Origin: Salinilacihabitans rarus
GTDB taxonomy: Archaea; Halobacteriota; Halobacteria; Halobacteriales; Natrialbaceae
Assembly: GCF_024296665.1 (NCBI RefSeq)
Contig: NZ_CP100762.1
Location: forward strand, 1,426,001-1,490,000
Direction of reading: 5' to 3'
Length of the DNA stretch: 64,000 nucleotides
Within the stretch, counting starts at the first letter, position 1. Every line of letters starts with the position of its first letter. The notes beneath the pieces are model-generated. The model was not told where the DNA came from and did no database searches. It was given only the letters and a program-made list of their open reading frames with translations. Positions 1 through 64,000 of the stretch are shown one piece after another. The translations under genes were made by a program, and so were the position numbers.

Positions 1-818
1 ATCTTCGCCGCGGGGTTGGCGACGCCCTCGCCGGCGATGTCGGGTGCGGTGCCGTGGACGGGTTCGAACAGCGCGCGGTCGGGGCCGACGTTCGCGCTCG
101 GCAGGAGGCCGAGGCCGCCGACCAGCCCCGCCGCGAGGTCCGAGAGGACGTCGCCCGCGAGGTTCGGACAGACGACGACGTCGAACTGCCCGGGGTCGAG
201 ACAGACCTGCGTCGCGAAGGCGTCCATGAGCACCTCGTCGGTCTCGACGCCGCGTTCGTCTGCGACCTCCGTGACGGTGTCGCGGAACAGGCCGTCGGTC
301 TCGCGCATCACGTTCGCCTTGTGGACGACCGTGAAGCCGTCGTGGCCGTGCTCCGTGACGAACTCGCAGGCGTACTCGGCGAGGCGCCGCGAGGCGGACT
401 CCGTGACGACGCGGGTGAGCGTCGAGACGTCTTCCGTGAGACGGTCCTCGCGACCCGAGTAGACGCCCTCGGTGTTCTCCCGGAGGAAGACCAGATCCGT
501 CTCCGGACGGACCGCCTCGACGCCGGGGAAGGCCGTGGCGGGCCGGACGTTGACGAACGAGTCGACGGCCTCCCGCAGCGGGAGGATGACGTCCGCCGCC
601 GTCTCGCCGGCCGCGCCGAACAGCGTCGCGTCGGTCGAGGCGGCGAGGTCGTAGGTCTCCTGGGGCAGGGCCTCGCCGGTCTCCGCTTTCACGCGGTCGC
701 CGGCCTCGGCCTCGATGAACTCGAAGTCGACGTCGAGCGTTTCGAGGACCTCGATCGCCGCCGGAATGACTTCCTGTCCGATGCCGTCGCCGGGGACGAC
801 GGCGATCTCGTGAGTCAT
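1..818 (-). CDS. leuB: 3-isopropylmalate dehydrogenase, partial (C-terminus beyond window)
   Basis: Oxidative decarboxylation of 3-isopropylmalate in leucine synthesis, cytoplasmic. The translation begins [17 protein letters not shown], the classic nucleotide-binding start of the isocitrate/isopropylmalate dehydrogenase family. It contains [13 protein letters not shown] near residue 115 (substrate/NAD loop) and, near the edge, [20 protein letters not shown] and the start of the conserved APDIAG segment. About 272 residues of a roughly 325-residue enzyme are visible. The start at 818 lies about 25 nt from a TATA-like element (838-847), so it looks leaderless. It is separated from leuD by two opposite-strand genes, so it is probably transcribed alone rather than with leuCD. 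Isocitrate dehydrogenase is unlikely given the leucine-gene context. Confidence 0.93.
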
Positions 819-837
819 ACGCTATCTCGACGCGGAC

Positions 838-848
838 CCGAAAAGAGC
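838..848 (-). promoter_or_regulatory. TATA-like promoter element of leuB
   Basis: Read on the minus strand the bases are CTCTTTTCGG, centred about 25 nt before the leuB ATG. This fits a leaderless haloarchaeal promoter and argues that leuB has its own transcript. The plus-strand CBS gene starts at 977, so the 158-bp gap is a divergent promoter region; I see no small gene in it. Confidence 0.45.
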
Positions 849-976
849 GTGTCGGTGTCGACAACCGGCCGGCGGCGCGAGGACGCGGGCGGGATCGGAG
901 GGCGTTCACCTCAGTACGACCGTCAGTCGCGCGGACGGTCCGTACCTCAATACGGCGGGCCCGCGTACGCTTCGCC

Positions 977-1357
977 ATGGACCCGAACGCCAGAGTCCGC
1001 GTCGACGAGGTGATGTCGACCCCGCTGGAGACGGTCTCGAAGCGAGCGACCGTCCGGGAGGCCGCCCGGAAGATGCGCGAGGCGGAGATCAGCGCGCTGG
1101 TCGTGACGACCGACCCGCCGTCGATCGTCACCAGCACCGACGTGCGCGACGTCGCCGCCGCGGGCCGCGCCCCCGGCGACGTCGCGGTCGCCGACGTGAT
1201 GACCGAGTCGGTCGAGACCGTCCCGCCGGACATCTACCTAGAGGAGGTCGCCGCGATGCTGACCAACTTCGGCATCAAACACCTGCCGGTCGTGAACACC
1301 GACGACGAGTACGTCGGCATGGTCTCCTCGACGGACGTGACGGCGCAACTGTCGTGA
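977..1357 (+). CDS. tandem CBS-domain protein
   Basis: A 126-residue protein made of two CBS domains (about residues 8-60 and 68-124). Such free-standing pairs bind adenine nucleotides or other small ligands and act as regulatory modules. Visible marks are the repeated DEVMSTPLETVS / ADVMTESVETV openings and the closings TSTDVRDV / SSTDVTAQ. It starts MDPNARVRVDEV, about 25 nt after an AT-rich element (CAATACGG near 952), suggesting a leaderless start. It lies between leuB and a lipoprotein gene, and nothing links it specifically to leucine synthesis. The partner protein cannot be told from sequence. Confidence 0.88.
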   Translation: MDPNARVRVDEVMSTPLETVSKRATVREAARKMREAEISALVVTTDPPSIVTSTDVRDVAAAGRAPGDVAVADVMTESVETVPPDIYLEEVAAMLTNFGIKHLPVVNTDDEYVGMVSSTDVTAQLS

Positions 1358-1417
1358 GGTCCCGGTACGTTCCGGAAAGCGTAACGCTCACGTATTCTCT
1401 CTCACACGTTCCGGTCG

Positions 1418-2587
1418 ATGCCCTCCCGCACGCGCCGTCGGCTACTCGCGCTCGTCGGTTCCGCCACGGGCTGTCTCGCGGGCTGTCTCTCCGGAGCCCC
1501 GCCCGCGGGCGACCTCGACGGCGTCGACGGGGAGTGGCCGACGAACGGCGGCGGCCCCGGGGGCGCTCGCGCCGTCGACGCGGGCCCCGCCGACCCGGAG
1601 CCGGTCTGGACGACGCGTCTCCCCGACGTCCGTGCGACCGGCGCGCCCTCGCTGGCCGACGGACGCCTGTACGTCCCGGTCGACGCGGTCTCCGAGCGGG
1701 CGCGTCACCGGTACCGGCTCCACGCGCTCGACGCCGCGACCGGCGACGAGCGCTGGCGGGTGCCCCTCCGCTCGGACCCGAACCCGTCCCCGGCCGTGAC
1801 CGCGGGTCGGATCGTCGTCAGCGCGCGCCGGGCGACCGAACGCGGCCGCGTCGTCGCCTTCGCAAAGCGGTACGGCGACGAGGAGTGGCTCTACGACGTC
1901 GACGCCCGGCTGACCGCGCCGCCGACCGCCGACGGACTCGCCGTCTACGTCCCGGACTGGCAGGGGCGCGTGCACGCGCTCTCGGCTCACGACGGCACCG
2001 TCCGCTGGGCCCGGCGGGTCGGCGCGGACGGGGACGACCGGGCGTTCGCGGACCCGGTCGCCGTCCGCGACGGCACCCTCTACCTCGGGTCGCGCTCGGG
2101 GGCGACCGGCGTACTCGCCGTGGACGCCGCGACCGGCGACGAGCGCTGGTCCCGGTCGACGGACGTGGTCACGGCGGGGCCGGTCGTCGACGACGATCTG
2201 GTCGTCGTCCGGACGCACGGGCTCGTCGCCGCGTTCGACCCCGACGACGGGACGCGACGCTGGACGGCCGGCGTTCCGGGGGACGACGGACGACCGTTCG
2301 CGCTGGGCGACCGGCACGTCTACGTCCCCGCCGACGGGACCCTCCACGCGATCGACCGGGACGGGGACGGGGTCTGGACGTACGACCTGTCCGGCGGGCG
2401 GGTCGGGACGCCGACGGTCGCCGGCGACGCCGTGATCGTGTGCGGCGACGGCGAACTCGTCGCGCTCTCGCGAACGGACGGGACCCGACGGTGGACGACC
2501 GGAGCGGACGGCTGCGGGGAGGTCCTCGCGACGCCGAACGCGCTCTTCACGACGGGACCCGGCGGGCGCGTGTACGCCCACGGGTGA
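1418..2587 (+). CDS. PQQ-like beta-propeller lipoprotein, Tat-exported
   Basis: A 389-residue secreted protein. The N-terminus has a twin-arginine-like RRRLLALVG stretch followed by a lipobox LAGC (Cys near residue 23), so export by Tat and lipid anchoring on the cell surface are likely. The rest is a repeated beta-propeller: blades end in motifs such as ATGDERWRV, ATGDERWSR, DDGTRRWTA and TDGTRRWTT, the tryptophan-docking pattern of PQQ-like/BamB-type repeats. No catalytic quinoprotein residues are obvious, so a binding or scaffold role is more likely than a dehydrogenase. It converges on leuD and sits between leuB and leuCD. The ligand is unknown. Confidence 0.85.
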   Translation: MPSRTRRRLLALVGSATGCLAGCLSGAPPAGDLDGVDGEWPTNGGGPGGARAVDAGPADPEPVWTTRLPDVRATGAPSLADGRLYVPVDAVSERARHRYRLHALDAATGDERWRVPLRSDPNPSPAVTAGRIVVSARRATERGRVVAFAKRYGDEEWLYDVDARLTAPPTADGLAVYVPDWQGRVHALSAHDGTVRWARRVGADGDDRAFADPVAVRDGTLYLGSRSGATGVLAVDAATGDERWSRSTDVVTAGPVVDDDLVVVRTHGLVAAFDPDDGTRRWTAGVPGDDGRPFALGDRHVYVPADGTLHAIDRDGDGVWTYDLSGGRVGTPTVAGDAVIVCGDGELVALSRTDGTRRWTTGADGCGEVLATPNALFTTGPGGRVYAHG

Positions 2588-2665
2588 TCCCGCACGGTCG
2601 TCGGCCCGTCGCGTCGCTCGCCGGGACGCGGTACCCGCCAAAACGGTCCGATCGAGCGGACGGCC

Positions 2666-3346
2666 TCACTCGGTCTCGGGGATCGACGACTCCTCGACGT
2701 ACGGCAACGCCGCGGCCGTCTTCCGGACCTCGCCCGCGTTGGCCTTCATCAGCGCCGTGGTGTCCCAGACGCCGTCGACGAGCGCCTTCCGCTGGGCGTC
2801 GTCGACGGCGACGTCGACCGTCTCCTCGCCGTAGCTGACGGTCTCGGCCTCGACGTCGACCTCGATCTCGCCGTCGGGGTTCGCTTCGACCCACTCCTGC
2901 AGGGCCTCGACCGTCTCGGCGTCGGCCTCGACGGTCGGGACGCCGAGCGCGAGGCAGTTGCCCGCGAAGATTTCGGCGAAACTCTCGCCGATCAGCGCGT
3001 CGATCCCCCAGCGCATGAGCGCCTGCGGGGCGTGCTCGCGCGAGGAGCCGCAGCCGAAGTTGGCGTTGACCACCATGATCGAGGCGTCCTTGTGTGCGGG
3101 CTCGTTCATCGGGTGCTCTTTGGGTTCGTCGGCGACGACGGCTTCGTCGTCTCCGTCCCGCGACTCCTCCGGAGTCGCGCTCTCGAACCGCTGGTCGAAG
3201 AACGCGAACTGTCCGAGGCCGTCGAAGGTGACGACCTTCATGAACCGGGCCGGGATGATCTGGTCGGTGTCGATATCGTTGCCGCGGATCGCGACGCCGG
3301 TCCCCGATACGTCCTCGACGCTCGGAATCTCGCCCTCGTCGCTCAT
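2666..3346 (-). CDS. leuD: 3-isopropylmalate dehydratase small subunit
   Basis: Small (swivel) subunit of isopropylmalate isomerase, which interconverts 2- and 3-isopropylmalate with LeuC. The 226-residue protein has the family signatures [16 protein letters not shown] (about residues 21-36) and [15 protein letters not shown] (about residues 96-110), which carries the substrate-binding loop. Its ATG overlaps the leuC stop by 4 nt (ATGA), indicating translational coupling. Compared with the usual roughly 165-200 residues it has an acidic insert around residues 55-80 ([19 protein letters not shown]), typical of halophilic expansion. It is the last gene of the ilvB-leuD operon; a short T4 run on the transcribed strand at 2643-2640 may contribute to termination. 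Confidence 0.95.
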
Positions 3347-4764
3347 TGCGGGCTCACCTCCTTGATCTCGCGCACGTCAGTTACCTCCCCTTCGATCGCC
3401 GCCGCCGCGACCATCCGCGGGTTCATCAGGACGGTGCGGCCGTCCTTCGAGCCCTGCCGGCCGACGAAGTTCCGGTTCGACGAGGAGGCACAGGCCTCGT
3501 CACCTTCGAGTTGGTCCTCGTTCATGCCGAGACACATCGAACAGCCGGCGTTGCGCCACTCGAAGCCGGCCTCCTCGAAGACCTCGCGCAGACCCTCCGC
3601 CTCGGCGGCCCGCTGGACGCGCTGGCTGCCGGGGACGACCATCGCGCGGACGTCGTCGTGGACCTCGCGGCCCGCGACGAGCCGCGCCGCCCGCCGGAGG
3701 TCCGGCAGGCGGGCGTTCGTACAGGAGCCGAGGAAGGCGACGTCGATGTCGTACCCTTCCATCGTCTCGCCCGGTTCGACGCGCATGTGCTCTTGGGCCC
3801 GTCTGGCCGTCTCCCGCTTGTCCTCGGGGAGGTCCGCGGGCGCCGGAATCGGCTCGGTGACGCCGACGCCCTGACCGGGCGTGGTGCCCCACGTGACCAC
3901 GGGTTCGAGTTCGTCGGCGTCGATCCGGACGACGTCGTCGTACTCGGCGTCCGCGTCCGATTTGATGGACTCCCAGTAGGGCTTCAACTCGTCGAACTGC
4001 TCGGGGTTCTCCCGGAAGTAGTCGGTCCCTTTCAGCCACTCGTAGGTGGTCTCGTCGGGGTTGACGTAGCCCGCGCGGGCGCCGCCCTCGATCGACATGT
4101 TACAGATCGACATCCGGCCCGCCATCCCCAGCGACTCGACGGCCTCGCCGGCGTACTCGTAGACGTAGCCGACGCCGCCCTCGGTGCCCAGCCGGCGGAT
4201 GATCTCGAGGACGACGTCCTTCGCTTCGACGCCCTCGCCGAGTTCGCCGTCGACCTGGATCTTTCGGACCTTCTGTTTCTCCATCGCGACGGTGCCGGTC
4301 GCGAGCACGTCCCGGATCTGGCTGGTGCCGATCCCGAACGCGAGCGCGCCGAAGGCGCCGTGGGTCGAGGTGTGGCTGTCGCCACAGACGATCGTCTTGC
4401 CGGGCTGTGTCAGGCCCTGCTCGGGGCCGACGACGTGGACGATGCCCTGATCGCCCGTGCCGGGGTGGGAGAACTCGATGCCCGCCTCGTGGACGTTCCG
4501 TTCGAGTTCGCTCATCATCTCCTCGGCGGCGTCGTCGCCGTAGGGGCGGGACTGGTCGGCCGTCGGGACGATGTGGTCGACCGTCGCGTGCGTCAGATCC
4601 GGGTAGGCGACCTCCAGGTCGCGCTCGCGGAGCATCCCGAACGCCTGCGGGCTCGTCACCTCGTGGACGAGGTGGAGGCCGACGAACAGCTGATCCTGCC
4701 CCGTCGGCAGCGTCGTGACCCTGTGGCGCTCCCAGACCTCGTCGTACAGCGTTCCCTCGCTCAT
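3343..4764 (-). CDS. leuC: 3-isopropylmalate dehydratase large subunit
   Basis: Aconitase-superfamily [4Fe-4S] subunit of isopropylmalate isomerase, 473 residues. Visible motifs include [41 protein letters not shown], and the cluster cysteines in [14 protein letters not shown] and [14 protein letters not shown]. The length is right for the long LeuC form. It begins inside the last codons of the preceding small gene (ATGA overlap) and overlaps leuD by 4 nt at its end, so the three are co-translated. LeuC rather than aconitase or homoaconitase is supported by the partner leuD and the surrounding ilv/leu genes. Confidence 0.96.
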
Positions 4765-5105
4765 TCCTCGTGGGCTACCTGCTCGCGGCCGCCTCGCGGG
4801 CGTTGCCCGCTCGGCCGTTCCGGGGCGCGTCGCGCCTCGCTCCCGCGCTCGAAGACGCGGTTGGCGTCCTCGGACGCGTTCGGCGGCGTGTGGCTCACGT
4901 CCTTCATCGTCTTCGCCTTCGGCTTCGCCGCTTCCTCGTCGTCGCCCTCCTCGGGCGCGACGGCCCCGCGTCGGCCGCCGTCGGCGGCCACGACCGGGCC
5001 GCGGCGGAACAGCTGGCCCGCCGTCTCGCCGGTGTAGGGGTTCGCGTGGCTGATCTCTTTCATCGTGCGTCGCGGTCGTCCGTCGTCGGTGTTCGGTGTC
5101 GTCAT
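4761..5105 (-). CDS. small acidic protein embedded in the ilv-leu operon, with internal duplication
   Basis: A 114-residue protein of unknown function between ilvC and leuC: 5 nt after the ilvC stop and with a 4-nt ATGA overlap into leuC, so surely co-expressed. The start at 5105 ([13 protein letters not shown]) is chosen because any longer reading would run into ilvC. The protein contains the same module twice: [20 protein letters not shown] near residues 14-33 and [20 protein letters not shown] near 66-85, each followed by RG or ERG. It has no transmembrane segment, is rich in Gly, Arg and Glu, and is probably largely disordered. I recall a small gene at this place in other haloarchaeal ilv-leu operons, but no assigned function. 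Confidence 0.8.
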
Positions 5106-5110
5106 CGGTG

Positions 5111-6146
<1,036 letters not shown>

Positions 6147-6154
<8 letters not shown>

Positions 6155-6797
6155 CGTCTGCGTGGGCTGGTTGCGGTGATTTCGTCGTCCGTTGTTCGGG
6201 TGCCGATTCCGTCGCCGTGTCGTCCGTGCCGCGCGCGAGCGCCGTCGTGCCGGTGCGAGCGATCTCGCGGATGCCGAACTGGCCGAACGCCTCGATCGCC
6301 GCGTCGACCTTCTGGCGGGCGCCGGTGACCTCGACGGTCGCCGTCTCGGGGCTCGCGTCGACGGTCTTGCCGCCGTACATGTCCGCGACGGCGGCGACCT
6401 GATCCGGCCGGGTGGCGTTGACCTTGATCAACGCGAGTTCCCGGCGCATCGCGTCCGGGTCGAGTTCGCGCACCGCGACGACCGGCACGAGCTTTCGTAG
6501 CTGCTTCTCGACCTGCTCGATGCCCGGGTCCGGTTCCTCGACGACGAGCGTGATCCGGGCGTGTTCCTCGTCCTCGGTCGGCCCGACGGTGAGGCTCTCG
6601 ATGTTGAACTGCCGGCGCGAGAACAGCCCCGAGACGTCCGAGAGGACGCCGGGTTCGTGTTTCACGAGCGTCGAGATGACCGTCCGGCGCGGCGGCCGCT
6701 CGGCCTCGACCTCGGGGTCGACCCGGATGCCCATCTCGTTGCGCTTGCCCTCGGGGCTCGGCCGCTCCTCCGGGACGGGGCCGTCGAGTCCGGTCAT
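6147..6797 (-). CDS. ilvN: acetolactate synthase regulatory (small) subunit
   Basis: ACT-domain regulatory subunit of acetohydroxyacid synthase, 216 residues. After a charged halophilic N-terminus the ACT domain begins at [20 protein letters not shown] and continues [18 protein letters not shown], the pattern that binds valine in feedback inhibition. A second half (about residues 120-190) has the [20 protein letters not shown] and [13 protein letters not shown] segments of the long IlvN form. The start at 6797 overlaps the ilvB stop by 4 nt. A much longer open frame continues upstream but lies antiframe within ilvB and is not coding. Confidence 0.94.
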
Positions 6798-8587
6798 AGC
6801 TGCCCCTCCGTCAGCGCGAACCGGCCGTTGTCGCCGCCGCTCGGGACCATCGGGTAGACGTTCGCTCCGGGGTCTATGTGCACGTCGATCACGGAGGGTC
6901 CGTCGTAGTCGAGGGCGGCCTCGACGGTGTCGGCGACCTCGTCGTAGCCGTCGATCCGGAACCCGCGTGCGCCGAACGCCTCCGCCAGTTTGTCGAACGA
7001 CGGACACCAGTCGTACTCCGAGGCCGCGTGGCGGCTCTCGTAGAAGGCGTCCTGCCACTGGCGGACCATCCCGATGTACTCGTTGTTGAGCACCGCGACG
7101 GTGACGTCCAGATTTTCGCGGACCGCGACGGACAGTTCCTGGATCGTCATCAGGAACGAGCCGTCGCCGTCGACGCAGACGACCTCCTGGTCGTCGTCGG
7201 CCGCGAGGCGCGCGCCGATCGCGGCCGGCAGCCCGTAGCCCATCGCGCCCAGGCCGTGGCTCGAAACCCACGTCCGTGGCTCGGTGAACGTCCAGTACTG
7301 GCAGGCCCACATCTGGTGTTGGCCGACGCCCGTGGTGACGATCGCGCGGTCGCTCGTGGCCTCGTCGAGCGCCTCGACGACGAACTGCGGCTGCAGCGGC
7401 CGGTCGTCGGGCGTCTCGTAGGCCATCGAGTAGTCGGACTTCCACTGCTGGCACTGCGCGCGCCACTTGGTCGCCCGCGGCGACTCCTCGACCTCCTCGG
7501 CCAGCTGGGTCACGACGGTCTCGGCGTCGCCGACCAGCGGGTACTCCGCGTGGATGTTCTTGCTGATCTCGGCGGGGTCGATGTCGACGTGGATGACCTC
7601 CGCGTCGGGCGCGAACGTCTCGATGCCGCCGGTGAGGCGGTCGTCGAAGCGCGTCCCGATCCCGATCAGCGTGTCGCAGTGGGTGATCGCCATGTTGGCG
7701 TAGCCGGTGCCGTGCATCCCGGCCATCTCCAGCGAGAGTTCGTGGTCCTCGGGGAACGCGCCGATGCCGGGCATCGTCGTCACGACCGGGATCTCGTGTT
7801 CGGCCGCGAACTCGCGACACGCCTCGGTCGCGTCGCCCTTGATCACGCCGCCGCCGAGCAGCATGACGGGTCGTTCGGACGCCTCGATCCGCCGGGCGGC
7901 CCCGCGGACCACCTCGGGGTCGGCCCGCTCCTGAACCTCGTAGCTGTCCGGGGTGTGTGGCTCCCGTGGCTCGCGGTCTGTCTCGCCCGTGGTGACGTCT
8001 TTCGGCAGGTCGACGACGGTCGGCCCCGGCCGGCCCTCGCCGGCGAGCGCGAACGCCTCGCCGACGTCGTCGCCGACGCGGTCGGCGTCCATCGAGAACG
8101 TGTTCGCCTTCGTGATCGGCGCCGTCACGCCCGTCGTGTCGGTCTCCTGGAAGGCGTCGTTGCCGACCATGTCGGTCGGCACCTGCCCCGTCAGGGCGAT
8201 CATCGGGTCCGAGTCCATGTCGGCGTCCGCGATGCCCGTGACGAGGTTGGTCGCGCCCGGCCCCGACGTGGCGAGGCAGACGCCCGGTTCGCCCGCGACG
8301 ATCCCGTACGCGTCCGCGGCGTGGGCCGCGCCCTGCTCGTGGGCCATCGTCACGTGGCGAACCTCGGAGTCGTACAGCGCGTCGTAGACGGGCATGATCG
8401 CCCCGCCCTGCACGCCGAAGGCGTACTCGACGCCCGCGGTCTCGAGCGCGCGGACGACCGCCTCGGCGCCCGTCGTTACGGGCGTCGCTCCGGGAGTCGT
8501 CTCGGCGCTCGACGTCGCGTCGGCGTCGTCCGTCGGTTCGCGATCCTGTTCCGCTCGTGGGCTGACCGATGTCGCGCGTTCGCTCAT
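6794..8587 (-). CDS. ilvB: acetolactate synthase large (catalytic) subunit
   Basis: Thiamine-diphosphate enzyme that condenses pyruvate with pyruvate or 2-oxobutyrate, the committed step for Val/Leu/Ile. The 597-residue protein has an approximately 35-residue acidic leader, then the N-terminal ThDP domain with the glutamate motif MAHEQGAAHAADAYG (about residue 84), the FAD/central domain, and the C-terminal ThDP motif VDGDGSFLMTIQEL...LNNEYIGMV. The start at 8587 is fixed by a strong GGAGG Shine-Dalgarno 6 nt upstream, unusual here because most genes look leaderless. That implies a long 5' leader (about 190 nt from the TATA element at 8805-8813), which contains a candidate leader peptide and hairpins. 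Confidence 0.96.
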   Translation of the reverse strand: MSERATSVSPRAEQDREPTDDADATSSAETTPGATPVTTGAEAVVRALETAGVEYAFGVQGGAIMPVYDALYDSEVRHVTMAHEQGAAHAADAYGIVAGEPGVCLATSGPGATNLVTGIADADMDSDPMIALTGQVPTDMVGNDAFQETDTTGVTAPITKANTFSMDADRVGDDVGEAFALAGEGRPGPTVVDLPKDVTTGETDREPREPHTPDSYEVQERADPEVVRGAARRIEASERPVMLLGGGVIKGDATEACREFAAEHEIPVVTTMPGIGAFPEDHELSLEMAGMHGTGYANMAITHCDTLIGIGTRFDDRLTGGIETFAPDAEVIHVDIDPAEISKNIHAEYPLVGDAETVVTQLAEEVEESPRATKWRAQCQQWKSDYSMAYETPDDRPLQPQFVVEALDEATSDRAIVTTGVGQHQMWACQYWTFTEPRTWVSSHGLGAMGYGLPAAIGARLAADDDQEVVCVDGDGSFLMTIQELSVAVRENLDVTVAVLNNEYIGMVRQWQDAFYESRHAASEYDWCPSFDKLAEAFGARGFRIDGYDEVADTVEAALDYDGPSVIDVHIDPGANVYPMVPSGGDNGRFALTEGQL

Positions 8588-8593
8588 CGATAT

Positions 8594-8616
8594 CCTCCGG
8601 CCGCCGGTCGGCGGCC
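8594..8616 (-). promoter_or_regulatory. ilvB Shine-Dalgarno abutting a perfect hairpin
   Basis: On the minus strand a 7-bp perfect stem, GGCCGCC-GACC-GGCGGCC (8616-8599), is followed without a gap by GGAGG (8598-8594), 6 nt before the ilvB ATG. The hairpin could limit ribosome access to the Shine-Dalgarno or be opened by an upstream translating ribosome. The arms are exact in the sequence; the regulatory role is inferred. Confidence 0.6.
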
Positions 8617-8695
8617 CGTGTGTGATCCTGTCATCTGTTGGCTTGCTGGTCGCTGGGAAAACGGTACGACGTCGGGTCGGAGGGGATGGGGTGTC

Positions 8696-8711
8696 GGGGC
8701 TAGGCTGCCCC
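8696..8711 (-). promoter_or_regulatory. hairpin spanning the stop codon of the ilvB leader ORF
   Basis: Minus-strand bases GGGGC (8711-8707) and GCCCC (8700-8696) form a 5-bp stem around a 6-nt loop that holds the leader ORF's last Ala codon and the start of its TAG. The same GGGG could instead pair with the CCCC runs just downstream, so alternative folds are possible. A ribosome stalled on the preceding Leu-Ile-Ile-Val codons would block this stem. This is a geometric observation only. Confidence 0.4.
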
Positions 8712-8780
8712 TACGATAATGAGCGGAGCGAACGCGCCGCTGTCGGCCGTGCGAGCCGAGGCGGGTGCGCGTCGCGTCAT
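8700..8780 (-). CDS. candidate ilvB leader peptide (26 codons, Leu-Ile-Ile-Val near its end)
   Basis: A short open frame, ATG at 8780-8778 and TAG at 8702-8700. It begins MTRRAPASARTA and ends APLIIVGAA. The ATG sits about 30 nt from the TATA element at 8805-8813, the spacing of leaderless haloarchaeal starts, so it would be translated from the very 5' end of the ilvB mRNA. The codons CTC ATT ATC GTA specify the three amino acids this operon makes, six codons before the stop and next to a hairpin. This resembles bacterial ilv/leu leader peptides used in attenuation. I do not know of a described archaeal example. It could be chance in a GC-rich leader; conservation would decide. Confidence 0.5.
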   Translation of the reverse strand: MTRRAPASARTADSGAFAPLIIVGAA

Positions 8781-8804
8781 TACTCGTGTCGTAGCGAGCC
8801 CCCC

Positions 8805-8814
8805 GAATATAATC
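8805..8814 (-). promoter_or_regulatory. ilvB operon TATA element
   Basis: Minus-strand reading GGATTATATTCGG places a good archaeal TATA box here. Transcription would begin near 8780, exactly at the leader ORF's ATG, leaving about 190 nt before ilvB. It lies just beyond the leuA stop (8922), so ilvB is not obliged to be read through from leuA. Confidence 0.6.
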
Positions 8815-8877
8815 CTTGTGCGTCTGGCAATGGTTGCGAACCGGATCGGCGCCTCGCGTCCGGGCCGCGGCCGGCGT

Positions 8878-8898
8878 ACCCGTCGGTCGGCGACGGGT
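8878..8898 (-). terminator. inverted repeat after leuA, possible transcript end
   Basis: A perfect 8-bp repeat ACCCGTCG-GTCGG-CGACGGGT starts about 24 nt beyond the leuA stop codon. There is no clear T tract, so it may stabilise the 3' end or terminate weakly rather than act as a canonical terminator. Confidence 0.35.
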
Positions 8899-8921
8899 GC
8901 GAACGAACGGGTCGGCCATGG

Positions 8922-10155
8922 TCAGGCCCGCACCTCCTCTCGCTCGGCCGTTCGTACGACGCCCTCGGCCTCGGCGAACCGTTCGAGGTCGGCGACCGTG
9001 ACCCGGCGCTTCTCGGCGCCGTAGTCCTTGACGCGGCGGGTGACCGCGCGGACCTCCGTCTCGGTGGGGTCGTAGCCGATCTCGACCAGTCGCTCGCGGA
9101 CGGAGTTGGTGCCCGTGTGCTTGCCCAAGACCAGTTTCCGGGTGGCGCCGACCATCTCCGGCGTCATCACGCCCGGTTCGAACGTGTCGGCGTTCTCGAT
9201 GACGCCCGCGGCGTGGATGCCGCTCTCGTGGGAGAAGGCGTTGCCGCCGACGACCGGCTTGTTGCCCGGCACCGTGATGTCGCTTCGCTGCTCGACCAGT
9301 CGGGACAGGTCGGCGATCCGGGTCGTGTCGATCCCGGTGTCGGCCTGATAGACCGACTCGACGGCCATCACGAACTCCTCGTAGGCGGCGTTGCCCGCGC
9401 GCTCGCCGATCGAGTTGACCGAGACCTGCGCCTGATCGGCGCCGGCCTCGATGCCCGCCAGCGCGTTCGCGGTCGCCAGCCCGAAGTCGTCGTGGGTGTG
9501 GACGTCGATCCGCGCGTCGGTGTGCTCGCGGACCTTCGCGATCAGGTCGGCGAACCGCCCCGGGGTCGCGACCCCGCACGTGTCGGGAACGTTGATCCAG
9601 TCGGTGCCCGCCTCGGTGACGGCCTCGACGACTTCCACCAGGAAGCGCTCGTCGGTGCGCGTCGCGTCCATCGGCGAGAACATGCAGGTCGCTCCCGCCT
9701 CGCGGACGCGCTCGACGGACTCGACCGCTCGCTGTACTACCTCCTCCCGGGTGGCGTGCATCGAGTCTTCGATCTGGACGTCGCTCGTGCTCACGAAGAC
9801 GTGAACCATCCCGACGCCCGAGTCCAGCGCCGCCTCGACGTCGGCCTCGACGACGCGGGCTAACCCGCAGACCGTCGTGGACGTCGATTCGGCGATGTCG
9901 CGGACCGCCTCGAACTCCGCGTCGGAGTTGACGGGGAACCCGGCCTCGACGACGTGGGTCCCCATCTCGTCCAGCGCCGCGGCGATCTCGCGTTTGTCGT
10001 CGGAGGAGAACGAGGTTCCCGGGGACTGCTCGCCGTCCCGCAGGGTCGTATCGAAGACGCGTGCCGTCTCGATTTCGTCAGTGGAATCTAACGTGCCCTG
10101 GAAGAACTCGACCGCCCTGAGGGGTCTCAGAGCCGGTGTCGTGTGGTGTCGACAT
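8922..10155 (-). CDS. leuA: 2-isopropylmalate synthase with an apparent +1 frameshift near the start
   Basis: Claisen condensation of 2-ketoisovalerate with acetyl-CoA, first step of leucine synthesis. The body carries FDTTLRDGEQSPGTSF, the HTHDDFGLATANAL metal motif, VNSIGERAGNAAYEE and GGNAFSHESGIHAAG. At about 400 residues it is the short archaeal type without the usual regulatory LeuA-dimer domain, so (R)-citramalate synthase is a weaker alternative. No in-frame ATG, GTG or TTG exists between the promoter and the catalytic DTTLRDGEQ motif; only a CTG at 10130. A leaderless ATG at 10155, about 30 nt from a TATA box, opens another frame (MSTPHDTGSET...). Removing one base from the C4 run at 10124-10121 would join the frames as MSTPHDTGSET-LRAVEFF. 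I annotate from that ATG and flag the frameshift. Confidence 0.85.
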
Positions 10156-10180
10156 TGTATCGATATCCGACGCCCGAAGT

Positions 10181-10190
10181 GGTATATAAC
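10181..10190 (-). promoter_or_regulatory. leuA proximal TATA element
   Basis: Minus-strand GTTATATACC, centred about 30 nt before the ATG at 10155, with a purine-rich BRE-like CGCCAGA upstream. It predicts a leaderless leuA transcript beginning at 10155 and is the main reason for choosing that start. Confidence 0.6.
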
Positions 10191-10225
10191 TCTGGCGCTG
10201 AGACAGCTCCTGGCAGTATTTGCAC

Positions 10226-10266
10226 ACGTCCCGCGATAGGGCCGGTCCGCGAAAACCGCGGGACGT
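10226..10266. repeat. 10-bp perfect inverted repeat upstream of leuA
   Basis: Arms ACGTCCCGCG (10226-10235) and CGCGGGACGT (10257-10266) are exact complements around a 21-nt spacer. It lies about 70-110 bp upstream of the proximal leuA start and begins 7 nt after the stop codon of the small leader ORF at 10274-10348. It could be an operator for a DNA-binding regulator or an RNA hairpin in a longer leuA transcript. Confidence 0.55.
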
Positions 10267-10273
10267 AAACGGC

Positions 10274-10348
10274 CTATAACGCAACCCCATTCCCTAATAC
10301 TCTTCCGGATGATAACGTGTGAAACGGGTTCACGGTAGAACGTGACAT
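10274..10348 (-). CDS. candidate leuA leader ORF (24 codons, three TTA leucines)
   Basis: ATG at 10348-10346, TAG at 10276-10274; begins MSRSTVNPFHTL and ends GVAL before the stop. A TATA element (10373-10381) sits about 29 nt upstream, so it would be leaderless. All three leucines are TTA, a codon that is rare in the GC-rich genes of this window, and one is the last sense codon, followed 7 nt later by the 10-bp inverted repeat. That layout recalls a leucine leader peptide. Caution: the stretch is AT-rich, which raises TTA by chance, and a second promoter lies between it and leuA. Confidence 0.35.
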   Translation of the reverse strand: MSRSTVNPFHTLSSGRVLGNGVAL

Positions 10349-10371
10349 TGTATATTTCACCCCCTGAATTG

Positions 10372-10382
10372 AGGATATAACG
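10372..10382 (-). promoter_or_regulatory. distal TATA element upstream of leuA
   Basis: Minus-strand CGTTATATCC, about 29 nt before the ATG of the small ORF at 10348. With the proximal element at 10181-10190 it gives leuA two possible promoters. The divergent ferritin-like gene has its own TATA-like CTTATACC near 10484-10491. The 359-bp gap between the two genes is explained by these elements, the small ORF and the inverted repeat. Confidence 0.45.
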
Positions 10383-10514
10383 TCTCGGCGGCTGGCGCGC
10401 GGTCGCGACTGGACGTTCGTCCGGTCCGGCCCGATCCGGACGCGGTGGCGTCGCCGTCCGCCTCGTGGTCCGGCGTGTCAACCTTATACCGGCGGTCGTA
10501 GTAGGTAGCCTGCC

Positions 10515-10970
10515 ATGACGTCCGACGAGGTCACCGACCTGCTACGGAAGGCGTACGTCGACGAACTCGAGACCGTGATGAACTACCTGACGAACGCGAT
10601 CGTCCTAGACGGCGTCCACGCCGAGGAGGTCAAAGAGAGCCTCGAGGCCGACGTCCAGGAGGAACTCGAACACGCCCGGATACTCGGGAACCGGCTGAAA
10701 CAACTCGAAGCGGCTCCGCCGGGCTCGGAGGAGTTCGAGGCCCGCCAACAGAGCCTCCAGCCCCCCGAGGACACGACCGACGTCCGGTCGGTGATCGACG
10801 GCGTCCTCGAAGCCGAGGCGGACGCCATCGAGACCTACCGGGCGCTGTTCGAGGCCGCCGGCGAGGCCGACGATCCCGTCACCGAGGACGTCGCGGTCAC
10901 CATCCTCGCCGACGAGGAGGCCCACCGCACCGAGTTCCGCGGCTTCCGCAAGGAGTTCCCGACCGACTGA
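10515..10970 (+). CDS. ferritin-like four-helix protein
   Basis: A 151-residue, very acidic helical protein. Carboxylate/histidine pairs in ferritin-like positions are visible: ELETVMNYL near residue 16, QEELEHARILGNRL near 50, EADAIETYRALFEAAG near 97 and LADEEAHRTEFRGF near 132. The E..EH / EAH pattern suggests a di-metal site, as in rubrerythrin or bacterioferritin relatives, without a rubredoxin domain. The likely role is iron or peroxide handling in the cytoplasm, but the reaction cannot be fixed. It has its own TATA-like CTTATACC about 27 nt before the ATG. Confidence 0.8.
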   Translation: MTSDEVTDLLRKAYVDELETVMNYLTNAIVLDGVHAEEVKESLEADVQEELEHARILGNRLKQLEAAPPGSEEFEARQQSLQPPEDTTDVRSVIDGVLEAEADAIETYRALFEAAGEADDPVTEDVAVTILADEEAHRTEFRGFRKEFPTD

Positions 10971-11051
10971 CGCCGCGGCGCCGGCGCCACGACCGCGCGC
11001 GGCCGCTCCGGTGGGGCAATGCTTTTCTCGCCGCACTCCGAGTCCCGGCAC

Positions 11052-11342
11052 ATGAGCGACTTCGACCTCGACCTCCGGACGGTCGAGGAACACATCGGCG
11101 ACGAACTCGACCTCGAGGGGGGAATCGTCCTCGACGTCCTCGACGGGACGACGCCGCCGCGCGAGCGCCTCGAAACCCTCGACGAGGGGAACGTCCTCGT
11201 CCTCTGCGTCGAGGGCGACGTCAACGAACTCGCCGCGGGGTTCGCCCGCGACGTCAGGGAGTCCGGCGGCAACCTCGTCCACTTCCGGGGCTTTCTCGTC
11301 GTCACCCCGCCGGGGGTCGACGTCGACACCAGCCGCCTCTGA
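11052..11342 (+). CDS. haloarchaeal conserved small protein (DUF5779-like)
   Basis: A 96-residue protein, start MSDFDLDLRTVEEHIGDEL. It has an alternating beta/alpha core: GGIVLDVLDGTTPP, NVLVLCVEGDVNELAAGF, NLVHFRGFLVVTPPGVD. From memory this matches the haloarchaeal family DUF5779; no function is known. An in-frame ATG lies upstream at 11019, but 11052 is preferred because the conserved-looking N-terminus begins there and the AT-rich TGCTTTTC box (about 11023) then falls about 29 nt upstream. It converges on the VOC gene with a 6-nt gap. Confidence 0.75.
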   Translation: MSDFDLDLRTVEEHIGDELDLEGGIVLDVLDGTTPPRERLETLDEGNVLVLCVEGDVNELAAGFARDVRESGGNLVHFRGFLVVTPPGVDVDTSRL

Positions 11343-11348
11343 GACCGG

Positions 11349-12035
11349 TCACTCGGCGCCGACGACCGTCAGGTGGTGGCCGTCCGGGTCCCGCACGACG
11401 ACCCCGCCGTCGGTCCGCTCCACCGCACAGGCCGCGTCGCGGACCGCGTCGGCGACCGCCCCGGGGTCGTCGGCCTCGAACCCGAGGTCGACGTGGACCC
11501 CGCCGCGGGCGTCGGCGATCCCGAGTTGGGGTTCCCACAGTTCGAGCGCCACGGGGCCGGCCATCCTGACCCGGCGGCGCTCGTCGCCGCGATCCACCGT
11601 CTCGAAGCCGAGCGCGGCGTAGAACGACTCCGCCCGGTCGAGCGACTCGACCTCGATGGCCACCTCGAAGACGCCGTCGATCCCCGGGCCCGCGACGTCG
11701 CGCTGGCCGAGTTCGACGCAGTTGCCGTCCGGATCGTAACAGTACAGCGAGCGCGCGCTCCCGAAGCGAAACTCCTCCAGTTCGTGGTCGTCGCCCAGCC
11801 GTTCCCACCACTCGTCGTACTCGTCGGCCGGGATCGAACACGCGAAGTGAGTGTGCACTCCCCCGCGAGGGACCGACCGCGGCCGCCGCAGGCACAGGTC
11901 GACGTCGCCCGCGGCGAGGACTACTTCCTCCTCGCCCTCGCGCCGCACGGGGAGGTCGAGGTCGCCCTCGTAGAACTCGCGTGCGGGGCCGAGGTACTTC
12001 ACCTCGAGGCCGAGTCGGGAGAGCCGCGTCAGCAT
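11349..12035 (-). CDS. two-domain VOC (glyoxalase/dioxygenase fold) protein
   Basis: A 228-residue protein with two vicinal-oxygen-chelate modules. The first (about residues 4-115) has LGLEVKYLGPAREFYEGDL and YCYDPDGNCVELGQ; the second (about 120-228) has VAIEVESLDRAESFYAALGF and VVVRDPDGHHLTVVG. The DPDG-x-x-(L/V)-E/H pattern and paired His/Glu ligands suggest a metal site, as in glyoxalase I or extradiol dioxygenases. The substrate is not evident. The start at 12035 (MLTRLSRLGLEVKYL) is chosen over an upstream ATG that would overlap the divergent gene's promoter. Confidence 0.82.
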   Translation of the reverse strand: MLTRLSRLGLEVKYLGPAREFYEGDLDLPVRREGEEEVVLAAGDVDLCLRRPRSVPRGGVHTHFACSIPADEYDEWWERLGDDHELEEFRFGSARSLYCYDPDGNCVELGQRDVAGPGIDGVFEVAIEVESLDRAESFYAALGFETVDRGDERRRVRMAGPVALELWEPQLGIADARGGVHVDLGFEADDPGAVADAVRDAACAVERTDGGVVVRDPDGHHLTVVGAE

Positions 12036-12126
12036 GGCTCGGGGTACTCGGAGGAGGGATAAAGAGCCGTCGGCGCGTCCTGCCGCAGGACCCGCGTTTA
12101 TGCGGCCCGCGTCCGTACGACCGTCC

Positions 12127-12810
12127 ATGCCACATCGCGTCGACGAGCGCGCGACCGACTTCCGCGAGATCGACCGCTTCGACGGCGGCGTCGGCTGGAT
12201 CGCCCACCCCGACGAGACGATGCAGCGAGCGAGCCACGCCCTCGAAATCGAGGGGGAGGTGTGGGTGATCGACCCCGTCGACGCCGCGGAACTCGACGAC
12301 CTGCTGGCCGAGTTCGGCCCCGTCGCCGGCGTCGTCGTCTGCCTCGACCGGCACGTCCGCGACGCCGCGACGGTCGCGAACCGCCACGACGTCCCCGTCT
12401 ACCTCCCCGACTGGTTCTCCGGCGTCGCCGAGGACGTCGACGCGCCGGTCGTCCGCTTCGGGAGCGAACTGGCGGAGACGGGAATCGAGGCCCGCCCGGT
12501 CCACCGGAGCCGCTTCTGGCAGGAAGTCTCACTCTACGACCCCGAGCGCGGGACGCTGGTCGTCCCCGAGTCCGTCGGGACGGCCGACTACTTCCTCGCC
12601 GGCAGCGAGCGCCTCGGCGTCCACCCGATGCTCCGGGCCGTCCCGCCGCGGGAGGCCCTCGGCGAGTTCCACCCCGAGCGCGTCCTCGTGGGCCACGGCG
12701 CGGGCGTGACGACCGACGCGGCGGACGCGCTCCGGACGGCCCTCGACGGCGCGCGGCGGCGGGCGCCGCTTGTCTACGCGACGACCGCGCGGAACCTGCT
12801 GCCGTTCTGA
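12127..12810 (+). CDS. metallo-beta-lactamase-like protein lacking the canonical His motif
   Basis: A 227-residue haloarchaeal protein. The fold outline resembles MBL proteins: EGEVWVIDPVDAAELDDLL, then VAGVVVCLDRHVRDAATVANRHDVPVYLPDW, VSLYDPERGTLVVPESVGTADYFL, and a late VLVGHGAGV. The normal HxHxDH metal motif is replaced by DRHVRD, so the usual two-zinc site is doubtful. It may be a non-hydrolytic or altered-metal relative. The start at 12127 gives a compact N-terminus (MPHRVDERATDFREID) and an AT-rich box about 25-30 nt upstream. It is divergent from the VOC gene; no pathway is implied. Confidence 0.75.
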   Translation: MPHRVDERATDFREIDRFDGGVGWIAHPDETMQRASHALEIEGEVWVIDPVDAAELDDLLAEFGPVAGVVVCLDRHVRDAATVANRHDVPVYLPDWFSGVAEDVDAPVVRFGSELAETGIEARPVHRSRFWQEVSLYDPERGTLVVPESVGTADYFLAGSERLGVHPMLRAVPPREALGEFHPERVLVGHGAGVTTDAADALRTALDGARRRAPLVYATTARNLLPF

Positions 12811-12867
12811 CCGGGGCCGGCGTGCGTCGGGCCGTACACATAACTTCTCCACCGCCGTACGTCGACC

Positions 12868-13299
12868 GTGGTCTACGCAACGCGCGGTCTCGTCGACGTC
12901 CTGACCGACCTCGCCGCCGACGCCGACCCCGACCCCGTCTCGACCGGAGTCTCGGCGACGCCCGCCGGCGACCTCGCCGGGGCCGACGGGCTCCCGCCGG
13001 AGACGCCCGTGTTCACCGACTTCGTCCTCCCCGACGTCGGCCGCTCGGTCAACGCTGTCTTCGGCCTCGAACTCTCGACGCCGGCCCCCGGCGCGCCGGC
13101 GCGGTTCGTCTCCCACCCCGTGGGTGAACTCGAGGTGACGAAAGCCGACGACCTCGCGCAGGTGGTCTTCGTCGCCGTCCCGCCGTGGGGCGCCGGCGAG
13201 GCCTCGTTCGCCGCGTTCGGTCGCGGCGGCGAGCGCCTCCCGCTGGAAGTCGTCGACGCCGAACCGCCCGTCGAGTCGTTCGCGGCGCGTGAACGCTAG
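12868..13299 (+). CDS. haloarchaeal conserved hypothetical, leaderless GTG start
   Basis: A 143-residue soluble protein I do not recognise functionally. It starts with GTG (MVYATRGLVDVLTDLA), with ACATAACTT about 25 nt upstream as the TATA-like box. It is mostly beta-strand and alanine/proline rich: PVFTDFVLPDVGRSVNAVFGLEL in the middle, then HPVGELEVTKADDLAQVVFVAVPPWG. There are no transmembrane segments or cysteine motifs. Its stop codon overlaps that of the convergent RHH gene in a shared CTAG. Confidence 0.68.
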   Translation: MVYATRGLVDVLTDLAADADPDPVSTGVSATPAGDLAGADGLPPETPVFTDFVLPDVGRSVNAVFGLELSTPAPGAPARFVSHPVGELEVTKADDLAQVVFVAVPPWGAGEASFAAFGRGGERLPLEVVDAEPPVESFAARER

Positions 13300-13505
13300 T
13301 CGAGGTAGCCGAGCCCTTTCAACTGCTCCGTGATCTCCTCGAACTCGGCTTCGGTGAGTTCGCCGGAGCGCTGGTGCTGGATGACGATGCTGCGCAGCAG
13401 GAAGCGCACGAGGTCGCTCGTGCTCTGAAAACTCGTCCCCTCGATGGTCTCCTCGACCCGCTCGGCGAGGTCCTTCGGGATCGAGACCGTGGTGTACTCG
13501 GTCAT
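13296..13505 (-). CDS. ribbon-helix-helix (CopG/ParD-like) DNA-binding protein
   Basis: A 69-residue protein beginning MTEYTTVSIPKDLAERVEE, the short beta-strand then two helices of MetJ/CopG-type regulators; the second helix is FQSTSDLVRFLLRSIV. The tail (about residues 45-69, ELTEAEFEEITEQLKGLGYLD) is acidic and helical. It probably acts as a dimeric transcription regulator; targets are unknown and no toxin gene is adjacent. The start at 13505 is preferred to an upstream ATG because the RHH fold begins exactly there. Confidence 0.85.
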   Translation of the reverse strand: MTEYTTVSIPKDLAERVEETIEGTSFQSTSDLVRFLLRSIVIQHQRSGELTEAEFEEITEQLKGLGYLD

Positions 13506-13597
13506 ACCGGGTACGTTCGGCGGGGGCGTGAAAAGGATTGTCGACGGCCGGGACCGTTCGGGGCGGTTTTTTGTGATCGGCTCCGTATCACTCGCGC

Positions 13598-13927
13598 ATG
13601 GGAGTCCGGCCACCAACGAACGGAGACGACGACGCGACCGGCGGGATCGAGTTCGGGATCGCCGCCGTCGACGCGCTGCTCAAGCGCTCGGAGCTCTCGT
13701 TTCCAGCTTCGAGCGACGACGTCGCGGCCGAACTCGGCCACGAGCGCGTCCCGTGTGACGCCTACGGGAACGACGTCTCGCTCGGCGAGGTCCTCGCCGA
13801 GGTCGACCGGGATCGGTTCGACTCGCGACAGCAACTGCTGAACGACCTCCACCCGGTCTTCGAGGAGTACCGCAAGCGCCGCTCCGGCGGCGTCGTCAAG
13901 CAGGTCAGGTCGCTGTTGCCGTTCTGA
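13598..13927 (+). CDS. small haloarchaeal protein (DUF5789-like)
   Basis: A 109-residue acidic protein. The segment LSFPASSDDVAAELGHERVP...SLGEVLAEVDRDRFDSRQQLLNDLH resembles the haloarchaeal DUF5789 pattern (from memory), a short alpha-helical module of unknown role. A T6 run at 13567-13572, about 28-31 nt before the ATG, can serve as its TATA region. Its stop codon abuts that of aglJ (TGATCA), so the two genes converge with no gap. Confidence 0.72.
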   Translation: MGVRPPTNGDDDATGGIEFGIAAVDALLKRSELSFPASSDDVAAELGHERVPCDAYGNDVSLGEVLAEVDRDRFDSRQQLLNDLHPVFEEYRKRRSGGVVKQVRSLLPF

Positions 13928-14932
13928 TCAGCGCTCGCGGTCCCGGCGGTCCGTCTCGCGGCTGATCCGTTCGAGACGCTGGCGTTGCTCGTGGTGCAGC
14001 GTGACGATCATGTCCGAGAGCACCCCGAACATCAGCAACTGGACGCCCAGCAGGACCGCCGCCGCGGAGACGACCGCCATGATCTCGTGGCCCTGCTGGT
14101 ACTGGATCCACTCCCAGAGGACGTACAGCGCGATGGCGCCCCCGGAGACCACCGCCGCGGCCCCGAGACTGCCGAAGTAAAACAGCGGGTTGTTCGTCTT
14201 CGCCAGCGAGTACAGCGCGAGGATGATCGTCCCGCCGTCCCTGATCGGGTGGAGGTTCGTCTCCGACTCCTCCGGGCGTGCGCTGTAGCTGACGGGGACG
14301 ACCGTCGTGTCGACGCCCTGTTTGACACACTCGACGGCCAGTTCCGTCTCGATCGTGAAGCCGTCGGATTCGAGCGGCAGCCGGCGGATCGACTCGGTCG
14401 TAAACGCCCGGTAGCCCGAGAGGATGTCGTCGTACTCGGCGCCGTGGATGAACCGGAACGCCCGGTTGATGAGGCGGTTCCCGAACCCGTTGAGCTTCCG
14501 CATCGCGTCGTCGTCCATGTCGGCGAACCGGTCGCCGATCACGTGCTCGTAGCCGCGGGCCAGCGGTTCGAGCATCCGATCGGCGTCGGCCGGGTCGTAC
14601 GTCCCGTCGCCGTCGAGCATGAGGACGTACGGGACGTCGACGTAGTCGAGCGCCTCGCGGACCGCCTGACCTTTCCCCTCGCCCGACTGGACGAAGACGC
14701 GAGCGCCGCGCTCGCGGGCGATCTCGCGCGTGTCGTCGCTCGAACCGCCGTCGGCCACCAGCACGTTGGTGAACCCTCGCTCGCGGAAGCCGTCGATCAC
14801 CTCGCCGATCGTGGCCCCCTCGTCGAGCGTCGGGATCAGCACGCAGACGTCGTCCGGCGAGACGCCGCGTGACTCGTCGCCTGCGGCCGCGACGTCCCGG
14901 GCCGGCGAGTCCGCGTGAACCGCGTCGTCCAT
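13928..14932 (-). CDS. aglJ: dolichyl-phosphate hexose transferase AglJ-like (GT2 with two membrane helices)
   Basis: Family-2 glycosyltransferase of 334 residues. The catalytic domain (about residues 28-230) has VCVLIPTLDEGATIGEVIDGF, VADGGSSDDTREIA and the metal-binding VLMLDGDGTYDP; the SGYRAF and ETELAVECVKQG segments follow. The C-terminus has two hydrophobic helices (about 245-315), the topology of AglJ, which in Haloferax adds the first hexose to dolichol phosphate for S-layer N-glycosylation. DPM1/AglD-type enzymes are alternatives. Neighbours aglM, aglF and aglB support the assignment. A TATA-like CCTTTTCGG lies about 28 nt before the ATG, so a leaderless start is likely. Confidence 0.85.
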   Translation of the reverse strand: MDDAVHADSPARDVAAAGDESRGVSPDDVCVLIPTLDEGATIGEVIDGFRERGFTNVLVADGGSSDDTREIARERGARVFVQSGEGKGQAVREALDYVDVPYVLMLDGDGTYDPADADRMLEPLARGYEHVIGDRFADMDDDAMRKLNGFGNRLINRAFRFIHGAEYDDILSGYRAFTTESIRRLPLESDGFTIETELAVECVKQGVDTTVVPVSYSARPEESETNLHPIRDGGTIILALYSLAKTNNPLFYFGSLGAAAVVSGGAIALYVLWEWIQYQQGHEIMAVVSAAAVLLGVQLLMFGVLSDMIVTLHHEQRQRLERISRETDRRDRER

Positions 14933-15000
14933 CGGGACTCACTCTACGTTCCGGGCCGAAAAGGCTACTGATCGACCGTCGACGCTTCCGGCCGACCGCG

Positions 15001-16290
15001 TCACCAGGTCAGCCCCTCGTACGCGTCGAGGGCGGCCCCGTCGACGTCGATCCGGCGGCCGTCGACGACCACCCGCCGGGCCATCCCCTCGAACGAGAGG
15101 TCGTCGAACTCGGGCCAGCCGGTGGCGACGACCGCCCCCTCCGCGCCGTCGAGGGCCGCCTCGGCCGCGTCGGCGTACTCGATTTCGGGGTACTCCTCTC
15201 GGACGTTCTCGACCGCGACCGGGTCGTAGGCGACGACGTCCGCGCCGCGCTCGCGCAGGTGGTCGATCACGTCCAGCGCGCGCGACTTCCGCGTGTCGTC
15301 GGTGTTCGGCTTGAACGAGAGCCCGAGGACCGCGATCCGGGCGCCCGCGAGGTCGACGTGGTCGGCCAGCAGGTCGACCAGCCGGCGGGGCTGTTCGTCG
15401 TTGACCGCGACGACCGCGTCGAGGAGTTCGGGGTCGTACCCCTGCTCGCGCGCGCCGGCGCGCAACGCGTTGACGTCCTTCGGGAAACAGGAGCCACCCC
15501 AGCCGAGCCCCGAGCGGAGGAACCGCTCCGAGATGCGACTGTCGAGGCCGACGGCGTCGAACACCTCGTAGGCGTCGGCGCCGTAGGCTTTCGCGACGTT
15601 CCCGAGTTCGTTCACGAGCGAGACCTTCGCCGCGAGGAAGGCGTTGTTCGCGTACTTGATGAGTTCGGCCTCCCGGAGGCCGGTCTCGACGAGGTGCGTC
15701 TCGTCCCGTCCTACGATCGGGGCGTACAGTTCCCGGAGCGTCGCGTACGCGTCGTCGCTCGTCGCCCCGACGACCACCTTGTCGGGTTCCAGAAAGTCCC
15801 GGACCGCGCTGCCCATCCGGAGGAACTCGGGGTTCATCGCGAGTTCGAGCCCCTCGCCGACCCGCTTCCCGGAGTGCTCCTCGACGACGGGGCCGACGAC
15901 CCCCTCGGTGGTGCCGGGGAGGACGGTGCTCTTGACGACGACGAGGTGATCGCCGTCCGTCGACGCGAGCGCGCGCCCGAGCGACTCCGCGCCGGCGCGC
16001 ATCGCCGCGAGGTCGAGGCTGCCGTCGTCGGCCTGGGGCGTCGGCAGACAGAGGAAGGTGACGTCGGTCTCCCGGACCGCGTCGTAGTCGGTCGTCGCCC
16101 GCAGGCGGCCGCCCGCGTGCTCGGCGATGCGCTCGTCGAGGCCCGGTTCGTGGATCGGCGCCTCGCCGGCGTTGATCGCGTCGACGATTCCCTCGTCGAC
16201 CTCGACGTTGACGACCTCGTTACCGAGGTCCGCGAGGCAGGCGGCGATCGTCGTGCCGACGTAGCCGCTGCCGACGATGGAGACGTTCAT
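15001..16290 (-). CDS. aglM: UDP-glucose 6-dehydrogenase (AglM-like)
   Basis: Four-electron oxidation of UDP-glucose to UDP-glucuronate, a donor for the N-glycan. The 429-residue protein begins MNVSIVGSGYVGTTIAACLADLG (Rossmann motif), has VVKSTVLPGTTEGVV near residue 120, KYANNAFLAAKVSLVNELGN near 213 and the catalytic cysteine in GWGGSCFPKDVNALR (Cys268). The C-terminal UDP-binding half has VLGLSFKPNTDDTRKSRALDVI. All catalytic residues look intact. UDP-N-acetylmannosamine dehydrogenase is a related alternative, but the aglF neighbour favours glucose. It runs codirectionally with aglF (75-nt gap). Confidence 0.92.
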   Translation of the reverse strand: MNVSIVGSGYVGTTIAACLADLGNEVVNVEVDEGIVDAINAGEAPIHEPGLDERIAEHAGGRLRATTDYDAVRETDVTFLCLPTPQADDGSLDLAAMRAGAESLGRALASTDGDHLVVVKSTVLPGTTEGVVGPVVEEHSGKRVGEGLELAMNPEFLRMGSAVRDFLEPDKVVVGATSDDAYATLRELYAPIVGRDETHLVETGLREAELIKYANNAFLAAKVSLVNELGNVAKAYGADAYEVFDAVGLDSRISERFLRSGLGWGGSCFPKDVNALRAGAREQGYDPELLDAVVAVNDEQPRRLVDLLADHVDLAGARIAVLGLSFKPNTDDTRKSRALDVIDHLRERGADVVAYDPVAVENVREEYPEIEYADAAEAALDGAEGAVVATGWPEFDDLSFEGMARRVVVDGRRIDVDGAALDAYEGLTW

Positions 16291-16365
16291 ACGTTGGAGG
16301 ATGGAGGGGGCGGATTAGTCGTTTTGGGTTCGCCGCCGACCGGCGGACGGCGTTTCCGCGGAGCG

Positions 16366-17103
16366 TCAGGCTTCCTCGACGAGTTCTTTCCCTTCCTCGG
16401 CCAGCCGCTCCTCGGCGCGGTCGCGGTCCTCGGGGTAGCCGACGTCGATGCGCCAGCCGTCCATCCGGATGGCGTCGATCGTCCGGCCCGACTGGATCAG
16501 GAGGTCGATCGCGTCCGGCAGTTCGTACTCGCCCCGATCGGAGGGCTGGACGAGGTGACAGGCGTGGAAGATGGCGGGCGTGAACGTGTAGAAGCCGGTC
16601 ATCACGAGATTGGAGGGCGGGTCGTCGGGCTTTTCCATCACCTCGACGATCTCGCCGTACTCGTTCGTATCCAGCACCCCGTACCGACTCGCTTCCTCGT
16701 AGGGGACTTCCTCGACGAGGAACGCGGCGTCGGCGCGTTCTTCCTGTTGCCTGTTGATCACGTCGCCGAGGTTCGCCCGGAAGACGTTGTCCCCGAGCAT
16801 CAGCATGAAGTCGTCGTCGACGTGGGGTTCGGCCTGGAGGATGGCGTGGGCGAGACCCAACTGCTCGCGCTGGTGGGCGTACGTGATCGGGACGCCCTCG
16901 TACTCGTCGCCGTAGCGCTCGATGATTTTCTCTTTCATGTACCCGACGACGACCACGAACTCGGTCGCGCCGACCTCGATCAGGTTGTCGAAGACGTCCT
17001 CAATGAGGGGTTTCCCGTCGACTTCGACGAGGACTTTCGGTTTGTCCTCGGTTAACGGCCGGAGGCGGGTGCCCTCGCCGGCCGCTAAAACGACTGCTTG
17101 CAT
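16366..17103 (-). CDS. aglF: sugar-1-phosphate nucleotidyltransferase (AglF-like, UTP-glucose-1-phosphate)
   Basis: A 245-residue nucleotidyltransferase, start MQAVVLAAGEGTRLRPLTED with the GxGTRxRPxT...KP signature and KPLIEDVFDNLIEVG following. Further motifs are LGLAHAILQAEP, FMLMLGDNVF and VEVMEKPDDPPSNLVMTGFY. It probably charges glucose-1-phosphate with UTP (AglF in Haloferax) to supply AglM; the thymidylyltransferase branch is the main alternative. It is the first gene of the aglF-aglM pair, with a divergent phosphatase-like gene starting 118 nt away. Confidence 0.88.
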   Translation of the reverse strand: MQAVVLAAGEGTRLRPLTEDKPKVLVEVDGKPLIEDVFDNLIEVGATEFVVVVGYMKEKIIERYGDEYEGVPITYAHQREQLGLAHAILQAEPHVDDDFMLMLGDNVFRANLGDVINRQQEERADAAFLVEEVPYEEASRYGVLDTNEYGEIVEVMEKPDDPPSNLVMTGFYTFTPAIFHACHLVQPSDRGEYELPDAIDLLIQSGRTIDAIRMDGWRIDVGYPEDRDRAEERLAEEGKELVEEA

Positions 17104-17187
17104 ACGCCTCGCTATCTGATGCCGGTGACAAGTATCTTCTGCTCGTTCGAACAGGACGGCGGAAACGCGTAGATGCTGGAAACCGGT

Positions 17188-17202
17188 TCGCTTATAATAT
17201 CT
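17188..17202 (+). promoter_or_regulatory. TATA element for the GTG-start gene at 17222
   Basis: The bases CGCTTATAATATCTC lie about 27 nt before the GTG start. They predict a leaderless mRNA and support GTG rather than a downstream ATG. Confidence 0.55.
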
Positions 17203-17221
17203 CGTTGGGGATCTTCTCAGC

Positions 17222-18202
17222 GTGGAACTGAACGTCAGAGAGTGGCTGAAGCAACTCCGGACTGAGTGGGGCCAGAATCCGCGTCGCGCTCCCCTCTACG
17301 CCTTTTACGTCCCGTACCTCGGGATGTGGTACTCCGTTACTTCTCGCTACCCTGTCGGGACGAACGTATACGATAAAGATTGGGACGTTCTGGTCGTTCT
17401 CGACGCGTGTCGGACCGATTCGCTCCGACAACTCTCGGACGAGTACGACTTTTTGGCCGAGATCGATAGCGTTCGTTCCGTCGGGAGCCAGTCGGGCGAG
17501 TGGATCGCGAACACGTTTCGAGAAGACCGGCTCGATGACGTCGAAAATACGGTCATGGTGACGGCGAACGGCTTCGCGAGGCGGATTCTGGCCGATCGTC
17601 GATTTCCGCCCTTCAGCAATAACCCGCCCGTCCAAGCGGCCCAGTGGACTCCAGTTTACGGTTCCGACTTCGAGGACCTACAATTCGTCTGGGAGGACCA
17701 TCACGATCCGGATCTCGGCGTTGTCCCTCCACGGGTCGTGACGGATTACGCGATCGAAGCCGCACGGGAGACGCAGCCGGAACGGCTCGTCGTTCACTAT
17801 CTTCAGCCCCACCGGCCGTACATCGCGGACGCCGCGGCCGCCGGGCGACGTACCACCGAGGTCGAACGGGAGGGATACGAGGTTCTGGAACGGGGCGAGG
17901 CCTCGCGAGACGAGATCTATTCGATGTATATGGACAACCTGCGGTACGTATTGGACGACGTCGAACTCCTTTTGGAAAACGTCGACGCCGAAACGGTCGC
18001 GATCACCGCCGACCACGGGGAGTCGTTCGGCGAGGGGTTCGCGTACGGACACCCCGAAGGCTTCCTCCATCCCGTGGTGAAACGGGTCCCGTGGGTCGAG
18101 ACGACGGCGGCGGATACCGGCTCGTATACGCCCGAGATCTCCGCTCATGAGGATCTCGAAACGGACATCGAGTCACACCTTCAGGACCTGGGCTACATGT
18201 GA
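17222..18202 (+). CDS. alkaline-phosphatase-superfamily enzyme, LDACR type (paralogue 1)
   Basis: A 326-residue metal-dependent hydrolase/transferase of the sulfatase-phosphatase fold. Probable metal ligands are Asp61 in VVLDACRTD, Asp264/His265 in TADHGESFGEG and His277 in GHPEGFL; a candidate nucleophile is a Ser in GSQSGEW near residue 90. There is no CxPxR formylglycine motif, so it need not be a sulfatase. The C-terminus is LQDLGYM. It starts with GTG. Close relatives are at 19857 and 49126. Setting between aglF and a flippase suggests it edits or transfers a phosphoryl or sulfuryl group on the N-glycan; this is inferred. Codon use is more AT-rich than in neighbours. Confidence 0.78.
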   Translation: MELNVREWLKQLRTEWGQNPRRAPLYAFYVPYLGMWYSVTSRYPVGTNVYDKDWDVLVVLDACRTDSLRQLSDEYDFLAEIDSVRSVGSQSGEWIANTFREDRLDDVENTVMVTANGFARRILADRRFPPFSNNPPVQAAQWTPVYGSDFEDLQFVWEDHHDPDLGVVPPRVVTDYAIEAARETQPERLVVHYLQPHRPYIADAAAAGRRTTEVEREGYEVLERGEASRDEIYSMYMDNLRYVLDDVELLLENVDAETVAITADHGESFGEGFAYGHPEGFLHPVVKRVPWVETTAADTGSYTPEISAHEDLETDIESHLQDLGYM

Positions 18203-18272
18203 CCGGAATCGCATCCGACCAGAGGCGTGACCGTGGATCACGCTACCCCGTAGATACCGGCTACACGACCCT

Positions 18273-19697
18273 ATGAGACTCGGTCAAACCTCCGTCGTAC
18301 ACTTCGGCTCGCAACTGCTGGTGACCGTCGCCGGCTTCGTCGCGAACATCTACTTCGTGAGAACGCTGGGTGGCGATACGCTGGGGGCGTACTTCCTCGT
18401 GCTCGGCGTACTGGCGTGGCTCTCTATCGTGGGCGATCTCGGCATCCGAACCGCGGTGAAAAAGCGAATGAGCGGCACTGGTGAGGAGGCCGCCTTCTTC
18501 ACCGCCGGCCTTCTCGCGCAAGTTGTCGTATTGAGCGCGGTCGCAGCCCTCGTCCTCGTGTTCGCCGACCCCCTCAATCGCTACCTCGGGGTCGAGGCCG
18601 CGACGTTCGTCGCGCTGTTGCTGGTCGCACGCGTATTTCTGTCGTTCGTCAGAGCCGCGCTGGACGGCAGTCACCTCGTGTACGTCTCTTCGCTGTTGAA
18701 CCCCTTGGAGTGGGGCGGGCGAACTACGCTTCAGGTCACGGCCGTCTTCTTTGGCTTCGGTCTCTCCGGAATGCTGTGGGGCTACTTCGGCGCAGCAATC
18801 TTTGCTATTGCCGCCGGACTGTTCTTTCTCCCGGCCGAACTCGCAACGCCGGATCGGGAACACTTCGACTCCCTCTTCTCGTACTCCCGGTACTCCTGGC
18901 TCGCCGAGTTCCGCCATCGGAGTTTTCTCTCGATGGACACCGTCGTTCTGGGGCTGTTCGTCTCGACGGGGTTCATCGCCATTTACGAAATCGCGTGGAA
19001 CATCGCCTCCGTGCTGGCGATCTTCGGAACGTCGGTGAGCAAGACGCTGTTCCCGGAGATCAGTGAACAGACGTCGAGACAGTCGGCGGAAAAGGCAGTC
19101 CGGTTTACGACGCAATCGTTACTGTACTGTGGGCTGTTCATCGCCCCCGGACTCGTCGGCGCGGTCGTGGTCGGCGACCTCGTCCTCGCGCTGTACGATC
19201 CCGAGTTCGTCGCTGGTTACTGGGTACTGCTCGTTCTCATCGTCGCACGGGGGATCCAGTTGTATCACGGCCAACTTACCAACGTTCTCTCCGCCATCGA
19301 CAGACCGGACGCCGTCTTCCGGATCGACGCGGCGTTCGTGCTGACGAACCTGTCGCTCAACGTCGCGCTCGTGTACTCGTACGGCTGGATGGGGGCGGCG
19401 GTGGCGACGACGATCTCGGCGGTCGTCGGTCTGGTCCTGGCGTACTACGCGCTCTCGAGCGTGATCGACGTGTCAGTTCCCGTGGTGGAAATCGGGAAAC
19501 AGTGGGTCGCCGCGTTGACGATGGGCGGCGCGACGTACTACCTGCGGACGTTGATGGCGGACTCTACGGTCACGCTCCTCATTTTGGTCGGGATCGGGGC
19601 TGGCATCTATTTCGTCGTCCTCTGGGCTCTTTCCGGTCGGTTCCGGCGTGCTGTCGTCGATAATGTCCCCGGTGACTTCTTGACCGGTAGTGGATAG
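18273..19697 (+). CDS. MOP-superfamily oligosaccharide flippase (AglR/Wzx type)
   Basis: A 474-residue integral membrane protein with 12-14 predicted helices, from MRLGQTSVVHFGSQLLVTVAG through the C-terminal LLILVGIGAGIYFVVLW. The opening segment, VRTLGGDTLGAYFLVLGVLAW and the later VVVGDLVLALYDPEFVAGY are typical of polysaccharide flippases. It likely moves dolichol-linked glycan across the membrane for AglB, as proposed for AglR in Haloferax. It is 70 nt downstream of the first phosphatase-like gene, codirectional, probably cotranscribed. A second, separate flippase is at 43202-44665. Confidence 0.85.
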   Translation: MRLGQTSVVHFGSQLLVTVAGFVANIYFVRTLGGDTLGAYFLVLGVLAWLSIVGDLGIRTAVKKRMSGTGEEAAFFTAGLLAQVVVLSAVAALVLVFADPLNRYLGVEAATFVALLLVARVFLSFVRAALDGSHLVYVSSLLNPLEWGGRTTLQVTAVFFGFGLSGMLWGYFGAAIFAIAAGLFFLPAELATPDREHFDSLFSYSRYSWLAEFRHRSFLSMDTVVLGLFVSTGFIAIYEIAWNIASVLAIFGTSVSKTLFPEISEQTSRQSAEKAVRFTTQSLLYCGLFIAPGLVGAVVVGDLVLALYDPEFVAGYWVLLVLIVARGIQLYHGQLTNVLSAIDRPDAVFRIDAAFVLTNLSLNVALVYSYGWMGAAVATTISAVVGLVLAYYALSSVIDVSVPVVEIGKQWVAALTMGGATYYLRTLMADSTVTLLILVGIGAGIYFVVLWALSGRFRRAVVDNVPGDFLTGSG

Positions 19698-19856
19698 CGA
19701 ACCAGTCCGGTAGAAACGTTCGCAGCTACAGTCCGGTTGCATCCCCGGATTGATCGACCTGCATACGCTGGTCGACATTTCGAACGGCTGGTCCGAATCA
19801 GCTCTCCCGCTGAATCGGCATCGTTTTGATCGTCTGTAAGAACCCGTCCATGAGAG

Positions 19857-20831
19857 ATGGGTGGATCGTTCAAGGAGTGGGTGAGAGATCATTACGAACG
19901 GATCGCCTCCGAGCCCGCCCGCGGGCTGATGCACGCAGCGTATACGACGTACCTCGGACTTTGGTATACCCTCACGTCGAGACGGCCGGTTGGAACCCAC
20001 ATCTACGACGAGGACTGGGATGTGCTGGTAATCCTCGACGCGTGTCGCCTCGACGTGCTTCGGTCCGTAGCCCCTGAATATGACTTCATCGAGACGGTGG
20101 ACTCCCGATGGTCTGTCGGAAGTCATTCACACGAGTGGCTCGCACAGACGTTCTCGATCGAGTATGCGGACGAGATCTCGGACACGGCGTATATAAGTGG
20201 TAACGGACACACGTACGAAACTTTTGTCGCGAACGAATATCCGCCGGACGAGACGGTACCGATTTGCTGGCCACGTTGGCAAACTGTAGAAGAAGATACC
20301 TTCGGCACGATAGACATGCTCTGGGAAACCGCTCATCGGGATCAACTCGGCGTCCCACCGCGTGCGATTACGGACCGAACCGTCGAGGTGGCCCGCGAGG
20401 CCGACTACGAGAGGGTAGTCGCTCACTACATGCAGCCACACATTCCCTACATCGCAGGATCGCTAGAGCAAGACCGCGAACCGACCGATGTCGAAGCCGG
20501 AGGATGGAAACATCTTGAATCCGACGGGACGACGTACGACCGCGTGTGGGAGCTCTACGAGGAAAACCTTCGGCTCGTCCTCGACGACGTCGAACTCCTC
20601 CTCGAGAACGTCGATGCTGAAACCGTCGTCATCACGGCCGACCACGGTAACGCGTTCGGGGAGTATACGGTGTACGGACACCCGGAAGGATTTCTCCTCC
20701 CGTGTATCAAGAAAGTGCCATGGGTCGTAACTTCGGGGTCAGACGAGAAGACGTATACGCCGACAGAGGAGTACGATACTGAGGAGAGGACCGATATCGA
20801 AAGTCATCTTCAAGACCTCGGGTATCTGTGA
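19857..20831 (+). CDS. alkaline-phosphatase-superfamily enzyme, LDACR type (paralogue 2)
   Basis: A 324-residue close paralogue of the product of 17222. Shared features are WYTLTSRRPVGTHIYDEDWD, VILDACRLD (Asp61), SVGSHSHEWLAQTF, VHYMQPH-like AHYMQPHIPYIAG, TADHGNAFGEY (Asp262/His263), GHPEGFL (His275) and the C-terminus LQDLGYL. No signal peptide or membrane span is seen, so it should act in the cytoplasm or be peripheral. The pair surrounds the flippase gene, suggesting duplication within the cluster. The substrate is unknown. Base composition is lower in GC than the aglB side. Confidence 0.78.
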   Translation: MGGSFKEWVRDHYERIASEPARGLMHAAYTTYLGLWYTLTSRRPVGTHIYDEDWDVLVILDACRLDVLRSVAPEYDFIETVDSRWSVGSHSHEWLAQTFSIEYADEISDTAYISGNGHTYETFVANEYPPDETVPICWPRWQTVEEDTFGTIDMLWETAHRDQLGVPPRAITDRTVEVAREADYERVVAHYMQPHIPYIAGSLEQDREPTDVEAGGWKHLESDGTTYDRVWELYEENLRLVLDDVELLLENVDAETVVITADHGNAFGEYTVYGHPEGFLLPCIKKVPWVVTSGSDEKTYTPTEEYDTEERTDIESHLQDLGYL

Positions 20832-20863
20832 AATATACTCCTCGAGGGGAGTGACAGCGCAAG

Positions 20864-22000
20864 CTACTGTTTTGAGGGATCAGACTCGCTGCCCACCTGA
20901 TACGCTTCGAGACGAGTCGCTTCGTATAACCGCGCGGCGTGTGTCTCCGGGTCGGGGGTGTTCGCCGACATCAGATCCATCGTCGGGTCGAAACAGCGTT
21001 GGATCTGTGTTCGAACCCACGTTTCACGGTCTTCGCGGGTAGCGACATCGAAGGTTTCGAACGCGAACGGGATTTCGAATCCGGGTGGGTTGTACGGGTA
21101 GCCAAACCGGTTGTCGTCGATCGATTCACGGTACGCTTCCGACCGAGCGTACTCGAGAGCGCGCCGGACGGATGTGGTGTCCCAGACGGAGTGTGACGGA
21201 TAACATCTTTTTAACAGCGCCAGTGCGTACAGGTTGAAACTGTGATAGCCGATCGCCTTCGTTCTGAGCGCTCGTTTTCGTGACGGGGGCCGCGCGTAGT
21301 GGAGGAGGTGCGTTCGTAATAACCCCCGATAACGGAGCGGTCGAGAGAGAATCACCCCTCGGTCGGTAACGAGGTCGGGTCGGAGCGGGTGTCGAACGAG
21401 CCCGGTGTCCTCTACGTCCAGCAGCGACTCCAAACGGTCGAGAAAGATAGCCACCCGTGCGTCCGCTTCGTCGCTTCCAGCCTGAGCGAGCAATCCGCCG
21501 GCAGCGGCGAACCACAACTGGTGGTTGAACGTTCTGTCGTACGGCAGGACGGTCCCGTCCACTTCGACGCGTTTCCATATTCCTAACCGTTCGTCGAACG
21601 GATGGCTACAGAAGACGTCAGTGGCGAGCCGACACAGATCCGGCCGATCGAGTCGCTGTGACGCGACCGCCAGCGCCTCGATGGTCCACGCCTGTCCGAT
21701 CAGTCCGTTACAGCGATCCTTGTCGGGATTTTCCCTGTGGACGAACGTCGCACCGTGTGGTCTTGCAGCCGGCGAGAGCAGGTATTCGATAGCGCGTCGG
21801 GCACCCTCACGGTACCGATTTTCGCCGGTCAGTTCGGCAGCTTGCAGGAAAATGACGAGCCAGTGGGACGTATTCCGGACCGGCGTCTCCGGGTCGCGGT
21901 ACGGACCGTTGTGACCCGCGGGCATGGCGCCCGTCTCCGCCTGTCGGCCGAGGCCAGCCGTCGCGGATCTGACAATCAGCTCGTGGAGGGAAGATGACAT
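20864..22000 (-). CDS. aglQ: AglQ-like (alpha/alpha)6-toroid protein
   Basis: A 378-residue protein rich in helix pairs. The N-terminal half reads like AglQ of Haloferax: TGAMPAGHNGPYRDPETPVRN, SHWLVIFLQAAELTG, RCNGLIGQAWTIEALAVAS, YDRTFNHQLWFAAAGGLLAQ. AglQ is needed for normal N-glycan hexuronate maturation and has been proposed to act as an isomerase or glycan hydrolase; the exact reaction is unsettled. It is the only minus-strand gene in the 17.2-24.7 kb segment. The fold resembles glycoside hydrolase families 88/105 and epimerases. A TATA-like ATGATTC-rich stretch is upstream, but I cannot fix the promoter. Confidence 0.75.
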   Translation of the reverse strand: MSSSLHELIVRSATAGLGRQAETGAMPAGHNGPYRDPETPVRNTSHWLVIFLQAAELTGENRYREGARRAIEYLLSPAARPHGATFVHRENPDKDRCNGLIGQAWTIEALAVASQRLDRPDLCRLATDVFCSHPFDERLGIWKRVEVDGTVLPYDRTFNHQLWFAAAGGLLAQAGSDEADARVAIFLDRLESLLDVEDTGLVRHPLRPDLVTDRGVILSRPLRYRGLLRTHLLHYARPPSRKRALRTKAIGYHSFNLYALALLKRCYPSHSVWDTTSVRRALEYARSEAYRESIDDNRFGYPYNPPGFEIPFAFETFDVATREDRETWVRTQIQRCFDPTMDLMSANTPDPETHAARLYEATRLEAYQVGSESDPSKQ

Positions 22001-22147
22001 TGAATCTGATGAGGATCGCTGCTGACGCGTGATACAGTTTACTATCGCTGCTGTCGGGTCGATCTTCCGCCACCCGCTATGGTACTACTCGAGGATTCGA
22101 GTTGCCGTCAGTAACACCTATGAACGGCCGGCGACCTGATGCTGATA

Positions 22148-23629
22148 ATGAGCGCCCGTGCTCCGAACGTTCTTCTAGTCGTACTGGATAGCCTGAAGGC
22201 CAAAAACGTCGGATTGTACGGATACGAGAGGGAGACGACCCCGTTTCTCGAATCGTTCGCCGCTTCGGACGCCACGACCGTGTACACGCAGGCGCGAGCG
22301 CCGGGGATGACGAGTTACCCGAGTCACACGAGCATCTTTACGGGTCTCGAGGTCGCCGAACACGGTGCCCACGATCTGCTGACACACCAACTGGATCCGT
22401 CGCGTACGATCTGGCACACGCTCTCGACCGAGTTCGGCTACGAGACGGGCGTGTTCTCCGACAACGTCAACTTGACCGGCGAGAAGTCACTCGCGTCGGC
22501 GTTCGACCACGTCGTCGGGCGCCGGGGAAGACTGGTTCCCGATGCGCCGGATCCTGACAAGTTCTTCAACAGTCCCGAGTATCTCGATGGGGAGACGAAC
22601 GGTTCGAAACACCTCGAATACCTAAAACACTGTCTGCGAAGCGAACGGACGATCGGCGGAATCGCGAACGGTGCTGCCAAGCAGTTCAGCCAGACCTTCT
22701 CCTCTGCGGCCCTAGAACGTCGCCTCGACCACTCTGCCGATCGGTTCCTCGACCCCTTCTACACATGGATCGACTCGGTAGACGGGCCGTGGGCCGCCTG
22801 TCTCAATCTCATGGACACACACCTCCCCTTTTGTCCCGCGAAGGAACACGATCTGTGGGGCGGATCGCGTCTCCAACGGACCCAAGCCGCTCTCGACCCG
22901 ACCTCGTGGAACGTGTACGGCGGAGACGTATCTTGGGACGCGTGGAACTCCCTCGAGAACATCTACGACGGAACTATCAGGCAGGTTGATCACTACCTTG
23001 CGGACCTCGTCGACCAACTCAAAGGGCGGGGCTGTTTCGATGATACGCTCCTCGTTATCACCTCCGATCACGGGGAGGGGTTCGGGGAATACAGTCGAGT
23101 CAAACCCGATTTCCGGATCGCCGGCCACATCGTCGGGTTACACGAATCGCTGTTGCACGTGCCGCTCATCGTCTCGGCTCCGGAGCAATCGAACGGGGAA
23201 ACCGTCACGGACCTGGCAACACTCCGACGGTTCCCCGATGCAGTAACGGAGGCCGTGGACGGGGAAATCGAACCCGACGCCTTCGTCCCGAACAGCCCCG
23301 TCGTAGCCTCCGCGTCGACAATCGACGTTAAACGGAAAAACAGACAACGAGCCAGGAAGTACTGTGGGGATCTCGCGCCGTACGAGGGACCCATTCGAGC
23401 AGTGTATCGGTCGGAGAACGGGACGATCCGGAAGTACCTGACGTGGGGGGATCGCGGCGCGACGGTCGAGATCGAAGATGCCCAGCGGGCGTCGGTGGTC
23501 GATGGTGGGGATCCACACGAAGAGGTGGCCTCGGCATTCGAACGGTTCGACGAGGCCGACGTGGTGCTCGAACAAGGGGAAATCGGCGACGAGACGAAAA
23601 CACACCTTCAGAGCCTCGGCTACCTGTAA
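22148..23629 (+). CDS. sulfatase-family protein in the agl cluster
   Basis: About 493 residues (an in-frame ATG at 22139 would add three). N-terminal NVLLVVLDSLKAKNVGLYGYE carries a metal Asp; the nucleophile segment is MTSYPSHTSIFTGLEV, Ser in place of the formylglycine Cys and His in place of the Arg of CxPSR. Later ligands are TSDHGEGFGEYS and HIVGLHESLLHVPLIV. The C-terminus ends LQSLGYL. It is a longer, sulfatase-like branch distinct from the LDACR group. It may hydrolyse or transfer sulfate or phosphate on glycans. It is followed by a glycosyltransferase 195 nt downstream. Confidence 0.8.
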   Translation: MSARAPNVLLVVLDSLKAKNVGLYGYERETTPFLESFAASDATTVYTQARAPGMTSYPSHTSIFTGLEVAEHGAHDLLTHQLDPSRTIWHTLSTEFGYETGVFSDNVNLTGEKSLASAFDHVVGRRGRLVPDAPDPDKFFNSPEYLDGETNGSKHLEYLKHCLRSERTIGGIANGAAKQFSQTFSSAALERRLDHSADRFLDPFYTWIDSVDGPWAACLNLMDTHLPFCPAKEHDLWGGSRLQRTQAALDPTSWNVYGGDVSWDAWNSLENIYDGTIRQVDHYLADLVDQLKGRGCFDDTLLVITSDHGEGFGEYSRVKPDFRIAGHIVGLHESLLHVPLIVSAPEQSNGETVTDLATLRRFPDAVTEAVDGEIEPDAFVPNSPVVASASTIDVKRKNRQRARKYCGDLAPYEGPIRAVYRSENGTIRKYLTWGDRGATVEIEDAQRASVVDGGDPHEEVASAFERFDEADVVLEQGEIGDETKTHLQSLGYL

Positions 23630-23824
23630 CGCGGAATCGAACGCAGCCCTCTCGGCACGATTAGCCGGCTTTCGGTGAATTGATAGCCGCGGGCTCACAA
23701 CCGGTAGCCGATGTCACACGTTGCCGCCGTATCCCTCTCCTTACGTCGAGCCCCCCGAGACGGAGAGCCGACTGGATTGAACGGTCGAGCGAAGCGGGCG
23801 GCGTGGAGTCGAGTTCGGTGATCG

Positions 23825-24721
23825 ATGCCAGCCGACGCTACCGTCTCGATTATCGTCCCCGTGTACAACGATCCGGGCGGCGTCGCGGTCACGATCGACT
23901 CGTCGTTGTCGCAGTCCCTCGACCGCGAGTACCGCATCGTCGTCGTCGACAACGGCTCCACCGACCGAACCCCCGACGTCGTTCGCTCCTCCGACGACGA
24001 CCGACTCTCCCTCGCTCACGAAACCGACGTCCAGTCCTCCTACGCCGCCCGAAACACCGGCATCCGCGCCACCGATGCCGACGTCCTCGCCTTCGTCGAC
24101 GCGGACGTGACCGTTCCCGAGGACTGGCTCGACCGCGCCCTCGACGAGTTCGAAACCGCCGACGCGGACTACATGGGCTGTAACGTCGAACTCACGCTCC
24201 CCGAGAACCCTGCGCTCGCGGCCCGCTACGACGCCCACACCGGCTTCCCGGTGGAACAGTACCTCCGGCGCCAGCGCTTCGCCCCGACCTGCTGTCTCTT
24301 CGTTCGCCGCGAGGTCTTCGAGGACGTCGGCCTCTTCGACCACCGGCTCACCTCCGGCGGCGACAAGGAGTTCGGCAACCGCGTTCACGAGGCCGGCTAC
24401 GAGATGCACTTCGCCGAGGACGTCACGATGTACCACCCGACGCGGAACTCGATCCGCGACCTCGTGACGAAGGACCTCCGCGTCGGCCGCGGCCTCTGTC
24501 AGCTACAGCGGTACCACCCGGACCGGTACGGCGAGCCCGGAATCCCGCCGCGTCCGTCGGGGATCAAGCGACCGGACCGCGACCTGTCGCGACGCGATCG
24601 GCTCGCGTTCGGCGCGCTCTCGACGTTCCTCACGGGCGTCCGCGGGCTGGGCTACTACCGCGAGTACGTCGCGGGCGAGCGAGACGCGGAACCCGGTGGG
24701 GTTCCCGCGCTCGAATCGTGA
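23825..24721 (+). CDS. GT2 glycosyltransferase (AglE-like)
   Basis: A 298-residue family-2 glycosyltransferase: VSIIVPVYNDPGGVAVTIDS, VVVDNGSTDRTPDVV, SSYAARNTGIRATDADVLAF and the DxD motif VDADVTVPEDWL. An acceptor part with CCLFVRREVFEDVGLFDHRL and SGGDKEFGNRVHEAG follows, then MYHPTRNSIRDLVTKDLRVGRG. The C-terminal 50 residues include one possible hydrophobic segment. It probably adds one of the later glycan sugars; I recall AglE as the nearest Haloferax type but am not certain. GC and codon use return to the genome norm here, unlike the preceding genes. It converges on aglG (25-nt gap). Confidence 0.85.
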   Translation: MPADATVSIIVPVYNDPGGVAVTIDSSLSQSLDREYRIVVVDNGSTDRTPDVVRSSDDDRLSLAHETDVQSSYAARNTGIRATDADVLAFVDADVTVPEDWLDRALDEFETADADYMGCNVELTLPENPALAARYDAHTGFPVEQYLRRQRFAPTCCLFVRREVFEDVGLFDHRLTSGGDKEFGNRVHEAGYEMHFAEDVTMYHPTRNSIRDLVTKDLRVGRGLCQLQRYHPDRYGEPGIPPRPSGIKRPDRDLSRRDRLAFGALSTFLTGVRGLGYYREYVAGERDAEPGGVPALES

Positions 24722-24746
24722 GCCGCGGTCGGAGCGAAACGGGCAG

Positions 24747-25706
24747 TCAGTTACCCGTCGCCGAGTCGCGGCCGGCGGTCAGCCCGGAGCGGTCGACGTC
24801 GACCAGCCCGTACAGGTAGCCGAACCCGACCGCCGCGGTGAAGACGAAGATCGCGACGAGCTGTTTCACCCCCGCCAGCGACGGCCGTCGAACGAGGTCC
24901 GTCAGCCGCGAGGGGACGAACTCGAACAACAGCCGCTTCAGGTACTCGTTCTTGTCGCCTTTCGCCTCCGGCAACAGCAGGTCCATGATCCGCTTGGAGT
25001 AGCCCTGCCAGAACGACCGGAACACGAGCCAGCGGAACTCGCCGCGGTAGTCGAACAGCTTGTGGTGGACGACGGCGTCGGTGTTGTAGATCACGCCCTT
25101 GCCGTACTCGTTTCGCATCCGGATACAGACGGGCGCCTCGTGGGCCTGGACGTGGCGGTCGCCCTGCCGACCCGTGTTCTCGTCGTAGCCGCCGACGCTC
25201 AGGAACACCTCGCGGCGAAAGGAGATGTTCGAGCCGTAGGTGTTTCGCAGTTCCTCCATGTGCTCGCCGAACCCACGCTCGTCACAGCCGACGAGCCAGT
25301 AGAACTCCTCGGGGAAGAAGTCGGGCTTCGCCGTGACCCAGTCGGGCGCGACGTGGCCGCCGACCGCGATGGCGTCGGTCTCCTCGTACACCCGCACTAG
25401 CTGTTCGATCCAGTCCGGTTCGGCGACCGCGTCGTCGTCGATGAACGCCACGACCTCGCCGGTGGCGATCTCGGCGCCTTTCGTGCGGCTGTAGGAGATG
25501 CCGCGGTTCTCTTCGTTGCAGTGGAGGACGACGTCGTCGAGGTCGCCGAAGTCCTCGCGGACGCGCTCGAAGACGGGTTCGTTGCCGTCGACGACGAGGA
25601 CGACCTCGAGGGGCTCGTAGGTCTGGGCGAGGACGCTCTCGACACACTCGGAGAAGACGTCGTAGCGCTCCATCGCGTACGTGCAGATGACGACGGAGAC
25701 TCTCAT
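24747..25706 (-). CDS. aglG: GT2 glycosyltransferase, AglG type
   Basis: A 319-residue family-2 glycosyltransferase beginning MRVSVVICTYAMERYDVFSE, with VLVVDGNEPVFERV, RGISYSRTKGAEIATGE and the DDD metal motif AFIDDDAVAEPDW; then NTYGSNISFRREVFLSVGGY. The segment YNTDAVVHHKLFDYRGEFRW and a C-terminal hydrophobic helix (about residues 285-303) match AglG, which adds glucuronate as the second sugar in Haloferax; AglI is the close alternative. The start at 25706 has GCTTATTCG about 28 nt upstream. A longer upstream open frame is non-coding. Confidence 0.85.
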   Translation of the reverse strand: MRVSVVICTYAMERYDVFSECVESVLAQTYEPLEVVLVVDGNEPVFERVREDFGDLDDVVLHCNEENRGISYSRTKGAEIATGEVVAFIDDDAVAEPDWIEQLVRVYEETDAIAVGGHVAPDWVTAKPDFFPEEFYWLVGCDERGFGEHMEELRNTYGSNISFRREVFLSVGGYDENTGRQGDRHVQAHEAPVCIRMRNEYGKGVIYNTDAVVHHKLFDYRGEFRWLVFRSFWQGYSKRIMDLLLPEAKGDKNEYLKRLLFEFVPSRLTDLVRRPSLAGVKQLVAIFVFTAAVGFGYLYGLVDVDRSGLTAGRDSATGN

Positions 25707-25730
25707 CGAAGGTCGATTGCGGCGACTTTC

Positions 25731-25906
25731 GAATAAGCCTTCTCTTTCCGCCGTCCCGATACGTTCGCCCGCGGCCGGCGCCCGACCGCCGCGTCCTCCG
25801 CCCTCGACCGCGGACCCCCTCGCGGCGCCGGCGGATCGCCGGACGGCCGGACGACACACCGGTTTCACGCCCTCCTGCCAACACGAGTAGATGACAAAGT
25901 TTATTC
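25731..25906. promoter_or_regulatory. divergent promoters of aglG and aglB
   Basis: On the minus strand GCTTATTCG (about 25731-25739) lies about 28 nt before the aglG start; on the plus strand TTTATT (25900-25905) lies about 28 nt before the aglB start. Both imply leaderless transcripts. The roughly 160 bp between them are GC-rich and show no gene. Confidence 0.5.
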
Positions 25907-25930
25907 GCCACATCCCTCTGGTGGGACCTA

Positions 25931-28804
25931 ATGAGTACCGACACCGAGCACGTCGAGGAGGGAGCCGAAACCTCCACCCTCCGGGCGTGGGAACGGTGGT
26001 ATCACCTCCCGGTTCTGGGGGCCGTGATGCTGTTCATGCTGTGGGTTCGAACGCAGCAGTACGAGCGCTTCCTCACCGACGACGGCACGCCGGCGCTGGC
26101 GGGCGTCGACTCCTGGTACCACTGGCGGATGATCCGGTGGACCGCGGAGAACTACCCGAGCACGATGCCCTACGAGGCCTGGACCGGCTTCCCGACGGGC
26201 CGGTACGTCGGCCAGTTCGGGACGCTGTTCGACCAGTTGATCGTCACCGCGGCGATGATCGTCGGTCTCGGCGACCCCTCCACCGGGACGGTCTACGCGG
26301 TCGCCCTGTTCGCCATCCCCGTCATGGCCGCCCTCGTCGCGGTCCCGGTCTTCTACGCCGGCCGTCGCCTCGGCGGCACGTTCGGCGGCCTCGTCTCCGT
26401 CGTGGTCCTCGCGCTCGCGCCCGGACAGTTCCTCTCGCGGAGCACGATCGGGCAACTCGACCACCACGTCGGCGAGGTGCTGTTCATGGCCATCGCCGTC
26501 TTCGCGACGATGGTCGCGGTTCGCGTCGGCGAGCGCGACCGGCCGATCTACGAACTCGTCGCCGAGCGGGAGTGGGACGCGGTCCGCCGGCCCGCGCTGT
26601 ACGCCGCGCTCGCGGGGCTCGCGCTCGCGCTGTACGTCTGGGTCTGGCCGTCCGCGGTCGTCCTCGTCGGCATCTTCGGCGTCTTCTACGCCGTCGCCCT
26701 CTCGATCGACTACCTGCGCGGGGTCTCGCCGGACCACCTCGCGTTCGTCGGCGCGGTGAGCATGGCCGTCACCGCGCTCGTCGCGGTCGTCCTCTTCGAG
26801 GAGCCGAGCACGAGTCCGACGAGTTTCGGCTACCTCCAGGTGCTGTTGCCCGCGCTGGTCGCCGTCGGCAGTCTGTTCATGGCGTGGCTGGCCCGGCAGT
26901 GGAACGCCCGCGACCTCGACCGCCGGTACTACCCGGTCGCCATCGCCGGGCTGGCCGCCGTCGCGTTCGCGGCCATGGCGGTCGTCCTGCCGGACCTGTT
27001 CGACACCATCGCCAACAACCTCACCCGGCGGCTGCTGCCGCTCGGCGAGCCGACGACCGACGTCACCATCCGCGAGGCCCAGCGGCCCGACGACTTCACC
27101 GCACACGCCGTCGCCGAGTTCGGCGCGGCCTTCTACACGATGCTGGCCGGTCTGGCGCTCCTCGCGGCCCGGCCGTTGCTCGGCCGGGAGTACCGCGCCG
27201 AGTACACGCTGGTGATCGTCTGGTCGCTGTTCCTGATCAGCATGGCGGCGACGCAGATCCGTTTCGCCTACTATCTCGTGCTCGCGGTCGCGGTCGTCAA
27301 CGCGGCGTTCGTCGCCGACGTCGCGAACCTGTTCGACATCGACGTCCGGGGCAGTCTCGACTCGCTGCGTTCGGTCGAGACCTACCAGATCATCGTGGTG
27401 GCCCTCGTCGTGCTCTTGCTGTTCGCGCCGCTGCTTCCGCCGCTGGCGCAGGCGGGCGGGACGGCGTGGGCCCAGGGCAACGCGACCGCTCCGAACTCGG
27501 ACGCGAGGGTCTGGGAGGGGTCGAACGAGTGGCTGAACGAGAACACGCCCGAACCCGGTAACTGGGCCGGCGCCGACGGGGCGGCCGAACTCGACTACTA
27601 CGGCACCTACGAGCGCCCGGCCGACGGGGACTACGACTACCCCGAGGGCACCTACGGGGTGTTGTCGTGGTGGGACTACGGCCACCTCATCACGGTCCAG
27701 GGCGAGCGGATCCCCCACTCGAACCCGTTCCAGCAGAACGCCCGCTCCTCGTCGGCGTACCTGACCGCCGAGTCCGAGGAGCGCGGCGAGTTGATCCTCG
27801 ACGCGATCGCGGCCGGCGCGTCGGTCTCCGAGCAGTCCAACGAGGAACTCAGCGGGATCGTCGAGGGCAACGAGTCCGACGAGGAGATCCGGTACGTGAT
27901 GATCGACTACGCGACCGCCGGCGGCAAGTTCGGCGCGATCACCCAGTGGACCGGACCGGCCTACGGCCACTACGCGACTCCCGAGGACTACCAGCTCGGC
28001 GAGCCGATCCCGGTCGACGAGATCAACGAGACGCTGACCGACCTGCCGTACGACGACACGATGACGTCGCGGCTGTACTTCGGCGACGCGACCGGGATGG
28101 AGAACTACCGGCTGGTCCACGAGAACGCCGAGGCCGGGAGCCCGCTGTTCGCCAGCTACGCCGTCGTCCGGGACGGTCAGGTGGCGCTCGACGAGAACGG
28201 GCGGCCCGCGGTGGCGGTCAACCGGCAGGTCAGCCGGGGAGAACTGCTCCAGCTCGACAACGACCCCCGCTTCGAGGTCTTCGACGTCCGCCAGGCCGCC
28301 GCGGTGAAGACGTTCGAGCGCGTCGAGGGCGCGACGATCACCGGCACCGTCGACGACTCGTCGGTTGCCGACGCGAACGCGACGGTCTTCGCCTCCGTCG
28401 AACTCGCGACGGCGGACAACCGGACGTTCACCTACGTCCAGGAGGCCGCGGTCGCCGACGACGGCTCGTTCGAACTGACCGTCCCGTACGCCACCGACGA
28501 CGAACTCGCCGTCGAGGACGGCTACACGAACAGCAGCGTCGAGGCGACCGGCCCGTACGATGTCGAACTCGCCGTGGAGGGCGAGGACGGCCTCGAACTC
28601 GCCTACGACGGCACGACCGAGGTCGGCGAGACCGCGGTCGTCGAGGGCCAGACCGTCGACGTGACGCTCGAAGAAGCCACCGGCGAACCCGGAGGGGCCG
28701 ACGCCGGGGAGACGGACGGCGACGGAGACGACGGAACGCAGGACGACGCGCAGGACGGCGGAAACGACACGCAGGCGGGCGACGCGGGCGAGTCGGAGAA
28801 CTGA
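25931..28804 (+). CDS. aglB: oligosaccharyltransferase (STT3 family)
   Basis: Catalytic enzyme of archaeal N-glycosylation, 957 residues, transferring the dolichol-linked glycan to Asn in N-x-S/T sequons outside the membrane. The N-terminal 510 residues hold about 12-13 membrane helices, with the first-loop acidic motif in AGVDSWYHWRMIR. The soluble domain contains the diagnostic WWDYG at about residues 579-583, followed by GHLITVQGERIPHSNPFQ. The C-terminus has a carboxypeptidase-regulatory-like beta region (about 790-915) and an extremely acidic Gly/Asp/Gln tail. It closes the agl cluster; a DUF368 gene follows 80 nt later on the same strand and is probably cotranscribed. Confidence 0.97.
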   Translation: MSTDTEHVEEGAETSTLRAWERWYHLPVLGAVMLFMLWVRTQQYERFLTDDGTPALAGVDSWYHWRMIRWTAENYPSTMPYEAWTGFPTGRYVGQFGTLFDQLIVTAAMIVGLGDPSTGTVYAVALFAIPVMAALVAVPVFYAGRRLGGTFGGLVSVVVLALAPGQFLSRSTIGQLDHHVGEVLFMAIAVFATMVAVRVGERDRPIYELVAEREWDAVRRPALYAALAGLALALYVWVWPSAVVLVGIFGVFYAVALSIDYLRGVSPDHLAFVGAVSMAVTALVAVVLFEEPSTSPTSFGYLQVLLPALVAVGSLFMAWLARQWNARDLDRRYYPVAIAGLAAVAFAAMAVVLPDLFDTIANNLTRRLLPLGEPTTDVTIREAQRPDDFTAHAVAEFGAAFYTMLAGLALLAARPLLGREYRAEYTLVIVWSLFLISMAATQIRFAYYLVLAVAVVNAAFVADVANLFDIDVRGSLDSLRSVETYQIIVVALVVLLLFAPLLPPLAQAGGTAWAQGNATAPNSDARVWEGSNEWLNENTPEPGNWAGADGAAELDYYGTYERPADGDYDYPEGTYGVLSWWDYGHLITVQGERIPHSNPFQQNARSSSAYLTAESEERGELILDAIAAGASVSEQSNEELSGIVEGNESDEEIRYVMIDYATAGGKFGAITQWTGPAYGHYATPEDYQLGEPIPVDEINETLTDLPYDDTMTSRLYFGDATGMENYRLVHENAEAGSPLFASYAVVRDGQVALDENGRPAVAVNRQVSRGELLQLDNDPRFEVFDVRQAAAVKTFERVEGATITGTVDDSSVADANATVFASVELATADNRTFTYVQEAAVADDGSFELTVPYATDDELAVEDGYTNSSVEATGPYDVELAVEGEDGLELAYDGTTEVGETAVVEGQTVDVTLEEATGEPGGADAGETDGDGDDGTQDDAQDGGNDTQAGDAGESEN

Positions 28805-28884
28805 CGCCGGCCGTCCGAACCGCGCCGCCCGCACCAACGGGGAGTGAGAACGCTTTTACCGGCACCCGGAATACACCCCGAGCG

Positions 28885-29844
28885 ATGCGAGAGCTTCTCG
28901 TCGTCTATCTCAAGGGGTTCGCGATGGGCACCGCCGACGCCGTCCCGGGCGTCTCCGGGGGCACGATCGCGCTCATCGCGGGCATCTACGACCGCCTGAT
29001 CCGGGCGCTGACCGCGCTCGACCCGCGGGCGTTGCGGCCGGCGCTCCGGCTTCACGACTCGGCCGGCCGGGCGGCGTTCCGCGAGGCCATGGTACGCATG
29101 GACGTCCCGTTTCTGGCGGCGCTCGGCCTCGGCGTCGGGACGGCGCTCGTGACGTTCGCACACCTCGTCGACGCGGTCGTGGAGGCGTACCCGGTGCCGT
29201 CGTACGCGTTCTTCTTCGGCCTGATCGCCGCGTCGGCGGTCGTCCTCTACGGCGAGATCGGTCGCTGGACCCCGCCCCGGATCGCGGTGTCGCTCGCCGG
29301 AGTCGTCGTCGCGGCCGTGGTGACTGGCGCGACGGCGACCGGGGTCTCCCACACCACCCCGATCGTCTTCCTCGCGGGCGCGATAGCGATCTGTGCGATG
29401 GTGCTGCCCGGCGTCTCGGGTGCGTTCTTCCTGCTCGTGCTCGGCCAGTACACGTACCTGGCGGGCGTGCTGACCGACTTCGTCGACGCGCTCGCCGGCC
29501 TGGCCGACGGCGGGTCGGTCGCGCCGGTCGTCGAGTCCGGGACGGTGGTCGCCGTCTTCGGCGCGGGCGCGGTCGTCGGCCTCTTCTCGATGGCTCACCT
29601 CGTCCGCCGGGCGCTGGACCGGTACCGCGCGGCGACGCTCGCGTTCCTCGTCAGCCTGATGGTCGGCGCGCTGCGGTTCCCGATCGAGAAGGTGGCCGCC
29701 GCCCTCGGCGAGACGCCGGCGGGTTCGCCGGGGGTGGCGGTGCTCGCGGCCGCCCTCGGCGCCGGCGCCGTGCTGGTGTTCGACCGCTACACGGCCGACC
29801 TCGAGTACGACGCCGACCCGGCCCGGGTCCGCGACGGCGCCTGA
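28885..29844 (+). CDS. DUF368 membrane protein, candidate dolichyl-phosphate recycling translocase
   Basis: A 319-residue polytopic protein, start MRELLVVYLKGFAMGTADAV. It carries the two inverted family signatures DAVPGVSGGTIALIAGIYDRL (about residues 18-38) and MVLPGVSGAFFLLVLGQY (about 172-189), with roughly 8-9 hydrophobic segments. Bacterial DUF368 proteins (PopT) were shown to return undecaprenyl phosphate to the cytoplasmic face. Archaea use dolichol phosphate, which AglB releases (directly or as diphosphate) outside. Its position right after aglB makes recycling of the archaeal carrier a natural inference, but no sequence feature shows the lipid directly. The ATG at 28885 is selected because conservation starts there. 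Confidence 0.9.
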   Translation: MRELLVVYLKGFAMGTADAVPGVSGGTIALIAGIYDRLIRALTALDPRALRPALRLHDSAGRAAFREAMVRMDVPFLAALGLGVGTALVTFAHLVDAVVEAYPVPSYAFFFGLIAASAVVLYGEIGRWTPPRIAVSLAGVVVAAVVTGATATGVSHTTPIVFLAGAIAICAMVLPGVSGAFFLLVLGQYTYLAGVLTDFVDALAGLADGGSVAPVVESGTVVAVFGAGAVVGLFSMAHLVRRALDRYRAATLAFLVSLMVGALRFPIEKVAAALGETPAGSPGVAVLAAALGAGAVLVFDRYTADLEYDADPARVRDGA

Positions 29845-29965
29845 GCGACGGTCGGGGTCGTCGATCCCGTCACGAATCGCACCGGTCGGCACACTGTACT
29901 CATCGCCGAGCTACCCGAAATAATGGGGTGGATTAATAACCATTGGAGATGATTATGTGGGTGCA

Positions 29966-30103
29966 ATGTCCGCGAAAGGTCGTCTGAAAGACTCCCTCGC
30001 ATCGCACCCCCGAATGATCGGCGCGCTGTTCACGCTGCTGGTGCTGCTCAGCCAGAGCGGCACCGTCCTCGCCGGAGCGTCGAACACGAATCCTGGCCCC
30101 TGA
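29966..30103 (+). CDS. 45-residue single-helix membrane protein (DUF7503-like)
   Basis: Start MSAKGRLKDSLASHPRMIGA, then one hydrophobic helix (about residues 18-36, ending LSQSGTVLAG) and the tail ASNTNPGP. I recall many haloarchaeal paralogues of this shape (SHPRMIG...LLLSQSG), listed as DUF7503; function unknown. ATTAATAACC about 30 nt upstream suggests a leaderless promoter. It converges on the CHAT gene with an 8-nt gap. It may be a tiny membrane or exported peptide, since the helix plus Ala-Gly could also be a signal peptide. Confidence 0.72.
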   Translation: MSAKGRLKDSLASHPRMIGALFTLLVLLSQSGTVLAGASNTNPGP

Positions 30104-30111
30104 AAGACGTC

Positions 30112-32190
30112 TCACGGCAGATCGGGGAGTCCGGGAGAGTCGTTCCAGATTATCGAACCGTTTTTGCAGACGGGTAGCCGGGCCCACGTAAGATACGCCA
30201 GCAGTTCAGACCGCGGAATCGACGAGTTCCGGACGGTTCCGGAGGTGAGATGCCGTTCGGTTATCGTCTCGATGTTCGGCTTGGTAGCGGAGCCGATCGC
30301 CAGTTCTTTCGTCGGATACGACTTGATAACTGCGTCGTACGGCTCCTCGTCGTTTTCGATCCACATCGCGGTCGGCGCACCCCCGTCCGTCTGGGCGATG
30401 TCCGCCGAGCCGTCGCCGACGATGAGGTACTCGTCGCCGAGCGCCGTCGTCTCTCGCACCAGTTCGAGCGCCGCCCGCAGGGGAAAGCCGAGGTTCAACA
30501 GCCGTGCCATCGTCTCGCCCACCTCGACGGCGTCCTCGTTGCCGACGTCCTGGAGGGTGGCGATCCCCCCGAACGCGCCGCGTCGGGTCAGGGCGAGCCC
30601 CTGATCGTACGACCGGCAGGCGTTGAGGAAGAAGACCCCGAGGTCGACCGACGACAGCGAGCGCACGTCGAGTTCGCCGTCCGAACAGCGGAGGCCGTCG
30701 GGGGTCGCGTGGCCGATGTAGTGCAGGAAGTCGTAGCCGCGGTCCAGCAGCGCCGCGAGTTCGTCGGTCGCGACGCCGAACTCGGAGTCGACGTCGAACG
30801 GGAGCGCCTCCCGGTTCCCGTAGGCCGCGCCGAGCAGGTCGTGCTCCTCGAGCATCCGCGCGTCGTTGCAGACGACGAGGATCTCGATCGACTCGTTTCG
30901 CCGTCCCCGCGAGAGCTGGTTCCGGTAGGCTTCGAGGGTCGCCTTCGACGCGCCGCGCGGGACGTCCTCGCCGAACCAGGCCTGCTCGATCGAGCCGTCG
31001 TCGACCGCCGGTTCGACGTACGTCTTCGGCTCTCGCTCCTCGACCGGGCGAACCGACGGCGAGCGCTCGACCGACGCGGACCGCACGAACGTCGCCTCGG
31101 CGTCGGCGGCGGGCGCCGGCGCCCGGACGACCTCGCCGCGGGGCTCCCTGACGACGCCGAGTTCGTTGACGACGAACGGGAGGATCTCGATACCGTCGGG
31201 CGTCGAGGGGACGTGCGCCGTCAGCGGCCAGCGCGGCACGTACGGCTCGACGACCTCGTACGGAACGTCGAGGTAGCGGTCGACCCGCTCGGAGAGCGTC
31301 GCGTCGTAGACGCGGCCGGGGTCGAACGGCAGGACGTCTTCGAGTCGGCTCCGCTCGTGGAGGGGGTCGGGGTAGACGCCCTCGGTGCGGACGACGCAGT
31401 CGAGGAGGAACAGTCGTTTGAGCGCGCGCGCGGCGTCGTCCGCCAGCGGGCGGTCGACCCCGAGTTCGTGGGTCGCCGTCGCGGTCTCGATCGCCGGCCG
31501 GTCGCCGGGGCGGACGTCGGCGCCGAGGTAGAACGACAGCGAGGCGACGGCGTAGAGGTCGCGGTACGTCGGCGGCACCCGGATCGTGATCGGCGTCTCC
31601 AGCGGCGTCACGACCGGCGGGATCTCGAGGTCGTCGCCGAGTTCGATCAGGGGCGGGTGGCCGCGCAGGCTCGGCCACGACCGCTCCGGCGAGGTCGTCT
31701 TCAGCGCCGAGGAGAGCGCGGAGAGCGCCCGCATCGTCGCCTCGGGGTCGGCGGGCGTCCGGACGGTCGCGGTGGGCCGCTCGTGTAGCGAGCGCGCCCC
31801 GACGTCGATCGTCGTCTCGCGCTCGAAGGTGAGGTGAATGGAGTCGATCCCCGTCTCGATCTCGCCGGCCCCGGGGACGCGACAGTACAGTTTGATCGGG
31901 CCGCCGAGGCCGACGAACCGCGTCCCGTCGAGGCTGACCCGCTCGCCGACGTCGACGTCCCGGATCGACTGGCCGTTCTCGTCGTGGAGGTGGACCGAGT
32001 AGCGCTGGTCGAAGACGAGCGACGCCGTCTCGATCGAGCAGGCGCTGTCGACGGGAAAGCAGAACCGCTCGGGGGCGATCGCCGCGGGCGAGACCGGCTT
32101 CGAGGTCCGGACGCGGAGCCGGCGCTGTTCGATCCGGTCGTAGACTTCGAGGCTCGACGGCGCCGTCGTACTGTCGAATTCGACGCTCAT
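30112..32190 (-). CDS. CHAT (caspase-like) domain protein
   Basis: A 692-residue protein. The C-terminal half is a CHAT protease-like domain: catalytic His494 in FLHYIGHATPDG and Cys525 in VFFLNACRSYDQG, followed by FGGIATLQDVGNEDAV and a LNLGFPLRAALE helix. The N-terminal half (about residues 1-420) is an uncharacterised beta-rich region with repeated polar segments. CHAT peptidases in bacteria and archaea act in proteolytic signalling, some in anti-phage defence. Here it follows, 51 nt downstream, an Orc1-like ATPase that is itself coupled to glpC. The start at 32190 (MSVEFDSTTAPSS) is preferred to an ATG at 32235. Confidence 0.82.
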   Translation of the reverse strand: MSVEFDSTTAPSSLEVYDRIEQRRLRVRTSKPVSPAAIAPERFCFPVDSACSIETASLVFDQRYSVHLHDENGQSIRDVDVGERVSLDGTRFVGLGGPIKLYCRVPGAGEIETGIDSIHLTFERETTIDVGARSLHERPTATVRTPADPEATMRALSALSSALKTTSPERSWPSLRGHPPLIELGDDLEIPPVVTPLETPITIRVPPTYRDLYAVASLSFYLGADVRPGDRPAIETATATHELGVDRPLADDAARALKRLFLLDCVVRTEGVYPDPLHERSRLEDVLPFDPGRVYDATLSERVDRYLDVPYEVVEPYVPRWPLTAHVPSTPDGIEILPFVVNELGVVREPRGEVVRAPAPAADAEATFVRSASVERSPSVRPVEEREPKTYVEPAVDDGSIEQAWFGEDVPRGASKATLEAYRNQLSRGRRNESIEILVVCNDARMLEEHDLLGAAYGNREALPFDVDSEFGVATDELAALLDRGYDFLHYIGHATPDGLRCSDGELDVRSLSSVDLGVFFLNACRSYDQGLALTRRGAFGGIATLQDVGNEDAVEVGETMARLLNLGFPLRAALELVRETTALGDEYLIVGDGSADIAQTDGGAPTAMWIENDEEPYDAVIKSYPTKELAIGSATKPNIETITERHLTSGTVRNSSIPRSELLAYLTWARLPVCKNGSIIWNDSPGLPDLP

Positions 32191-32241
32191 TCCGGTTCGA
32201 TAGCGCTGATATTCACGCGAACGACCAAAAATCAACCGCCG

Positions 32242-33408
32242 TCAGATCTCGCCGTCGTCGCCCGGCTCCGAGACGAGCGCGCGGTAGACGAGCGTCGGGA
32301 ACCGCGGCTCGACCGTGCTCGGCCGCCGGCCGCTCCCGTTCGAGGGAAGCTGGCGGCGCTCCAGGACGCCACGGTCGGCGAGTTCGTAGAGGAGCCGCTT
32401 GACGGTCCCCGTGGTCAGCGACGAGCCGGCGGCGACGTCGGCGGCGAGGTCGCCGATCGGCCGGTCGGCAGGCTCGCGGTCGACGAGTTCGAGCAGCACC
32501 CGCCGGCGCGTCTCCGAGAGCGCGAGCGCGCGGCCGACGTGGACGCTGTCCGGCGGGACCGCGGCCTTCCCCTCCTCGAAGTACACCGGTTCGAGGCGGT
32601 CGGCGCCGGCCTCGCTGGCGAGCCGTGCGGTGCCGAACAGGGCCGCGAGGCCGTCGTGGGCGTTGCCGTCGGCCCACCGCGCGAGGTCGCGGATCGAGCC
32701 GTGATCGAACGCGCCCGCGGCCAGCCCGGCCGACGCCCGCTCGGTGAGGACGTCGACGAGTTCGTGGCGCCGGTAGGCGGGGACCGAGACCGTCTCGCCG
32801 CTCCAGTCCGCGGGCTCCCGGACGCCGACGGCGACCGTCGAGACGCTGTCGGCGACCGGGTCGAGCAACTCGCGTGCCCGCCCGTACGAGAGCGTCGCCG
32901 GTTCGTCGTGGTGGTCGATCGCCACGACCGCCCGCCGGGCGGGCCGGTCCAGCCGGGTGCGGAGCCGATCGCGGAGGTCGTCGGTGCCGACGCCGCCGGT
33001 CGGAACCGTCTCCGAGGAGAGCGCAGACAACACGGCCCGGTAGAACGCGAAGGCGCTCTCGGTCCGGCGACTGTCGACGTAGACGAACCACGTCGTGGGC
33101 GTCTCGCTGCCCCCGCGCGTCGTCGTCGCGATCGCCCGACGCGAGCCGCCGAGTCGCTCGCCGAGGCCGGCAAACAGCGCGGTCACCACCGCGGACGTGC
33201 CCGCGCCCGGCGGGCCGACGACCGCGATCGGCGGCGGGAGGTCGCCGTCGAAGATCGGTTCGAGCGCGTCGAGACACCGTTCGAGAACCGGCCCACGCCC
33301 GATCGGTTGCGGACGGTGGACGACCGGGCTCAGGTGGTCGCGGTCGACGACGATGCCGCGGTCGCCGTGGGCCGACTGTCGTCGCGCGATTCGCTCGCGG
33401 AGGTCCAT
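32242..33408 (-). CDS. Orc1/Cdc6-like AAA ATPase with winged helix; Walker A lysine absent
   Basis: A 388-residue protein with an Orc1/Cdc6-type layout: HRPQPIGRGPVLERCLDALE before the P-loop, an AAA core, and a C-terminal winged helix (about residues 300-365, LSETRRRVLLELV...GTVKRLLYELADRGVLERR). The P-loop reads GPPGAGTS (65-72) with Thr where the catalytic Lys belongs; Walker B is AVVAIDHHDEP. ATP binding may therefore be altered or lost. The gene starts at 33408, sharing one base with the glpC stop (TGATG), so it is translationally coupled to glpC. I regard it as a regulator-like Orc paralogue, not an origin initiator; no origin repeats are visible nearby. Confidence 0.78.
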   Translation of the reverse strand: MDLRERIARRQSAHGDRGIVVDRDHLSPVVHRPQPIGRGPVLERCLDALEPIFDGDLPPPIAVVGPPGAGTSAVVTALFAGLGERLGGSRRAIATTTRGGSETPTTWFVYVDSRRTESAFAFYRAVLSALSSETVPTGGVGTDDLRDRLRTRLDRPARRAVVAIDHHDEPATLSYGRARELLDPVADSVSTVAVGVREPADWSGETVSVPAYRRHELVDVLTERASAGLAAGAFDHGSIRDLARWADGNAHDGLAALFGTARLASEAGADRLEPVYFEEGKAAVPPDSVHVGRALALSETRRRVLLELVDREPADRPIGDLAADVAAGSSLTTGTVKRLLYELADRGVLERRQLPSNGSGRRPSTVEPRFPTLVYRALVSEPGDDGEI

Positions 33409-34718
33409 CACTCGGTCCCGACCAGCGCCGCCTCGAGGACCTCGAGCGGGTGCGTGATCTCGTATCCCGTGCCGTGTTCCATCTGCATCGCGCAGGTGGG
33501 ACACTCGGTCAGACCCGCCTCGCCGTCGACTTGCTCCATGTGCTCGAACATCTCCTCGCCGATCTTCATGGACGTTTCGTAGTGCTCTTCCTTCCAGCCG
33601 TAGGTGCCGGAGATGCCGGAACAGGAGTCACCGACGTCGTGGGCCTCGACGCCGTCGATGGTCGCGAGCACCTCGACCGCCTGCCCGTCGAGTCCCTGAT
33701 TGCGGGCGTGACACGGCGCGTGGTAGGCGAACTCGCCGAGGTCGGCCGAGGTCCCTTCGAGTTCGGTTTCGAGGTCCTCGTGGACGCGCAGGTACTCGAG
33801 GGCCTCCCAGGTGTTCTCCGAGACGTCCTCGACCCCGTCGATGTCGAACAGTTCGGGGTACTCCTGGCGCAGCGACATCGAACAGGAGGTACAGGAGGCG
33901 ATGACGTCGGCGCCGTCGTCGATCGCGGCGGCGAGTTCGGGGACGTTGACCTCCGCGGCCCGCTTGGCGTCCTGGAGCATCCCGTTCGCGTACATCGGCG
34001 TGCCCGAACAGCGCTGCTTCGGGACCATGATCTCGTAGCCGAGGTGCTCGAAGACGCGGACGAGGGCCTTGCCGACCTCGGGTGTGTTGTAGTTCGAGTA
34101 ACAGCCGTGGAAGTAGGCGATGCGCTTGTCGGGGTTCTCCACCTGCGCGCCGCCGCGTTCGGCCCACCAGCTACGGAACGTCTGGGTCGCGAACTCGGGG
34201 AACTCCCGGTCGCCGGCGAATCCCAGGGTCTTCTCGCCCAGCCACCTCGTGATCGACAGCCCCATCACGAAGTTCGCGAGTCGGGGGAACATGGCACCCA
34301 GCGGCGCGAACGTCCCGTAGTTCGCGAGGATGCGGTTGCGGACGTACTCGCGGGAGAACTTGTTCATCTGGCGCTCGACGTACTCCCCGCGGGCGGTGTT
34401 GTGCATCTGCGAGAGGGGCACCTCCGAGGGGCAGGCGTGGTCACAGCGCATGCAGTTGGAACACTTCAGCACCGAGTCGTCGATGTCGTGGTCCTCCTGG
34501 CGCTTGAGCCGCCACTGTTCGGGGCCCTGGAACTTCGGCCCCGGGAACTCCTCGTCGACCTCGGCGACCGGACAGTTCGTGTCGCAGGTCGAGCACTTGT
34601 AACAGTTGTCCGCCCCTGGCCGCAGGTCCATCTCCTCGGCCTCGGGGAACACCTGAACTGGTTCGAACTCGTCGTCGCCCGGTACGTGATCGTCCGTGGG
34701 TCGTTGCGCGTCGCTCAT
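33408..34718 (-). CDS. glpC: anaerobic-type glycerol-3-phosphate dehydrogenase subunit C
   Basis: Membrane-associated iron-sulfur electron carrier of GlpABC, 436 residues. Two N-terminal [4Fe-4S] motifs are visible, CYKCSTCDTNCP (about residue 38) and CSNCMRCDHACPSE (about 85), then two CCG-type domains including YFHGCYSNY, CTSCSMSLRQEYP, YHAPCHARNQG and CSGISGTYGWK. It passes electrons from GlpAB to the quinone pool during growth on glycerol, the main carbon source in many brines. It lies 79 nt after glpB and is followed by an Orc-like gene whose start overlaps the glpC stop. Confidence 0.93.
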   Translation of the reverse strand: MSDAQRPTDDHVPGDDEFEPVQVFPEAEEMDLRPGADNCYKCSTCDTNCPVAEVDEEFPGPKFQGPEQWRLKRQEDHDIDDSVLKCSNCMRCDHACPSEVPLSQMHNTARGEYVERQMNKFSREYVRNRILANYGTFAPLGAMFPRLANFVMGLSITRWLGEKTLGFAGDREFPEFATQTFRSWWAERGGAQVENPDKRIAYFHGCYSNYNTPEVGKALVRVFEHLGYEIMVPKQRCSGTPMYANGMLQDAKRAAEVNVPELAAAIDDGADVIASCTSCSMSLRQEYPELFDIDGVEDVSENTWEALEYLRVHEDLETELEGTSADLGEFAYHAPCHARNQGLDGQAVEVLATIDGVEAHDVGDSCSGISGTYGWKEEHYETSMKIGEEMFEHMEQVDGEAGLTECPTCAMQMEHGTGYEITHPLEVLEAALVGTE

Positions 34719-34797
34719 CTGATCACCCGTGTCTCGGTCGCGTCGGTCGCATCGGTCGTCGCCGGTTCGCCGGTCGGTCGCGTCGCACCGGCGGCGC

Positions 34798-36171
34798 TCA
34801 TCCGCTCACCTCCTCGCCGGCGCGGCGGCCGGCGACGTAGCCCGTCGCGAGCGAGACGCCGCTGCCGGACTTCTCGGCGGCGAAGTCGTAGCCGCCGAGG
34901 ACGGCCCCCGCCGCGCGGAGGTTCTCGAACTCGCGGTCGTCGTCGGCGTCGAGCGGCCGCAGGTCGCGGTCGACCGCGAGGCCGAACCGCGCGAACGGGT
35001 GGTCGCCGAACGCGTCGTCGACGAACCAGTCGTAGCGGTCGGCGGCGTGGGCGACGTGACAGTCGAAGATCGGTTCGAACACCCGGTCGCGCTCCGAGCG
35101 GACGCCCTTGCCGACGAGGCCGCCCGTCGCCAGCACGTACTGGTCGGCGCGGTAGGGGACGTCCCGGCCCTTCCGGTCGACGAGGACGCGGTCGATGCGG
35201 TCGCCGCCGTCGGCCTCGTAGTCGACGACCGGTACCCCGGTCGTCACCCGTACCCCTGCGTCGGCCATCGCGTCGTACAGCAGGTCCTCCAGTCGCATCC
35301 CCGGGAGGCTCGGCGGCCCCGAGGGCACCTCGAACACCTCGACGCCCAGTCGCTCCTCGAGGTCGCGGCGGACGACGTCGTGGTTGTCGTCGCCGAGGAT
35401 CGGCGGGAAGCCGACCCGCCCCTCGCCGTCGAGGTGCGGGCGGACGGCCTCCGCGAGCGCCGTCCGCGCGGGGGCGTCGCCCGCCCCCGAGTCGACGGCC
35501 TCGTTCCGGTCGAGCAGGTGGGCGTAGCGGGTCACCTTGGCGTCGTCGCGCTCGATGCCGGGGAACCGGAGCGTGACCCCGCGGGTCCGGAAGGGGACGC
35601 CCGCGGCTTCGAGGTGGCCCGCCGAGAGCGGCGCGTCGAAGTCCGGCAGCGTCTCGAAGCCGACCAGCAGGGCGTCGCGCCGGTCGCTCGCCAGCCCCGG
35701 CGCGACCGCGGCCGGGTAGCGCGCGGTCGGCTTGACCGTCCCGCCGTGGGTCGGCACCAGCGCGTTCGCGTCGGTGTGGCCGCCCCGGTAGGCGTCGCCG
35801 GCCACGGAGTCGAAGAAGAGCAGCGCCTCGCGGACCGCGTCTGCGCCGACGCGCTCGTAGGGGTGGCCCTCGGGCAGGTCCGAAAGCGCCTCGAACGGGT
35901 CGGCCAGCGGACCGCCGGCAGACCTCGGGTCTGCCGTGGATCGCGAACCGTCATCGGTTCGCTCACCGCCGTCCGCGCGAGCGGCCTCCCCGCTCGCGGC
36001 GAGGTCCGCGGACGGGTAGCCCAGCACGTCGATCAGGCCGCTGGCGTGACGCAGCGTGCTCTGCTTGTACGAGATCAGCCGCACCTGCGCGTCGCGTTCC
36101 GCGGCGGCGAGCGCGGCCGTCGCGCCCGCGAGGCCCCCGCCGATCACGAGGACGTCGTCCTCGATCGCCAC
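34798..36171 (-). CDS. glpB: glycerol-3-phosphate dehydrogenase subunit B
   Basis: FAD-binding subunit of the GlpABC complex, 457 residues. It starts with GTG (MAIEDDVLVIGGGLAGATAALAAAERDAQ), giving the dinucleotide-binding GxGxxG fold; a second conserved region is YVLATGGLVGKGVRSERDRVFEP and the C-terminal SGVSLATGYVAGRRAGEEV. A 25-residue Ala/Glu/Asp/Arg stretch near residue 65 (SGEAARADGGERTDDGSRSTA) looks like a low-complexity halophilic insert. Its start codon shares one base with the glpA stop (TAGTG), so it is coupled to glpA. Confidence 0.93.
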   Translation of the reverse strand: MAIEDDVLVIGGGLAGATAALAAAERDAQVRLISYKQSTLRHASGLIDVLGYPSADLAASGEAARADGGERTDDGSRSTADPRSAGGPLADPFEALSDLPEGHPYERVGADAVREALLFFDSVAGDAYRGGHTDANALVPTHGGTVKPTARYPAAVAPGLASDRRDALLVGFETLPDFDAPLSAGHLEAAGVPFRTRGVTLRFPGIERDDAKVTRYAHLLDRNEAVDSGAGDAPARTALAEAVRPHLDGEGRVGFPPILGDDNHDVVRRDLEERLGVEVFEVPSGPPSLPGMRLEDLLYDAMADAGVRVTTGVPVVDYEADGGDRIDRVLVDRKGRDVPYRADQYVLATGGLVGKGVRSERDRVFEPIFDCHVAHAADRYDWFVDDAFGDHPFARFGLAVDRDLRPLDADDDREFENLRAAGAVLGGYDFAAEKSGSGVSLATGYVAGRRAGEEVSG

Positions 36172-37964
36172 TAGCGGTCACCTCCCTCGTCGGTCGTGCC
36201 GGGACGGCGCCCCGGCGAGGATCGCGGTCCGGCGGACCGTTCACCGCCGTCGGTGGCCGCGCCCGCCGGCCCGAGCGGCGAGTCGCTCGCGCTCCCGGTG
36301 CCGTCGTCGAACGCGCCGAAGTCGACCGCGGCGTCGGCGCTCGCGGGGTCGGCGTCGCGGTTCATCGTCGTCGCGTGCAGGGCGTAGTTGAGCATCGCCT
36401 GTGAGAGCTGTTCGCCCCAGAGGGCGTGGCGCTCGCCTTTCCAGCGTTCCTGGAACAGTTCGTCGAGCGAGTCCCGGACCGTCGGCTCGTCGTACTCCGG
36501 GTGGAGTTCGTGGGCCATCGCGTGACAGCAGAAGCCGCCCTGACAGTTGCCCATCGACGCCCGGGTGCGGATGCGGACGGCGTTGAGGTCCGAGCCGGAC
36601 TGCTCGATGGCGTCCCGGATCTCGGCGCGCGTGACGCCCTCGCACTGGCAGATCACGGGGTTTGGCTCGTCGGTGTCGAGCACCTCGCGGGCGCGACTGC
36701 CCAGCCGTTGCTTGCTCCGGCGGGCGATCGGCGAGCGAAGCCCGAAGTCGTCCATCCCCTCTTCGAGCACCGAGAGGTCCTCGCTGCCCGGCAGGGGTTC
36801 GTCGGCGGTCGTACACGAAGCCCGGACGCCGAGTTTCTCGCAGACGTGATCGGAGATCTGTTCGGCCATCATCCGGTAGGTGGTGAACTTGCCGCCGACG
36901 ATGCTCGACATGCCGGAGACGCCGTCGCGCTCGGCGTGGTCGAGCAGGAAGAAGTCCCGCGTGATGTCGGTGGGGTCCTCGGTGCCGGTCCCCGGGGGCT
37001 CGTACAGCGGTCGCACCCCCCAGAACGAGCGGATCGTCCGCGCCTCCTTCAGGATCGGGACGAGTTCCGAGAGGGTGTCGATCATGTGGTCGACCTCCCA
37101 CTGTTCCTCGGGGTAGTCGTCGGGGTCCTCGACCTCCTCGTCGGTCGTGCCGAGGATGGCGGTCGTCTCGTGGGGGACGACGATGTCCGCGTCGCCTTTC
37201 GGCCGGCAGCGGTTGACGACGGTGTCGACCTGCCGGACGTTCATGATCGTCATCACGCCCTTCGACGGCCGGACCGCCACCTCGAGGTCGGCCATCGCGC
37301 CGATCTGGCCGGCCCACGCGCCGGTCGCGTTGACCACGTAGTCGGCGGTGATCTCCTCGGTCGTCCCCGGGGCGCGGTGGACGCGCTTCCCGGGCCCGGA
37401 GGTGTGGCGTACCTTCACGCCGTAGATGTCGTCGCCCTCGCGCAAGAGGTCGATCACCTCGGCGTGGGTCTCGATGCGCGCGCCGTGGCGCTCGGCGTCG
37501 ATGGCGTTCGCGACGCAGAGCCGGAACGGGTCGACGGCGCCGTCGGGGACCTCGATCGCGCGCTTGACGTCTTTCGCGAGGTAGGGTTCGACCTCGCGCG
37601 CCTCGCGGCCGGAGAGTACGCGCGCGGGGATGTCGCAGTCGCGACAGCCCTGGAGTTTCTCCTGGAAGTAGTCGTCTGGATCCTCGGGTCGCTGGACGAA
37701 CAGGCCGCCGGTCATCTCGACGCAGTGGCCGGCGATGTCCCGGAGGACGCGGTTCTCCTCGATGCACTCCTTGGCGCTGGCCTGATCGGAGACCGCGTAG
37801 CGCCCGCCGCTGTGGAGGAGCCCGTGCATCCGCCCCGTGGTTCCGTGTGTGAGGTTCCCTCGCTCGACGAGGGTGACGTCCAGCCCGCGCATCGCCAGGT
37901 CCCGGGCGATGCCACAGCCGGTCGAGCCGCCGCCGAGAACGAGAACCTCGGTGTCGTGTGCCAT
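36171..37964 (-). CDS. glpA: glycerol-3-phosphate dehydrogenase subunit A
   Basis: Catalytic FAD subunit (597 residues) oxidising sn-glycerol-3-phosphate to dihydroxyacetone phosphate. The N-terminus [21 protein letters not shown] binds [23 protein letters not shown] and [14 protein letters not shown] are family motifs. A BFD-like [2Fe-2S] domain with [11 protein letters not shown] and [12 protein letters not shown] sits near residues 450-500, as in anaerobic GlpA. The tail (about the last 60 residues) is a disordered Ala/Gly/Ser extension. The start at 37964 is favoured by a GGAGAAGGG purine stretch before ATG and by the TATA element at 37996-38004; an ATG at 37991 would precede the predicted transcript start. 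Confidence 0.94.
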
Positions 37965-37993
37965 CCCTTCTCCCGACTGGAGGGGCGCCATCA

Positions 37994-38006
37994 CCTTTAT
38001 TTTATC
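37994..38006 (-). promoter_or_regulatory. glpABC TATA element
   Basis: Minus-strand ATAAAATAAAGG places an AT-rich box about 35 nt before the chosen glpA start, giving a leader of about 10 nt with a purine-rich ribosome site. It is part of the 297-bp divergent glpA/glpK control region. Confidence 0.5.
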
Positions 38007-38124
38007 GACGATCCCCGAACGCACATAGCTATCGGAAATGTGATCCATGTGGCGCGACGGGGACCGGCACTGATCGGACGGGACTCGCTACCCGGGGCCG
38101 GTCGCTCGACGTCCCCGTGTGGCC

Positions 38125-38162
38125 GCGGTCGGTCACGTCGCTGACACCCGGCGACCGACCGC
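38125..38162. repeat. 10-bp inverted repeat upstream of glpK, candidate operator
   Basis: GCGGTCGGTC (38125-38134) and GACCGACCGC (38153-38162) are perfect complements with an 18-nt spacer. The right arm ends 10 nt before the glpK TATA region (38172-38184). This is the expected place for a regulator of glycerol genes such as the DeoR-type GlpR of Haloferax, but no regulator gene is in the window. Confidence 0.5.
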
Positions 38163-38171
38163 TATACCAGC

Positions 38172-38184
38172 AAGGTTTATAATA
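38172..38184 (+). promoter_or_regulatory. glpK TATA element
   Basis: AGGTTTATAATAG is a strong archaeal TATA box. Transcription would begin near 38205-38210, leaving a leader of about 55 nt before the glpK ATG at 38262; the leader has a short GAGG (38247-38250) as a possible ribosome site. Confidence 0.6.
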
Positions 38185-38261
38185 GTCGTAGATAATGTTT
38201 ACCAGTAGCACGCGACCGACAGTAAAGACGTCGCGTGAGACACCACGAGGGGCAACCGAAA

Positions 38262-39809
38262 ATGACAGACAACACCTACGTCGGCGCAGTCGATCAGGGT
38301 ACGACCGGCACGCGCTTTATGGTCTTCGACCACGGCGGGCAGGTCGTCGCCAACGCCTACGAGAAACACGAACAGATATATCCGGAACCGGGTTGGGTCG
38401 AACACGACGCGACCGAGATCTGGGAGAACACCAAGTCCGTCATCACGACGGCGCTCGGGCAGGCCGGGATCAGCCCCGACCAGCTCGAGGCCATCGGCGT
38501 CACCAACCAGCGTGAGACGACGCTGCTCTGGGACGCCGATTCGGGCAAGCCGGTCCACAACGCCATCGTCTGGCAGGACCGGCGGACGACCGACCGCGTC
38601 GAACAGCTCGAAGAGGACGGCCTCGTCGGGACGATCCGGGAGAAGACCGGCCTCGAGGCCGACGCCTACTTCTCGGCGACGAAAGCCGAGTGGCTGCTCG
38701 ACAACGCGGACCCGATCAAGCTAGAGCGTACGCGTCCGGAGGACATCCGCGACCGCGCGGAGAAAGGCGAGGTGCTGTTCGGCACCATCGACACCTGGCT
38801 GATCTACAACCTCACGGGCAACCACATCACGGAGGTCACGAACGCCTCCCGGACGATGCTCTACAACATCCACGACCTCGACTGGGACGACGAACTCTTA
38901 GCGGAGTTCGACGTCCCCCGGGAGATGCTCCCCGAGGTCCGACCCTCGAGCGACGAGGCGACCTACGGGACGACCGACCCCGAGGGCTTCCTCGAGGCCG
39001 AGATCCCGGTCGCGGGGGCGCTCGGAGACCAGCAGGCCGCGCTGTTCGGCCAGACCTGCTTCGACGCCGGCGACGCGAAGAACACCTACGGCACGGGCTC
39101 GTTCTTCCTGATGAACACCGGCGACGAGGCCGTCGAGAGCGAACACGGGCTGCTCACCACGATCGGCTTCCAGCGCTCGGGCGAACCCGTCCAGTACGCA
39201 CTGGAGGGTGCGATCTTCATCACCGGCGCGGCGATCGAGTGGCTGGAGGACATGACGCTGATCGACGACCCCTCCGAGACGGCCGAACTGGCCCGCAGCG
39301 TCGACTCGACGGACGGCGTCTACGTCGTCCCCGCGTTCACGGGGCTGGGCGCGCCCCACTGGGACCAGCGCGCCCGCGGCACCATCGTCGGGATGACCCG
39401 CGGCACCCGCAAGGAGCACCTCGTCCGCGCGACGCTGGAGTCGATCGCCTACCAGACCCGCGACGTCGCGGAGGCGATGGAGGCCGACTCGGGCATCGAG
39501 ATGACCTCGCTGAAGGTCGACGGCGGCGCCGTGAAGAACAACTACCTCTGTCAGCTCCAGGCCGACATCATCGGCTCGGACATCGTCCGCCCGGTCGTCG
39601 ACGAGACGACGGCGCTCGGCTCGGCGTACGCCGCCGGCCTCGCCGTCGGCTACTGGGACGACGTCGAGGGGCTGCGCGACAACTGGCAGGTCGACCGCGA
39701 GTTCGAACCCGAGATGGACGAGTCGGAGGCCGACGGGATGTACTCGCGCTGGAGCGACGCCGTCGAGCGCTCGATGGGGTGGGCGACCGACGACGGAGGT
39801 GACGAATGA
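38262..39809 (+). CDS. glpK: glycerol kinase
   Basis: FGGY-family kinase (515 residues) phosphorylating glycerol at the cost of ATP and feeding GlpABC. Motifs: VGAVDQGTTGTRFMVFDHGG (residues about 5-24), ITNQRET-like VTNQRETTLLWDADSG, VWQDRRT, GTIDTWLIYNLTGNH, GDQQAALFGQTCF, YGTGSFFLMNTG and the C-terminal VDGGAVKNNYLCQLQADI. All expected residues look present. The start at 38262 (MTDNTYVGAVDQG) is preferred to an ATG at 38235. Its stop overlaps the next membrane-protein gene by 4 nt (ATGA), so they form an operon. Confidence 0.97.
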   Translation: MTDNTYVGAVDQGTTGTRFMVFDHGGQVVANAYEKHEQIYPEPGWVEHDATEIWENTKSVITTALGQAGISPDQLEAIGVTNQRETTLLWDADSGKPVHNAIVWQDRRTTDRVEQLEEDGLVGTIREKTGLEADAYFSATKAEWLLDNADPIKLERTRPEDIRDRAEKGEVLFGTIDTWLIYNLTGNHITEVTNASRTMLYNIHDLDWDDELLAEFDVPREMLPEVRPSSDEATYGTTDPEGFLEAEIPVAGALGDQQAALFGQTCFDAGDAKNTYGTGSFFLMNTGDEAVESEHGLLTTIGFQRSGEPVQYALEGAIFITGAAIEWLEDMTLIDDPSETAELARSVDSTDGVYVVPAFTGLGAPHWDQRARGTIVGMTRGTRKEHLVRATLESIAYQTRDVAEAMEADSGIEMTSLKVDGGAVKNNYLCQLQADIIGSDIVRPVVDETTALGSAYAAGLAVGYWDDVEGLRDNWQVDREFEPEMDESEADGMYSRWSDAVERSMGWATDDGGDE

Positions 39810-40855
39810 TCGACCAACTGCTGGACCTCGCCGAGTTGCTCGGTGCGTTCGCCGGCGGGGCGTTCGGCGCGGCGCTCGGCCCGCTGCCGGCGTTCATCTT
39901 CACCGGCTTCATGGTGATCGCCGGCGAAGCCTCGACGCTGGCCGATCCGAACGCGGTCGCGATCACCGACAACGTCGCGTTCGGGCCGCCGTTCTCGCCC
40001 GCGATCAGCTTCGGCGGCGGCGTCGCCGCGACGGCCTACGCCGCCCGCAAGGGCTACATGGACACCGGCTTCGACTACCACGAGGCGAAGAACATCGCCT
40101 ACGCGCTGGGGACGAAGCCCGACGTGCTCGCCGTCGGCGGCGCGTTCGGCATCCTCGGCTACTGGCTCCAGACCTTCTCGGGACAGCTGGCGCTGCCGTA
40201 CGACCCCATCGCGATGGGGGTCGTCCTCTCGGCGCTGTTCCACCGGCTCATCCTCGGTTACAGCATCATCGGGAAGGTCCGCGGTTCGGGCATCTTCGAC
40301 ATGACGCCGTTCGAGCGCGAGGAGCGCCGCGCGGTCACCGACGGCGGCGAGGCCGAGGCGGCCGAATCCGCCGCTGCCGGCGTGGCCGACCGCCTCGCCG
40401 TCGAGCCGTGGCTGCCCCACCAGTACAAGTGGGGCCACGTCGCGATGATCGGCCTCGCGGCCGGCATCCTCGGCGGTTACGTCGCCATCTCGACGGGGCG
40501 CCCGTTCCTCGCGTTCGGTATCAGCGCGGCGACGCTGGTCTTCCTCAACTGCGGCGTCGAGAAGATTCCGGTCACCCACCACATGACCTTGCCGGCCGGC
40601 ACCGCGGCGCTCGCGGTCACCCAGACGGGTGACGGCGCCCTCGCCGGCATGGGGCTGGCGGGCGGGTTGCTCGTCGCGGGCGTCTTCGGCATCCTCTGTG
40701 CGCTGTTCGGCGAGGCGTTCCAGCGGGTGTTCTACGCCCACGCCGACACCCACTGGGACCCGCCGGCGGCCGCGATCGTCTTCGGGACGTTCCTGATCGC
40801 CGTGCTGTACTTCGCGGGCGTCTTCCCGGACGCCGTCTGGGTCCCGACCCTCTGA
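39806..40855 (+). CDS. membrane protein cotranslated with glpK, candidate glycerol facilitator
   Basis: A 349-residue protein with about 8-9 hydrophobic segments and no resemblance to the MIP/GlpF aquaporin family (no NPA motifs). Noted segments: FAGGAFGAALGPLPAFIFTG, ISFGGGVAATAYAARKGYMD, and two Gly-rich helices AGMGLAGGLLVAGVFGILCA. A cytoplasmic acidic loop (about 165-195) divides it. ATGA overlap with glpK ties it to glycerol use; a homologue next to glpK in Haloferax volcanii has, as I recall, been suggested as the glycerol transporter. Direct proof is lacking. Confidence 0.8.
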   Translation: MIDQLLDLAELLGAFAGGAFGAALGPLPAFIFTGFMVIAGEASTLADPNAVAITDNVAFGPPFSPAISFGGGVAATAYAARKGYMDTGFDYHEAKNIAYALGTKPDVLAVGGAFGILGYWLQTFSGQLALPYDPIAMGVVLSALFHRLILGYSIIGKVRGSGIFDMTPFEREERRAVTDGGEAEAAESAAAGVADRLAVEPWLPHQYKWGHVAMIGLAAGILGGYVAISTGRPFLAFGISAATLVFLNCGVEKIPVTHHMTLPAGTAALAVTQTGDGALAGMGLAGGLLVAGVFGILCALFGEAFQRVFYAHADTHWDPPAAAIVFGTFLIAVLYFAGVFPDAVWVPTL

Positions 40856-40877
40856 TCGGCCCGCGAACGTACCGCTC

Positions 40878-40886
40878 GTTTTTTTC
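40878..40886 (+). terminator. T7 tract after the glpK operon
   Basis: Seven consecutive T residues (40879-40885) lie about 23 nt beyond the stop of the membrane-protein gene, the usual oligo-U signal for archaeal termination. Confidence 0.6.
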
Positions 40887-40964
40887 GGCCGTCGGCGACG
40901 AGCGCCGGCGTCGCGCGTTGCCCCGACCCGATCCGTTTAGGCCGCCGGCCGCCCACGGTCCGGT

Positions 40965-41651
40965 ATGGCCGACGATCCGCCGCTCGTCCTCGACGTCGAC
41001 GGCACGCTCACCCGCCCCGAGGGGTGGGGGCTCGACCCCCGCGTCTTCGACCCGCTGTGTGGCTGGGACGCGCCCGTCGTGATCGCCACCGGGAAGGCCT
41101 TCCCGTACCCCGTCGCGCTCTGTCACTTCGTCGGGATTCCGGAACTCGCCGTCGCCGAGAACGGCGGCGTCGTCTACGCCGGCGACGAGGTCCGCGTCGT
41201 CGGCGACCGCGAGGGCGCACGGGCCGTCGTCGAGGAGTACCGCGCCGCCGGCTACGACCTCGGCTGGGGGCCCGAGGACACCGTCAACCGCTGGCGCGAG
41301 ACCGAGGTCGCCGTCTCGCGTGACTCCCCCGAGGAGCCCCTGCGAGAGATCGCCGCGGCCCACGGGCTGGAGGTGGTCGACACGGGCTACGCCTACCACG
41401 TCAAAGATCCGGCACCGAACAAGGGCGACGGCGTCGAACTGGTCGCCGACCGGGTCGGGTTCGACCCCGCCGACGCCGTCGCCGTCGGCGACTCGATCAA
41501 CGACGTCTCCACGTTCGCGGTCGTCGGTCGGAGCTTCGCCGTCTCGAACGCCGACGACGCCGCCCGCGAGGCGGCCGACGAAACCCTGACGGAGGCTCAC
41601 GCGGACGGGACGCTTTCGGTCCTCGAACGGGTTCGCGCGACGAGCGAGTGA
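40965..41651 (+). CDS. pgp: phosphoglycolate phosphatase (archaeal HAD type)
   Basis: HAD-superfamily enzyme of 228 residues, likely dephosphorylating 2-phosphoglycolate. Motif I is LVLDVDGTLTRPEG (nucleophile Asp, residues about 8-21), motif II is VVIATGKAF (Thr), and motifs III/IV are KGDGVELVADRVGF and VAVGDSINDVSTF. A Cof-type C2 cap occupies about residues 80-155. The spacing and HVKDPAPNKGDG segment match the archaeal phosphoglycolate phosphatase group; sucrose-phosphate or mannosyl phosphatases are alternatives. It starts 109 nt after the glpK operon, with its own promoter region. Confidence 0.85.
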   Translation: MADDPPLVLDVDGTLTRPEGWGLDPRVFDPLCGWDAPVVIATGKAFPYPVALCHFVGIPELAVAENGGVVYAGDEVRVVGDREGARAVVEEYRAAGYDLGWGPEDTVNRWRETEVAVSRDSPEEPLREIAAAHGLEVVDTGYAYHVKDPAPNKGDGVELVADRVGFDPADAVAVGDSINDVSTFAVVGRSFAVSNADDAAREAADETLTEAHADGTLSVLERVRATSE

Positions 41652-41659
41652 GGGCGGGC

Positions 41660-41995
41660 TTACGCGTCCTCGGTCAGGTCCGCGATCCAGCTCAGCGCGG
41701 CCATCGCCTGCGGGAAGCCGAGGGTGGTGATCGCGAGGATCGCGACCTGTTCCAGCGCTTCGGGGTCGACGCCATCGTCGAGCCCGCGGCGGACGTGAGA
41801 GTGGACGCCGCCCTCGGACTGGGCGCCGACGGCGAGCGCGAGTTTCACGAGTCGCTTCGTCTCGTCGTCGATCGGGCCCGCGTCGGAACAGGCTTCGCCG
41901 AGGTCGGCGTACCGCTCCCAGACCTCGGGGTGGTCGTCAGCGAACTCGCTCGGCGTCGACGGCAGTTCCTCGGGGAGGTCGAGCTGGTCGGTCAT
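41660..41995 (-). CDS. carboxymuconolactone-decarboxylase-family protein without the redox cysteines
   Basis: A 111-residue all-helical AhpD/CMD-like protein, start MTDQLDLPEELPSTPSEF. The segment ETKRLVKLALAVGAQSEGGV-HSHVRRGLDDGVDPEALEQVAI is the CMD core; where AhpD-type proteins have CxxC, this has Glu-Gly-Gly-Val then HSH, so a thiol peroxidase role is unlikely. It may be a decarboxylase-like or binding protein. The start at 41995 is used since a much longer upstream frame overlaps the Taw1 gene. It converges on the pgp gene (8-nt gap). Confidence 0.82.
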   Translation of the reverse strand: MTDQLDLPEELPSTPSEFADDHPEVWERYADLGEACSDAGPIDDETKRLVKLALAVGAQSEGGVHSHVRRGLDDGVDPEALEQVAILAITTLGFPQAMAALSWIADLTEDA

Positions 41996-42145
41996 GCACG
42001 TTCTCGTTCGCTCGCCAGCTATAATAATTCGTGCTCGCCCCGCCGGGGTCGGAGGGGGCGGTCGCAGCCGTCGCGCTCGGGACGGCCCCGGCGTCGGGGC
42101 CCCACACCACACGGCTTTTGACCGCGCCCGTCCAACGACGCCACC

Positions 42146-43180
42146 ATGACCGACTCCGCGGACTCCGGGGGCGGGTCGTCCGCCGGCGGCGACGCCCGGG
42201 ACGAGGGGACGGGCGACGCCCCGATGCAGGTCGACTCCCCGAGCTACCACCACGAGAACCACACGGCCGCCCAGACCTGCGGGTGGACCGCGAACGCCCT
42301 GCGCGGGGAGGGCAAGTGCTACAAGAACGTCTGGTACGGGATCGAGTCCCACCGCTGCATCCAGATGACGCCCGTCGTCCGCTGTAACGAGCGCTGTGTC
42401 TTCTGCTGGCGCGACCACAACGGTCACGCCTACGAGATGGACGACGTCGAGTGGGACGACCCCGAGGCCGTCGTCGACGCCTCGATCGACCTCCAGCGGA
42501 AGCTGCTGTCGGGGTTCGGCGGCAACGACGAGGTCCCCCGCGAGGCCTTCGAGGAGGCGATGGAACCCCGCCACGTGGCCATCTCGCTGGACGGCGAACC
42601 GACGCTGTACCCCTACCTGCCGGAACTCGTCGAGGCCTTTCACGACCGCGGCGTCACCACCTTCCTCGTCTCGAACGGCACCCGCCCCGACGTGATCCGC
42701 GAGTGCGACCCGACCCAACTGTACGTCAGCGTCGACGCCCCCGAGCGCCACACCTTCGACGGCGTCGTCGGCGCCACGGAGGACGACGCGTGGGAGAAGT
42801 TAGTCGAGACGATGGACGTCCTCGCCGGGAAAGTCGACACGCGGACGGTCCTCCGGACGACGCTCGTCGAGGGCGAGAACATGCACAGCCCCGACTGGTA
42901 CGCCGCCTTCTACCGCCGCGCGGACCCCGACTTCGTCGAACTCAAGGCGTACATGCACGTCGGCCACTCCCGGGGCCGGCTGGACCGCTCGTCGATGCCC
43001 GACCACGAGCGCGTCGTCGCGTTCGCGGAGGCGGTCCAGAAGCACATGCCCGACCACCCCGAACTCAAGGCGGTGCCCGCCTCCCGCGTCGCGCTGCTCT
43101 CGAAGACCGCCGACACGTGGGTGCCGAAACTGAAGAAGGACGGCGAGTTCTGGGCGCGCGACCCCGCGGCCGGCGACTGA
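42146..43180 (+). CDS. taw1: tRNA wybutosine-synthesising protein 1 (4-demethylwyosine synthase)
   Basis: Radical-SAM enzyme (344 residues) that builds the tricyclic base of wyosine at G37 of tRNA-Phe from N1-methylguanosine and pyruvate. The SAM-cluster motif CNERCVFC has Cys80, 84 and 87; a second iron-sulfur cluster is expected from cysteines in TCGWTANALRGEGKCYKN and HRCIQM. Further marks are AISLDGEPTLYPYLPEL, FLVSNGTRPD and LYVSVDAPERHTF. The length is right for archaeal Taw1, with no flavodoxin domain. It is preceded by a stretch starting MTDSADSGGGSS that is probably disordered. Confidence 0.95.
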   Translation: MTDSADSGGGSSAGGDARDEGTGDAPMQVDSPSYHHENHTAAQTCGWTANALRGEGKCYKNVWYGIESHRCIQMTPVVRCNERCVFCWRDHNGHAYEMDDVEWDDPEAVVDASIDLQRKLLSGFGGNDEVPREAFEEAMEPRHVAISLDGEPTLYPYLPELVEAFHDRGVTTFLVSNGTRPDVIRECDPTQLYVSVDAPERHTFDGVVGATEDDAWEKLVETMDVLAGKVDTRTVLRTTLVEGENMHSPDWYAAFYRRADPDFVELKAYMHVGHSRGRLDRSSMPDHERVVAFAEAVQKHMPDHPELKAVPASRVALLSKTADTWVPKLKKDGEFWARDPAAGD

Positions 43181-43201
43181 CGTTTCCGCCGGCCGTCGTC
43201 C

Positions 43202-44665
43202 TCAATCGGCCGACCGCGGCACGTACCGCTCGAACCCCGTCTCCCGGAGCACGCCGCGGATCGTCACCCGGAGTTTGCGGCTGATCGCGAGCAAGACGAC
43301 CGCGTAGACCACCGCGCCGACGCCCACGACGCCGAGCAGGTGGTACCAGCGGTCGACGGCGACCGCCTCGACGAGCGCGAGGACGACGGCGAACATCACG
43401 ACCGCCGCCGCGACCTGCTCGCCGAGCGTCCGGGGGAACAGCGTGACCTCGGGCAGTTCCCGCCTGACGACGTACGCCGAGAGGACGTACCGGAGGGTCT
43501 CGGCGATCACCGTCGCGACGACGACGCCGACCGCCCCGTACGCGAGCGTCAGGACGACCCCGAGGACGACGTTCAGCGCGAGCGTCGCCGCCGAGATGCG
43601 CGTGTTGACGTCGGGGCGGTCGATGCCGGCGATGGCGCTCGTCAGCGGCCCGCTCTGGGTGCTCACGATCTGGAACAGCGCGAGACCTACGAGGAGGGAG
43701 GCGGCGGCGGCGTACTCGGAGCCGTACGCGGTCACGACGAGGACCTCCGGCATCGCGAGGGCGCCGAAGAACATCGGGATCGCGACGATGCTCGCGAACG
43801 CGATCGTGTTCGAGACGTCCTCGTCGACCGCCTCGTCCCGGCTGTGGAGGTTGCTGACGCGTGCCAGCAGCCCCGCCTGCGCGGCCTCCATCACGAACAC
43901 GGCGGGGACGGTCAGTTTGAGCGCCACCTCGTACTGGCCGGCCGTGGCGGGCGCGAGCAGGAACCCGAGCAGGAGGATGTCGAACCGGTCGTACGCCTGC
44001 CCGAGAAACGAGTTGGGGATGCTGTACTTCGCGTACCGCCAGAGGCTCCCGAGGGTCTCGCGGCTCGGAACCGCCGGCCGCGTCCGGACGACGTACCAGA
44101 GCACGGGCAGCGTCAGGAACGTCGCCCCGGCCAGCCCGTAGGCCATCCCGGCCGCGCCGAACCCGAGGAGGACCAGCGCCAACTGGAGCGGGAAGGTAAG
44201 CAGCGACCGGAGCGTGTCGATCCACATCGACGCGCCGACCCGCCCGCGGGCCTGCACGACGCGGTCGGTCGGCTCGTAGAGCGTGACCGCGGCCATCAGC
44301 ACGACGAACAGGACGGGCGCCTCGGGCAGGCCGGTGTAGGAGACGAGCCACGTAGACGCGAGGACACAGGCGGCGCCCGTGACCGCGACCCACGCGGCCG
44401 CGAACGCGAGCTGGCTCCCGATCAGCTCCCGTTCGGGGGCGTCGGCCTCGGAGAACCGCTTCATGATCGCCGTCCCCCAGCCGTTGACGGCGCGGTCGGC
44501 GATCTTCACCAGCGAGAACAGCAGGTAGAAGCCGCCGAAGCCGGTCGGACCCAGCGCCCGCGCGAAGACGACGGTCCCGACGAAGCCGATCACGGCCATG
44601 GTGAACTTCGCGACCGTCGCCTTCGCCGTCTCGCCGCCGAGGCTGACCGACGCGGCGTCGCTCAT
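43202..44665 (-). CDS. MOP-superfamily polysaccharide flippase (second copy)
   Basis: A 487-residue polytopic protein with about 14 hydrophobic segments, start MSDAASVSLGGETAKATVAKF. It contains VIGFVGTVVFARALGPTGFGGFYLLFSLV and the later RYAKYSIPNSFLGQAYDRFDILLLGF, typical of Wzx/RfbX flippases. It sits at the distal end of the second glycan locus, divergent from the phosphatase-like gene at 44992, and is probably the exporter for that pathway. It is not a recent copy of the flippase at 18273; only family-level similarity is apparent. Confidence 0.85.
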   Translation of the reverse strand: MSDAASVSLGGETAKATVAKFTMAVIGFVGTVVFARALGPTGFGGFYLLFSLVKIADRAVNGWGTAIMKRFSEADAPERELIGSQLAFAAAWVAVTGAACVLASTWLVSYTGLPEAPVLFVVLMAAVTLYEPTDRVVQARGRVGASMWIDTLRSLLTFPLQLALVLLGFGAAGMAYGLAGATFLTLPVLWYVVRTRPAVPSRETLGSLWRYAKYSIPNSFLGQAYDRFDILLLGFLLAPATAGQYEVALKLTVPAVFVMEAAQAGLLARVSNLHSRDEAVDEDVSNTIAFASIVAIPMFFGALAMPEVLVVTAYGSEYAAAASLLVGLALFQIVSTQSGPLTSAIAGIDRPDVNTRISAATLALNVVLGVVLTLAYGAVGVVVATVIAETLRYVLSAYVVRRELPEVTLFPRTLGEQVAAAVVMFAVVLALVEAVAVDRWYHLLGVVGVGAVVYAVVLLAISRKLRVTIRGVLRETGFERYVPRSAD

Positions 44666-44991
44666 GGATCGGGCGAGCGGGAGCGCCGGCGGGCGGTTCG
44701 GGCGACGGACCGCCGCCTGCAGCGGGCGGGGGCGGGCGCGGCCGCTGCGGTCGCCGCGGTCGTCGCGGGCGCGGCCCCGGCGGTCTGCGGTCGACGCGGG
44801 ACGGACGGGGGACGGAGTGTCGCCGTCGGTGCCATCGGTATCGAAGTCGAGCGTCGCGTTCGCGCAGGGGACACTGCAACGGGCGCCGGTATCAGTGTGA
44901 CGCCTGCTGGGGTCGCCACCCGACCCGCGGCGCTCGGTCCGCGACCGTCGCCGGCCCCACGTTGAAGAGCGCGCCCGTGGTCGATCCCCGT
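44666..44991. other. 326-bp divergent intergenic region
   Basis: Lies between the flippase (minus) and a phosphatase-like gene (plus). It is GC-rich and low in complexity, with short Arg/Gly-like repeats of GCGG and CGGT. A short AT-poor stretch leaves no clear TATA box. I see no convincing ORF or RNA gene. Confidence 0.5.
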
Positions 44992-45927
44992 ATGCCGACG
45001 CTGGGGATCGTCGCCCTCGACGCCGCCGACTACGCCCTCGCCCGCGAGTGGGGCTGTGACCACCTGTTGCTCGACCGCCACCGGGAACTGGAGACGTTCG
45101 CCCACTCCGGGGCGAACCCGAACACGCTCGAAGTGTGGACCTCGGTCGCGACCGGCGTCGGCCCCGGGGAACACGGCCTCGCCTCGACCGGCGAACAGGG
45201 GGAGTGGCGAAACCCGGCGCTGGCGTACGCGAGCAAGGTGGCGCCGTACCTCCTGCCCAAGGCGGCCCGCGTCAGGATCGGCACCTGGCTGCGCGGCGAC
45301 TCGGGCGACGGGACCGGGGACGGCGTCGAACTGACCCTCCGGCAGACGTCACATCCCCACCTCTTCGACGCCGAGGGCCGCGTCGTCCGCTGGTGGCCCG
45401 GGGTCACCCCCGCCGAACACCTGACCGAGACCTGGCACTGGCTCAACCTCGCCTCGAACGGCGAGATCACGGACGACGAACTCTGGCGGCGGCTGTACGG
45501 CAACGCCGGCCTCGAACTCGGCTGGCTGCAGGGGATGGGCCACGCGGACGTGGCCGTCGCCGGCGTCCACCTGCACCTCCTCGACGCCGCCGGTCACGCC
45601 TTCGCGACGCATCCGGAGCGCCTCCGCGAGACGTACGAACGGGTCGACCGTCTCCTCGGGAGCGTCCGCGAACACGTCGACGACCTGCTGGTGCTCTCCG
45701 ATCACGGCATGCAGGTCGGATGGATCGACGGCGACGACGACCCGGGCTTTCACAGTTTCCGGGCGCTCGCGTCGACCACGCTCGACGCCGACCCGCCGGC
45801 GAGCGTCTTCGACGTGCGCGAGTGGGTCGAGGCCCGCGCCGACGCCTTCGACTCCGAACGCGAGCGCGGGGCGGCGGTGATGGACACGACGGAGCAGCAA
45901 CTGCGGGACCTGGGCTACCTGGAGTGA
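44992..45927 (+). CDS. type I phosphodiesterase-like (alkaline phosphatase superfamily) protein
   Basis: A 311-residue soluble enzyme. Metal/nucleophile outline: GIVALDAADYALAREWGC, then NTLEVWTSVATGVGPGEHG with a Thr or Ser in the nucleophile position of nucleotide pyrophosphatase/phosphodiesterases, VAGVHLHLLDAAGHAF, and VLSDHGMQVG with the late Asp-His. The C-terminus is LRDLGYLE. It is the divergent partner of the flippase and resembles the protein at 46124-47041. The likely substrate is a phosphodiester or phosphate on a lipid-linked sugar; this is inferred. The start at 44992 is preferred to an ATG at 44962. Confidence 0.78.
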   Translation: MPTLGIVALDAADYALAREWGCDHLLLDRHRELETFAHSGANPNTLEVWTSVATGVGPGEHGLASTGEQGEWRNPALAYASKVAPYLLPKAARVRIGTWLRGDSGDGTGDGVELTLRQTSHPHLFDAEGRVVRWWPGVTPAEHLTETWHWLNLASNGEITDDELWRRLYGNAGLELGWLQGMGHADVAVAGVHLHLLDAAGHAFATHPERLRETYERVDRLLGSVREHVDDLLVLSDHGMQVGWIDGDDDPGFHSFRALASTTLDADPPASVFDVREWVEARADAFDSERERGAAVMDTTEQQLRDLGYLE

Positions 45928-46086
45928 GCGCCGCGCGTCGCGCCTCCCGGTTCGGCTTCGGGACCCGACCGGCGCGGCGCTGGCCGTCCTCGGTGTCGGA
46001 CTGGGGGCCGCGACGACGCGGGTCGGGTCCCGGGATCGAAGATCGAACTAGCGGAGACGAGCGCGCCGTTCCGTTCGGCGCGACGC

Positions 46087-46096
46087 CCCCTTTTTC
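46087..46096 (+). terminator. T5 tract between convergent genes
   Basis: CCCTTTTTCC lies about 160 nt beyond the stop at 45927 and about 30 nt before the convergent stop at 46124. A five-T run is a plausible archaeal terminator; the 196-bp gap is otherwise featureless. Confidence 0.4.
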
Positions 46097-46123
46097 CTCC
46101 CGGCGGTGCCCGGTCGCCGGCGA

Positions 46124-47041
46124 TCAGTCCAGATACCCCAGTTCGCGCAGGTGATCCGTCGGCACGTCGATCCCCTCCTCGCCGGCGCCGCCCTCGACGC
46201 GCGTCCCGCTCGCCCGCGTCTCGACCCACTCGCGGACGTCGTACACCGACGCCGGGCGGGTGCCGGCCGTCGAACTCGCGTACGCTCGAAACGAGTGCGT
46301 CGCCGGGTTCTCGCCGGCGTCGGGCGGGTAGAACTCCGCGTGCATCCCGTGGTCGCTCAGTAGCAGGAGGTCGTCGCCCGCCCCGAGCGCGTCGACCACC
46401 TCGTCAACGAACTCCCCGACGCGGGCGTAGACCCGGCGAAGCGCCGCCTCGTCGTCGGCGTAGGCGTGGCCGGCCGCGTCCAGCGCGTGGACGTGGACGC
46501 CGGCGATCGAGACGGGGTGGCGAAGCATCTCCTTCGCCCAGGCGAACTGCTGGGCGCACTGGCCGAACAACTCGCGCTCGAACGCGCTTCGGGGCAGTCC
46601 CTCGGCGACGGCGTTCATCAGGTCCCACGCCCGCTGGAGCGGCCGGCCGTCCGCGACCCCCGGCCAGTTGTGGACGACCGCGCCCTCGGCGTCGAACATC
46701 GACTCGGCGTCGGTGCGGCCGATCCGCTCGCGCTCGCCCGTCTTCGACCGGACGAACTTCCCGAGGGTCCCGCGCGTCGACTCGTCGAGCCGCCCGGAGA
46801 CCCGCGAGAGCCCTTCGAGGACGGGGTTGTCCCACTCGCTCGTCCCGCCGCCGGTGACGCCGTGTTCCGCCGGCGGGAGGCCGGTCGCCACCGTCGCCCA
46901 CACCTCCGGGGTGTACGGCACGTCCTGCGTGCGCGCGAACGTCTCGAGGTCGCCGCTCGATTCCAGCCGGACGGCGTCGAGGTCGAAGTGCTCGACGAGG
47001 CCGGCGTCGAGCGCGTCCAGCGCGAGGACGAGTACCGTCAT
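46124..47041 (-). CDS. type I phosphodiesterase-like protein, last gene of the glycan operon
   Basis: A 305-residue relative of the product of 44992: VLVLALDALDAGLVEHFDLD, YTPEVWATVATGLPPAEHG (nucleophile loop), SIAGVHVHALDAAGHAY, LLLSDHGMHAEF and C-terminus LRELGYLD. The start at 47041 overlaps the stop of the preceding gene by 4 nt (ATGA). No membrane span or signal peptide. It would act on the cytoplasmic face, perhaps trimming or modifying a lipid-linked intermediate. The large open frame upstream in the same frame overlaps the neighbouring gene and is not coding. Confidence 0.8.
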   Translation of the reverse strand: MTVLVLALDALDAGLVEHFDLDAVRLESSGDLETFARTQDVPYTPEVWATVATGLPPAEHGVTGGGTSEWDNPVLEGLSRVSGRLDESTRGTLGKFVRSKTGERERIGRTDAESMFDAEGAVVHNWPGVADGRPLQRAWDLMNAVAEGLPRSAFERELFGQCAQQFAWAKEMLRHPVSIAGVHVHALDAAGHAYADDEAALRRVYARVGEFVDEVVDALGAGDDLLLLSDHGMHAEFYPPDAGENPATHSFRAYASSTAGTRPASVYDVREWVETRASGTRVEGGAGEEGIDVPTDHLRELGYLD

Positions 47042-48159
47042 GCGTATCCGAGGTCCTCCAGGTCTTCCCGCAGCGCGTCCTCCGTCACGACGTAGGCGGG
47101 GTCGAACCGCGCGCGCTCGCGTTCGAGGGCCGGGTCGCTCGCCGGTTCGCCGTCCGGGAGTCGGACGACCCCCTCGTCGCTCGCGAGGTGGGCGTCGTTC
47201 ATCGCCGCCTTCTTCTCGCCGTAGGCGGCGAAGGCGACCTCCCGGTCGAGGGTCCCGACGCCGTGTTCGCGTCCGGTCAGTATCGTCGGGACGTCGACCA
47301 GCGAGACGACCTCGCCCACGTCGGGCGCGTTTCGCGTCCCGAACGGCACGCCGAGCAGTTCCGGGCGCATCTCGCCGGGGTGGCCCCACAGGCCGTCCTC
47401 GCCCAGCAACTCGCCGTGGTCGGCACAGAAGACCACCCGCGCGTCGTCGGGAACCGCCGCCCAGAGGCGCGCGAGCTTCCGGTCGAGGTCGACGACCTCC
47501 CGCCGGTAGAGGTCGCGGACGAGGGCCTCGTCGTCCGCCGAACCGCGACCGGCGAGCACGCGACGGCTCACCCGCTGGGCCGTTGCCCGGCTCACGTCCG
47601 CGCCGTCCGGGTCGTAGGGGTGGTGCGGTTCCATGAGGTGCAGCCAGCCGAACCACCGCTCGCGACCTTCGACCTCGTCGAGGAACGCCTCGATCACGTC
47701 GTCGGCCGGCCGGAACGACTTCTCGATGCCGCCGAAGCGGCTCCGCAGCGCCTGGTACCGGCTCCAGCCCCAGCTTGCGATGTCGTACGCGAGGGTGCCG
47801 CGGTCGAGCAGGACCGCGCCCTTCTCCTTCAGGCTCCCCCCGCCGCCTTTCGGCGAGGCGAACGAGTCGAACCCCTCGTCGTAGCCGTACGCCGCGGAGA
47901 GCAGGTGGTTCGTCGTGACCCCGACGCTGTGGCAGTCGAACGCGCTGGCGACGCTCGTCCCCGGTTCGAGGCCGCCGCCGGTCGCGTACCGGCCGCCGAT
48001 AATCGCCGGGAAGCTCCCGAGGGTCGCCGTCGACGTCGCGAACGCCCGCGGGTGGGTGCGGTCGAGGTACGCCCGCGTTCGCTCCATCTCCTCGAAGCGG
48101 TCGGCCCGCAGCGAGTCGACGGTGACCAGCAGCGCCGGGCCGTCGGCGGTCGGCGTCAC
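47038..48159 (-). CDS. sulfatase-family protein, GTG start
   Basis: A 373-residue protein starting with GTG: MTPTADGPALLVTVDSLRAD, so the first metal Asp is in TVDSLRAD. The nucleophile loop is TATLGSFPAIIGGRYA (Ser-Phe-Pro, no Arg), and late ligands are FCADHGELLGEDGLWGHPGE. The C-terminus is LEDLGYA. The start is fixed by the GTGA overlap with the end of the glycosyltransferase gene upstream, and the Asp motif would be lost with the first ATG (48085-48087). No Sec/Tat signal is seen. It is the seventh gene of the operon and resembles haloarchaeal sulfatases of unknown substrate. Confidence 0.8.
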   Translation of the reverse strand: MTPTADGPALLVTVDSLRADRFEEMERTRAYLDRTHPRAFATSTATLGSFPAIIGGRYATGGGLEPGTSVASAFDCHSVGVTTNHLLSAAYGYDEGFDSFASPKGGGGSLKEKGAVLLDRGTLAYDIASWGWSRYQALRSRFGGIEKSFRPADDVIEAFLDEVEGRERWFGWLHLMEPHHPYDPDGADVSRATAQRVSRRVLAGRGSADDEALVRDLYRREVVDLDRKLARLWAAVPDDARVVFCADHGELLGEDGLWGHPGEMRPELLGVPFGTRNAPDVGEVVSLVDVPTILTGREHGVGTLDREVAFAAYGEKKAAMNDAHLASDEGVVRLPDGEPASDPALERERARFDPAYVVTEDALREDLEDLGYA

Positions 48160-49079
48160 CGTCGGCTCACCCCCGGGAGCAGGTCGCCCGCGCTCGCGTT
48201 CGCGGCCGCGGCGGCGAGTCGCAGTCGCGCGTCGCGCAGGTCCATCACCTTCGCGCCGAGCCACGCGGGCACCGGGAGGTCGCCGTCGAGGGCCGCGAGG
48301 GGCTTGTCGACCGACTGGTTCCCGAGCCAGAACTCGCGGGCGACGACCTGGTCGTAGCCCCACTTCTCCCGGAAGTGGGCCTTGCTCGCGAGGAGTTTGG
48401 CCGGGTCGCGCCGGTTGGCGTCGTACTCGCGGCCGCCGCCGGGCCGGTGGGGGAAAAGCACCGACGGACAGGTACCGAAACGCCAGTCGGTCCGCTTCCA
48501 GTGGCCGACGAAGAAGTCGAGGTGCTCGCGGCCGATCACGTACCGTTCGTCCCACGCCAGTTCTTCGAGACACTCCCGTCGGAACGTCGTGACGTTCGGG
48601 ACGAAGTCGAACTCGACGAGGGGGTAGCCCGCGACCGTCTCGGCGGTCTTCGGCCCCGTGTCGCGGACGAGCACGTCCCCCTCCTCGTCGAGGTCGTGAC
48701 ACAGCCCCTGGATCCGCCCGTCCTCCAGCAGGAGGCCGCTGATCCCGCCGAACTCGGGACGGGCGTCGAGTTGCCGGGCGAGTACGTCGACGTTCGGCGG
48801 CACCTCGTGGTCGCTGTCGACGACCGTCAGGAACGCCTCGGAGAGCGCGTCGACGACGGCGTTCCGGCCGCGGCCGAGCCCCGCGTCGTACGGCAGGTCG
48901 ATGAGTTCGAGGTCGAAGGGCCACGCCCGCTCGTAGAGGTGCGCGCGCTCGTCGGTCCGGCCGTCGTCGGCGACGTAGACCGTCTCGTACTCCTCTCCGG
49001 GGACCGACTCCAGCAGCGCCGCGAGTTTCTCCGTGCGGTCGAAGACCTTCACGCCGAGGGCGGCCGAGGGCTCGCTCAC
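48156..49079 (-). CDS. glycosyltransferase family 2-like protein
   Basis: A 307-residue GT-A enzyme, GTG start (MSEPSAALGVKVFDRTEK). The N-terminus lacks the usual VSVVIPTYN opening but VYVADDGRTDERAHLYERAW and LTVVDSDHEVPPNVDVL (DxD-like) identify the fold. The middle has VEFDFVPNVTTFRRECLEEL and GREHLDFFVGHWKRTDWRFG. Its stop overlaps the next gene's GTG. It is the sixth gene of the operon. The donor sugar is not evident. Confidence 0.75.
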   Translation of the reverse strand: MSEPSAALGVKVFDRTEKLAALLESVPGEEYETVYVADDGRTDERAHLYERAWPFDLELIDLPYDAGLGRGRNAVVDALSEAFLTVVDSDHEVPPNVDVLARQLDARPEFGGISGLLLEDGRIQGLCHDLDEEGDVLVRDTGPKTAETVAGYPLVEFDFVPNVTTFRRECLEELAWDERYVIGREHLDFFVGHWKRTDWRFGTCPSVLFPHRPGGGREYDANRRDPAKLLASKAHFREKWGYDQVVAREFWLGNQSVDKPLAALDGDLPVPAWLGAKVMDLRDARLRLAAAAANASAGDLLPGVSRR

Positions 49080-49125
49080 CGCTCGTGCACCTCCGTTCGG
49101 TTCGGGCTGGACCCTGTCATCGGTC

Positions 49126-50085
49126 TCACTCCCTGTACCCCAGCGACGCGAGGCGGTCCCGGACGTCGGCGTCGACGCCGGCCGCGCGTTCGTCTTCGGC
49201 CGCCGGTTCCAGCGTCGGCTCTCTGGTCCCCTCGTCGCGGGCTTCGAGTTCGATCCACGGCACCCGGCGGACGCTCGCGACGGGTTCGTCGGGGTGGCCC
49301 CAGAAGCCGAGTTCGCCCATCGCGTTGCCGTGGTCGGAACTCACGACCAGCCGACCGTCGACGTTGCGCCGGAGGGTGTCGACCGACGCCAGCCCGACGC
49401 GCAGGTTGTCGGCGTAGGCGGCCCAGACCTCCTCGCGGTCGAGGTCCCCGCGCCGGACCCGGCCCCACGCGTCGAGGCCGGCCTCGTCGGGGTCGACGAC
49501 CGAGTCCGGCGAGCCCCACTCCGCGGGTCGGTAGCCCGCGTGGAGGTCCGGCCGGTCGAGAAACGGCACGTGCGGCTGCATGTAGTGGGCGATCACGCGG
49601 TCGTACCCGTCCTCGCGGGCGGCCCGGATCGTCCGATCGGTGATCGGCTCCGGCCGGATCGAGCCGAGGTCGTCGTCCCAGGCGTACCGCCAGACCTCGT
49701 CGAGCAGCCCGAGGGGGTGGTCGTCGCCGAGGACCTGCGCCGAGAACGGGTTGCCCGTCACGTAGGCCGTACTCGCGAGTTCCGCGGCGCGCTCGTCCGC
49801 GAACGTCCGGCGCATCCACTCCTTCGACGAACCCGCGACCGAGTCGACCGCGCCCGCCTCGACCTCGGCGGGCGCGGGGAGCCAGCCGTACTCCGGCGCG
49901 ACTTCGGCCATCAGGTCGACCCGGCAGGCGTCGAGCAGGACGAGGACGTCCCACTCGCGCTCGAAGACCGTCCCGGAGGCGAACTCGCCCATCCACAGCC
50001 GCCGGCCCAGCCACTCGTAGACCACCTCGGCCGAACGCCGGACGCCGCGGTCGGGTAGCCGTCGCAGGAACCGGCCGACGCCCAT
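49126..50085 (-). CDS. alkaline-phosphatase-superfamily enzyme, LDACR type (paralogue 3)
   Basis: A 319-residue member of the same group as 17222 and 19857: FEREWDVLVLLDACRVDLM, SVAGSSKEWMRRTFADE, AHYMQPHVPFLDRPD, VSSDHGNAMGELGFWGHPDE and C-terminus LASLGYRE. It links the two glycan loci: the same enzyme type occurs in the N-glycosylation cluster and in this operon, so it probably works on a common lipid or sugar part. The start at 50085 follows the sulfatase stop by 25 nt. Confidence 0.8.
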   Translation of the reverse strand: MGVGRFLRRLPDRGVRRSAEVVYEWLGRRLWMGEFASGTVFEREWDVLVLLDACRVDLMAEVAPEYGWLPAPAEVEAGAVDSVAGSSKEWMRRTFADERAAELASTAYVTGNPFSAQVLGDDHPLGLLDEVWRYAWDDDLGSIRPEPITDRTIRAAREDGYDRVIAHYMQPHVPFLDRPDLHAGYRPAEWGSPDSVVDPDEAGLDAWGRVRRGDLDREEVWAAYADNLRVGLASVDTLRRNVDGRLVVSSDHGNAMGELGFWGHPDEPVASVRRVPWIELEARDEGTREPTLEPAAEDERAAGVDADVRDRLASLGYRE

Positions 50086-50110
50086 CAGTCGCTCACCTCT
50101 CGATTTCCGA

Positions 50111-51493
50111 TCATGCGTACCCCAGATCCTCCAGTTGTCGCATCACCGCGTCGTCTAGCTCGCCGTCGTCCGCGACGTCGGTCCGCCGGTCGAGCGCGTC
50201 GACGAGCGCCTCGATCCGGGCTCGCGGGTCCTCGTAGGGCGACTCGCCCCACTCCGCGAAGCCGTCGAACGTCTCGTAGCCGAAGTAGTCGCCGCGGGCG
50301 ACCCCGTCGAGCCAGCGGGTGCGGTACTCGACGTCCTCGTACCCCTTCCGGCGCAGGGAGTCGAGGTGGCGGTCGGGGAGGCCGTGGTACTCGACGAGGA
50401 CTTCGTCCGGGCGGAAGCCGTCGCCCTCCGCGGGTTCGTCCTCGCCCTCGCCGTTCGGCAGGTCGGTCAGGTTCCGCCCCCGCGCGTCGGGGCCGGATTC
50501 GAGGCCGGCCGCGGCGAGGACCGTCTCGTGGACGTCCAGCAGGTTCACCGGGCGGTCGTCGTAAGCGACGCCGTCGACGGGGCCGTCGCGGGCGTCGTAG
50601 ACCGACAGCGGCACGCGGGCGAGTTCGGGGTAGATGCCCGAGAGGTGCTCCCAGCCGCCGTGCTCGCCGAGCAGTTCGCCGTGGTCGCTGACCGTCACGA
50701 TCAGGTCGAACGACTCGCGCAGTTCGTCGAAGATCCGCTCGTAGACGTGCGAGAGGTAGCGGACGCTGTCCTCGTAGGCCCGCCTGATCTCGTCGGGGTC
50801 GTCGTCCGGGTCGCCGAGCGAGGCCGCAAGCCCCTGAACGTCCACGTCGACGGTCTTCCACTCCGGGGGCGGGTCGTACGGCGAGTGAGCCTCCATCAGG
50901 TTCGCGAAGAAGAACTCGTCGTCGCCGAACTCGGTCTCGCGGACGAGGTCGAGTGCGGTGCTCGCGCCGTCGTCGACGACCTCGGTGTGCCGGCCAAAGC
51001 GGGTGTCGCGCAGTTTCAGCTTCGCGCCGTGTTTCAGCGACGGGAGGGTCCGGTCGTCGCCCAGCAGCACCTCCTTGAGCGCGAGGGCGTACCGCTCGGG
51101 ACCGCTGTCGCGGGTCTTCGCGATGAACGCGTCCCAGTCGAAGAGGTCCTCGCCGTGGTGTTCGAGCCGCCAGCTCTTCTCGAACTCCCGGAAGCCGCGG
51201 TCGGCGTCGAACACCGGCGAGACGTTGGGATTCGCGCTGAACGCCCGGGTAGTGTAGCCCGCTTCCCGCAGGCGCTCGGCGAGCAGCGGTTCTGGGTTGT
51301 CGAACGTCTGCGCGCCGGCGTAGACGCCGACCTCGCTTGCGTACCGGCCCGTGAAGAGCGAGGCGTGGGCCGGGACCGTCCAGTGGCTCGTGCTCCAGGC
51401 GTACTCGAAGCGCCTGCCGGGGAGCCAGTCGAAGTGCTCCTCGAAGGCGTCGTACCGGAGGGTGTCGAGGACGACCAGTGCGACGTTCGTCAT
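50111..51493 (-). CDS. sulfatase-family protein of the glycan operon
   Basis: A 460-residue sulfatase-fold enzyme: VALVVLDTLRYDAFEEHFD (metal Asp), SHWTVPAHASLFTGRYASE as the nucleophile loop (Thr-Val-Pro-Ala-His in place of Cys-x-Pro-Ser-Arg), TVSDHGELLGEHGGWEH, and C-terminus LEDLGYA. Lacking formylglycine Cys/Ser it may be a phosphotransferase or phosphodiesterase rather than a sulfatase. The start at 51493 (MTNVALVVLD) is preferred to an ATG 75 nt upstream because the fold begins there. It is 28 nt downstream of a GT2 gene. Confidence 0.82.
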   Translation of the reverse strand: MTNVALVVLDTLRYDAFEEHFDWLPGRRFEYAWSTSHWTVPAHASLFTGRYASEVGVYAGAQTFDNPEPLLAERLREAGYTTRAFSANPNVSPVFDADRGFREFEKSWRLEHHGEDLFDWDAFIAKTRDSGPERYALALKEVLLGDDRTLPSLKHGAKLKLRDTRFGRHTEVVDDGASTALDLVRETEFGDDEFFFANLMEAHSPYDPPPEWKTVDVDVQGLAASLGDPDDDPDEIRRAYEDSVRYLSHVYERIFDELRESFDLIVTVSDHGELLGEHGGWEHLSGIYPELARVPLSVYDARDGPVDGVAYDDRPVNLLDVHETVLAAAGLESGPDARGRNLTDLPNGEGEDEPAEGDGFRPDEVLVEYHGLPDRHLDSLRRKGYEDVEYRTRWLDGVARGDYFGYETFDGFAEWGESPYEDPRARIEALVDALDRRTDVADDGELDDAVMRQLEDLGYA

Positions 51494-51521
51494 GGGTGGG
51501 TGTGGGTCTTCCGTCGCATCG

Positions 51522-52253
51522 TCACCTGTCGGAGCGAACCGCGTTCGGGACGTCGTACCGGACCGCATCGACGAGGTCCCAGACGCCCTTGCGCCAGAGC
51601 CAGTCGTTGACCCGCCCCGGGAGGGTGTCGGGGACGAGCACCGCTTCGTAGCGGTCGGGGTACTCCCGCTTCAGGCGCTCTTCGAGGGCCGCGTCGATGC
51701 TCGCCCGCGGCGGGTCCGGGTGGCGCATCCGGACCGCGTCCGCGTACGCACAGCGGCCGTCGGCGTCGCGCTCCATCCGCCAGCCGAACTCGGTGTCGTC
51801 GCGCCAGCCCGCAAACGCCGGGCGGAAGCCGCCGACGGCGAGCGCCGCCTCGCGGTCGAACGCGAGGTTACAGCCGACGTAGCGGCGCTCGCCGTCGTAC
51901 GTCCGCCCGCCGTCGACGGCCCCCTCCAGACAGACGAGGTCGGGGTCGCGGTCGAACGCGGCCTCGATCCGGTCGATCCACTCCCGGGGCGGCCGGCAGT
52001 CGTCGTCGGTCAGCGCGACGATCTCCCCTCGGGCGGCGCGGATCCCCGCGTTGCGCGCCTCGCAGATGTCGAGGCTCGCGTCGTCGACGACGAGGACCTC
52101 GTAGGCGTCGGCGGTCTGTTCGCGGAGGGTCTCGACTACCGCCTCGTGGTCGTTCGCGGGAATCGTCGGGACGACCACCGAGACGCGGGGGTCGGGACGG
52201 TCGATCGGCCGCTCGACGCCGGACGCCGCCGCGTCGGCCGCCGTCGCGGTCAC
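51522..52253 (-). CDS. GT2 glycosyltransferase
   Basis: A 243-residue GT-A enzyme starting at a GTG in GTGA overlap with the preceding gene's stop. Motifs: VSVVVPTIPANDHEAVVETL, LVVDDASLDICEARNAG, IVALTDDDCRPPREWIDRIE, GCNLAFDREAALAVGGFRP and GWRDDTEFGWRMERD. It is compact, with no membrane helix. The product is likely a cytoplasmic-face sugar transferase acting on a lipid-linked acceptor. Confidence 0.82.
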   Translation of the reverse strand: MTATAADAAASGVERPIDRPDPRVSVVVPTIPANDHEAVVETLREQTADAYEVLVVDDASLDICEARNAGIRAARGEIVALTDDDCRPPREWIDRIEAAFDRDPDLVCLEGAVDGGRTYDGERRYVGCNLAFDREAALAVGGFRPAFAGWRDDTEFGWRMERDADGRCAYADAVRMRHPDPPRASIDAALEERLKREYPDRYEAVLVPDTLPGRVNDWLWRKGVWDLVDAVRYDVPNAVRSDR

Positions 52254-53425
52254 CGGTCGGTCACCCCCGGGACGGCGCCGCGTTCCTCGACGGGGAGCGG
52301 GTCGTCGGTGCGGTCGTCCTCGTCTCCCTCCGCGCCCTCGACGACCGCCCGGACGTCGCGCTCGAAGCGGTCGCGGTCGTACCGACTCGCGCGCGCTCGT
52401 ATCTCCGCGGGGTCGAAGTCGTCGGGGTCGAACCGGCTGACGGCGTCGCGAAGCGAGTCGACGGTCGGCTCGAACAGCAGGCCGGTCGTCCCCTCCTCGA
52501 CCTGGTACTTCGTGAACCCCTCGTCGACGCCCAGCAGGGGTTTGCCGGCGGTCATCGCCTCCGCGCCGACGAGCCCGAAGTCCTCCTGCTTGGGGGCGTA
52601 GACGACCGCCGTCGCCCGCGCGACCAGCGATTCGAGGTCGTCGACGTAGCCCCGGACCTCGACGTTGTCGTGGCCGCGGGCGATGGCCTCGATCCGCTCG
52701 CGTTGCTGTCCGTCGCCGGCGATCACGAGGCGCTCGTCGAGGCCGGCGAACGCCGCGGCGATCAGGTCGATGCGCTTCTCGGGGGCCAGCCGCGACCACG
52801 CGACGAAGTAGCCCTCGTCGCCCTCGTCGCGCCAGTCGCCGGTCACGGGCGGGTAGACCACCGCGGCGTCGCGGCCGTAGTAGCGGCGGATGCGGTCGCG
52901 GACGACCTCGCTGTTGGCGACGAAGCGGTCGACGTGGTCGTTCGCCTCCTTGTCCAGCGCCCGCCAGCACTTCGCGTAGGCCTTGACCGCCGCCTCGGCG
53001 ACGGGCCGACGGAACGACGACAGTCGGTCGCGGTAGAGGTCGTACAGCCAGCGCGGCGGGCTGTGGGGGTAGTGGACGATCCGCTGGTCGGGGTCGGGAA
53101 CGAACCCCTTCGAGAGCGGCGCGCTCTCGAGGATCACGTCGTAGTCGAGCAGGTCGTCGTGGGCGTCGGTCAGGTCGAGCGCGACGTTGAGCGTCTCCAG
53201 CGGGTTCATCCCCTCGTTCTTCCACTCGAGGAGGGGCCGCCACGGCAGCGAGGTGTACTTCGACTGGCGGAACGCGATCACGTCGACGTCGTCGGGCAGG
53301 TCGGTGCCGCGCGCGACGTAGGTCGTGTAGATCGGCGCGTCGAGCGCCCGCGCGGCCTCGATGGCGAACGCCTCGCCGCCGCCGATGCCGGGGAAGCGGT
53401 CGTGGAGGATCGCGACGTCGGTCAC
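52250..53425 (-). CDS. GT4 glycosyltransferase
   Basis: A 391-residue GT-B (family 4) enzyme with a GTG start (MTDVAILHDRFPGIGGGEAF) and GTGA overlap with the upstream stop. The C-terminal half shows the nucleotide-sugar signature: GYFVAWSRLAPEKRIDLIAAA, VIAGDGQQRERIEAIA, VEVRGYVDDLESLVARATAVV and KQEDFGLVGAEAMTAGKPLLG (E-x7-E motif). The retaining mechanism is expected from the family. The donor and acceptor are unknown; such enzymes build exopolysaccharide or archaeal glycolipids. Confidence 0.88.
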   Translation of the reverse strand: MTDVAILHDRFPGIGGGEAFAIEAARALDAPIYTTYVARGTDLPDDVDVIAFRQSKYTSLPWRPLLEWKNEGMNPLETLNVALDLTDAHDDLLDYDVILESAPLSKGFVPDPDQRIVHYPHSPPRWLYDLYRDRLSSFRRPVAEAAVKAYAKCWRALDKEANDHVDRFVANSEVVRDRIRRYYGRDAAVVYPPVTGDWRDEGDEGYFVAWSRLAPEKRIDLIAAAFAGLDERLVIAGDGQQRERIEAIARGHDNVEVRGYVDDLESLVARATAVVYAPKQEDFGLVGAEAMTAGKPLLGVDEGFTKYQVEEGTTGLLFEPTVDSLRDAVSRFDPDDFDPAEIRARASRYDRDRFERDVRAVVEGAEGDEDDRTDDPLPVEERGAVPGVTDR

Positions 53426-54579
53426 TGCAACACCTCCCTGAGTTCGCGGTCGGGGGTCCACGTGCCGTCCGCGCCCTCGCCGTCGCCGCCCGCGAGGAGG
53501 AGTTTCGCGCTCGCACGCGCCAGCGAGACCTGCGTGTCGAACAGCGAGTACAGCGGCTGGAGAGGGCCGAGGGCGTCCCGGGAGCCCGCGGCCACGAACG
53601 CCGCCACGCCGGCCGGGACGGCAAGCCCGAACGGGCCGAGGACCGCGAGACTGCCGAGGGTCGCGGCCGCGAGCGAGCAGACGAGCAGCCACGGCGAGAC
53701 GAGCATGAACCACCAGTTAAAGGGCAGGACGACGCGGCCGTAGGTGCCGTACCGGCCGAGGGCGTCGCGGTGGCGCCACAGCAGGCGGAGCAGCCCCATC
53801 GCGCGGCGGTCCTTCTGGCGTCGTCGCTTCCGGAACGCCGAGTGGGCCGCCTCCCGGTACCGGATCGCGGGGTCGAAGACCACGCGGCCGCCGTTGCGCC
53901 GGATCCGTAACGCGAGTTCGGTGTCGTCGGCGATCGAGTCCTCGTCGACGGGGACGATGGCGTCGCGCTCGAACGCCGAGAACGGCCCGTGGAAGATCAG
54001 CGTCGAGTCGAGGTGCGATTCGAGGGTCTGGATCGTCGCCTGCACGTCGCGGTAGCCACGCTCGACGCCGCTGCCGCCGAGGACCTCGGCGTTGCGCCCG
54101 GTGACGGCGGCGACCTCGGGGTCCGCGAGGTTCGCGACGGCCTCCCGGAGCGCGTCCGGCGCCAGCCGGGAGTCGCAGTCGGTCTTGACGACGACCTCGT
54201 TCGCCGCCGCGGCGTACCCCTCGTTGAGCGCGACCGCGAGCCCCTCGCGGTCGTCCTTCCGGACGAGCGTCAGCGACGGGGCCGCCCGCCCCTCGAAGAA
54301 CCGCTCGACGAGGTCGGCCGTCCGGTCGTCGCTGGAGTCGACGACGACGACCTCGACTCTCTCCATCGGGTAGTCGAGGGCCAGCAGGTCATCGAGTTTC
54401 GCCTCGACGATCGGTGCCTCGTTGTACGTCGGGAGGACGACGCTCACCGTCGGCTCTCGCGGCCACTTCTCGGCCGGCGACCCGCTCGGCCGGCGGACGG
54501 CGTACAGCGCGAGGTACAGCAGGTACGGCAGGCCCGTCAGCGCCAGCAGGCCCGTCAGAAGTCCGACGAGGCGTCTCAT
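53422..54579 (-). CDS. membrane-bound GT2 glycosyltransferase, first gene of the operon
   Basis: A 385-residue processive-type GT2: N-terminal membrane helix (about residues 3-24), then the GT-A domain with VSVVLPTYNEAPIVEAKLDD, VVVVDSSDDRTADLVE, VVVKTDCDSRLAPDAL (DCDS metal motif), and DDTELALRIRRNGGRVVFD; about two hydrophobic segments at residues 285-345 follow. The layout resembles cellulose-synthase-like or dolichol-phosphate-sugar enzymes. Upstream, at 54606-54619, GCGCGAAAACGCGC (TTTT on this strand) lies about 30 nt before the ATG and is both a palindrome and a possible TATA region. The 305-bp gap to ribK (54580-54884) shows no other feature. Confidence 0.85.
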   Translation of the reverse strand: MRRLVGLLTGLLALTGLPYLLYLALYAVRRPSGSPAEKWPREPTVSVVLPTYNEAPIVEAKLDDLLALDYPMERVEVVVVDSSDDRTADLVERFFEGRAAPSLTLVRKDDREGLAVALNEGYAAAANEVVVKTDCDSRLAPDALREAVANLADPEVAAVTGRNAEVLGGSGVERGYRDVQATIQTLESHLDSTLIFHGPFSAFERDAIVPVDEDSIADDTELALRIRRNGGRVVFDPAIRYREAAHSAFRKRRRQKDRRAMGLLRLLWRHRDALGRYGTYGRVVLPFNWWFMLVSPWLLVCSLAAATLGSLAVLGPFGLAVPAGVAAFVAAGSRDALGPLQPLYSLFDTQVSLARASAKLLLAGGDGEGADGTWTPDRELREVLQ

Positions 54580-54884
54580 ACACGTGCCCGGAGTATCGAC
54601 GCTGAGCGCGAAAACGCGCGCCCTTGCATTCTTCCACTCCCGTCGACGTTCGGTACGGTCACGGGTTCGTACTGGTTGCGGTGACGGGGTGGTCGACCGG
54701 ACGAGGGGCCGGACCCGGCGAACGAAACCGACCGCGGGACTGCCGACGGGCCGCCGACCGATCGGTGGTCTTTTCACCCGACCCGACCGATCACCAGTTC
54801 GTAAACTCCCGGCAACTCCATCACAGTTTCGTTACGCATCCCACATTCGGCACGCTTTTACGACGAGGGGCGAAACACCCGGGT

Positions 54885-55589
54885 ATGGAACGGACAGCGA
54901 CGGCCGCCGTCGGGCACGACGAACTCGCCGCCCTCAAGCACCTCGCGCTCGATGGCGGGCTCGAAGGCGACCTGAAGATCTCCTGTGCCGCGCTCGCGGA
55001 CCGCCTCGACGCGTCGAACCAGACCGCCTCGCGCCGCCTCCAGCGCCTCGAATCCGCCGGCTACCTCGACCGCGACACGGTCGCCGACGGCCAGTGGGTC
55101 GCGGTCACCGACGACGGCGAGGCCGCCCTCCGCGCCGAGTTCGAAGATTACCGCCGCATCTTCGAGACCGAACCCGAGGTCGAACTCGAAGGGACCGTCA
55201 CCAGCGGCATGGGCGAGGGCCGCCACTACATCTCGCTGCCGGGGTACAGCCGCCAGTTCGAGGAGCGACTGGGCTACGAGCCGTTCCCCGGGACGCTCAA
55301 CGTCGACCTCCGCGAGGACAGCGTCCGGCGGCGCAGCGCCGTCGCCTCGCTGGAGCCGGTCCACATCGACGGCTGGGAGGACGACGAGCGCACCTACGGC
55401 CCCGCGGTCTGTCACCCGGCGACGGTCGAGACGGCCGACGGCTCGACGTACGAGGGCGCCCACACGATCGCGCCCGAACGGACCCACCACGACGACGACC
55501 AGCTCGAACTCATCGCGCCGGCGAAACTCCGCGACGCCCTCGCGCTCGCCGACGGCGATCACGTCACGATCCACGTGGAGGGGCGCTAA
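54885..55589 (+). CDS. ribK: CTP-dependent riboflavin kinase with N-terminal winged helix
   Basis: Archaeal RibK (234 residues) phosphorylates riboflavin with CTP to make FMN. The N-terminal 90 residues are an ArsR/MarR-like winged helix, [16 protein letters not shown]...[23 protein letters not shown], giving it a possible DNA-binding or autoregulatory role. The kinase part has [37 protein letters not shown] and VCHPATVE, typical of the RibK/DUF120 fold. GCTTTTACG about 28 nt before the ATG is the probable TATA. A ribB gene follows 1 nt later. Confidence 0.92.
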
Positions 55590-55590
55590 C

Positions 55591-56289
55591 ATGACGGGAC
55601 GTGCCAGCGCGAACGCCGGCGAGGCGACGAGCGCCCGGAGCGAGAGCGACGACGTCGAGCGCGCGATGGAGGCGCTGCGGCGCGGCGAACCGATCCTCGT
55701 GCACGACGCCGCCGACCGCGAGGGCGAGACCGACCTGATCTACCACGCCGACGCCGTCACGCCGGCGGCGGTCTCGCGGCTGCGCAACGACGCCGGCGGG
55801 CTGATCTGCGTCGCCCTCGGCCACGACGTCGCCGAGGCGTTCGACCTGCCGTTCTACACGGAGGCGGTCGACCACCCCGCCGCGGGCGACCACGACCTCG
55901 GCTACGACGAACGGTCGTCGTTCTCGCTCACGGTCAACCACCGCGACACGTTCACGGGGGTCACCGACAACGACCGCTCGCTGACCATCCGCTCGCTCGG
56001 CGCGGCCGCCGCCGACCCCGACGACGTCGCCTTCGCCGAGGAGTTCCGCGTCCCCGGCCACGTCCACCTGCTGAAGGCCGCGCCCGACCTGCTGGGCCAC
56101 CGCGAGGGCCACACCGAACTCGGCGTCGCCCTCGCCGAGGCCGCCGACCTCGCGCCCGCCGTCGTCGTCTGCGAGATGCTCGACGGCGCGACCGGCGAGG
56201 CCCTGTCCCCCGCCGACGCCCGCGCGTACGCGAACCGCAACGGGTTCGTCTACCTCGAGGGCCGCGACGTCCTCGACCGGCTGGGCTGA
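55591..56289 (+). CDS. ribB: 3,4-dihydroxy-2-butanone 4-phosphate synthase
   Basis: Makes the four-carbon precursor of riboflavin from ribulose 5-phosphate. The 232-residue protein shows PILVHDAADREGETDLIYHADAV (metal-binding acidic loop), AVSRLRNDAGGLICVALGHD, NHRDTFTGVTDNDRSLTIR and GHREGHTELGVALAEAADLAP. No GTP cyclohydrolase II domain is present. It is coupled to ribK (spacing 1 nt), so riboflavin synthesis and kinase are made together. A Ser/Ala-rich 25-residue start precedes the fold. Confidence 0.94.
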   Translation: MTGRASANAGEATSARSESDDVERAMEALRRGEPILVHDAADREGETDLIYHADAVTPAAVSRLRNDAGGLICVALGHDVAEAFDLPFYTEAVDHPAAGDHDLGYDERSSFSLTVNHRDTFTGVTDNDRSLTIRSLGAAAADPDDVAFAEEFRVPGHVHLLKAAPDLLGHREGHTELGVALAEAADLAPAVVVCEMLDGATGEALSPADARAYANRNGFVYLEGRDVLDRLG

Positions 56290-56351
56290 CGGGCGCGCGG
56301 GGTGGAACCGAATCGCGAACGTTCATTATGGAGGGTTCCGTCTCCCTGCCC

Positions 56352-57281
56352 ATGAGCTTCGACGAGATGGACGTCGACACGATCTGGATGGACGGGGAGT
56401 TCGTCGACTGGGACGACGCACAGATCCACGTTCTCACCCACGGCCTCCACTACGGCACCGGCGTCTTCGAGGGCGCGCGCTGTTACGACACCGAGAACGG
56501 CCCCGCGATCTTCCGCTGGGAGGAACACCTCGAACGGCTCTATCACTCCTGTAAACCCTACGAGATGGAGATCGACCACTCCCCCGAGGAGCTGACCGAG
56601 GCCACGCTCGAACTCATCCGCCGGCAGGACCTCGCCTCCTGTTACATCCGCCCGATCGCCTTCTACGGCTACCACTCCCTCGGCGTCAGCCCCGGCGACT
56701 GCCCGACCCGCACCGCCATCGCCGTCTGGCCGTGGGGCGCCTACCTCGGCGAGGAGGCCCTCGAAAACGGCATCGAGGTGATGGTCTCCTCGTGGCGCAA
56801 ACACTCCTCGAGCCAGATCCCGACGAACGCGAAGACCACCGGCCTCTACGTCAATAGCATGCTCGCCGGCGAGGAGGCCCGCCGCCACGGCTACGCCGAG
56901 GCGATCGTCCTCAACAAGGAGGGCCACGTCGCCGAGGGCCCCGGCGAGAACGTCTTCCTCGTGCGCGACGGCGAACTCTACACGCCCGGCCTCTCGGAGT
57001 CGATCCTCGACGGGATCACCCGCGACACCGTCATCGAGATCGCACGCGACCTCGGCTACACCGTCAACGACGACGTCTCGATCTCCCGGGGCGAACTCCA
57101 CACGGCCGACGAACTGTTCTTCACCGGCTCCGCGGCCGAGGTCACCCCCATCCGCAAGGTCGACAACGTCGTCGTCGGCGACGGCTCCCGCGGTCCCGTC
57201 ACCGAGGAGATCCAGCAGCGCTTCTTCGACGTCGTCGAGCGCCGCGTCGACGACTACGAGGAGTGGTTCACCTACGTCTAG
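56352..57281 (+). CDS. ilvE: branched-chain-amino-acid aminotransferase
   Basis: PLP-dependent class IV transaminase (309 residues), last step of Val/Leu/Ile synthesis. Motifs: IWMDGEFVDWDDAQIHVLTHGLHYGTGVFEGARCYDTE, AKTTGLYVNSMLAGEEARRHGYAEAIVLN (includes the PLP lysine), GENVFLVRDGELYTP, ITRDTVIEIARDLG and FFTGSAAEVTPIRKVD. The start at 56352 fits a TTCATTATG box about 27 nt upstream; an ATG at 56328 would overlap that box. It lies about 48 kb from the ilv/leu operon, so control is separate. D-amino-acid transaminase is unlikely. Confidence 0.95.
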   Translation: MSFDEMDVDTIWMDGEFVDWDDAQIHVLTHGLHYGTGVFEGARCYDTENGPAIFRWEEHLERLYHSCKPYEMEIDHSPEELTEATLELIRRQDLASCYIRPIAFYGYHSLGVSPGDCPTRTAIAVWPWGAYLGEEALENGIEVMVSSWRKHSSSQIPTNAKTTGLYVNSMLAGEEARRHGYAEAIVLNKEGHVAEGPGENVFLVRDGELYTPGLSESILDGITRDTVIEIARDLGYTVNDDVSISRGELHTADELFFTGSAAEVTPIRKVDNVVVGDGSRGPVTEEIQQRFFDVVERRVDDYEEWFTYV

Positions 57282-57361
57282 TACACCCACCGTTTGCGCT
57301 GTGTGCGGTCGCGCCGCGGTGTGGCATCGCCGCTCCCGGCGGGACACAAACGCGGTAAACG

Positions 57362-58045
57362 TTAGTCGTCGTCGGCGCTGCGCTCGTCGACGACGTCGAT
57401 CGGGATGCCGGCGTCCATCCCCCGCTTGCGCTCGGCGTCGCCGAAGCCGGCGCTGAGCACGCGGGTGAGCGCGTCCTCGACGTCCTCGTCGAGTTCGGTG
57501 ATGCGATCGGACTCGACCTCGATGACGAACCCCGTCGTGATGTTCGGCGACGTCGGGAGAAAGAGCACCTCGCGGCCGTCGTCGGTCGTCTTGCCGGTCT
57601 TGAACGCCGTCATCCGCAGCCCGTTCCACGTCTCGAGCTTGACCGGCTTCTGGAGCGACTCCTGCTCGCCGAAGGCCGTCTCGGCGGCCATCTTCGAGGC
57701 GTTGTAGACGACCCGGAGCCCGGGGACGCGGTTCGCGACGTCGTCGACGATCCGCTCGACGAGGCCGCCGATGGTCGTCCGCATCAGGTAGCCCACCGAG
57801 AGCGTGAGGATGATAAAGACCGTCAGCGTGACGAGCACCCGGAGGAACTGGGCGAGTTGCTCGCGGGTCTCGACGGCCTGTCCGGTGTTGCCGGGTACGA
57901 GCTGTTTGAGCACGTTCGCGTCGAGGATCAACTCGGGCGTGACCCCGGCGATGATGCCGTAGAGCCAGTAGATGATGTAGAGGGTCACGAGGATCGGCCC
58001 GAGGACGATGAGCCCGCTCGCGAAGTCCCGCTTCCACGAGGTCAT
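57362..58045 (-). CDS. DUF502 membrane protein
   Basis: A 227-residue protein with two hydrophobic N-terminal helices: residues about 9-32 (LIVLGPILVTLYIIYWLYGIIAG) and 68-88 (LVTLTVFIILTLSVGYLM). The DUF502 signature PTSPNITTGFVIEV sits near residue 170. The soluble C-terminus is acidic (DVEDALTRVLSAGF). The function is unknown; bacterial members are often near cell-envelope genes. It converges on ilvE with an 80-bp gap, and no co-transcribed partner is clear. Confidence 0.88.
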   Translation of the reverse strand: MTSWKRDFASGLIVLGPILVTLYIIYWLYGIIAGVTPELILDANVLKQLVPGNTGQAVETREQLAQFLRVLVTLTVFIILTLSVGYLMRTTIGGLVERIVDDVANRVPGLRVVYNASKMAAETAFGEQESLQKPVKLETWNGLRMTAFKTGKTTDDGREVLFLPTSPNITTGFVIEVESDRITELDEDVEDALTRVLSAGFGDAERKRGMDAGIPIDVVDERSADDD

Positions 58046-58084
58046 GTGGAGAGACTCACACCACGGGATTATGAGCCCTTCCCT

Positions 58085-58921
58085 TCACCGGCCCAGAACC
58101 GCTCGCGCGGCGAACAGGAGGTTCTCCTTGCGTTCCATCACCCGGCGGTAGAAGTACGACATCCAGCGGCCCCCGTAGGGGACGTACTGCCAGACCTCGT
58201 ACTCGCGTGCGAGGTCGGTCTGGGCGTCCTCGCGCACGCCCATCAGCATCTGGACCTCGAAGTCGGTGCCGTGTTCCTCGTGTAACGCGACGGCGTGGTC
58301 GATCATCGCCGGGTCGTGGCTCCCGACGGCGATTCCCCCGTCGTAGTGCTCGAAGGCGTATTCGAGCAGGTCGCGGTACTCCCGGTCGACCCGCGCCCTG
58401 TCCGTGTAGGCGACGTCGCTCGGCTCGTCGTAGGCGCCCTTGACGAACCGGACCTTCCCCGGCACGTCCGCCAGCCGCTCGACGTCCTCGCGGGTGCGTC
58501 TGAGGTTCGCCTGCACGCAGACGCCGACGCCGCCGTCGTGTTCGCGGGCGAGGTCCTCGAAGGCGTCCAGCGTCGCGTCGGTCGTCGTGTGGTCCTCCAT
58601 GTCGATCCAGACGAAGACGCCGCGCTCGGCCGCGCGGTCGACGATGCCGTCGAGCAGGTCCCGGAAGACGTCCTCGCCGAGGTCCAGACCGACCTGAGAG
58701 GGTTTGACCGAGACGCACGCCTCGAGGTCCGAGTCCGCGACGTCGTCGACGAGCGCCCGATACTCCGCGGCGTCGGCCGCCGCGGGCGGGCGTTCGTCGT
58801 AGTGTTCGCCGAGCAGATTGATGATCGCCTTGACGTTCCGCTCGTTCAGGCCCCGCACGTGGTCCAGTGCCTCCGCGGGCTCCTCGCCGGCGACGAACCG
58901 ACTCGCGATCGGTGGGATCAT
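58085..58921 (-). CDS. proline dehydrogenase
   Basis: FAD-dependent monofunctional ProDH (278 residues) oxidising L-proline to pyrroline-5-carboxylate. The TIM barrel has SVKPSQVGLDLGEDVF, VFVWIDMEDHTTTDATLDAF, VGVCVQANLRRTREDVE, KVRFVKGAYDEPSD, GIAVGSHDPAMIDHAV and FEVQMLMGVREDAQ, ending YGGRWMSYFYRRVMERKEN, the family C-terminus. The start at 58921 (MIPPIASRFVAG) is about 25 nt from a CTTATAAC box on this strand, a leaderless layout; the in-frame ATG at 58957 would precede the TATA. The pyrroline-carboxylate dehydrogenase gene is not in the window. Confidence 0.92.
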   Translation of the reverse strand: MIPPIASRFVAGEEPAEALDHVRGLNERNVKAIINLLGEHYDERPPAAADAAEYRALVDDVADSDLEACVSVKPSQVGLDLGEDVFRDLLDGIVDRAAERGVFVWIDMEDHTTTDATLDAFEDLAREHDGGVGVCVQANLRRTREDVERLADVPGKVRFVKGAYDEPSDVAYTDRARVDREYRDLLEYAFEHYDGGIAVGSHDPAMIDHAVALHEEHGTDFEVQMLMGVREDAQTDLAREYEVWQYVPYGGRWMSYFYRRVMERKENLLFAARAVLGR

Positions 58922-59027
58922 ACTGACACGTAGGGTCGCCGTTATAAGGTAGTTCATGATTTCGATCGAGCGGACCGGCCCGCCGCAAACCACCCTCGTT
59001 AAGACACGCCGGTTCGTCCCGCCGGAC

Positions 59028-59573
59028 ATGGCAGTGTTCGAGACGGTCGCGGTCGCGTTCTGGGCGATGTTGCCCGCCTACGTGCCGAACAACGCGGCGG
59101 TGCTCGCCGGCGGCGGCCGCCCCATCGACGGCGGCCGCGAGTGGAACGGCAGGCGGATCCTCGGCGACGGGAAGACCTGGCGCGGGACGGCCGTCGGCAC
59201 CCTCGCCGGCGCCGTCCTCGCGCTCGTCCTGAACGCCGTCGGCGGGGACGTCGGCGCCGCACTCGGCGTCTCGCTGCCCGAGTTCCCCGTCCCGGTCGTC
59301 CTCGCGCTCCCGTTCGGCGCGATGCTCGGGGACATCCTCGCGTCCTTCCTCAAGCGCCGGACCGGGCGCGAGCGCGGCGCCGCCTTCCCCGGCGTCGACC
59401 AGCTCGACTTCGTCGTCGTCTCGCTCGCGCTCGCGGCCGCCGTCGCCCCCGGCTGGTTCCGCGAGGTGTTCCTCTGGGACGTCCTGTTCGTGGTGCTCGT
59501 CATCACGCCGATTCTGCACGTGGCGACGAACGCCATCGCGTACACGCTCGGGCTGAAAGACGAGCCCTGGTGA
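59028..59573 (+). CDS. carS: CDP-archaeol synthase
   Basis: Integral membrane enzyme of 181 residues that loads CTP onto 2,3-di-O-geranylgeranylglyceryl phosphate, giving CDP-archaeol for archaeal phospholipids. Five or so hydrophobic segments are visible. Family motifs are AYVPNNAAVLAGGGRPIDGG, RRILGDGKTWRGTAVGTLAG, GAMLGDILASFLKRRTGRERGAAFPGVDQLDFV. Conserved Asp/Lys/Arg residues in the GDGKTWRG loop match. It is divergent from proline dehydrogenase. The start at 59028 (MAVFETVAVAFWAML) replaces a longer frame starting at 58956. Confidence 0.92.
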   Translation: MAVFETVAVAFWAMLPAYVPNNAAVLAGGGRPIDGGREWNGRRILGDGKTWRGTAVGTLAGAVLALVLNAVGGDVGAALGVSLPEFPVPVVLALPFGAMLGDILASFLKRRTGRERGAAFPGVDQLDFVVVSLALAAAVAPGWFREVFLWDVLFVVLVITPILHVATNAIAYTLGLKDEPW

Positions 59574-59597
59574 GAGCGGTCGACGCGAGGCCGCGCG

Positions 59598-60668
59598 CTA
59601 CTCCGTCTCCTCCGCGGACGGTACGTCGCTCGCCGCCCACCGCAGTTCGATGCTGGCGGTGTCGGTCGCAAGCGGGAGTCGCGACGCGGTCACCTCCGAC
59701 AGGACCTGCTCGGGCGGCGACAGCCGGACGGGCTCGCCGTCGACGACGACCGTCACCTCGCTTGCCGTCGGCAGGCGGGCCTCGAGTCGGTCGATCGACT
59801 CGACGACGGCGTCGCTTCCGCCGTCCGCCGCGGACGGGCCGTCGCCGTCCTCGACCGGGACGCCGCCGAACACCGGGCGGACGGACACGTCGTCGCTCCG
59901 GTTCGAGAGCACGGCGTTGATCGCCGCGCCGACGAGGACGACGAGACCGCAGAAGTACAGCCACGTCACGACCACGAGAACGTTCCCCAGCGTCCCCCCA
60001 CCGCCACCGCCGTACTCGAGGTAGAGCTGGAACAGCGACTCGAACGAGACGAGACCGACGGCGGCAAAGCCCACGCCCGGCATCACCTCCGGAACTGACA
60101 CGTCGGGCTCGTCGGGGAAGAGGTAGTACATCGGCGACAGCGCCAGCCCGACGCCGAGGACGAGCAGCAGCCGCTGACCGAACCAGCCGGCGCCGACTCC
60201 GACGTCGACCGACAACGTCGACTCGAGTGCGACGGTCACGAGGAGCACCACCGCGACGGAGACCAGCACGACGAATCCGTCCGCGAGCTGGTCCGCGAAC
60301 GTGTTCTCGCTCGGCGTCTCGTAGATGTCCGAGAAGGCGGTGTCGAGGCTCCGGAAGATGCGAAGCGCCCCCCACAGGAGGACGACCGCCCCGAGTATCG
60401 ACACCCCTCTGGACGTGTTCTGGAGTTCGGCGACGAGGACGTCTCCCGCGCCGGGCGTGATCGTCGCGCTGACGATCTGCAAGAACGCGTCCTCCAGTCG
60501 CCGGTCGCCCGTGGCCGATATCACGGCCATCACCAGCAACAGCAGCGGCAACAGCGAGACGAACGCGTGGTACGCGAGGCTGCCCGCCATGAACGTGACG
60601 CGTTCTGTCCGAAGCTCGTGAACGATAGCGCGAAGGAGCGTCGTCGCACGTACCCTACGTGATCGCAT
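59598..60668 (-). CDS. YihY/BrkB-family membrane protein
   Basis: A 356-residue protein with six-ish helices. YihY motifs: [53 protein letters not shown] and [28 protein letters not shown]. The C-terminal 95 residues ([11 protein letters not shown]...) are acidic and soluble, a haloarchaeal extension absent from short bacterial members. The family role is unsettled (once called ribonuclease BN in error). The start at 60668 is preferred because a GCTTTTCG box lies about 28 nt upstream; an ATG at 60683 would add five residues. Confidence 0.85.
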
Positions 60669-60824
60669 TGGTTCATGGAACAAAAAGCACGTACGAAAAG
60701 CCTATCGGGATCGGTCGCCGATCGTTCGGCTCGTCTGTCACGTGTGGGCGGTCCCGGACCGCGTCGGCCCGTCGGCGCGTCCGTTCCACACCGCTTATCC
60801 CGGTCCGGTGCGCCTCTCCCGTCG

Positions 60825-61352
60825 ATGACCAACCAGGAACTCATCGACGCGCTCCGGGCGGCCGACGCCGTCCGCTTCGGCGAGTTCGAACTCTCCCACG
60901 GCGGCACCAGCGAGTACTACGTCGACAAGTACCTCTTCGAGACCGACCCGCGGTGTCTGGAACTGATCGCCGACGCCTTCGCCGAGCGCATAGACGACGA
61001 CGCGAAACTCGCGGGGGTCGCGCTGGGTGCGGTCCCCCTCGCCGCGGCGACCAGCGTCGCCGCGGGCGTCCCGTACGTCGTCGCGCGCAAGCAGCGCAAG
61101 GAGTACGGCACCGGGAACCTGATCGAGGGACGGCTGGCGGAGGGAGAGGAGGTCGTCGTCCTCGAAGACATCGTCACGACGGGGACGAGCCTCGTCGACG
61201 CCGTGGAGGCGCTGCGCGAGGCGGGCGCGACCGTCGAGCGCGCGCTGGTCGTCGTCGACCGCCAAGAGGGCGGCCGCGAGACCGTCGAGGAGGCCGGCGT
61301 CGAGATGGAGGCGCTGGTGACCGCCGAGGAACTGCTGGCGGGCCGGGACTAG
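60825..61352 (+). CDS. pyrE: orotate phosphoribosyltransferase
   Basis: Pyrimidine synthesis enzyme (175 residues) making orotidine 5'-phosphate from orotate and PRPP. The PRPP loop is [21 protein letters not shown], preceded by [18 protein letters not shown] and [17 protein letters not shown] (a lysine/arginine active-site loop). It begins [44 protein letters not shown] about 30 nt before the ATG is its likely TATA. The tail ends LLAGRD. It converges on the aldolase gene (1-nt gap). Confidence 0.95.
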
Positions 61353-61353
61353 C

Positions 61354-61995
61354 TCACTGCCCGTAGGACTCGAACTGCTCGATCACCGTCTCGAGTTCGT
61401 CGTCCGAGAGCGTCTCCGGTTCGAGACCGGCCGCGCGCGTTTCGAGGTACAGGCGCGCGAGGCTCTCGACGTGGACCGTATTTTCGAGGGCGGTGTCGAG
61501 GTCCCGCGCGGTGACGACCAGCCCGTGGTTCTCGATGAACGAGGCGGTCGCGTCCGCCTCCGCCATCGCAGTCACGATGTTCGCCGCGAGTTCGTCGGTC
61601 CCGTAGGGGGCGTACTCGGCGACCGGGACCCGCTTGCCGACGGCGACGATCATGTAGTGGATCGGCGGCAGCGGTTCGTGGGCGACCGCCAGCGCCGTCG
61701 ACCACGGCGAGTGGGTGTGGACGATCGCGCCGACGTCCTCGCGGCGGTAGATCGCCGAGTGCATCGGCACCTCGCTGCTCGGGGCCATCCGGCCGTCGCG
61801 GCGCTCGCCGTCGACGCCGACGACGGGGACGTCCGCGGCGTCGAACGCGTCGTAGGGGACGCCGGTGGGGGTGATCGCGAACGCGTCGCCGTCGGTCCCG
61901 TCGCGGACGCTCAGGTTGCCCGTCCGACCGGGCGTGAGCGCGGCCAGTTCCGCCGCGCGGTCGACGACCGCGCGCCGTTCGTCTTCGAGGATCAC
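61354..61995 (-). CDS. class II aldolase/adducin-family protein (fuculose-1-phosphate aldolase-like)
   Basis: A 213-residue zinc-dependent aldolase-like enzyme. Ligands: [13 protein letters not shown] (two His), [33 protein letters not shown] (third His and the acidic residue). The N-terminus [29 protein letters not shown] is the substrate/phosphate loop. It is likely to cleave a sugar phosphate such as fuculose-1-phosphate, or to act in 5-deoxy-sugar or methylthio salvage, as class II aldolases of archaea do. Its start is translationally coupled to the HAD gene upstream (ATGA). Confidence 0.82.
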
Positions 61996-62693
61996 AGTAC
62001 CACCTCCGTTAGCTCTTCGAACGCATCTATCCTGTGGTCGGGTTCACGGGCCCCTTCCAGCCCGTCGTCGACGTCGGCGTTGAACAGCACGGTTTCGAGC
62101 CCGACGGCGTTCGCGCCCACGACGTCGGCCGTGACGTCGTCGCCGACCATCGCGGCCTCGGACGCCCGGCAGTCGAGCCGTGCGAGGGGGAGCGTGAACA
62201 TGACCGATCCCGGCTTCTCCCGGCCCGTCTCCTCGGAGGTCAACAGGAGGTCGACGTGGGGTTCCAGCCCCAGTTCGTCGAGTTTGCGGAGCTGAATCCG
62301 GGTCGTCAGGTTGGTCACGACGGCGACGGCGACGCCCGCCTCGCGGAGCGTCGCGAGGGTCCCTTCGACGCCCGGGAACGGCTCCATCGCGTCGACGTAC
62401 CCCTCCCAGTAGGCCTCGCCGAGCGCGAAGGCGTCGCCGATCCGGGGCTCGCCCTCGCGGCGTTCGAGGGCGCGCTTGAAGTAGAGGAACCGCTCGTGGG
62501 AGGCGGCCGTACCGCCGAGTTCGCGCTTGACCTCCCGCCGACCCGCCCGGTAGAAGTCCTCGAACCCCTCGCGGTCGAAGTCGTAGCCCCGGTCGCGGGC
62601 GGTCCGCAGGGCGGCTTCCTTCCCCGCCTCGTTACAGGGCGGGTACGGGTAGAGCGTGTCGTCGAGGTCGAAGAGGACTGCGTCGACGGACAT
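61992..62693 (-). CDS. HAD-superfamily hydrolase
   Basis: A 233-residue Had-like phosphatase: [17 protein letters not shown] (nucleophile Asp, residues about 3-19), [19 protein letters not shown] (motif II), [16 protein letters not shown] (motif III Lys) and [21 protein letters not shown] (motif IV). The cap domain is all-helical (about residues 15-90, subfamily IA). Together with the overlapping aldolase it may process a sugar phosphate; neither substrate is determinable. It is close to the L-2-haloacid/phosphoglycolate-phosphatase branch. Confidence 0.85.
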
Positions 62694-62786
62694 AGGCTGT
62701 CGTGTGCGGGGGAGCGCAAAACGCGTGTCGGTCGCGGAGCGGGCGACGTCGGTTGGTTTATGCCGGGCGGCTTCCTGACGTCGACC

Positions 62787-64000
62787 GTGAAATTCGTCTC
62801 AGCCGAGTACGACGCGGCCGCCGCCGGCGTCGACGCCGAGTTGACCGTCTGGGACCGGCTCAAAGGGTGTTTCACGCCCGAGGACGTCGGCGTGTGCTAC
62901 TACCGGTATCCCATCGTCGACCAGCAAAACGACGACCTCGACCGGGAGGCGGATTTCGTGGTTCTACACAGGCGGTACGGGCTCGTCGTGATCGAGTGCA
63001 AGGGGTACCGGATCGACCACATCGAGTCGATAGAGGGGTCACGGTGGTCGCTGCGGGGGACGACACAGGAGTACGCGGCGCCGTACTCGCAGGCGCGCGA
63101 CCACGGGTTCCGACTCCGGTCGCCGATGATGCGCGAGCCGACGCTGGTCGACGAGCGCGGCAACTGTCACATCACGATGACGCCGCTGGTCGCGTTACCG
63201 AACGTCGGCCGCGAGGAGTGGGTCGAACGCGGGTTCGACGACCTGCCGTCCGCGCCGCGGGTGCTCCTGCGGGACGACCTCACGAAGTCGTCGCTCCGGG
63301 AGGCGTTCGAGTCGCTCCCCGGGGACACCGAACTGACCGCCGAGCAGTACGTCGACGCCCGCGCGGTGCTCGGCGGCGGTCAGGCGATCAGCGGCGAGCG
63401 CGGGCCCGTGCTGGCCGACGGCGACACGAAGGCGGGGCTCTACGAGACCGTCGAGAAGGGGCTGAAACGCCTCGACGAGCGACAGGAGGAGATCGGGGTC
63501 CAGATCCCCGACGGGCCCCAGCAGATCCGGGGGATCGCCGGTTCGGGAAAGACCGCCCTCGTCGCCCGGAAGGCGGCGGCGATGCACGCCAAACACCCCG
63601 ACTGGAAGATCGCGATCACGTTCAACACCCGGAGCCTCTACCAGACGATTCGCGACTCGGTCAGGCGGTTCTACGCCGACTTCGGCGGCGACGAGCCCGA
63701 CTGGGAGCGCCTCGAGGTGCTACACGGCTGGGGCGGAAAGAGCGAACACGGGATGTACTACCGGATCGCCCAGGACGCGGGGGTCTCCCCGCACCACGTC
63801 GGGTCGGCGAAGGACGCGTTCGACGCCGACGGCCCCGGGGAGTTGCTCGAGGCGTGCTGTCGGGAACTGGTCGCGGAGGCGCCGATCCAGGAGCGCTACG
63901 ACGCGATCCTCATCGACGAGGCACAGGACATGGAGCCCGCCTTCTACGAGATGTGTTACCGGGCGTTGAAGCCGCCGAAACGCCTCATCTGGGCCTACGA
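62787..64000 (+). CDS. NERD nuclease-UvrD/Rep-like helicase, partial (continues past right edge)
   Basis: Visible N-terminal 404 residues. A NERD (nuclease-related) domain covers about residues 20-95: EADFVVLHRRYGLVVIECKGYRIDH, whose Asp...Glu-Cys-Lys is a PD-(D/E)xK-like site. Then a superfamily 1 helicase begins: IRGIAGSGKTALVARKAAAMHA (Walker A, about residue 250), WKIAITFNTRSLYQTIRDSV, LEVLHGWGG and YDAILIDEAQDMEPAFYEMC (Walker B/DEAQD). The GTG at 62787 is used because TTTATG lies about 27 nt upstream; an in-frame ATG at 62760 overlaps that box. Such fusions handle DNA ends and occur in some defence islands, but nothing else here says so. Confidence 0.82.
   Translation, partial: MKFVSAEYDAAAAGVDAELTVWDRLKGCFTPEDVGVCYYRYPIVDQQNDDLDREADFVVLHRRYGLVVIECKGYRIDHIESIEGSRWSLRGTTQEYAAPYSQARDHGFRLRSPMMREPTLVDERGNCHITMTPLVALPNVGREEWVERGFDDLPSAPRVLLRDDLTKSSLREAFESLPGDTELTAEQYVDARAVLGGGQAISGERGPVLADGDTKAGLYETVEKGLKRLDERQEEIGVQIPDGPQQIRGIAGSGKTALVARKAAAMHAKHPDWKIAITFNTRSLYQTIRDSVRRFYADFGGDEPDWERLEVLHGWGGKSEHGMYYRIAQDAGVSPHHVGSAKDAFDADGPGELLEACCRELVAEAPIQERYDAILIDEAQDMEPAFYEMCYRALKPPKRLIWAY

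Follow-up and report, generated by a model that had tools for sequence, protein, structure and literature searches.

The leader of the haloarchaeal acetolactate synthase gene, ilvB, most likely encodes an amino-acid-sensing leader peptide, in which stalling at Ile and Val codons would couple the branched-chain amino acid supply to ilvB expression by means of the archaeal machinery. In the present study, comparison of ilvB leaders showed a short upstream open reading frame (uORF1), its conserved frame and codons, a hairpin, a pyrimidine tract and a second open reading frame (uORF2). The actual translation of uORF1, the sensing of charged tRNA, the masking of the hairpin and premature termination were inferred, as was the direction in which expression would respond, and no expression data were at hand for this leader. 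Leader-peptide control was nevertheless considered the best reading, because the ORF, its codons and the hairpin are conserved, because the Ile and Val codons concerned are rare, and because uORFs with cognate codons also precede pheS and trpS.

The window, which is the whole stretch of DNA that was analysed, covers 64 kb of a haloarchaeal chromosome of 3.62 Mb. In it, ilvB is preceded by a leuA-like gene (8922 to ~10118), and the features of the leader between them are listed in Table 1. An earlier note, made from the sequence alone, had proposed leader-peptide control of ilvB by a 26-codon ORF with Leu-Ile-Ile-Val codons that stops inside a short GGGGC/GCCCC hairpin, and both the ORF and the position of its TAG stop within the hairpin held. 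The TATA box that it placed 30 nt from the ATG was likewise confirmed, with TTATAT beginning 32 nt before the ATG, and its 190-nt leader was near the 193 nt counted from the uORF1 ATG to the ilvB ATG. The perfect 7-bp second hairpin that it described at the ilvB Shine-Dalgarno was present (~7-8 bp), but was conserved only in close relatives, and the conserved uORF2 was absent from that account. In a single genome, a 26-codon ORF with four consecutive aliphatic codons is weak evidence on its own; uORF1 was regarded as non-random because it is conserved across relatives. Rfam searches with the window and with the leader gave no match at the gathering threshold or at E <= 1 (amino-acid leaders, T-box and riboswitches), and an NCBIfam scan of the leader peptide gave no match.

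Table 1. Positions of the ilvB gene and of the features of its leader in the window.
Feature	Position	Strand	Evidence or remark
ilvB, acetolactate synthase large subunit	6794-8587	minus	TIGR00118, 706 bits
TATA box TTATAT of the presumed leaderless promoter	8807-8812	minus	sequence; starts 32 nt before the uORF1 ATG
uORF1 leader peptide MTRRAPASARTADSGAFAPLIIVGAA, then stop; 26 codons	8700-8780	minus	frame conserved into Ile-Val-Gly-(Ala/Val); N-terminal sequence not conserved
Regulatory codons CTC ATT ATC GTA (Leu Ile Ile Val)	8712-8723	minus	codon conservation, rarity
Hairpin GGGGC-AGCCTA-GCCCC around the uORF1 stop TAG (8700-8702)	8696-8711	minus	pairing, compensatory changes
C/U-rich, G-poor tract immediately 3' of the hairpin	8670-8695	minus	base composition across 124 leaders
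GTACCGTTTTC block, T4C run	8657-8667	minus	shared leader block; function (terminator, FttA loading site or second promoter) inferred
uORF2 MTGSHTGRRPAAGGYR, then stop	8584-8634	minus	TGA overlaps the ilvB ATG (ATGA)
Second hairpin GGCCGCCG/CGGCGGCC, ~7-8 bp, within uORF2, before the ilvB Shine-Dalgarno	8599-8616	minus	close relatives only

The ilvB loci compared comprised 80 from public genomes, the locus of the window together with 19 from relatives, and 30 more from genomes picked because most of them were without the strict form of the motif. Each locus was examined upstream of ilvB, and a few species were counted twice. Under relaxed inspection, the uORF1 core was found in 126/130 haloarchaeal ilvB leaders, including the variant L112, which reads Val-Val-Gly-Ala-Arg-stop and stands outside the set of 124 leaders used below, yet also has GTA. 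The core was absent from four of the 130 leaders, namely L131 and three of the deep families f9 and f11 (L100, L140 and L141), in which the identity of IlvB was only 57-59%. In its strict form, ATYGTAGGGGN{1,9}AGCCCC, the pattern had a single match in the genome of the window, at the ilvB leader. Within the class, it occurred in 249/392 genomes and 59/86 genera, nearly always once per genome, with ~10 control matches in 392 genomes; IlvB itself was present in 390/392. In the 26 genomes compared for position, the pattern lay on the same strand, ~110-350 nt before ilvB. Outside Halobacteria, the strict pattern was met in 6/312 genomes, which is about chance level, and the class-wide matches therefore show that the ilvB leader element is a haloarchaeal feature. 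These loci share ancestry, and clustering into 73 groups removes this kinship only partly. The comparison with relatives, on which the earlier note had rested the main sequence-based refutation of its proposal, was passed, since conservation across class Halobacteria holds for the ORF, for its Ile/Val codons and for the first hairpin. Its suggestion of leader-peptide control is supported as the best reading, while the transcript start, the starvation response and the downstream switch remain inferred.

A TATA-like box was located 29-35 nt before the uORF1 start in 119/124 leaders, a spacing consistent with a leaderless transcript. No out-of-frame ATG was found 26-38 nt behind the box in the leaders analysed, and among the cluster representatives with a box the start was in frame in 69/69. 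The choice of start is partly circular, as the in-frame start served as the reference for locating the box. In L098 and L122, the uORF1 start is possibly GTG rather than ATG. As a separate observation, the stretch from the TATA box to the uORF1 ATG (window 8781-8806; same place in L001-L048) contains a palindrome in some Natrialbaceae (CCCTCGAGGG, GTGGTCGAGACCAC); its half-length was at least 5 in 20/124 leaders, and it is a possible repressor operator.

The distance from ATG to GTA varied from 15 to 50 codons among the 73 cluster representatives, and the frame was kept throughout. N-terminal differences were spread over the three codon positions (0.31/0.36/0.32) without a third-position excess, so that translation, and not the peptide, appears to be kept there. 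The end of uORF1 showed a different picture. The four codons ending at GTA included 2-4 Ile/Leu/Val codons in 124/124 leaders, against an N-terminal fraction of 0.16 for these residues. The codon before GTA was an Ile codon in 120/124 (ATT in 104 and ATC in 16), and ATT accounted for 55/70 of the Ile codons at this place in the cluster representatives. In the genes of the window, by comparison, the share of ATT among Ile codons is 2.4%, and that of GTA among Val codons is 1.9%. GTA itself was present in 124/124, but this set had been collected by a GTA pattern. The codon after GTA was GGG in 122/124, followed by GCN or GTN. The stop was TAG in 103 leaders, TAA in 14 and TGA in 7, and lay three or four codons after GTA in 113/124; the other eleven leaders had it seven or eight codons beyond GTA, and a longer stem, such as GGGGCG/CGCCCC, was present in several of them. 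The strict Ile-Val order, together with the T shared at the end of the preceding codon (CGT, ATT, GGT), suggests an added nucleotide or peptide constraint. With respect to the features expected of an attenuator, a short ORF in the leader of an amino-acid gene was provided by the conserved in-frame ORF, whose translation is inferred, and the clustering of the regulated amino-acid codons near the ORF end was also met.

The GGGG after GTA was paired in 122-123 of 124 leaders, and a stem of 5-11 bp with a loop of 3-10 nt was possible in nearly all of them. In 114/124, the stop codon lay in the loop or overlapped the right arm. An RNA hairpin is supported because the changes within the stem are compensatory: position +7 was C-G in 96 leaders, T-A in 7 and G-C in 1, position +8 was G-C in 15, T-A in 11 and C-G in 5, and the stem of L122 is CGGGCC/GGCCCG in place of GGGGC/GCCCC. 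In some genera, the stem reaches through GTA (GTAGGGG/CCCCTAC) and even through ATTGTA. The 20 nt that follow the hairpin contained 5-11% G, ~45% C and ~27% T across the 124 leaders. A U-run after the hairpin, as expected of an attenuator terminator, was not found, and a C/U tract stood in its place; TTT occurred within 40 nt of the hairpin in 56/124 leaders, compared with 40 expected from shuffles. The RNA from the hairpin to ilvB was G-poor and open, with an MFE of -0.21 versus -0.45 kcal/mol per nt in the ilvB coding region and a shuffle z of +0.7 versus -0.7 (36 loci). Leaders of Natrialbaceae and Haloferax share CCGTTTTC or CGTTCTC ~27-29 nt ahead of the uORF2 start codon, with GCACCGTTTTC as one example of the block there. 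An alternative (antiterminator) pairing was not revealed by the MFE fold of the leader in the window, which was not an exhaustive search, and only one hairpin was generally conserved. A classical bacterial terminator/antiterminator arrangement was thus not seen, since the hairpin lacks an adjoining long T-run and the fold gave no antiterminator pairing. The second hairpin was rejected as a general sequestrator of the ribosome-binding site; a stem of >=5 bp was found in only 31/86 leaders having a Shine-Dalgarno-like motif, and this hairpin is lineage-limited.

Premature termination behind the first hairpin is conceivable, although it has not been shown. In Haloferax volcanii, terminators consist of T-stretches with a C at their end, and for one hairpin put to the test, 59% of transcripts were terminated in vivo (PMC7237163). 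FttA/aCPSF1 prefers U-rich RNA (PMC11616081). On these grounds, such termination is regarded as plausible.

The second open reading frame, uORF2, was present in 110/124 leaders. The first ATG after uORF1 was in frame with the TGA overlapping ilvB in 109/114 leaders and in 62/65 cluster representatives, and the encoded peptide was basic and variable. Its start mostly lay 58-110 nt behind the uORF1 stop. Previous work in H. volcanii has reported that ATGA overlaps couple translation efficiently and that reinitiation is lost at ~20 nt or more (PMC10666635). Reinitiation from uORF1 to uORF2 was accordingly rejected as a candidate, the spacing exceeding the measured range. Because coupling through ATGA is strong while reinitiation over ~20 nt is lost, it is inferred that uORF2 probably recruits its own ribosomes and hands them to ilvB.

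Similar leaders were found before two other genes. Upstream of pheS lies a leaderless uORF that terminates with GFGFFFAR or similar residues; it reads MALESHGRAGLALQPRRPRSGFGFFFAR in the genome of the window (L147; G000:C1:2594870-2595703, minus) and is conserved over several families (L143-L161); it carried 2-4 Phe per peptide, or 12.6% of residues in 16 peptides. One trpS paralogue (L165; G000:C1:2573650-2574516, plus; ten loci, L163-L172) has in front of it a uORF encoding Trp-Arg-Trp or a similar sequence and a conserved ADS motif, with a TAA stop and a pyrimidine-rich tract ~20-30 nt later. The same test at trpC gave no Trp leader uORF, and trpC serves as a negative control. The occurrence of cognate-codon uORFs before three genes strengthens the sensing reading for ilvB. 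Hairpins around the pheS and trpS uORF stops were not above those of shuffled flanks, so that the ilvB, pheS and trpS leaders may not share one downstream mechanism. Babski et al. listed uORFs before pheS (26 aa) and a tryptophan-tRNA ligase gene (23 aa) among the long 5' UTRs of H. volcanii, with mapped start sites (PMC4983044 Table 2); ilvB is missing from that table, and the section bearing on it offers no codon or attenuation reading.

A separate observation concerns the start of leuA (window 10078-10155, minus; L192-L210), where a +1 programmed frameshift is possibly needed. In 18/18 loci that carry the conserved GAGTTCTTCCAGGG-like site, an ATG ORF (MSTPHDTGSETPQGGRVLPGHVRFH, then stop, in the window) runs over the beginning of the leuA frame, each time with the same relative frame. 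Seven of these loci (L194, L195, L203, L204, L205, L208 and L210) lack any ATG, GTG or TTG in the leuA frame ahead of the site. In a review of archaeal recoding, leuA goes unmentioned.

In the proposed mechanism for ilvB, whose steps are inferred, a leaderless transcript would start at or just before the uORF1 ATG, and the ribosome would reach a group of two to four Ile/Val/Leu codons, most of them rare, which lie immediately ahead of a GC hairpin and partly within it. This hairpin usually contains the uORF1 stop codon. With ample charged tRNA, the ribosome would finish uORF1 and depart, the hairpin would form, and RNA polymerase would be released in the G-poor, pyrimidine-rich stretch by a T-stretch and/or FttA/aCPSF1. 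When Ile or Val is short, the ribosome would wait on its codons and cover the hairpin as well as the flanking RNA, and the polymerase would proceed through uORF2 into ilvB, whose translation would be coupled to uORF2 via ATGA.

The chief alternative, which remains possible, is a translational switch without premature termination, in which occupancy of uORF1 alters RNA folding or the ribosome supply at uORF2, and uORF2 in turn feeds ilvB. The conservation of uORF2 with its RTGA overlap, the efficient coupling at such overlaps in H. volcanii (PMC10666635) and the open RNA of the leader region speak for it. Against it stand the distance of mostly 58-110 nt between the uORF1 stop and uORF2, when reinitiation is lost at ~20 nt, and the fact that no conserved pairing was identified between the uORF1 region and the ilvB start.

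Two further alternatives appear unlikely. In the first, a metabolite would cause the nascent C-terminal IVG(A/V) to arrest the ribosome close to the stop, in the manner of TnaC and tryptophan; the C-terminus is indeed the sole conserved part, adjoins the stop and has a strict Ile-Val order. However, only about four residues are conserved, the identity of the ATT and GTA codons is kept beyond the amino acid, so that the indifference to synonymous codons of the TnaC type is not met, and the pheS and trpS uORFs bear their own cognate codons instead. In the second, uORF1 would be merely a ribosome loader or a microprotein gene without amino-acid sensing, in keeping with the uORFs reported in long 5' UTRs of H. 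volcanii (PMC4983044 Table 2). The N-terminus, however, drifts without a third-position excess, which disfavours a functional microprotein, and conservation extends to the rare Ile/Val codons at ilvB as well as to the cognate codons at pheS and trpS. That the core is a DNA operator or a purely structural RNA, with the ORF incidental, is very unlikely: GGGGC-N-GCCCC is a dyad and TATTGTAGGGGC is conserved in its nucleotides, third positions included, but this reading is disfavoured by the frame kept over varied lengths, by three different stop codons at the same place, and by loops of 3 to 10 nt and compensatory stem changes, neither of which is expected of a fixed operator.

For the leader-peptide reading, the closest published element is the Corynebacterium ilvB-II motif, or ilvBNC uORF attenuator (PMC10272879). 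Both elements have a short uORF with Ile/Leu/Val codons before ilvB, lengths divisible by three, one occurrence per genome and nearby hairpins. The Corynebacterium element is bacterial, with a predicted U-run terminator and antiterminator and a reporter that was repressed in rich medium (PMC10272879), whereas the haloarchaeal leader is archaeal and leaderless, with one generally conserved stop hairpin, a C/U tract and a uORF2 overlapping ilvB. Next in likeness are the ivbL-ilvBN, pheM-pheST and trpL attenuators of Escherichia coli, which use leader peptides with cognate codons. The same amino-acid logic is seen at haloarchaeal ilvB, pheS and trpS, although without a canonical intrinsic terminator, with an archaeal RNA polymerase, at trpS instead of the trp biosynthetic operon, and with a negative result at trpC. 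Leaders with tnaC-type and Rho-dependent control place their codons near the stop, followed by G-poor, C-rich, unstructured RNA, and the haloarchaeal ilvB leader shares these codons near the stop and the G-poor, C-rich, open RNA behind it. To our knowledge, Rho does not occur in archaea; unlike in Rho-dependent control, the factor in question, FttA/aCPSF1, has a U-rich preference (PMC11616081), and its role at the ilvB leader is inferred. The haloarchaeal element was not filed as a bacterial-type attenuator because its hairpin is not followed by a U-run and an antiterminator did not emerge from the fold.

In bacteria, leader-peptide attenuation is a textbook mechanism. There is evidence for coupled transcription and translation in haloarchaea, and FttA is an archaeal Rho-like terminator; given this evidence of coupling together with FttA, the prerequisites for archaeal attenuation exist. 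The earlier note knew of no archaeal case, and no archaeal leader-peptide attenuator was found in the open-access literature searched, which does not exclude a prior report. The ilvB leader appears to be the first archaeal case of bacterial-style amino-acid-sensing leader peptides. A bolder reading, to which we lean only slightly, is that haloarchaea possess a class of ribosome-sensing leader peptides, including at least those of ilvB (Ile-Val), pheS (Phe) and trpS (Trp), that act via transcription-translation coupling and archaeal termination. If this is true, attenuation would be documented in archaea for the first time, as a system that arose independently of the bacterial ones or in parallel with them. 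A small, conserved and genetically tractable element such as that at ilvB would make directly testable the long-standing question of whether archaeal genes are regulated by the position of the ribosome during transcription.

Follow-up and report, generated by a model that had tools for sequence, protein, structure and literature searches.

A haloarchaeal operon of glycosyltransferases and alkaline-phosphatase-fold proteins that probably builds a lipid-linked oligosaccharide for AglB-dependent N-glycosylation

The agl cluster of Haloferax volcanii, which encodes a pentasaccharide pathway, and the cluster VNG1048G-VNG1068G of Halobacterium salinarum are both anchored on aglB. In H. salinarum, deletion experiments and expression in Haloferax showed that the haloarchaeal sulfatase-like-superfamily proteins Agl30 and Agl31 are glycan sulfotransferases (PMC11980604). 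Agl31 is cytosolic, and tetrasaccharide sulfation was unaffected in the case of VNG1063H (PMC11980604). An operon in the haloarchaeal genome studied here includes proteins that resemble the Agl30/Agl31 family. It probably assembles and modifies a lipid-linked oligosaccharide for AglB-dependent N-glycosylation, and a sugar order, a sulfate chemistry and a transfer step can be predicted for it.

Eight genes, designated A to H, lie on the minus strand at positions 46124-54579 of the window, which is the whole 64,000-nucleotide stretch that was analysed (Table 1). Gene calls bear out the gene content and order given in an earlier note on this DNA, including GTGA overlaps at the A/B, B/C and F/G junctions and an ATGA overlap at G/H. 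Gaps of about 28, 25 and 46 nt occur at C/D, D/E and E/F, respectively. A Pfam scan of the operon proteins agrees with the gene calls for all of them except E. A neighbourhood comparison, the check that the note proposed, recovered the block. The same genes are found in identical order and position, at 72-87% identity, in Natribaculum and several Natrinema species, which excludes a chance arrangement, and versions adjoining aglB occur in other families. The note correctly listed a flippase and a second phosphodiesterase-like gene but placed them outside the operon as flanking genes; both the Wzx-type flippase Z and the opposite-strand gene P are members of the conserved block. P resides within the operon in Halalkalicoccus and is collinear between D and G in two loci (L059 and L041). 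Judged from these comparisons of loci, the operon is a constant frame with a variable middle.

Table 1. Features of the operon and of the aglB island in the window
Feature	Position	Strand	Evidence
A, membrane-anchored GT2, constant gene	53422..54579	-	PF00535/PF13641; PgaC/IcaA-like catalytic domain, hydrophobic ends
B, GT4 glycosyltransferase, constant gene	52250..53425	-	PF00534
C, short GT2, variable cassette	51522..52253	-	PF00535
D, sulfatase-like alkaline-phosphatase-superfamily protein, variable cassette	50111..51493	-	PF00884, 66.5 bits
E, LDACR protein, Agl30/VNG1063H-type family, variable cassette	49126..50085	-	motifs shared with VNG1056C/VNG1063H primer-derived peptides
F, divergent GT2, variable cassette	48156..49079	-	PF00535, 31.9 bits
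G, sulfatase-like protein, constant gene, best operon marker	47038..48159	-	PF00884, 29.5 bits
H, type I phosphodiesterase/nucleotide pyrophosphatase-like	46124..47041	-	PF01663, 46.1 bits
P, second phosphodiesterase-like gene	44992..45927	+	PF01663, 37.7 bits
Z, Wzx/MOP-type oligosaccharide flippase, constant gene	43202..44665	-	PF13440/PF01943
AglB, oligosaccharyltransferase	25931..28804	+	PF02516; TIGR04154, 844 bits (cut-off 450)
Polyprenyl-phosphate translocase-like gene, paired with AglB	28930..29844 (start approximate)	+	PF04018, 225.8 bits
AglM, UDP-glucose 6-dehydrogenase	15001..16290	-	NF041297, 706 bits, above cut-off
AglF, UTP-glucose-1-phosphate uridylyltransferase	16366..17103	-	NF041313, 439 bits, above cut-off
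AglG, glucosyl-dolichyl-phosphate glucuronosyltransferase	24747..25685	-	NF041394, 524 bits, above cut-off
LDACR paralogue 1	17222..18202	+	35% identity to E; family invariants retained
LDACR paralogue 2	19857..20831	+	TFGTIDM...ITDRTV, near Agl30 primer-derived peptides
Second Wzx-type flippase	18273..19697	+	PF01943, 55 bits
Sulfatase-like protein in aglB island	22148..23629	+	PF00884, 112 bits

AglB, the only oligosaccharyltransferase of the genome (one PF02516 match), lies 18-20 kb from the operon. An oligosaccharyltransferase had been reported as absent, which holds for the operon interval and fails for the window. In the host lineage housekeeping genes separate the operon from aglB, and this lack of adjacency is counter-evidence to a role in N-glycosylation.

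Linkage to aglB is close across haloarchaea. Orthologues of G are present in 48 of 392 Halobacteriales genomes. The distance between G and aglB is at most 45 kb in 41 of the 44 genomes that have both on one contig, and at most 10 kb in all but one of the 22 genomes outside the host's family (Natrialbaceae). Only Halobium salinum (L063, which G393 apparently duplicates) departs clearly from this linkage, its aglB being some 350 kb distant. In several other families the order is A-B-[variable genes]-G-(H)-flippase-AglB-polyprenyl-phosphate translocase (PF04018), often in one direction, and the translocase gene comes after AglB in most related islands. A, B, G and Z are found together with AglB in ten loci (L041, L045, L059, L065, L096, L100, L103, L104, L105 and L106), with the block contiguous with AglB or divergent from it; Z closes the block and adjoins AglB in L041, L065, L096, L100 and L103. 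Orthologues of B are 66-83% identical in most aglB-linked blocks and about 38% identical in some, and C is missing or replaced in several relatives. Because of the linkage of G to aglB and the contiguous order in other families, the operon is read as an N-glycan assembly locus that has become detached from aglB in the host lineage. The proposal that it serves surface-glycan assembly is well supported. The claim that the system is undescribed is unsupported, since the same block occurs directly on aglB in different families and this comparative evidence largely places it within known S-layer glycosylation. It is a system of a known kind whose glycan and whose H/P chemistry are uncharacterised.

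The proposed pathway would begin on the cytoplasmic side of the membrane, where an oligosaccharide would be built on polyprenyl (dolichyl) phosphate as its carrier. A and B would make the core, and the GT2 proteins C and F would add the variable sugars. D, E, G, H and P would modify these sugars inside the cell before export, with the Agl30-type protein E most likely transferring sulfate. Z would flip the finished lipid-linked glycan outward, and AglB would then attach it to asparagine residues in surface proteins, among them those of the S-layer. From the gene context in dozens of related genomes, attachment to surface proteins by AglB is the most likely destination of the chain. A second sugar-assembly set, with its own flippase, lies beside aglB in the same genome. 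Two N-glycans, or one made by both sets, could therefore come from a single AglB.

Alternatively, the product could be an exopolysaccharide or a capsule-like polymer made by A as a PgaC-like synthase, and the proximity of aglB would then reflect a general glycan island instead of a common pathway. PgaC/IcaA-type synthases are indeed among the named relatives of A (among polysaccharide synthase models its best match, PgaC_IcaA, scores 75.5 bits, far under the cut-off of 422), and one related locus carries a pyruvyltransferase-like gene in its variable part. Membership of an aglB cluster also does not by itself prove a role in N-glycosylation, because AepG (HAH_1206), from the aglB cluster of Haloarcula, serves an acidic exopolysaccharide rather than N-glycans (PMC9943897). 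However, processive synthases carry the motif QxxRW; A instead has QKDRR, which is conserved across 27 sequences. A Wzx-type flippase is present, no Wzy-type polymerase or ABC exporter was found among the ten proteins scanned with Pfam, and the block is near-adjacent to aglB in almost every family. Polymer synthesis is quite unlikely, and assembly of an N-glycan remains the preferred reading.

Five proteins of the block, D, E, G, H and P, have Thr or Ser, never Cys, at the nucleophile position (the putative nucleophile of E being Ser87), and prediction found no membrane segments in any of them. In D, the Thr aligns with Cys54 of choline sulfatase, the formylglycine position, and is invariant in 20 sequences. 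An ATG upstream at 51568 is a possible alternative start for this gene. G has a near-invariant Thr at the formylglycine position in the sequence alignment and matches the fold of the BT1596 sulfatase (5g2u; Z 23.9, 306 aligned). In H, TPEVW, SDHGM and HS are invariant in 20 sequences, and the Thr at the nucleophile position is invariant as well. E has no match in Pfam and NCBIfam scans; its AlphaFold model (pLDDT 74) has an alkaline-phosphatase fold, with EptA (4kav) aligning over residues 44-285 (Z 13.1, rmsd 3.5, 200 aligned). Such fold matches cannot tell sulfatases from phosphotransferases. Enzymes of the alkaline-phosphatase superfamily with a Thr nucleophile are usually phosphotransferases or phosphodiesterases.

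D and G could be ordinary formylglycine sulfatases that degrade sulfated glycans, as their PF00884 matches and the sulfatase fold of G might imply, but this is highly improbable. The formylglycine position holds Thr rather than Cys or Ser, export of D and G is not predicted, and both genes are co-inherited with biosynthetic genes. The formylglycine-generating family FGE (PF03781) has no match in the host genome in a search that detected it in four of 14 controls and that left anSME-type radical SAM maturases outside its scope. A reading as secreted formylglycine sulfatases was rejected in view of the nucleophile residue, the failure to match FGE and the prediction of no membrane segments. The 'sulfatases' of the operon are more likely to decorate the chain than to degrade it.

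What these proteins add is a separate question. The earlier note's absence of a sulfotransferase cannot be concluded, since haloarchaeal sulfatase-like proteins act as glycan sulfotransferases (PMC11980604). The LDACR family of E fits the peptides DFGHLDM, ITDRTV and HLEDLGY, read from published primers for VNG1056C (Agl30) and VNG1063H; by these peptides VNG1063H is also of the LDACR type, and its lack of influence on the sulfation of the tetrasaccharide is counter-evidence. A six-frame search of 1.19 Mb found ITDRTV a single time, in LDACR paralogue 2 of the window. The primer pattern for VNG1056C itself had no match in the 392 genomes of the order or in 13 genomes of the putative Halobacterium genus, nor did a regular-expression screen of the loci for its peptides. 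The relationship of E to Agl30, judged from short primer-derived peptides, is tentative. Sulfation by E is more likely than a phosphodiester linkage, given its likeness to these published sulfotransferases. Against sulfation, the genome has no strong match to APS kinase that would account for a sulfate donor; one match, at 29.5 bits and partial (residues 2-59 of 152), was dismissed as too weak to indicate a source of PAPS.

Transfer of phosphate or a phosphodiester such as glycerol phosphate, yielding a phosphorylated N-glycan or glycolipid, is possible although somewhat unlikely, and it is compatible with N-glycan assembly. The Thr nucleophile position, the EptA/LtaS-like fold matches and the PF01663 assignments of H and P fit this chemistry, but sulfate is what Agl30 and Agl31, members of this superfamily, add (PMC11980604), and EptA and LtaS work outside the cell whereas the operon proteins have no predicted membrane segment. 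The suggestion of a phosphodiester-linked polymer or glycolipid is unsupported and was demoted as the lead reading by the Agl30/Agl31 paper (PMC11980604) and by aglB synteny: the published precedent for the E family is sulfation, and phosphate chemistry may hold for H, P, D and G. A bolder proposal is that the constant G/H pair, with P, D and E, are cytosolic Thr/Ser-nucleophile transferases decorating lipid-linked N-glycans, that H and P make a glycan ester or phosphodiester instead of cleaving one, and that one AglB serves two independently assembled glycans in one cell. Taken whole, this combination is unlikely.

If N-glycan assembly is correct, the operon would be a locus for an uncharacterised type of haloarchaeal N-glycan, its constant frame and variable middle being comparable to a serotype locus. 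It is also suggested that, in many haloarchaeal genomes, proteins to which annotation routinely assigns a sulfatase or phosphatase function are biosynthetic glycan-modifying enzymes. The operon also offers five natural variants that bear on the donor and chemistry of alkaline-phosphatase-fold sulfotransferases.

Among described systems, the Halobacterium salinarum cluster (PMC4335974, PMC11980604) likewise has AglB, AglF, AglM, glycosyltransferases, a flippase and alkaline-phosphatase-fold modifiers in one island, and likewise includes LDACR-type proteins (VNG1056C, which is Agl30, and, by its primer peptides, VNG1063H). Its glycosyltransferases are homologues of AglJ, AglG, AglI and AglE, whereas the operon described here has a core of PgaC-like membrane GT2 and GT4, the PF01663 genes H and P, and a position detached from aglB. 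The Haloferax volcanii pathway shares assembly in the cytoplasm on dolichyl phosphate and AglF, AglM and AglG; it differs in using AglJ/G/I/E in place of A/B, and its pentasaccharide is reported to be unsulfated. Haloarcula hispanica HAH_1202-1214 similarly places glycosyltransferases next to an aglB homologue (PMC9943897), although its AepG is a DolP-GlcA synthase for exopolysaccharide, unlike the N-glycan role proposed here. The EptA/MCR and LtaS phosphotransferases have the alkaline-phosphatase fold and Thr nucleophile in common with the operon proteins. They are membrane-anchored with extracytoplasmic catalytic domains, in contrast to the operon proteins, which have no predicted membrane segments and occur in a glycan-assembly context.

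Eight genes, labelled A to H, lie on the minus strand of this 3.62-Mb haloarchaeal chromosome, and the gene calls and junctions bear out the overlaps described in the earlier note. Gene set, relatives and type of aglB are all consistent with Natrialbaceae-like archaea. Their Pfam assignments, in order, are GT2, GT4, GT2, sulfatase, no family, GT2, sulfatase and PF01663; E, the LDACR protein, is also without a match in NCBIfam. Two more genes follow downstream: P, a PF01663 gene in convergent orientation, and Z, a flippase of the Wzx type. The block from A to Z is a real, conserved glycan-assembly operon of the known agl kind, specifically a variant, as yet uncharacterised, marked out by distinctive core transferases and by its PF01663 members. 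An undescribed phosphodiester polymer is not supported as the lead reading.

The neighbourhood search suggested earlier recovers the same eight-gene set in close relatives. In Natribaculum breve and Natrinema ejinorense, hispanicum and limicola, the complete block from A to H, with P and Z, occupies the same site, with a riboflavin-kinase regulator on one side and TYW1 on the other. Haloterrigena sp. H1 (L064) also carries it there, with no match for E. A second group (Natrinema pallidum, salsiterrestre, gari, altunense, versiforme and Haloterrigena salina) retains A, B, G, H and Z, and other GT4 and sulfatase-like genes replace the middle, with a pyruvyltransferase-like gene in the one member scanned. 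This pattern indicates a frame that stays constant around a variable cassette. The apparently shortened H of N. pallidum and the missing E match of Haloterrigena sp. H1 appear to be natural loss variants.

The operon was said to lack an oligosaccharyltransferase, which holds for the interval from A to H but not for the window, where the only STT3/AglB of the genome is encoded. TIGR04154 names it confidently (844 bits versus a cut-off of 450). AglM, AglF and AglG, each exceeding its equivalog cut-off, accompany it, together with a PF04018 polyprenyl-phosphate translocase-like gene. This aglB island also has a separate flippase and encodes two LDACR proteins, one sulfatase-like protein and one epimerase-like protein. 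The low-G+C stretch here suggests a recently exchanged glycan module. By eye, the 378-residue protein may resemble the AGE-type sugar epimerases AglQ/Agl32, known from haloarchaeal aglB islands (PMC13308652).

Strong G orthologues (profile matches at E <= 1e-60) occur in 48 of 392 Halobacteriales genomes, representing 17 genera. With AglB mapped in these genomes too, the two genes were within 45 kb in 41 of the 44 with both on one contig. Outside the window's family the distance is at most 10 kb in 21 of 22, against a chance expectation of about 0.6% each; a binomial value is only illustrative, since the genomes are related to one another. A second glycan set now adjoins aglB in the window's family (L107 likewise). 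The simplest reading is that this is an aglB-anchored glycan-assembly operon that was probably split from aglB in that family. The fragment of A at two loci appears to be left over from recombination at the glycan locus.

Features of the window and gene orders read from regions of related haloarchaea
Feature	Position	Strand	Description
A-H	46124-54579	-	eight-gene operon
P	44992-45927	+	PF01663 gene
Z	43202-44665	-	flippase
D, E, G, H, P	44992-51493		LxxLGY ends, also in aglB-island paralogues; three sequence families
aglB island	~15-29 kb		second glycan set
AglB	25931-28804		STT3/AglB
Low-G+C stretch	16000-24000		59-63% vs ~70% either side; spans LDACR, flippase and sulfatase-like genes
378-aa protein	20864-22000		no Pfam or NCBIfam match
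707-aa protein	30112-32235		no family match; HYIGHA...NAC pattern, CHAT-protease-like by eye
Orc1/Cdc6-type AAA protein	32242-33504		adjoins 707-aa protein
L041			A-B-C-D-P-G-H-Z-AglB-PF04018
L065			AglM-A-B-C-D-..-G-H-Z-AglB-PF04018
L096			A-B-E-E-LDACR-G-Z-AglB-PF04018
L100			A-B-E-E-E-LDACR-G-Z-AglB-PF04018
L103			PF04018-AglB-Z-H-G-D-..-B-A
L045, L059, L104, L106			same block, divergent from AglB
G017:C2 (L041, L040)	443341, 469531		two block copies flanking aglB in one genome, one joined directly, one detached
A fragment, L065	2414-2644		77 residues (73%), 5' of intact A, beyond AglM
A fragment, L099	1641-1871		as in L065
H, L056 (N. pallidum)	11092-11604		170 aa, appears truncated

Models of E and G adopt alkaline-phosphatase-superfamily folds. 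E matches EptA (4kav; Z score 13.1, rmsd 3.5, 200 aligned), and G (pLDDT 65.5) matches BT1596 (5g2u; Z score 23.9, rmsd 3.4, 306 aligned), the best match reported for VNG1056C and VNG1063H (PMC11980604). These predicted folds alone do not separate sulfate from phosphate chemistry. In alignment, the Thr of WTVPAH in D takes the formylglycine position of choline sulfatase; Thr is invariant across the D and H families and near-invariant in the G family. P retains a P.T.EVW motif. Position 87 of E, Ser or Thr in 9 of 9 aligned LDACR sequences, starts a helix in the model and may be the nucleophile. No FGE was found in the genome, and by a hydropathy window none of D, E, G, H and P has a predicted membrane segment. 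These features argue against secreted sulfatases; the five proteins look like cytosolic transferases working ahead of the flippase.

From the observed gene content, linkage, folds and residues we infer a pathway in which A and B would start and lengthen a lipid-linked oligosaccharide and C and F would contribute the variable sugars. Modification of these would fall to D, E, G, H and P, with sulfate most likely for E, before Z flips the product and AglB, the presumed transferring enzyme, acts. A role other than N-glycan assembly is possible by analogy, since AepG, from the Haloarcula aglB cluster, functions in exopolysaccharide (PMC9943897).

The published primers, translated in one frame each, yield DFGHLDM and ITDRTV for VNG1056C and VHYFQPH for VNG1063H; the comparison, of these peptides only, places them at fitting positions of the LDACR family. 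ITDRTV has a single six-frame match in the 1.19 Mb searched, LDACR paralogue 2 of the aglB island. The LxxLGY motif also occurs in the C-terminal primers of Agl30 and Agl31. Deletion, together with expression in Haloferax volcanii, established that these proteins (VNG1056C and VNG1057C) are glycan sulfotransferases of Halobacterium salinarum (PMC11980604). They share a superfamily with the sulfatase-like proteins of the operon and are encoded in the H. salinarum aglB cluster.
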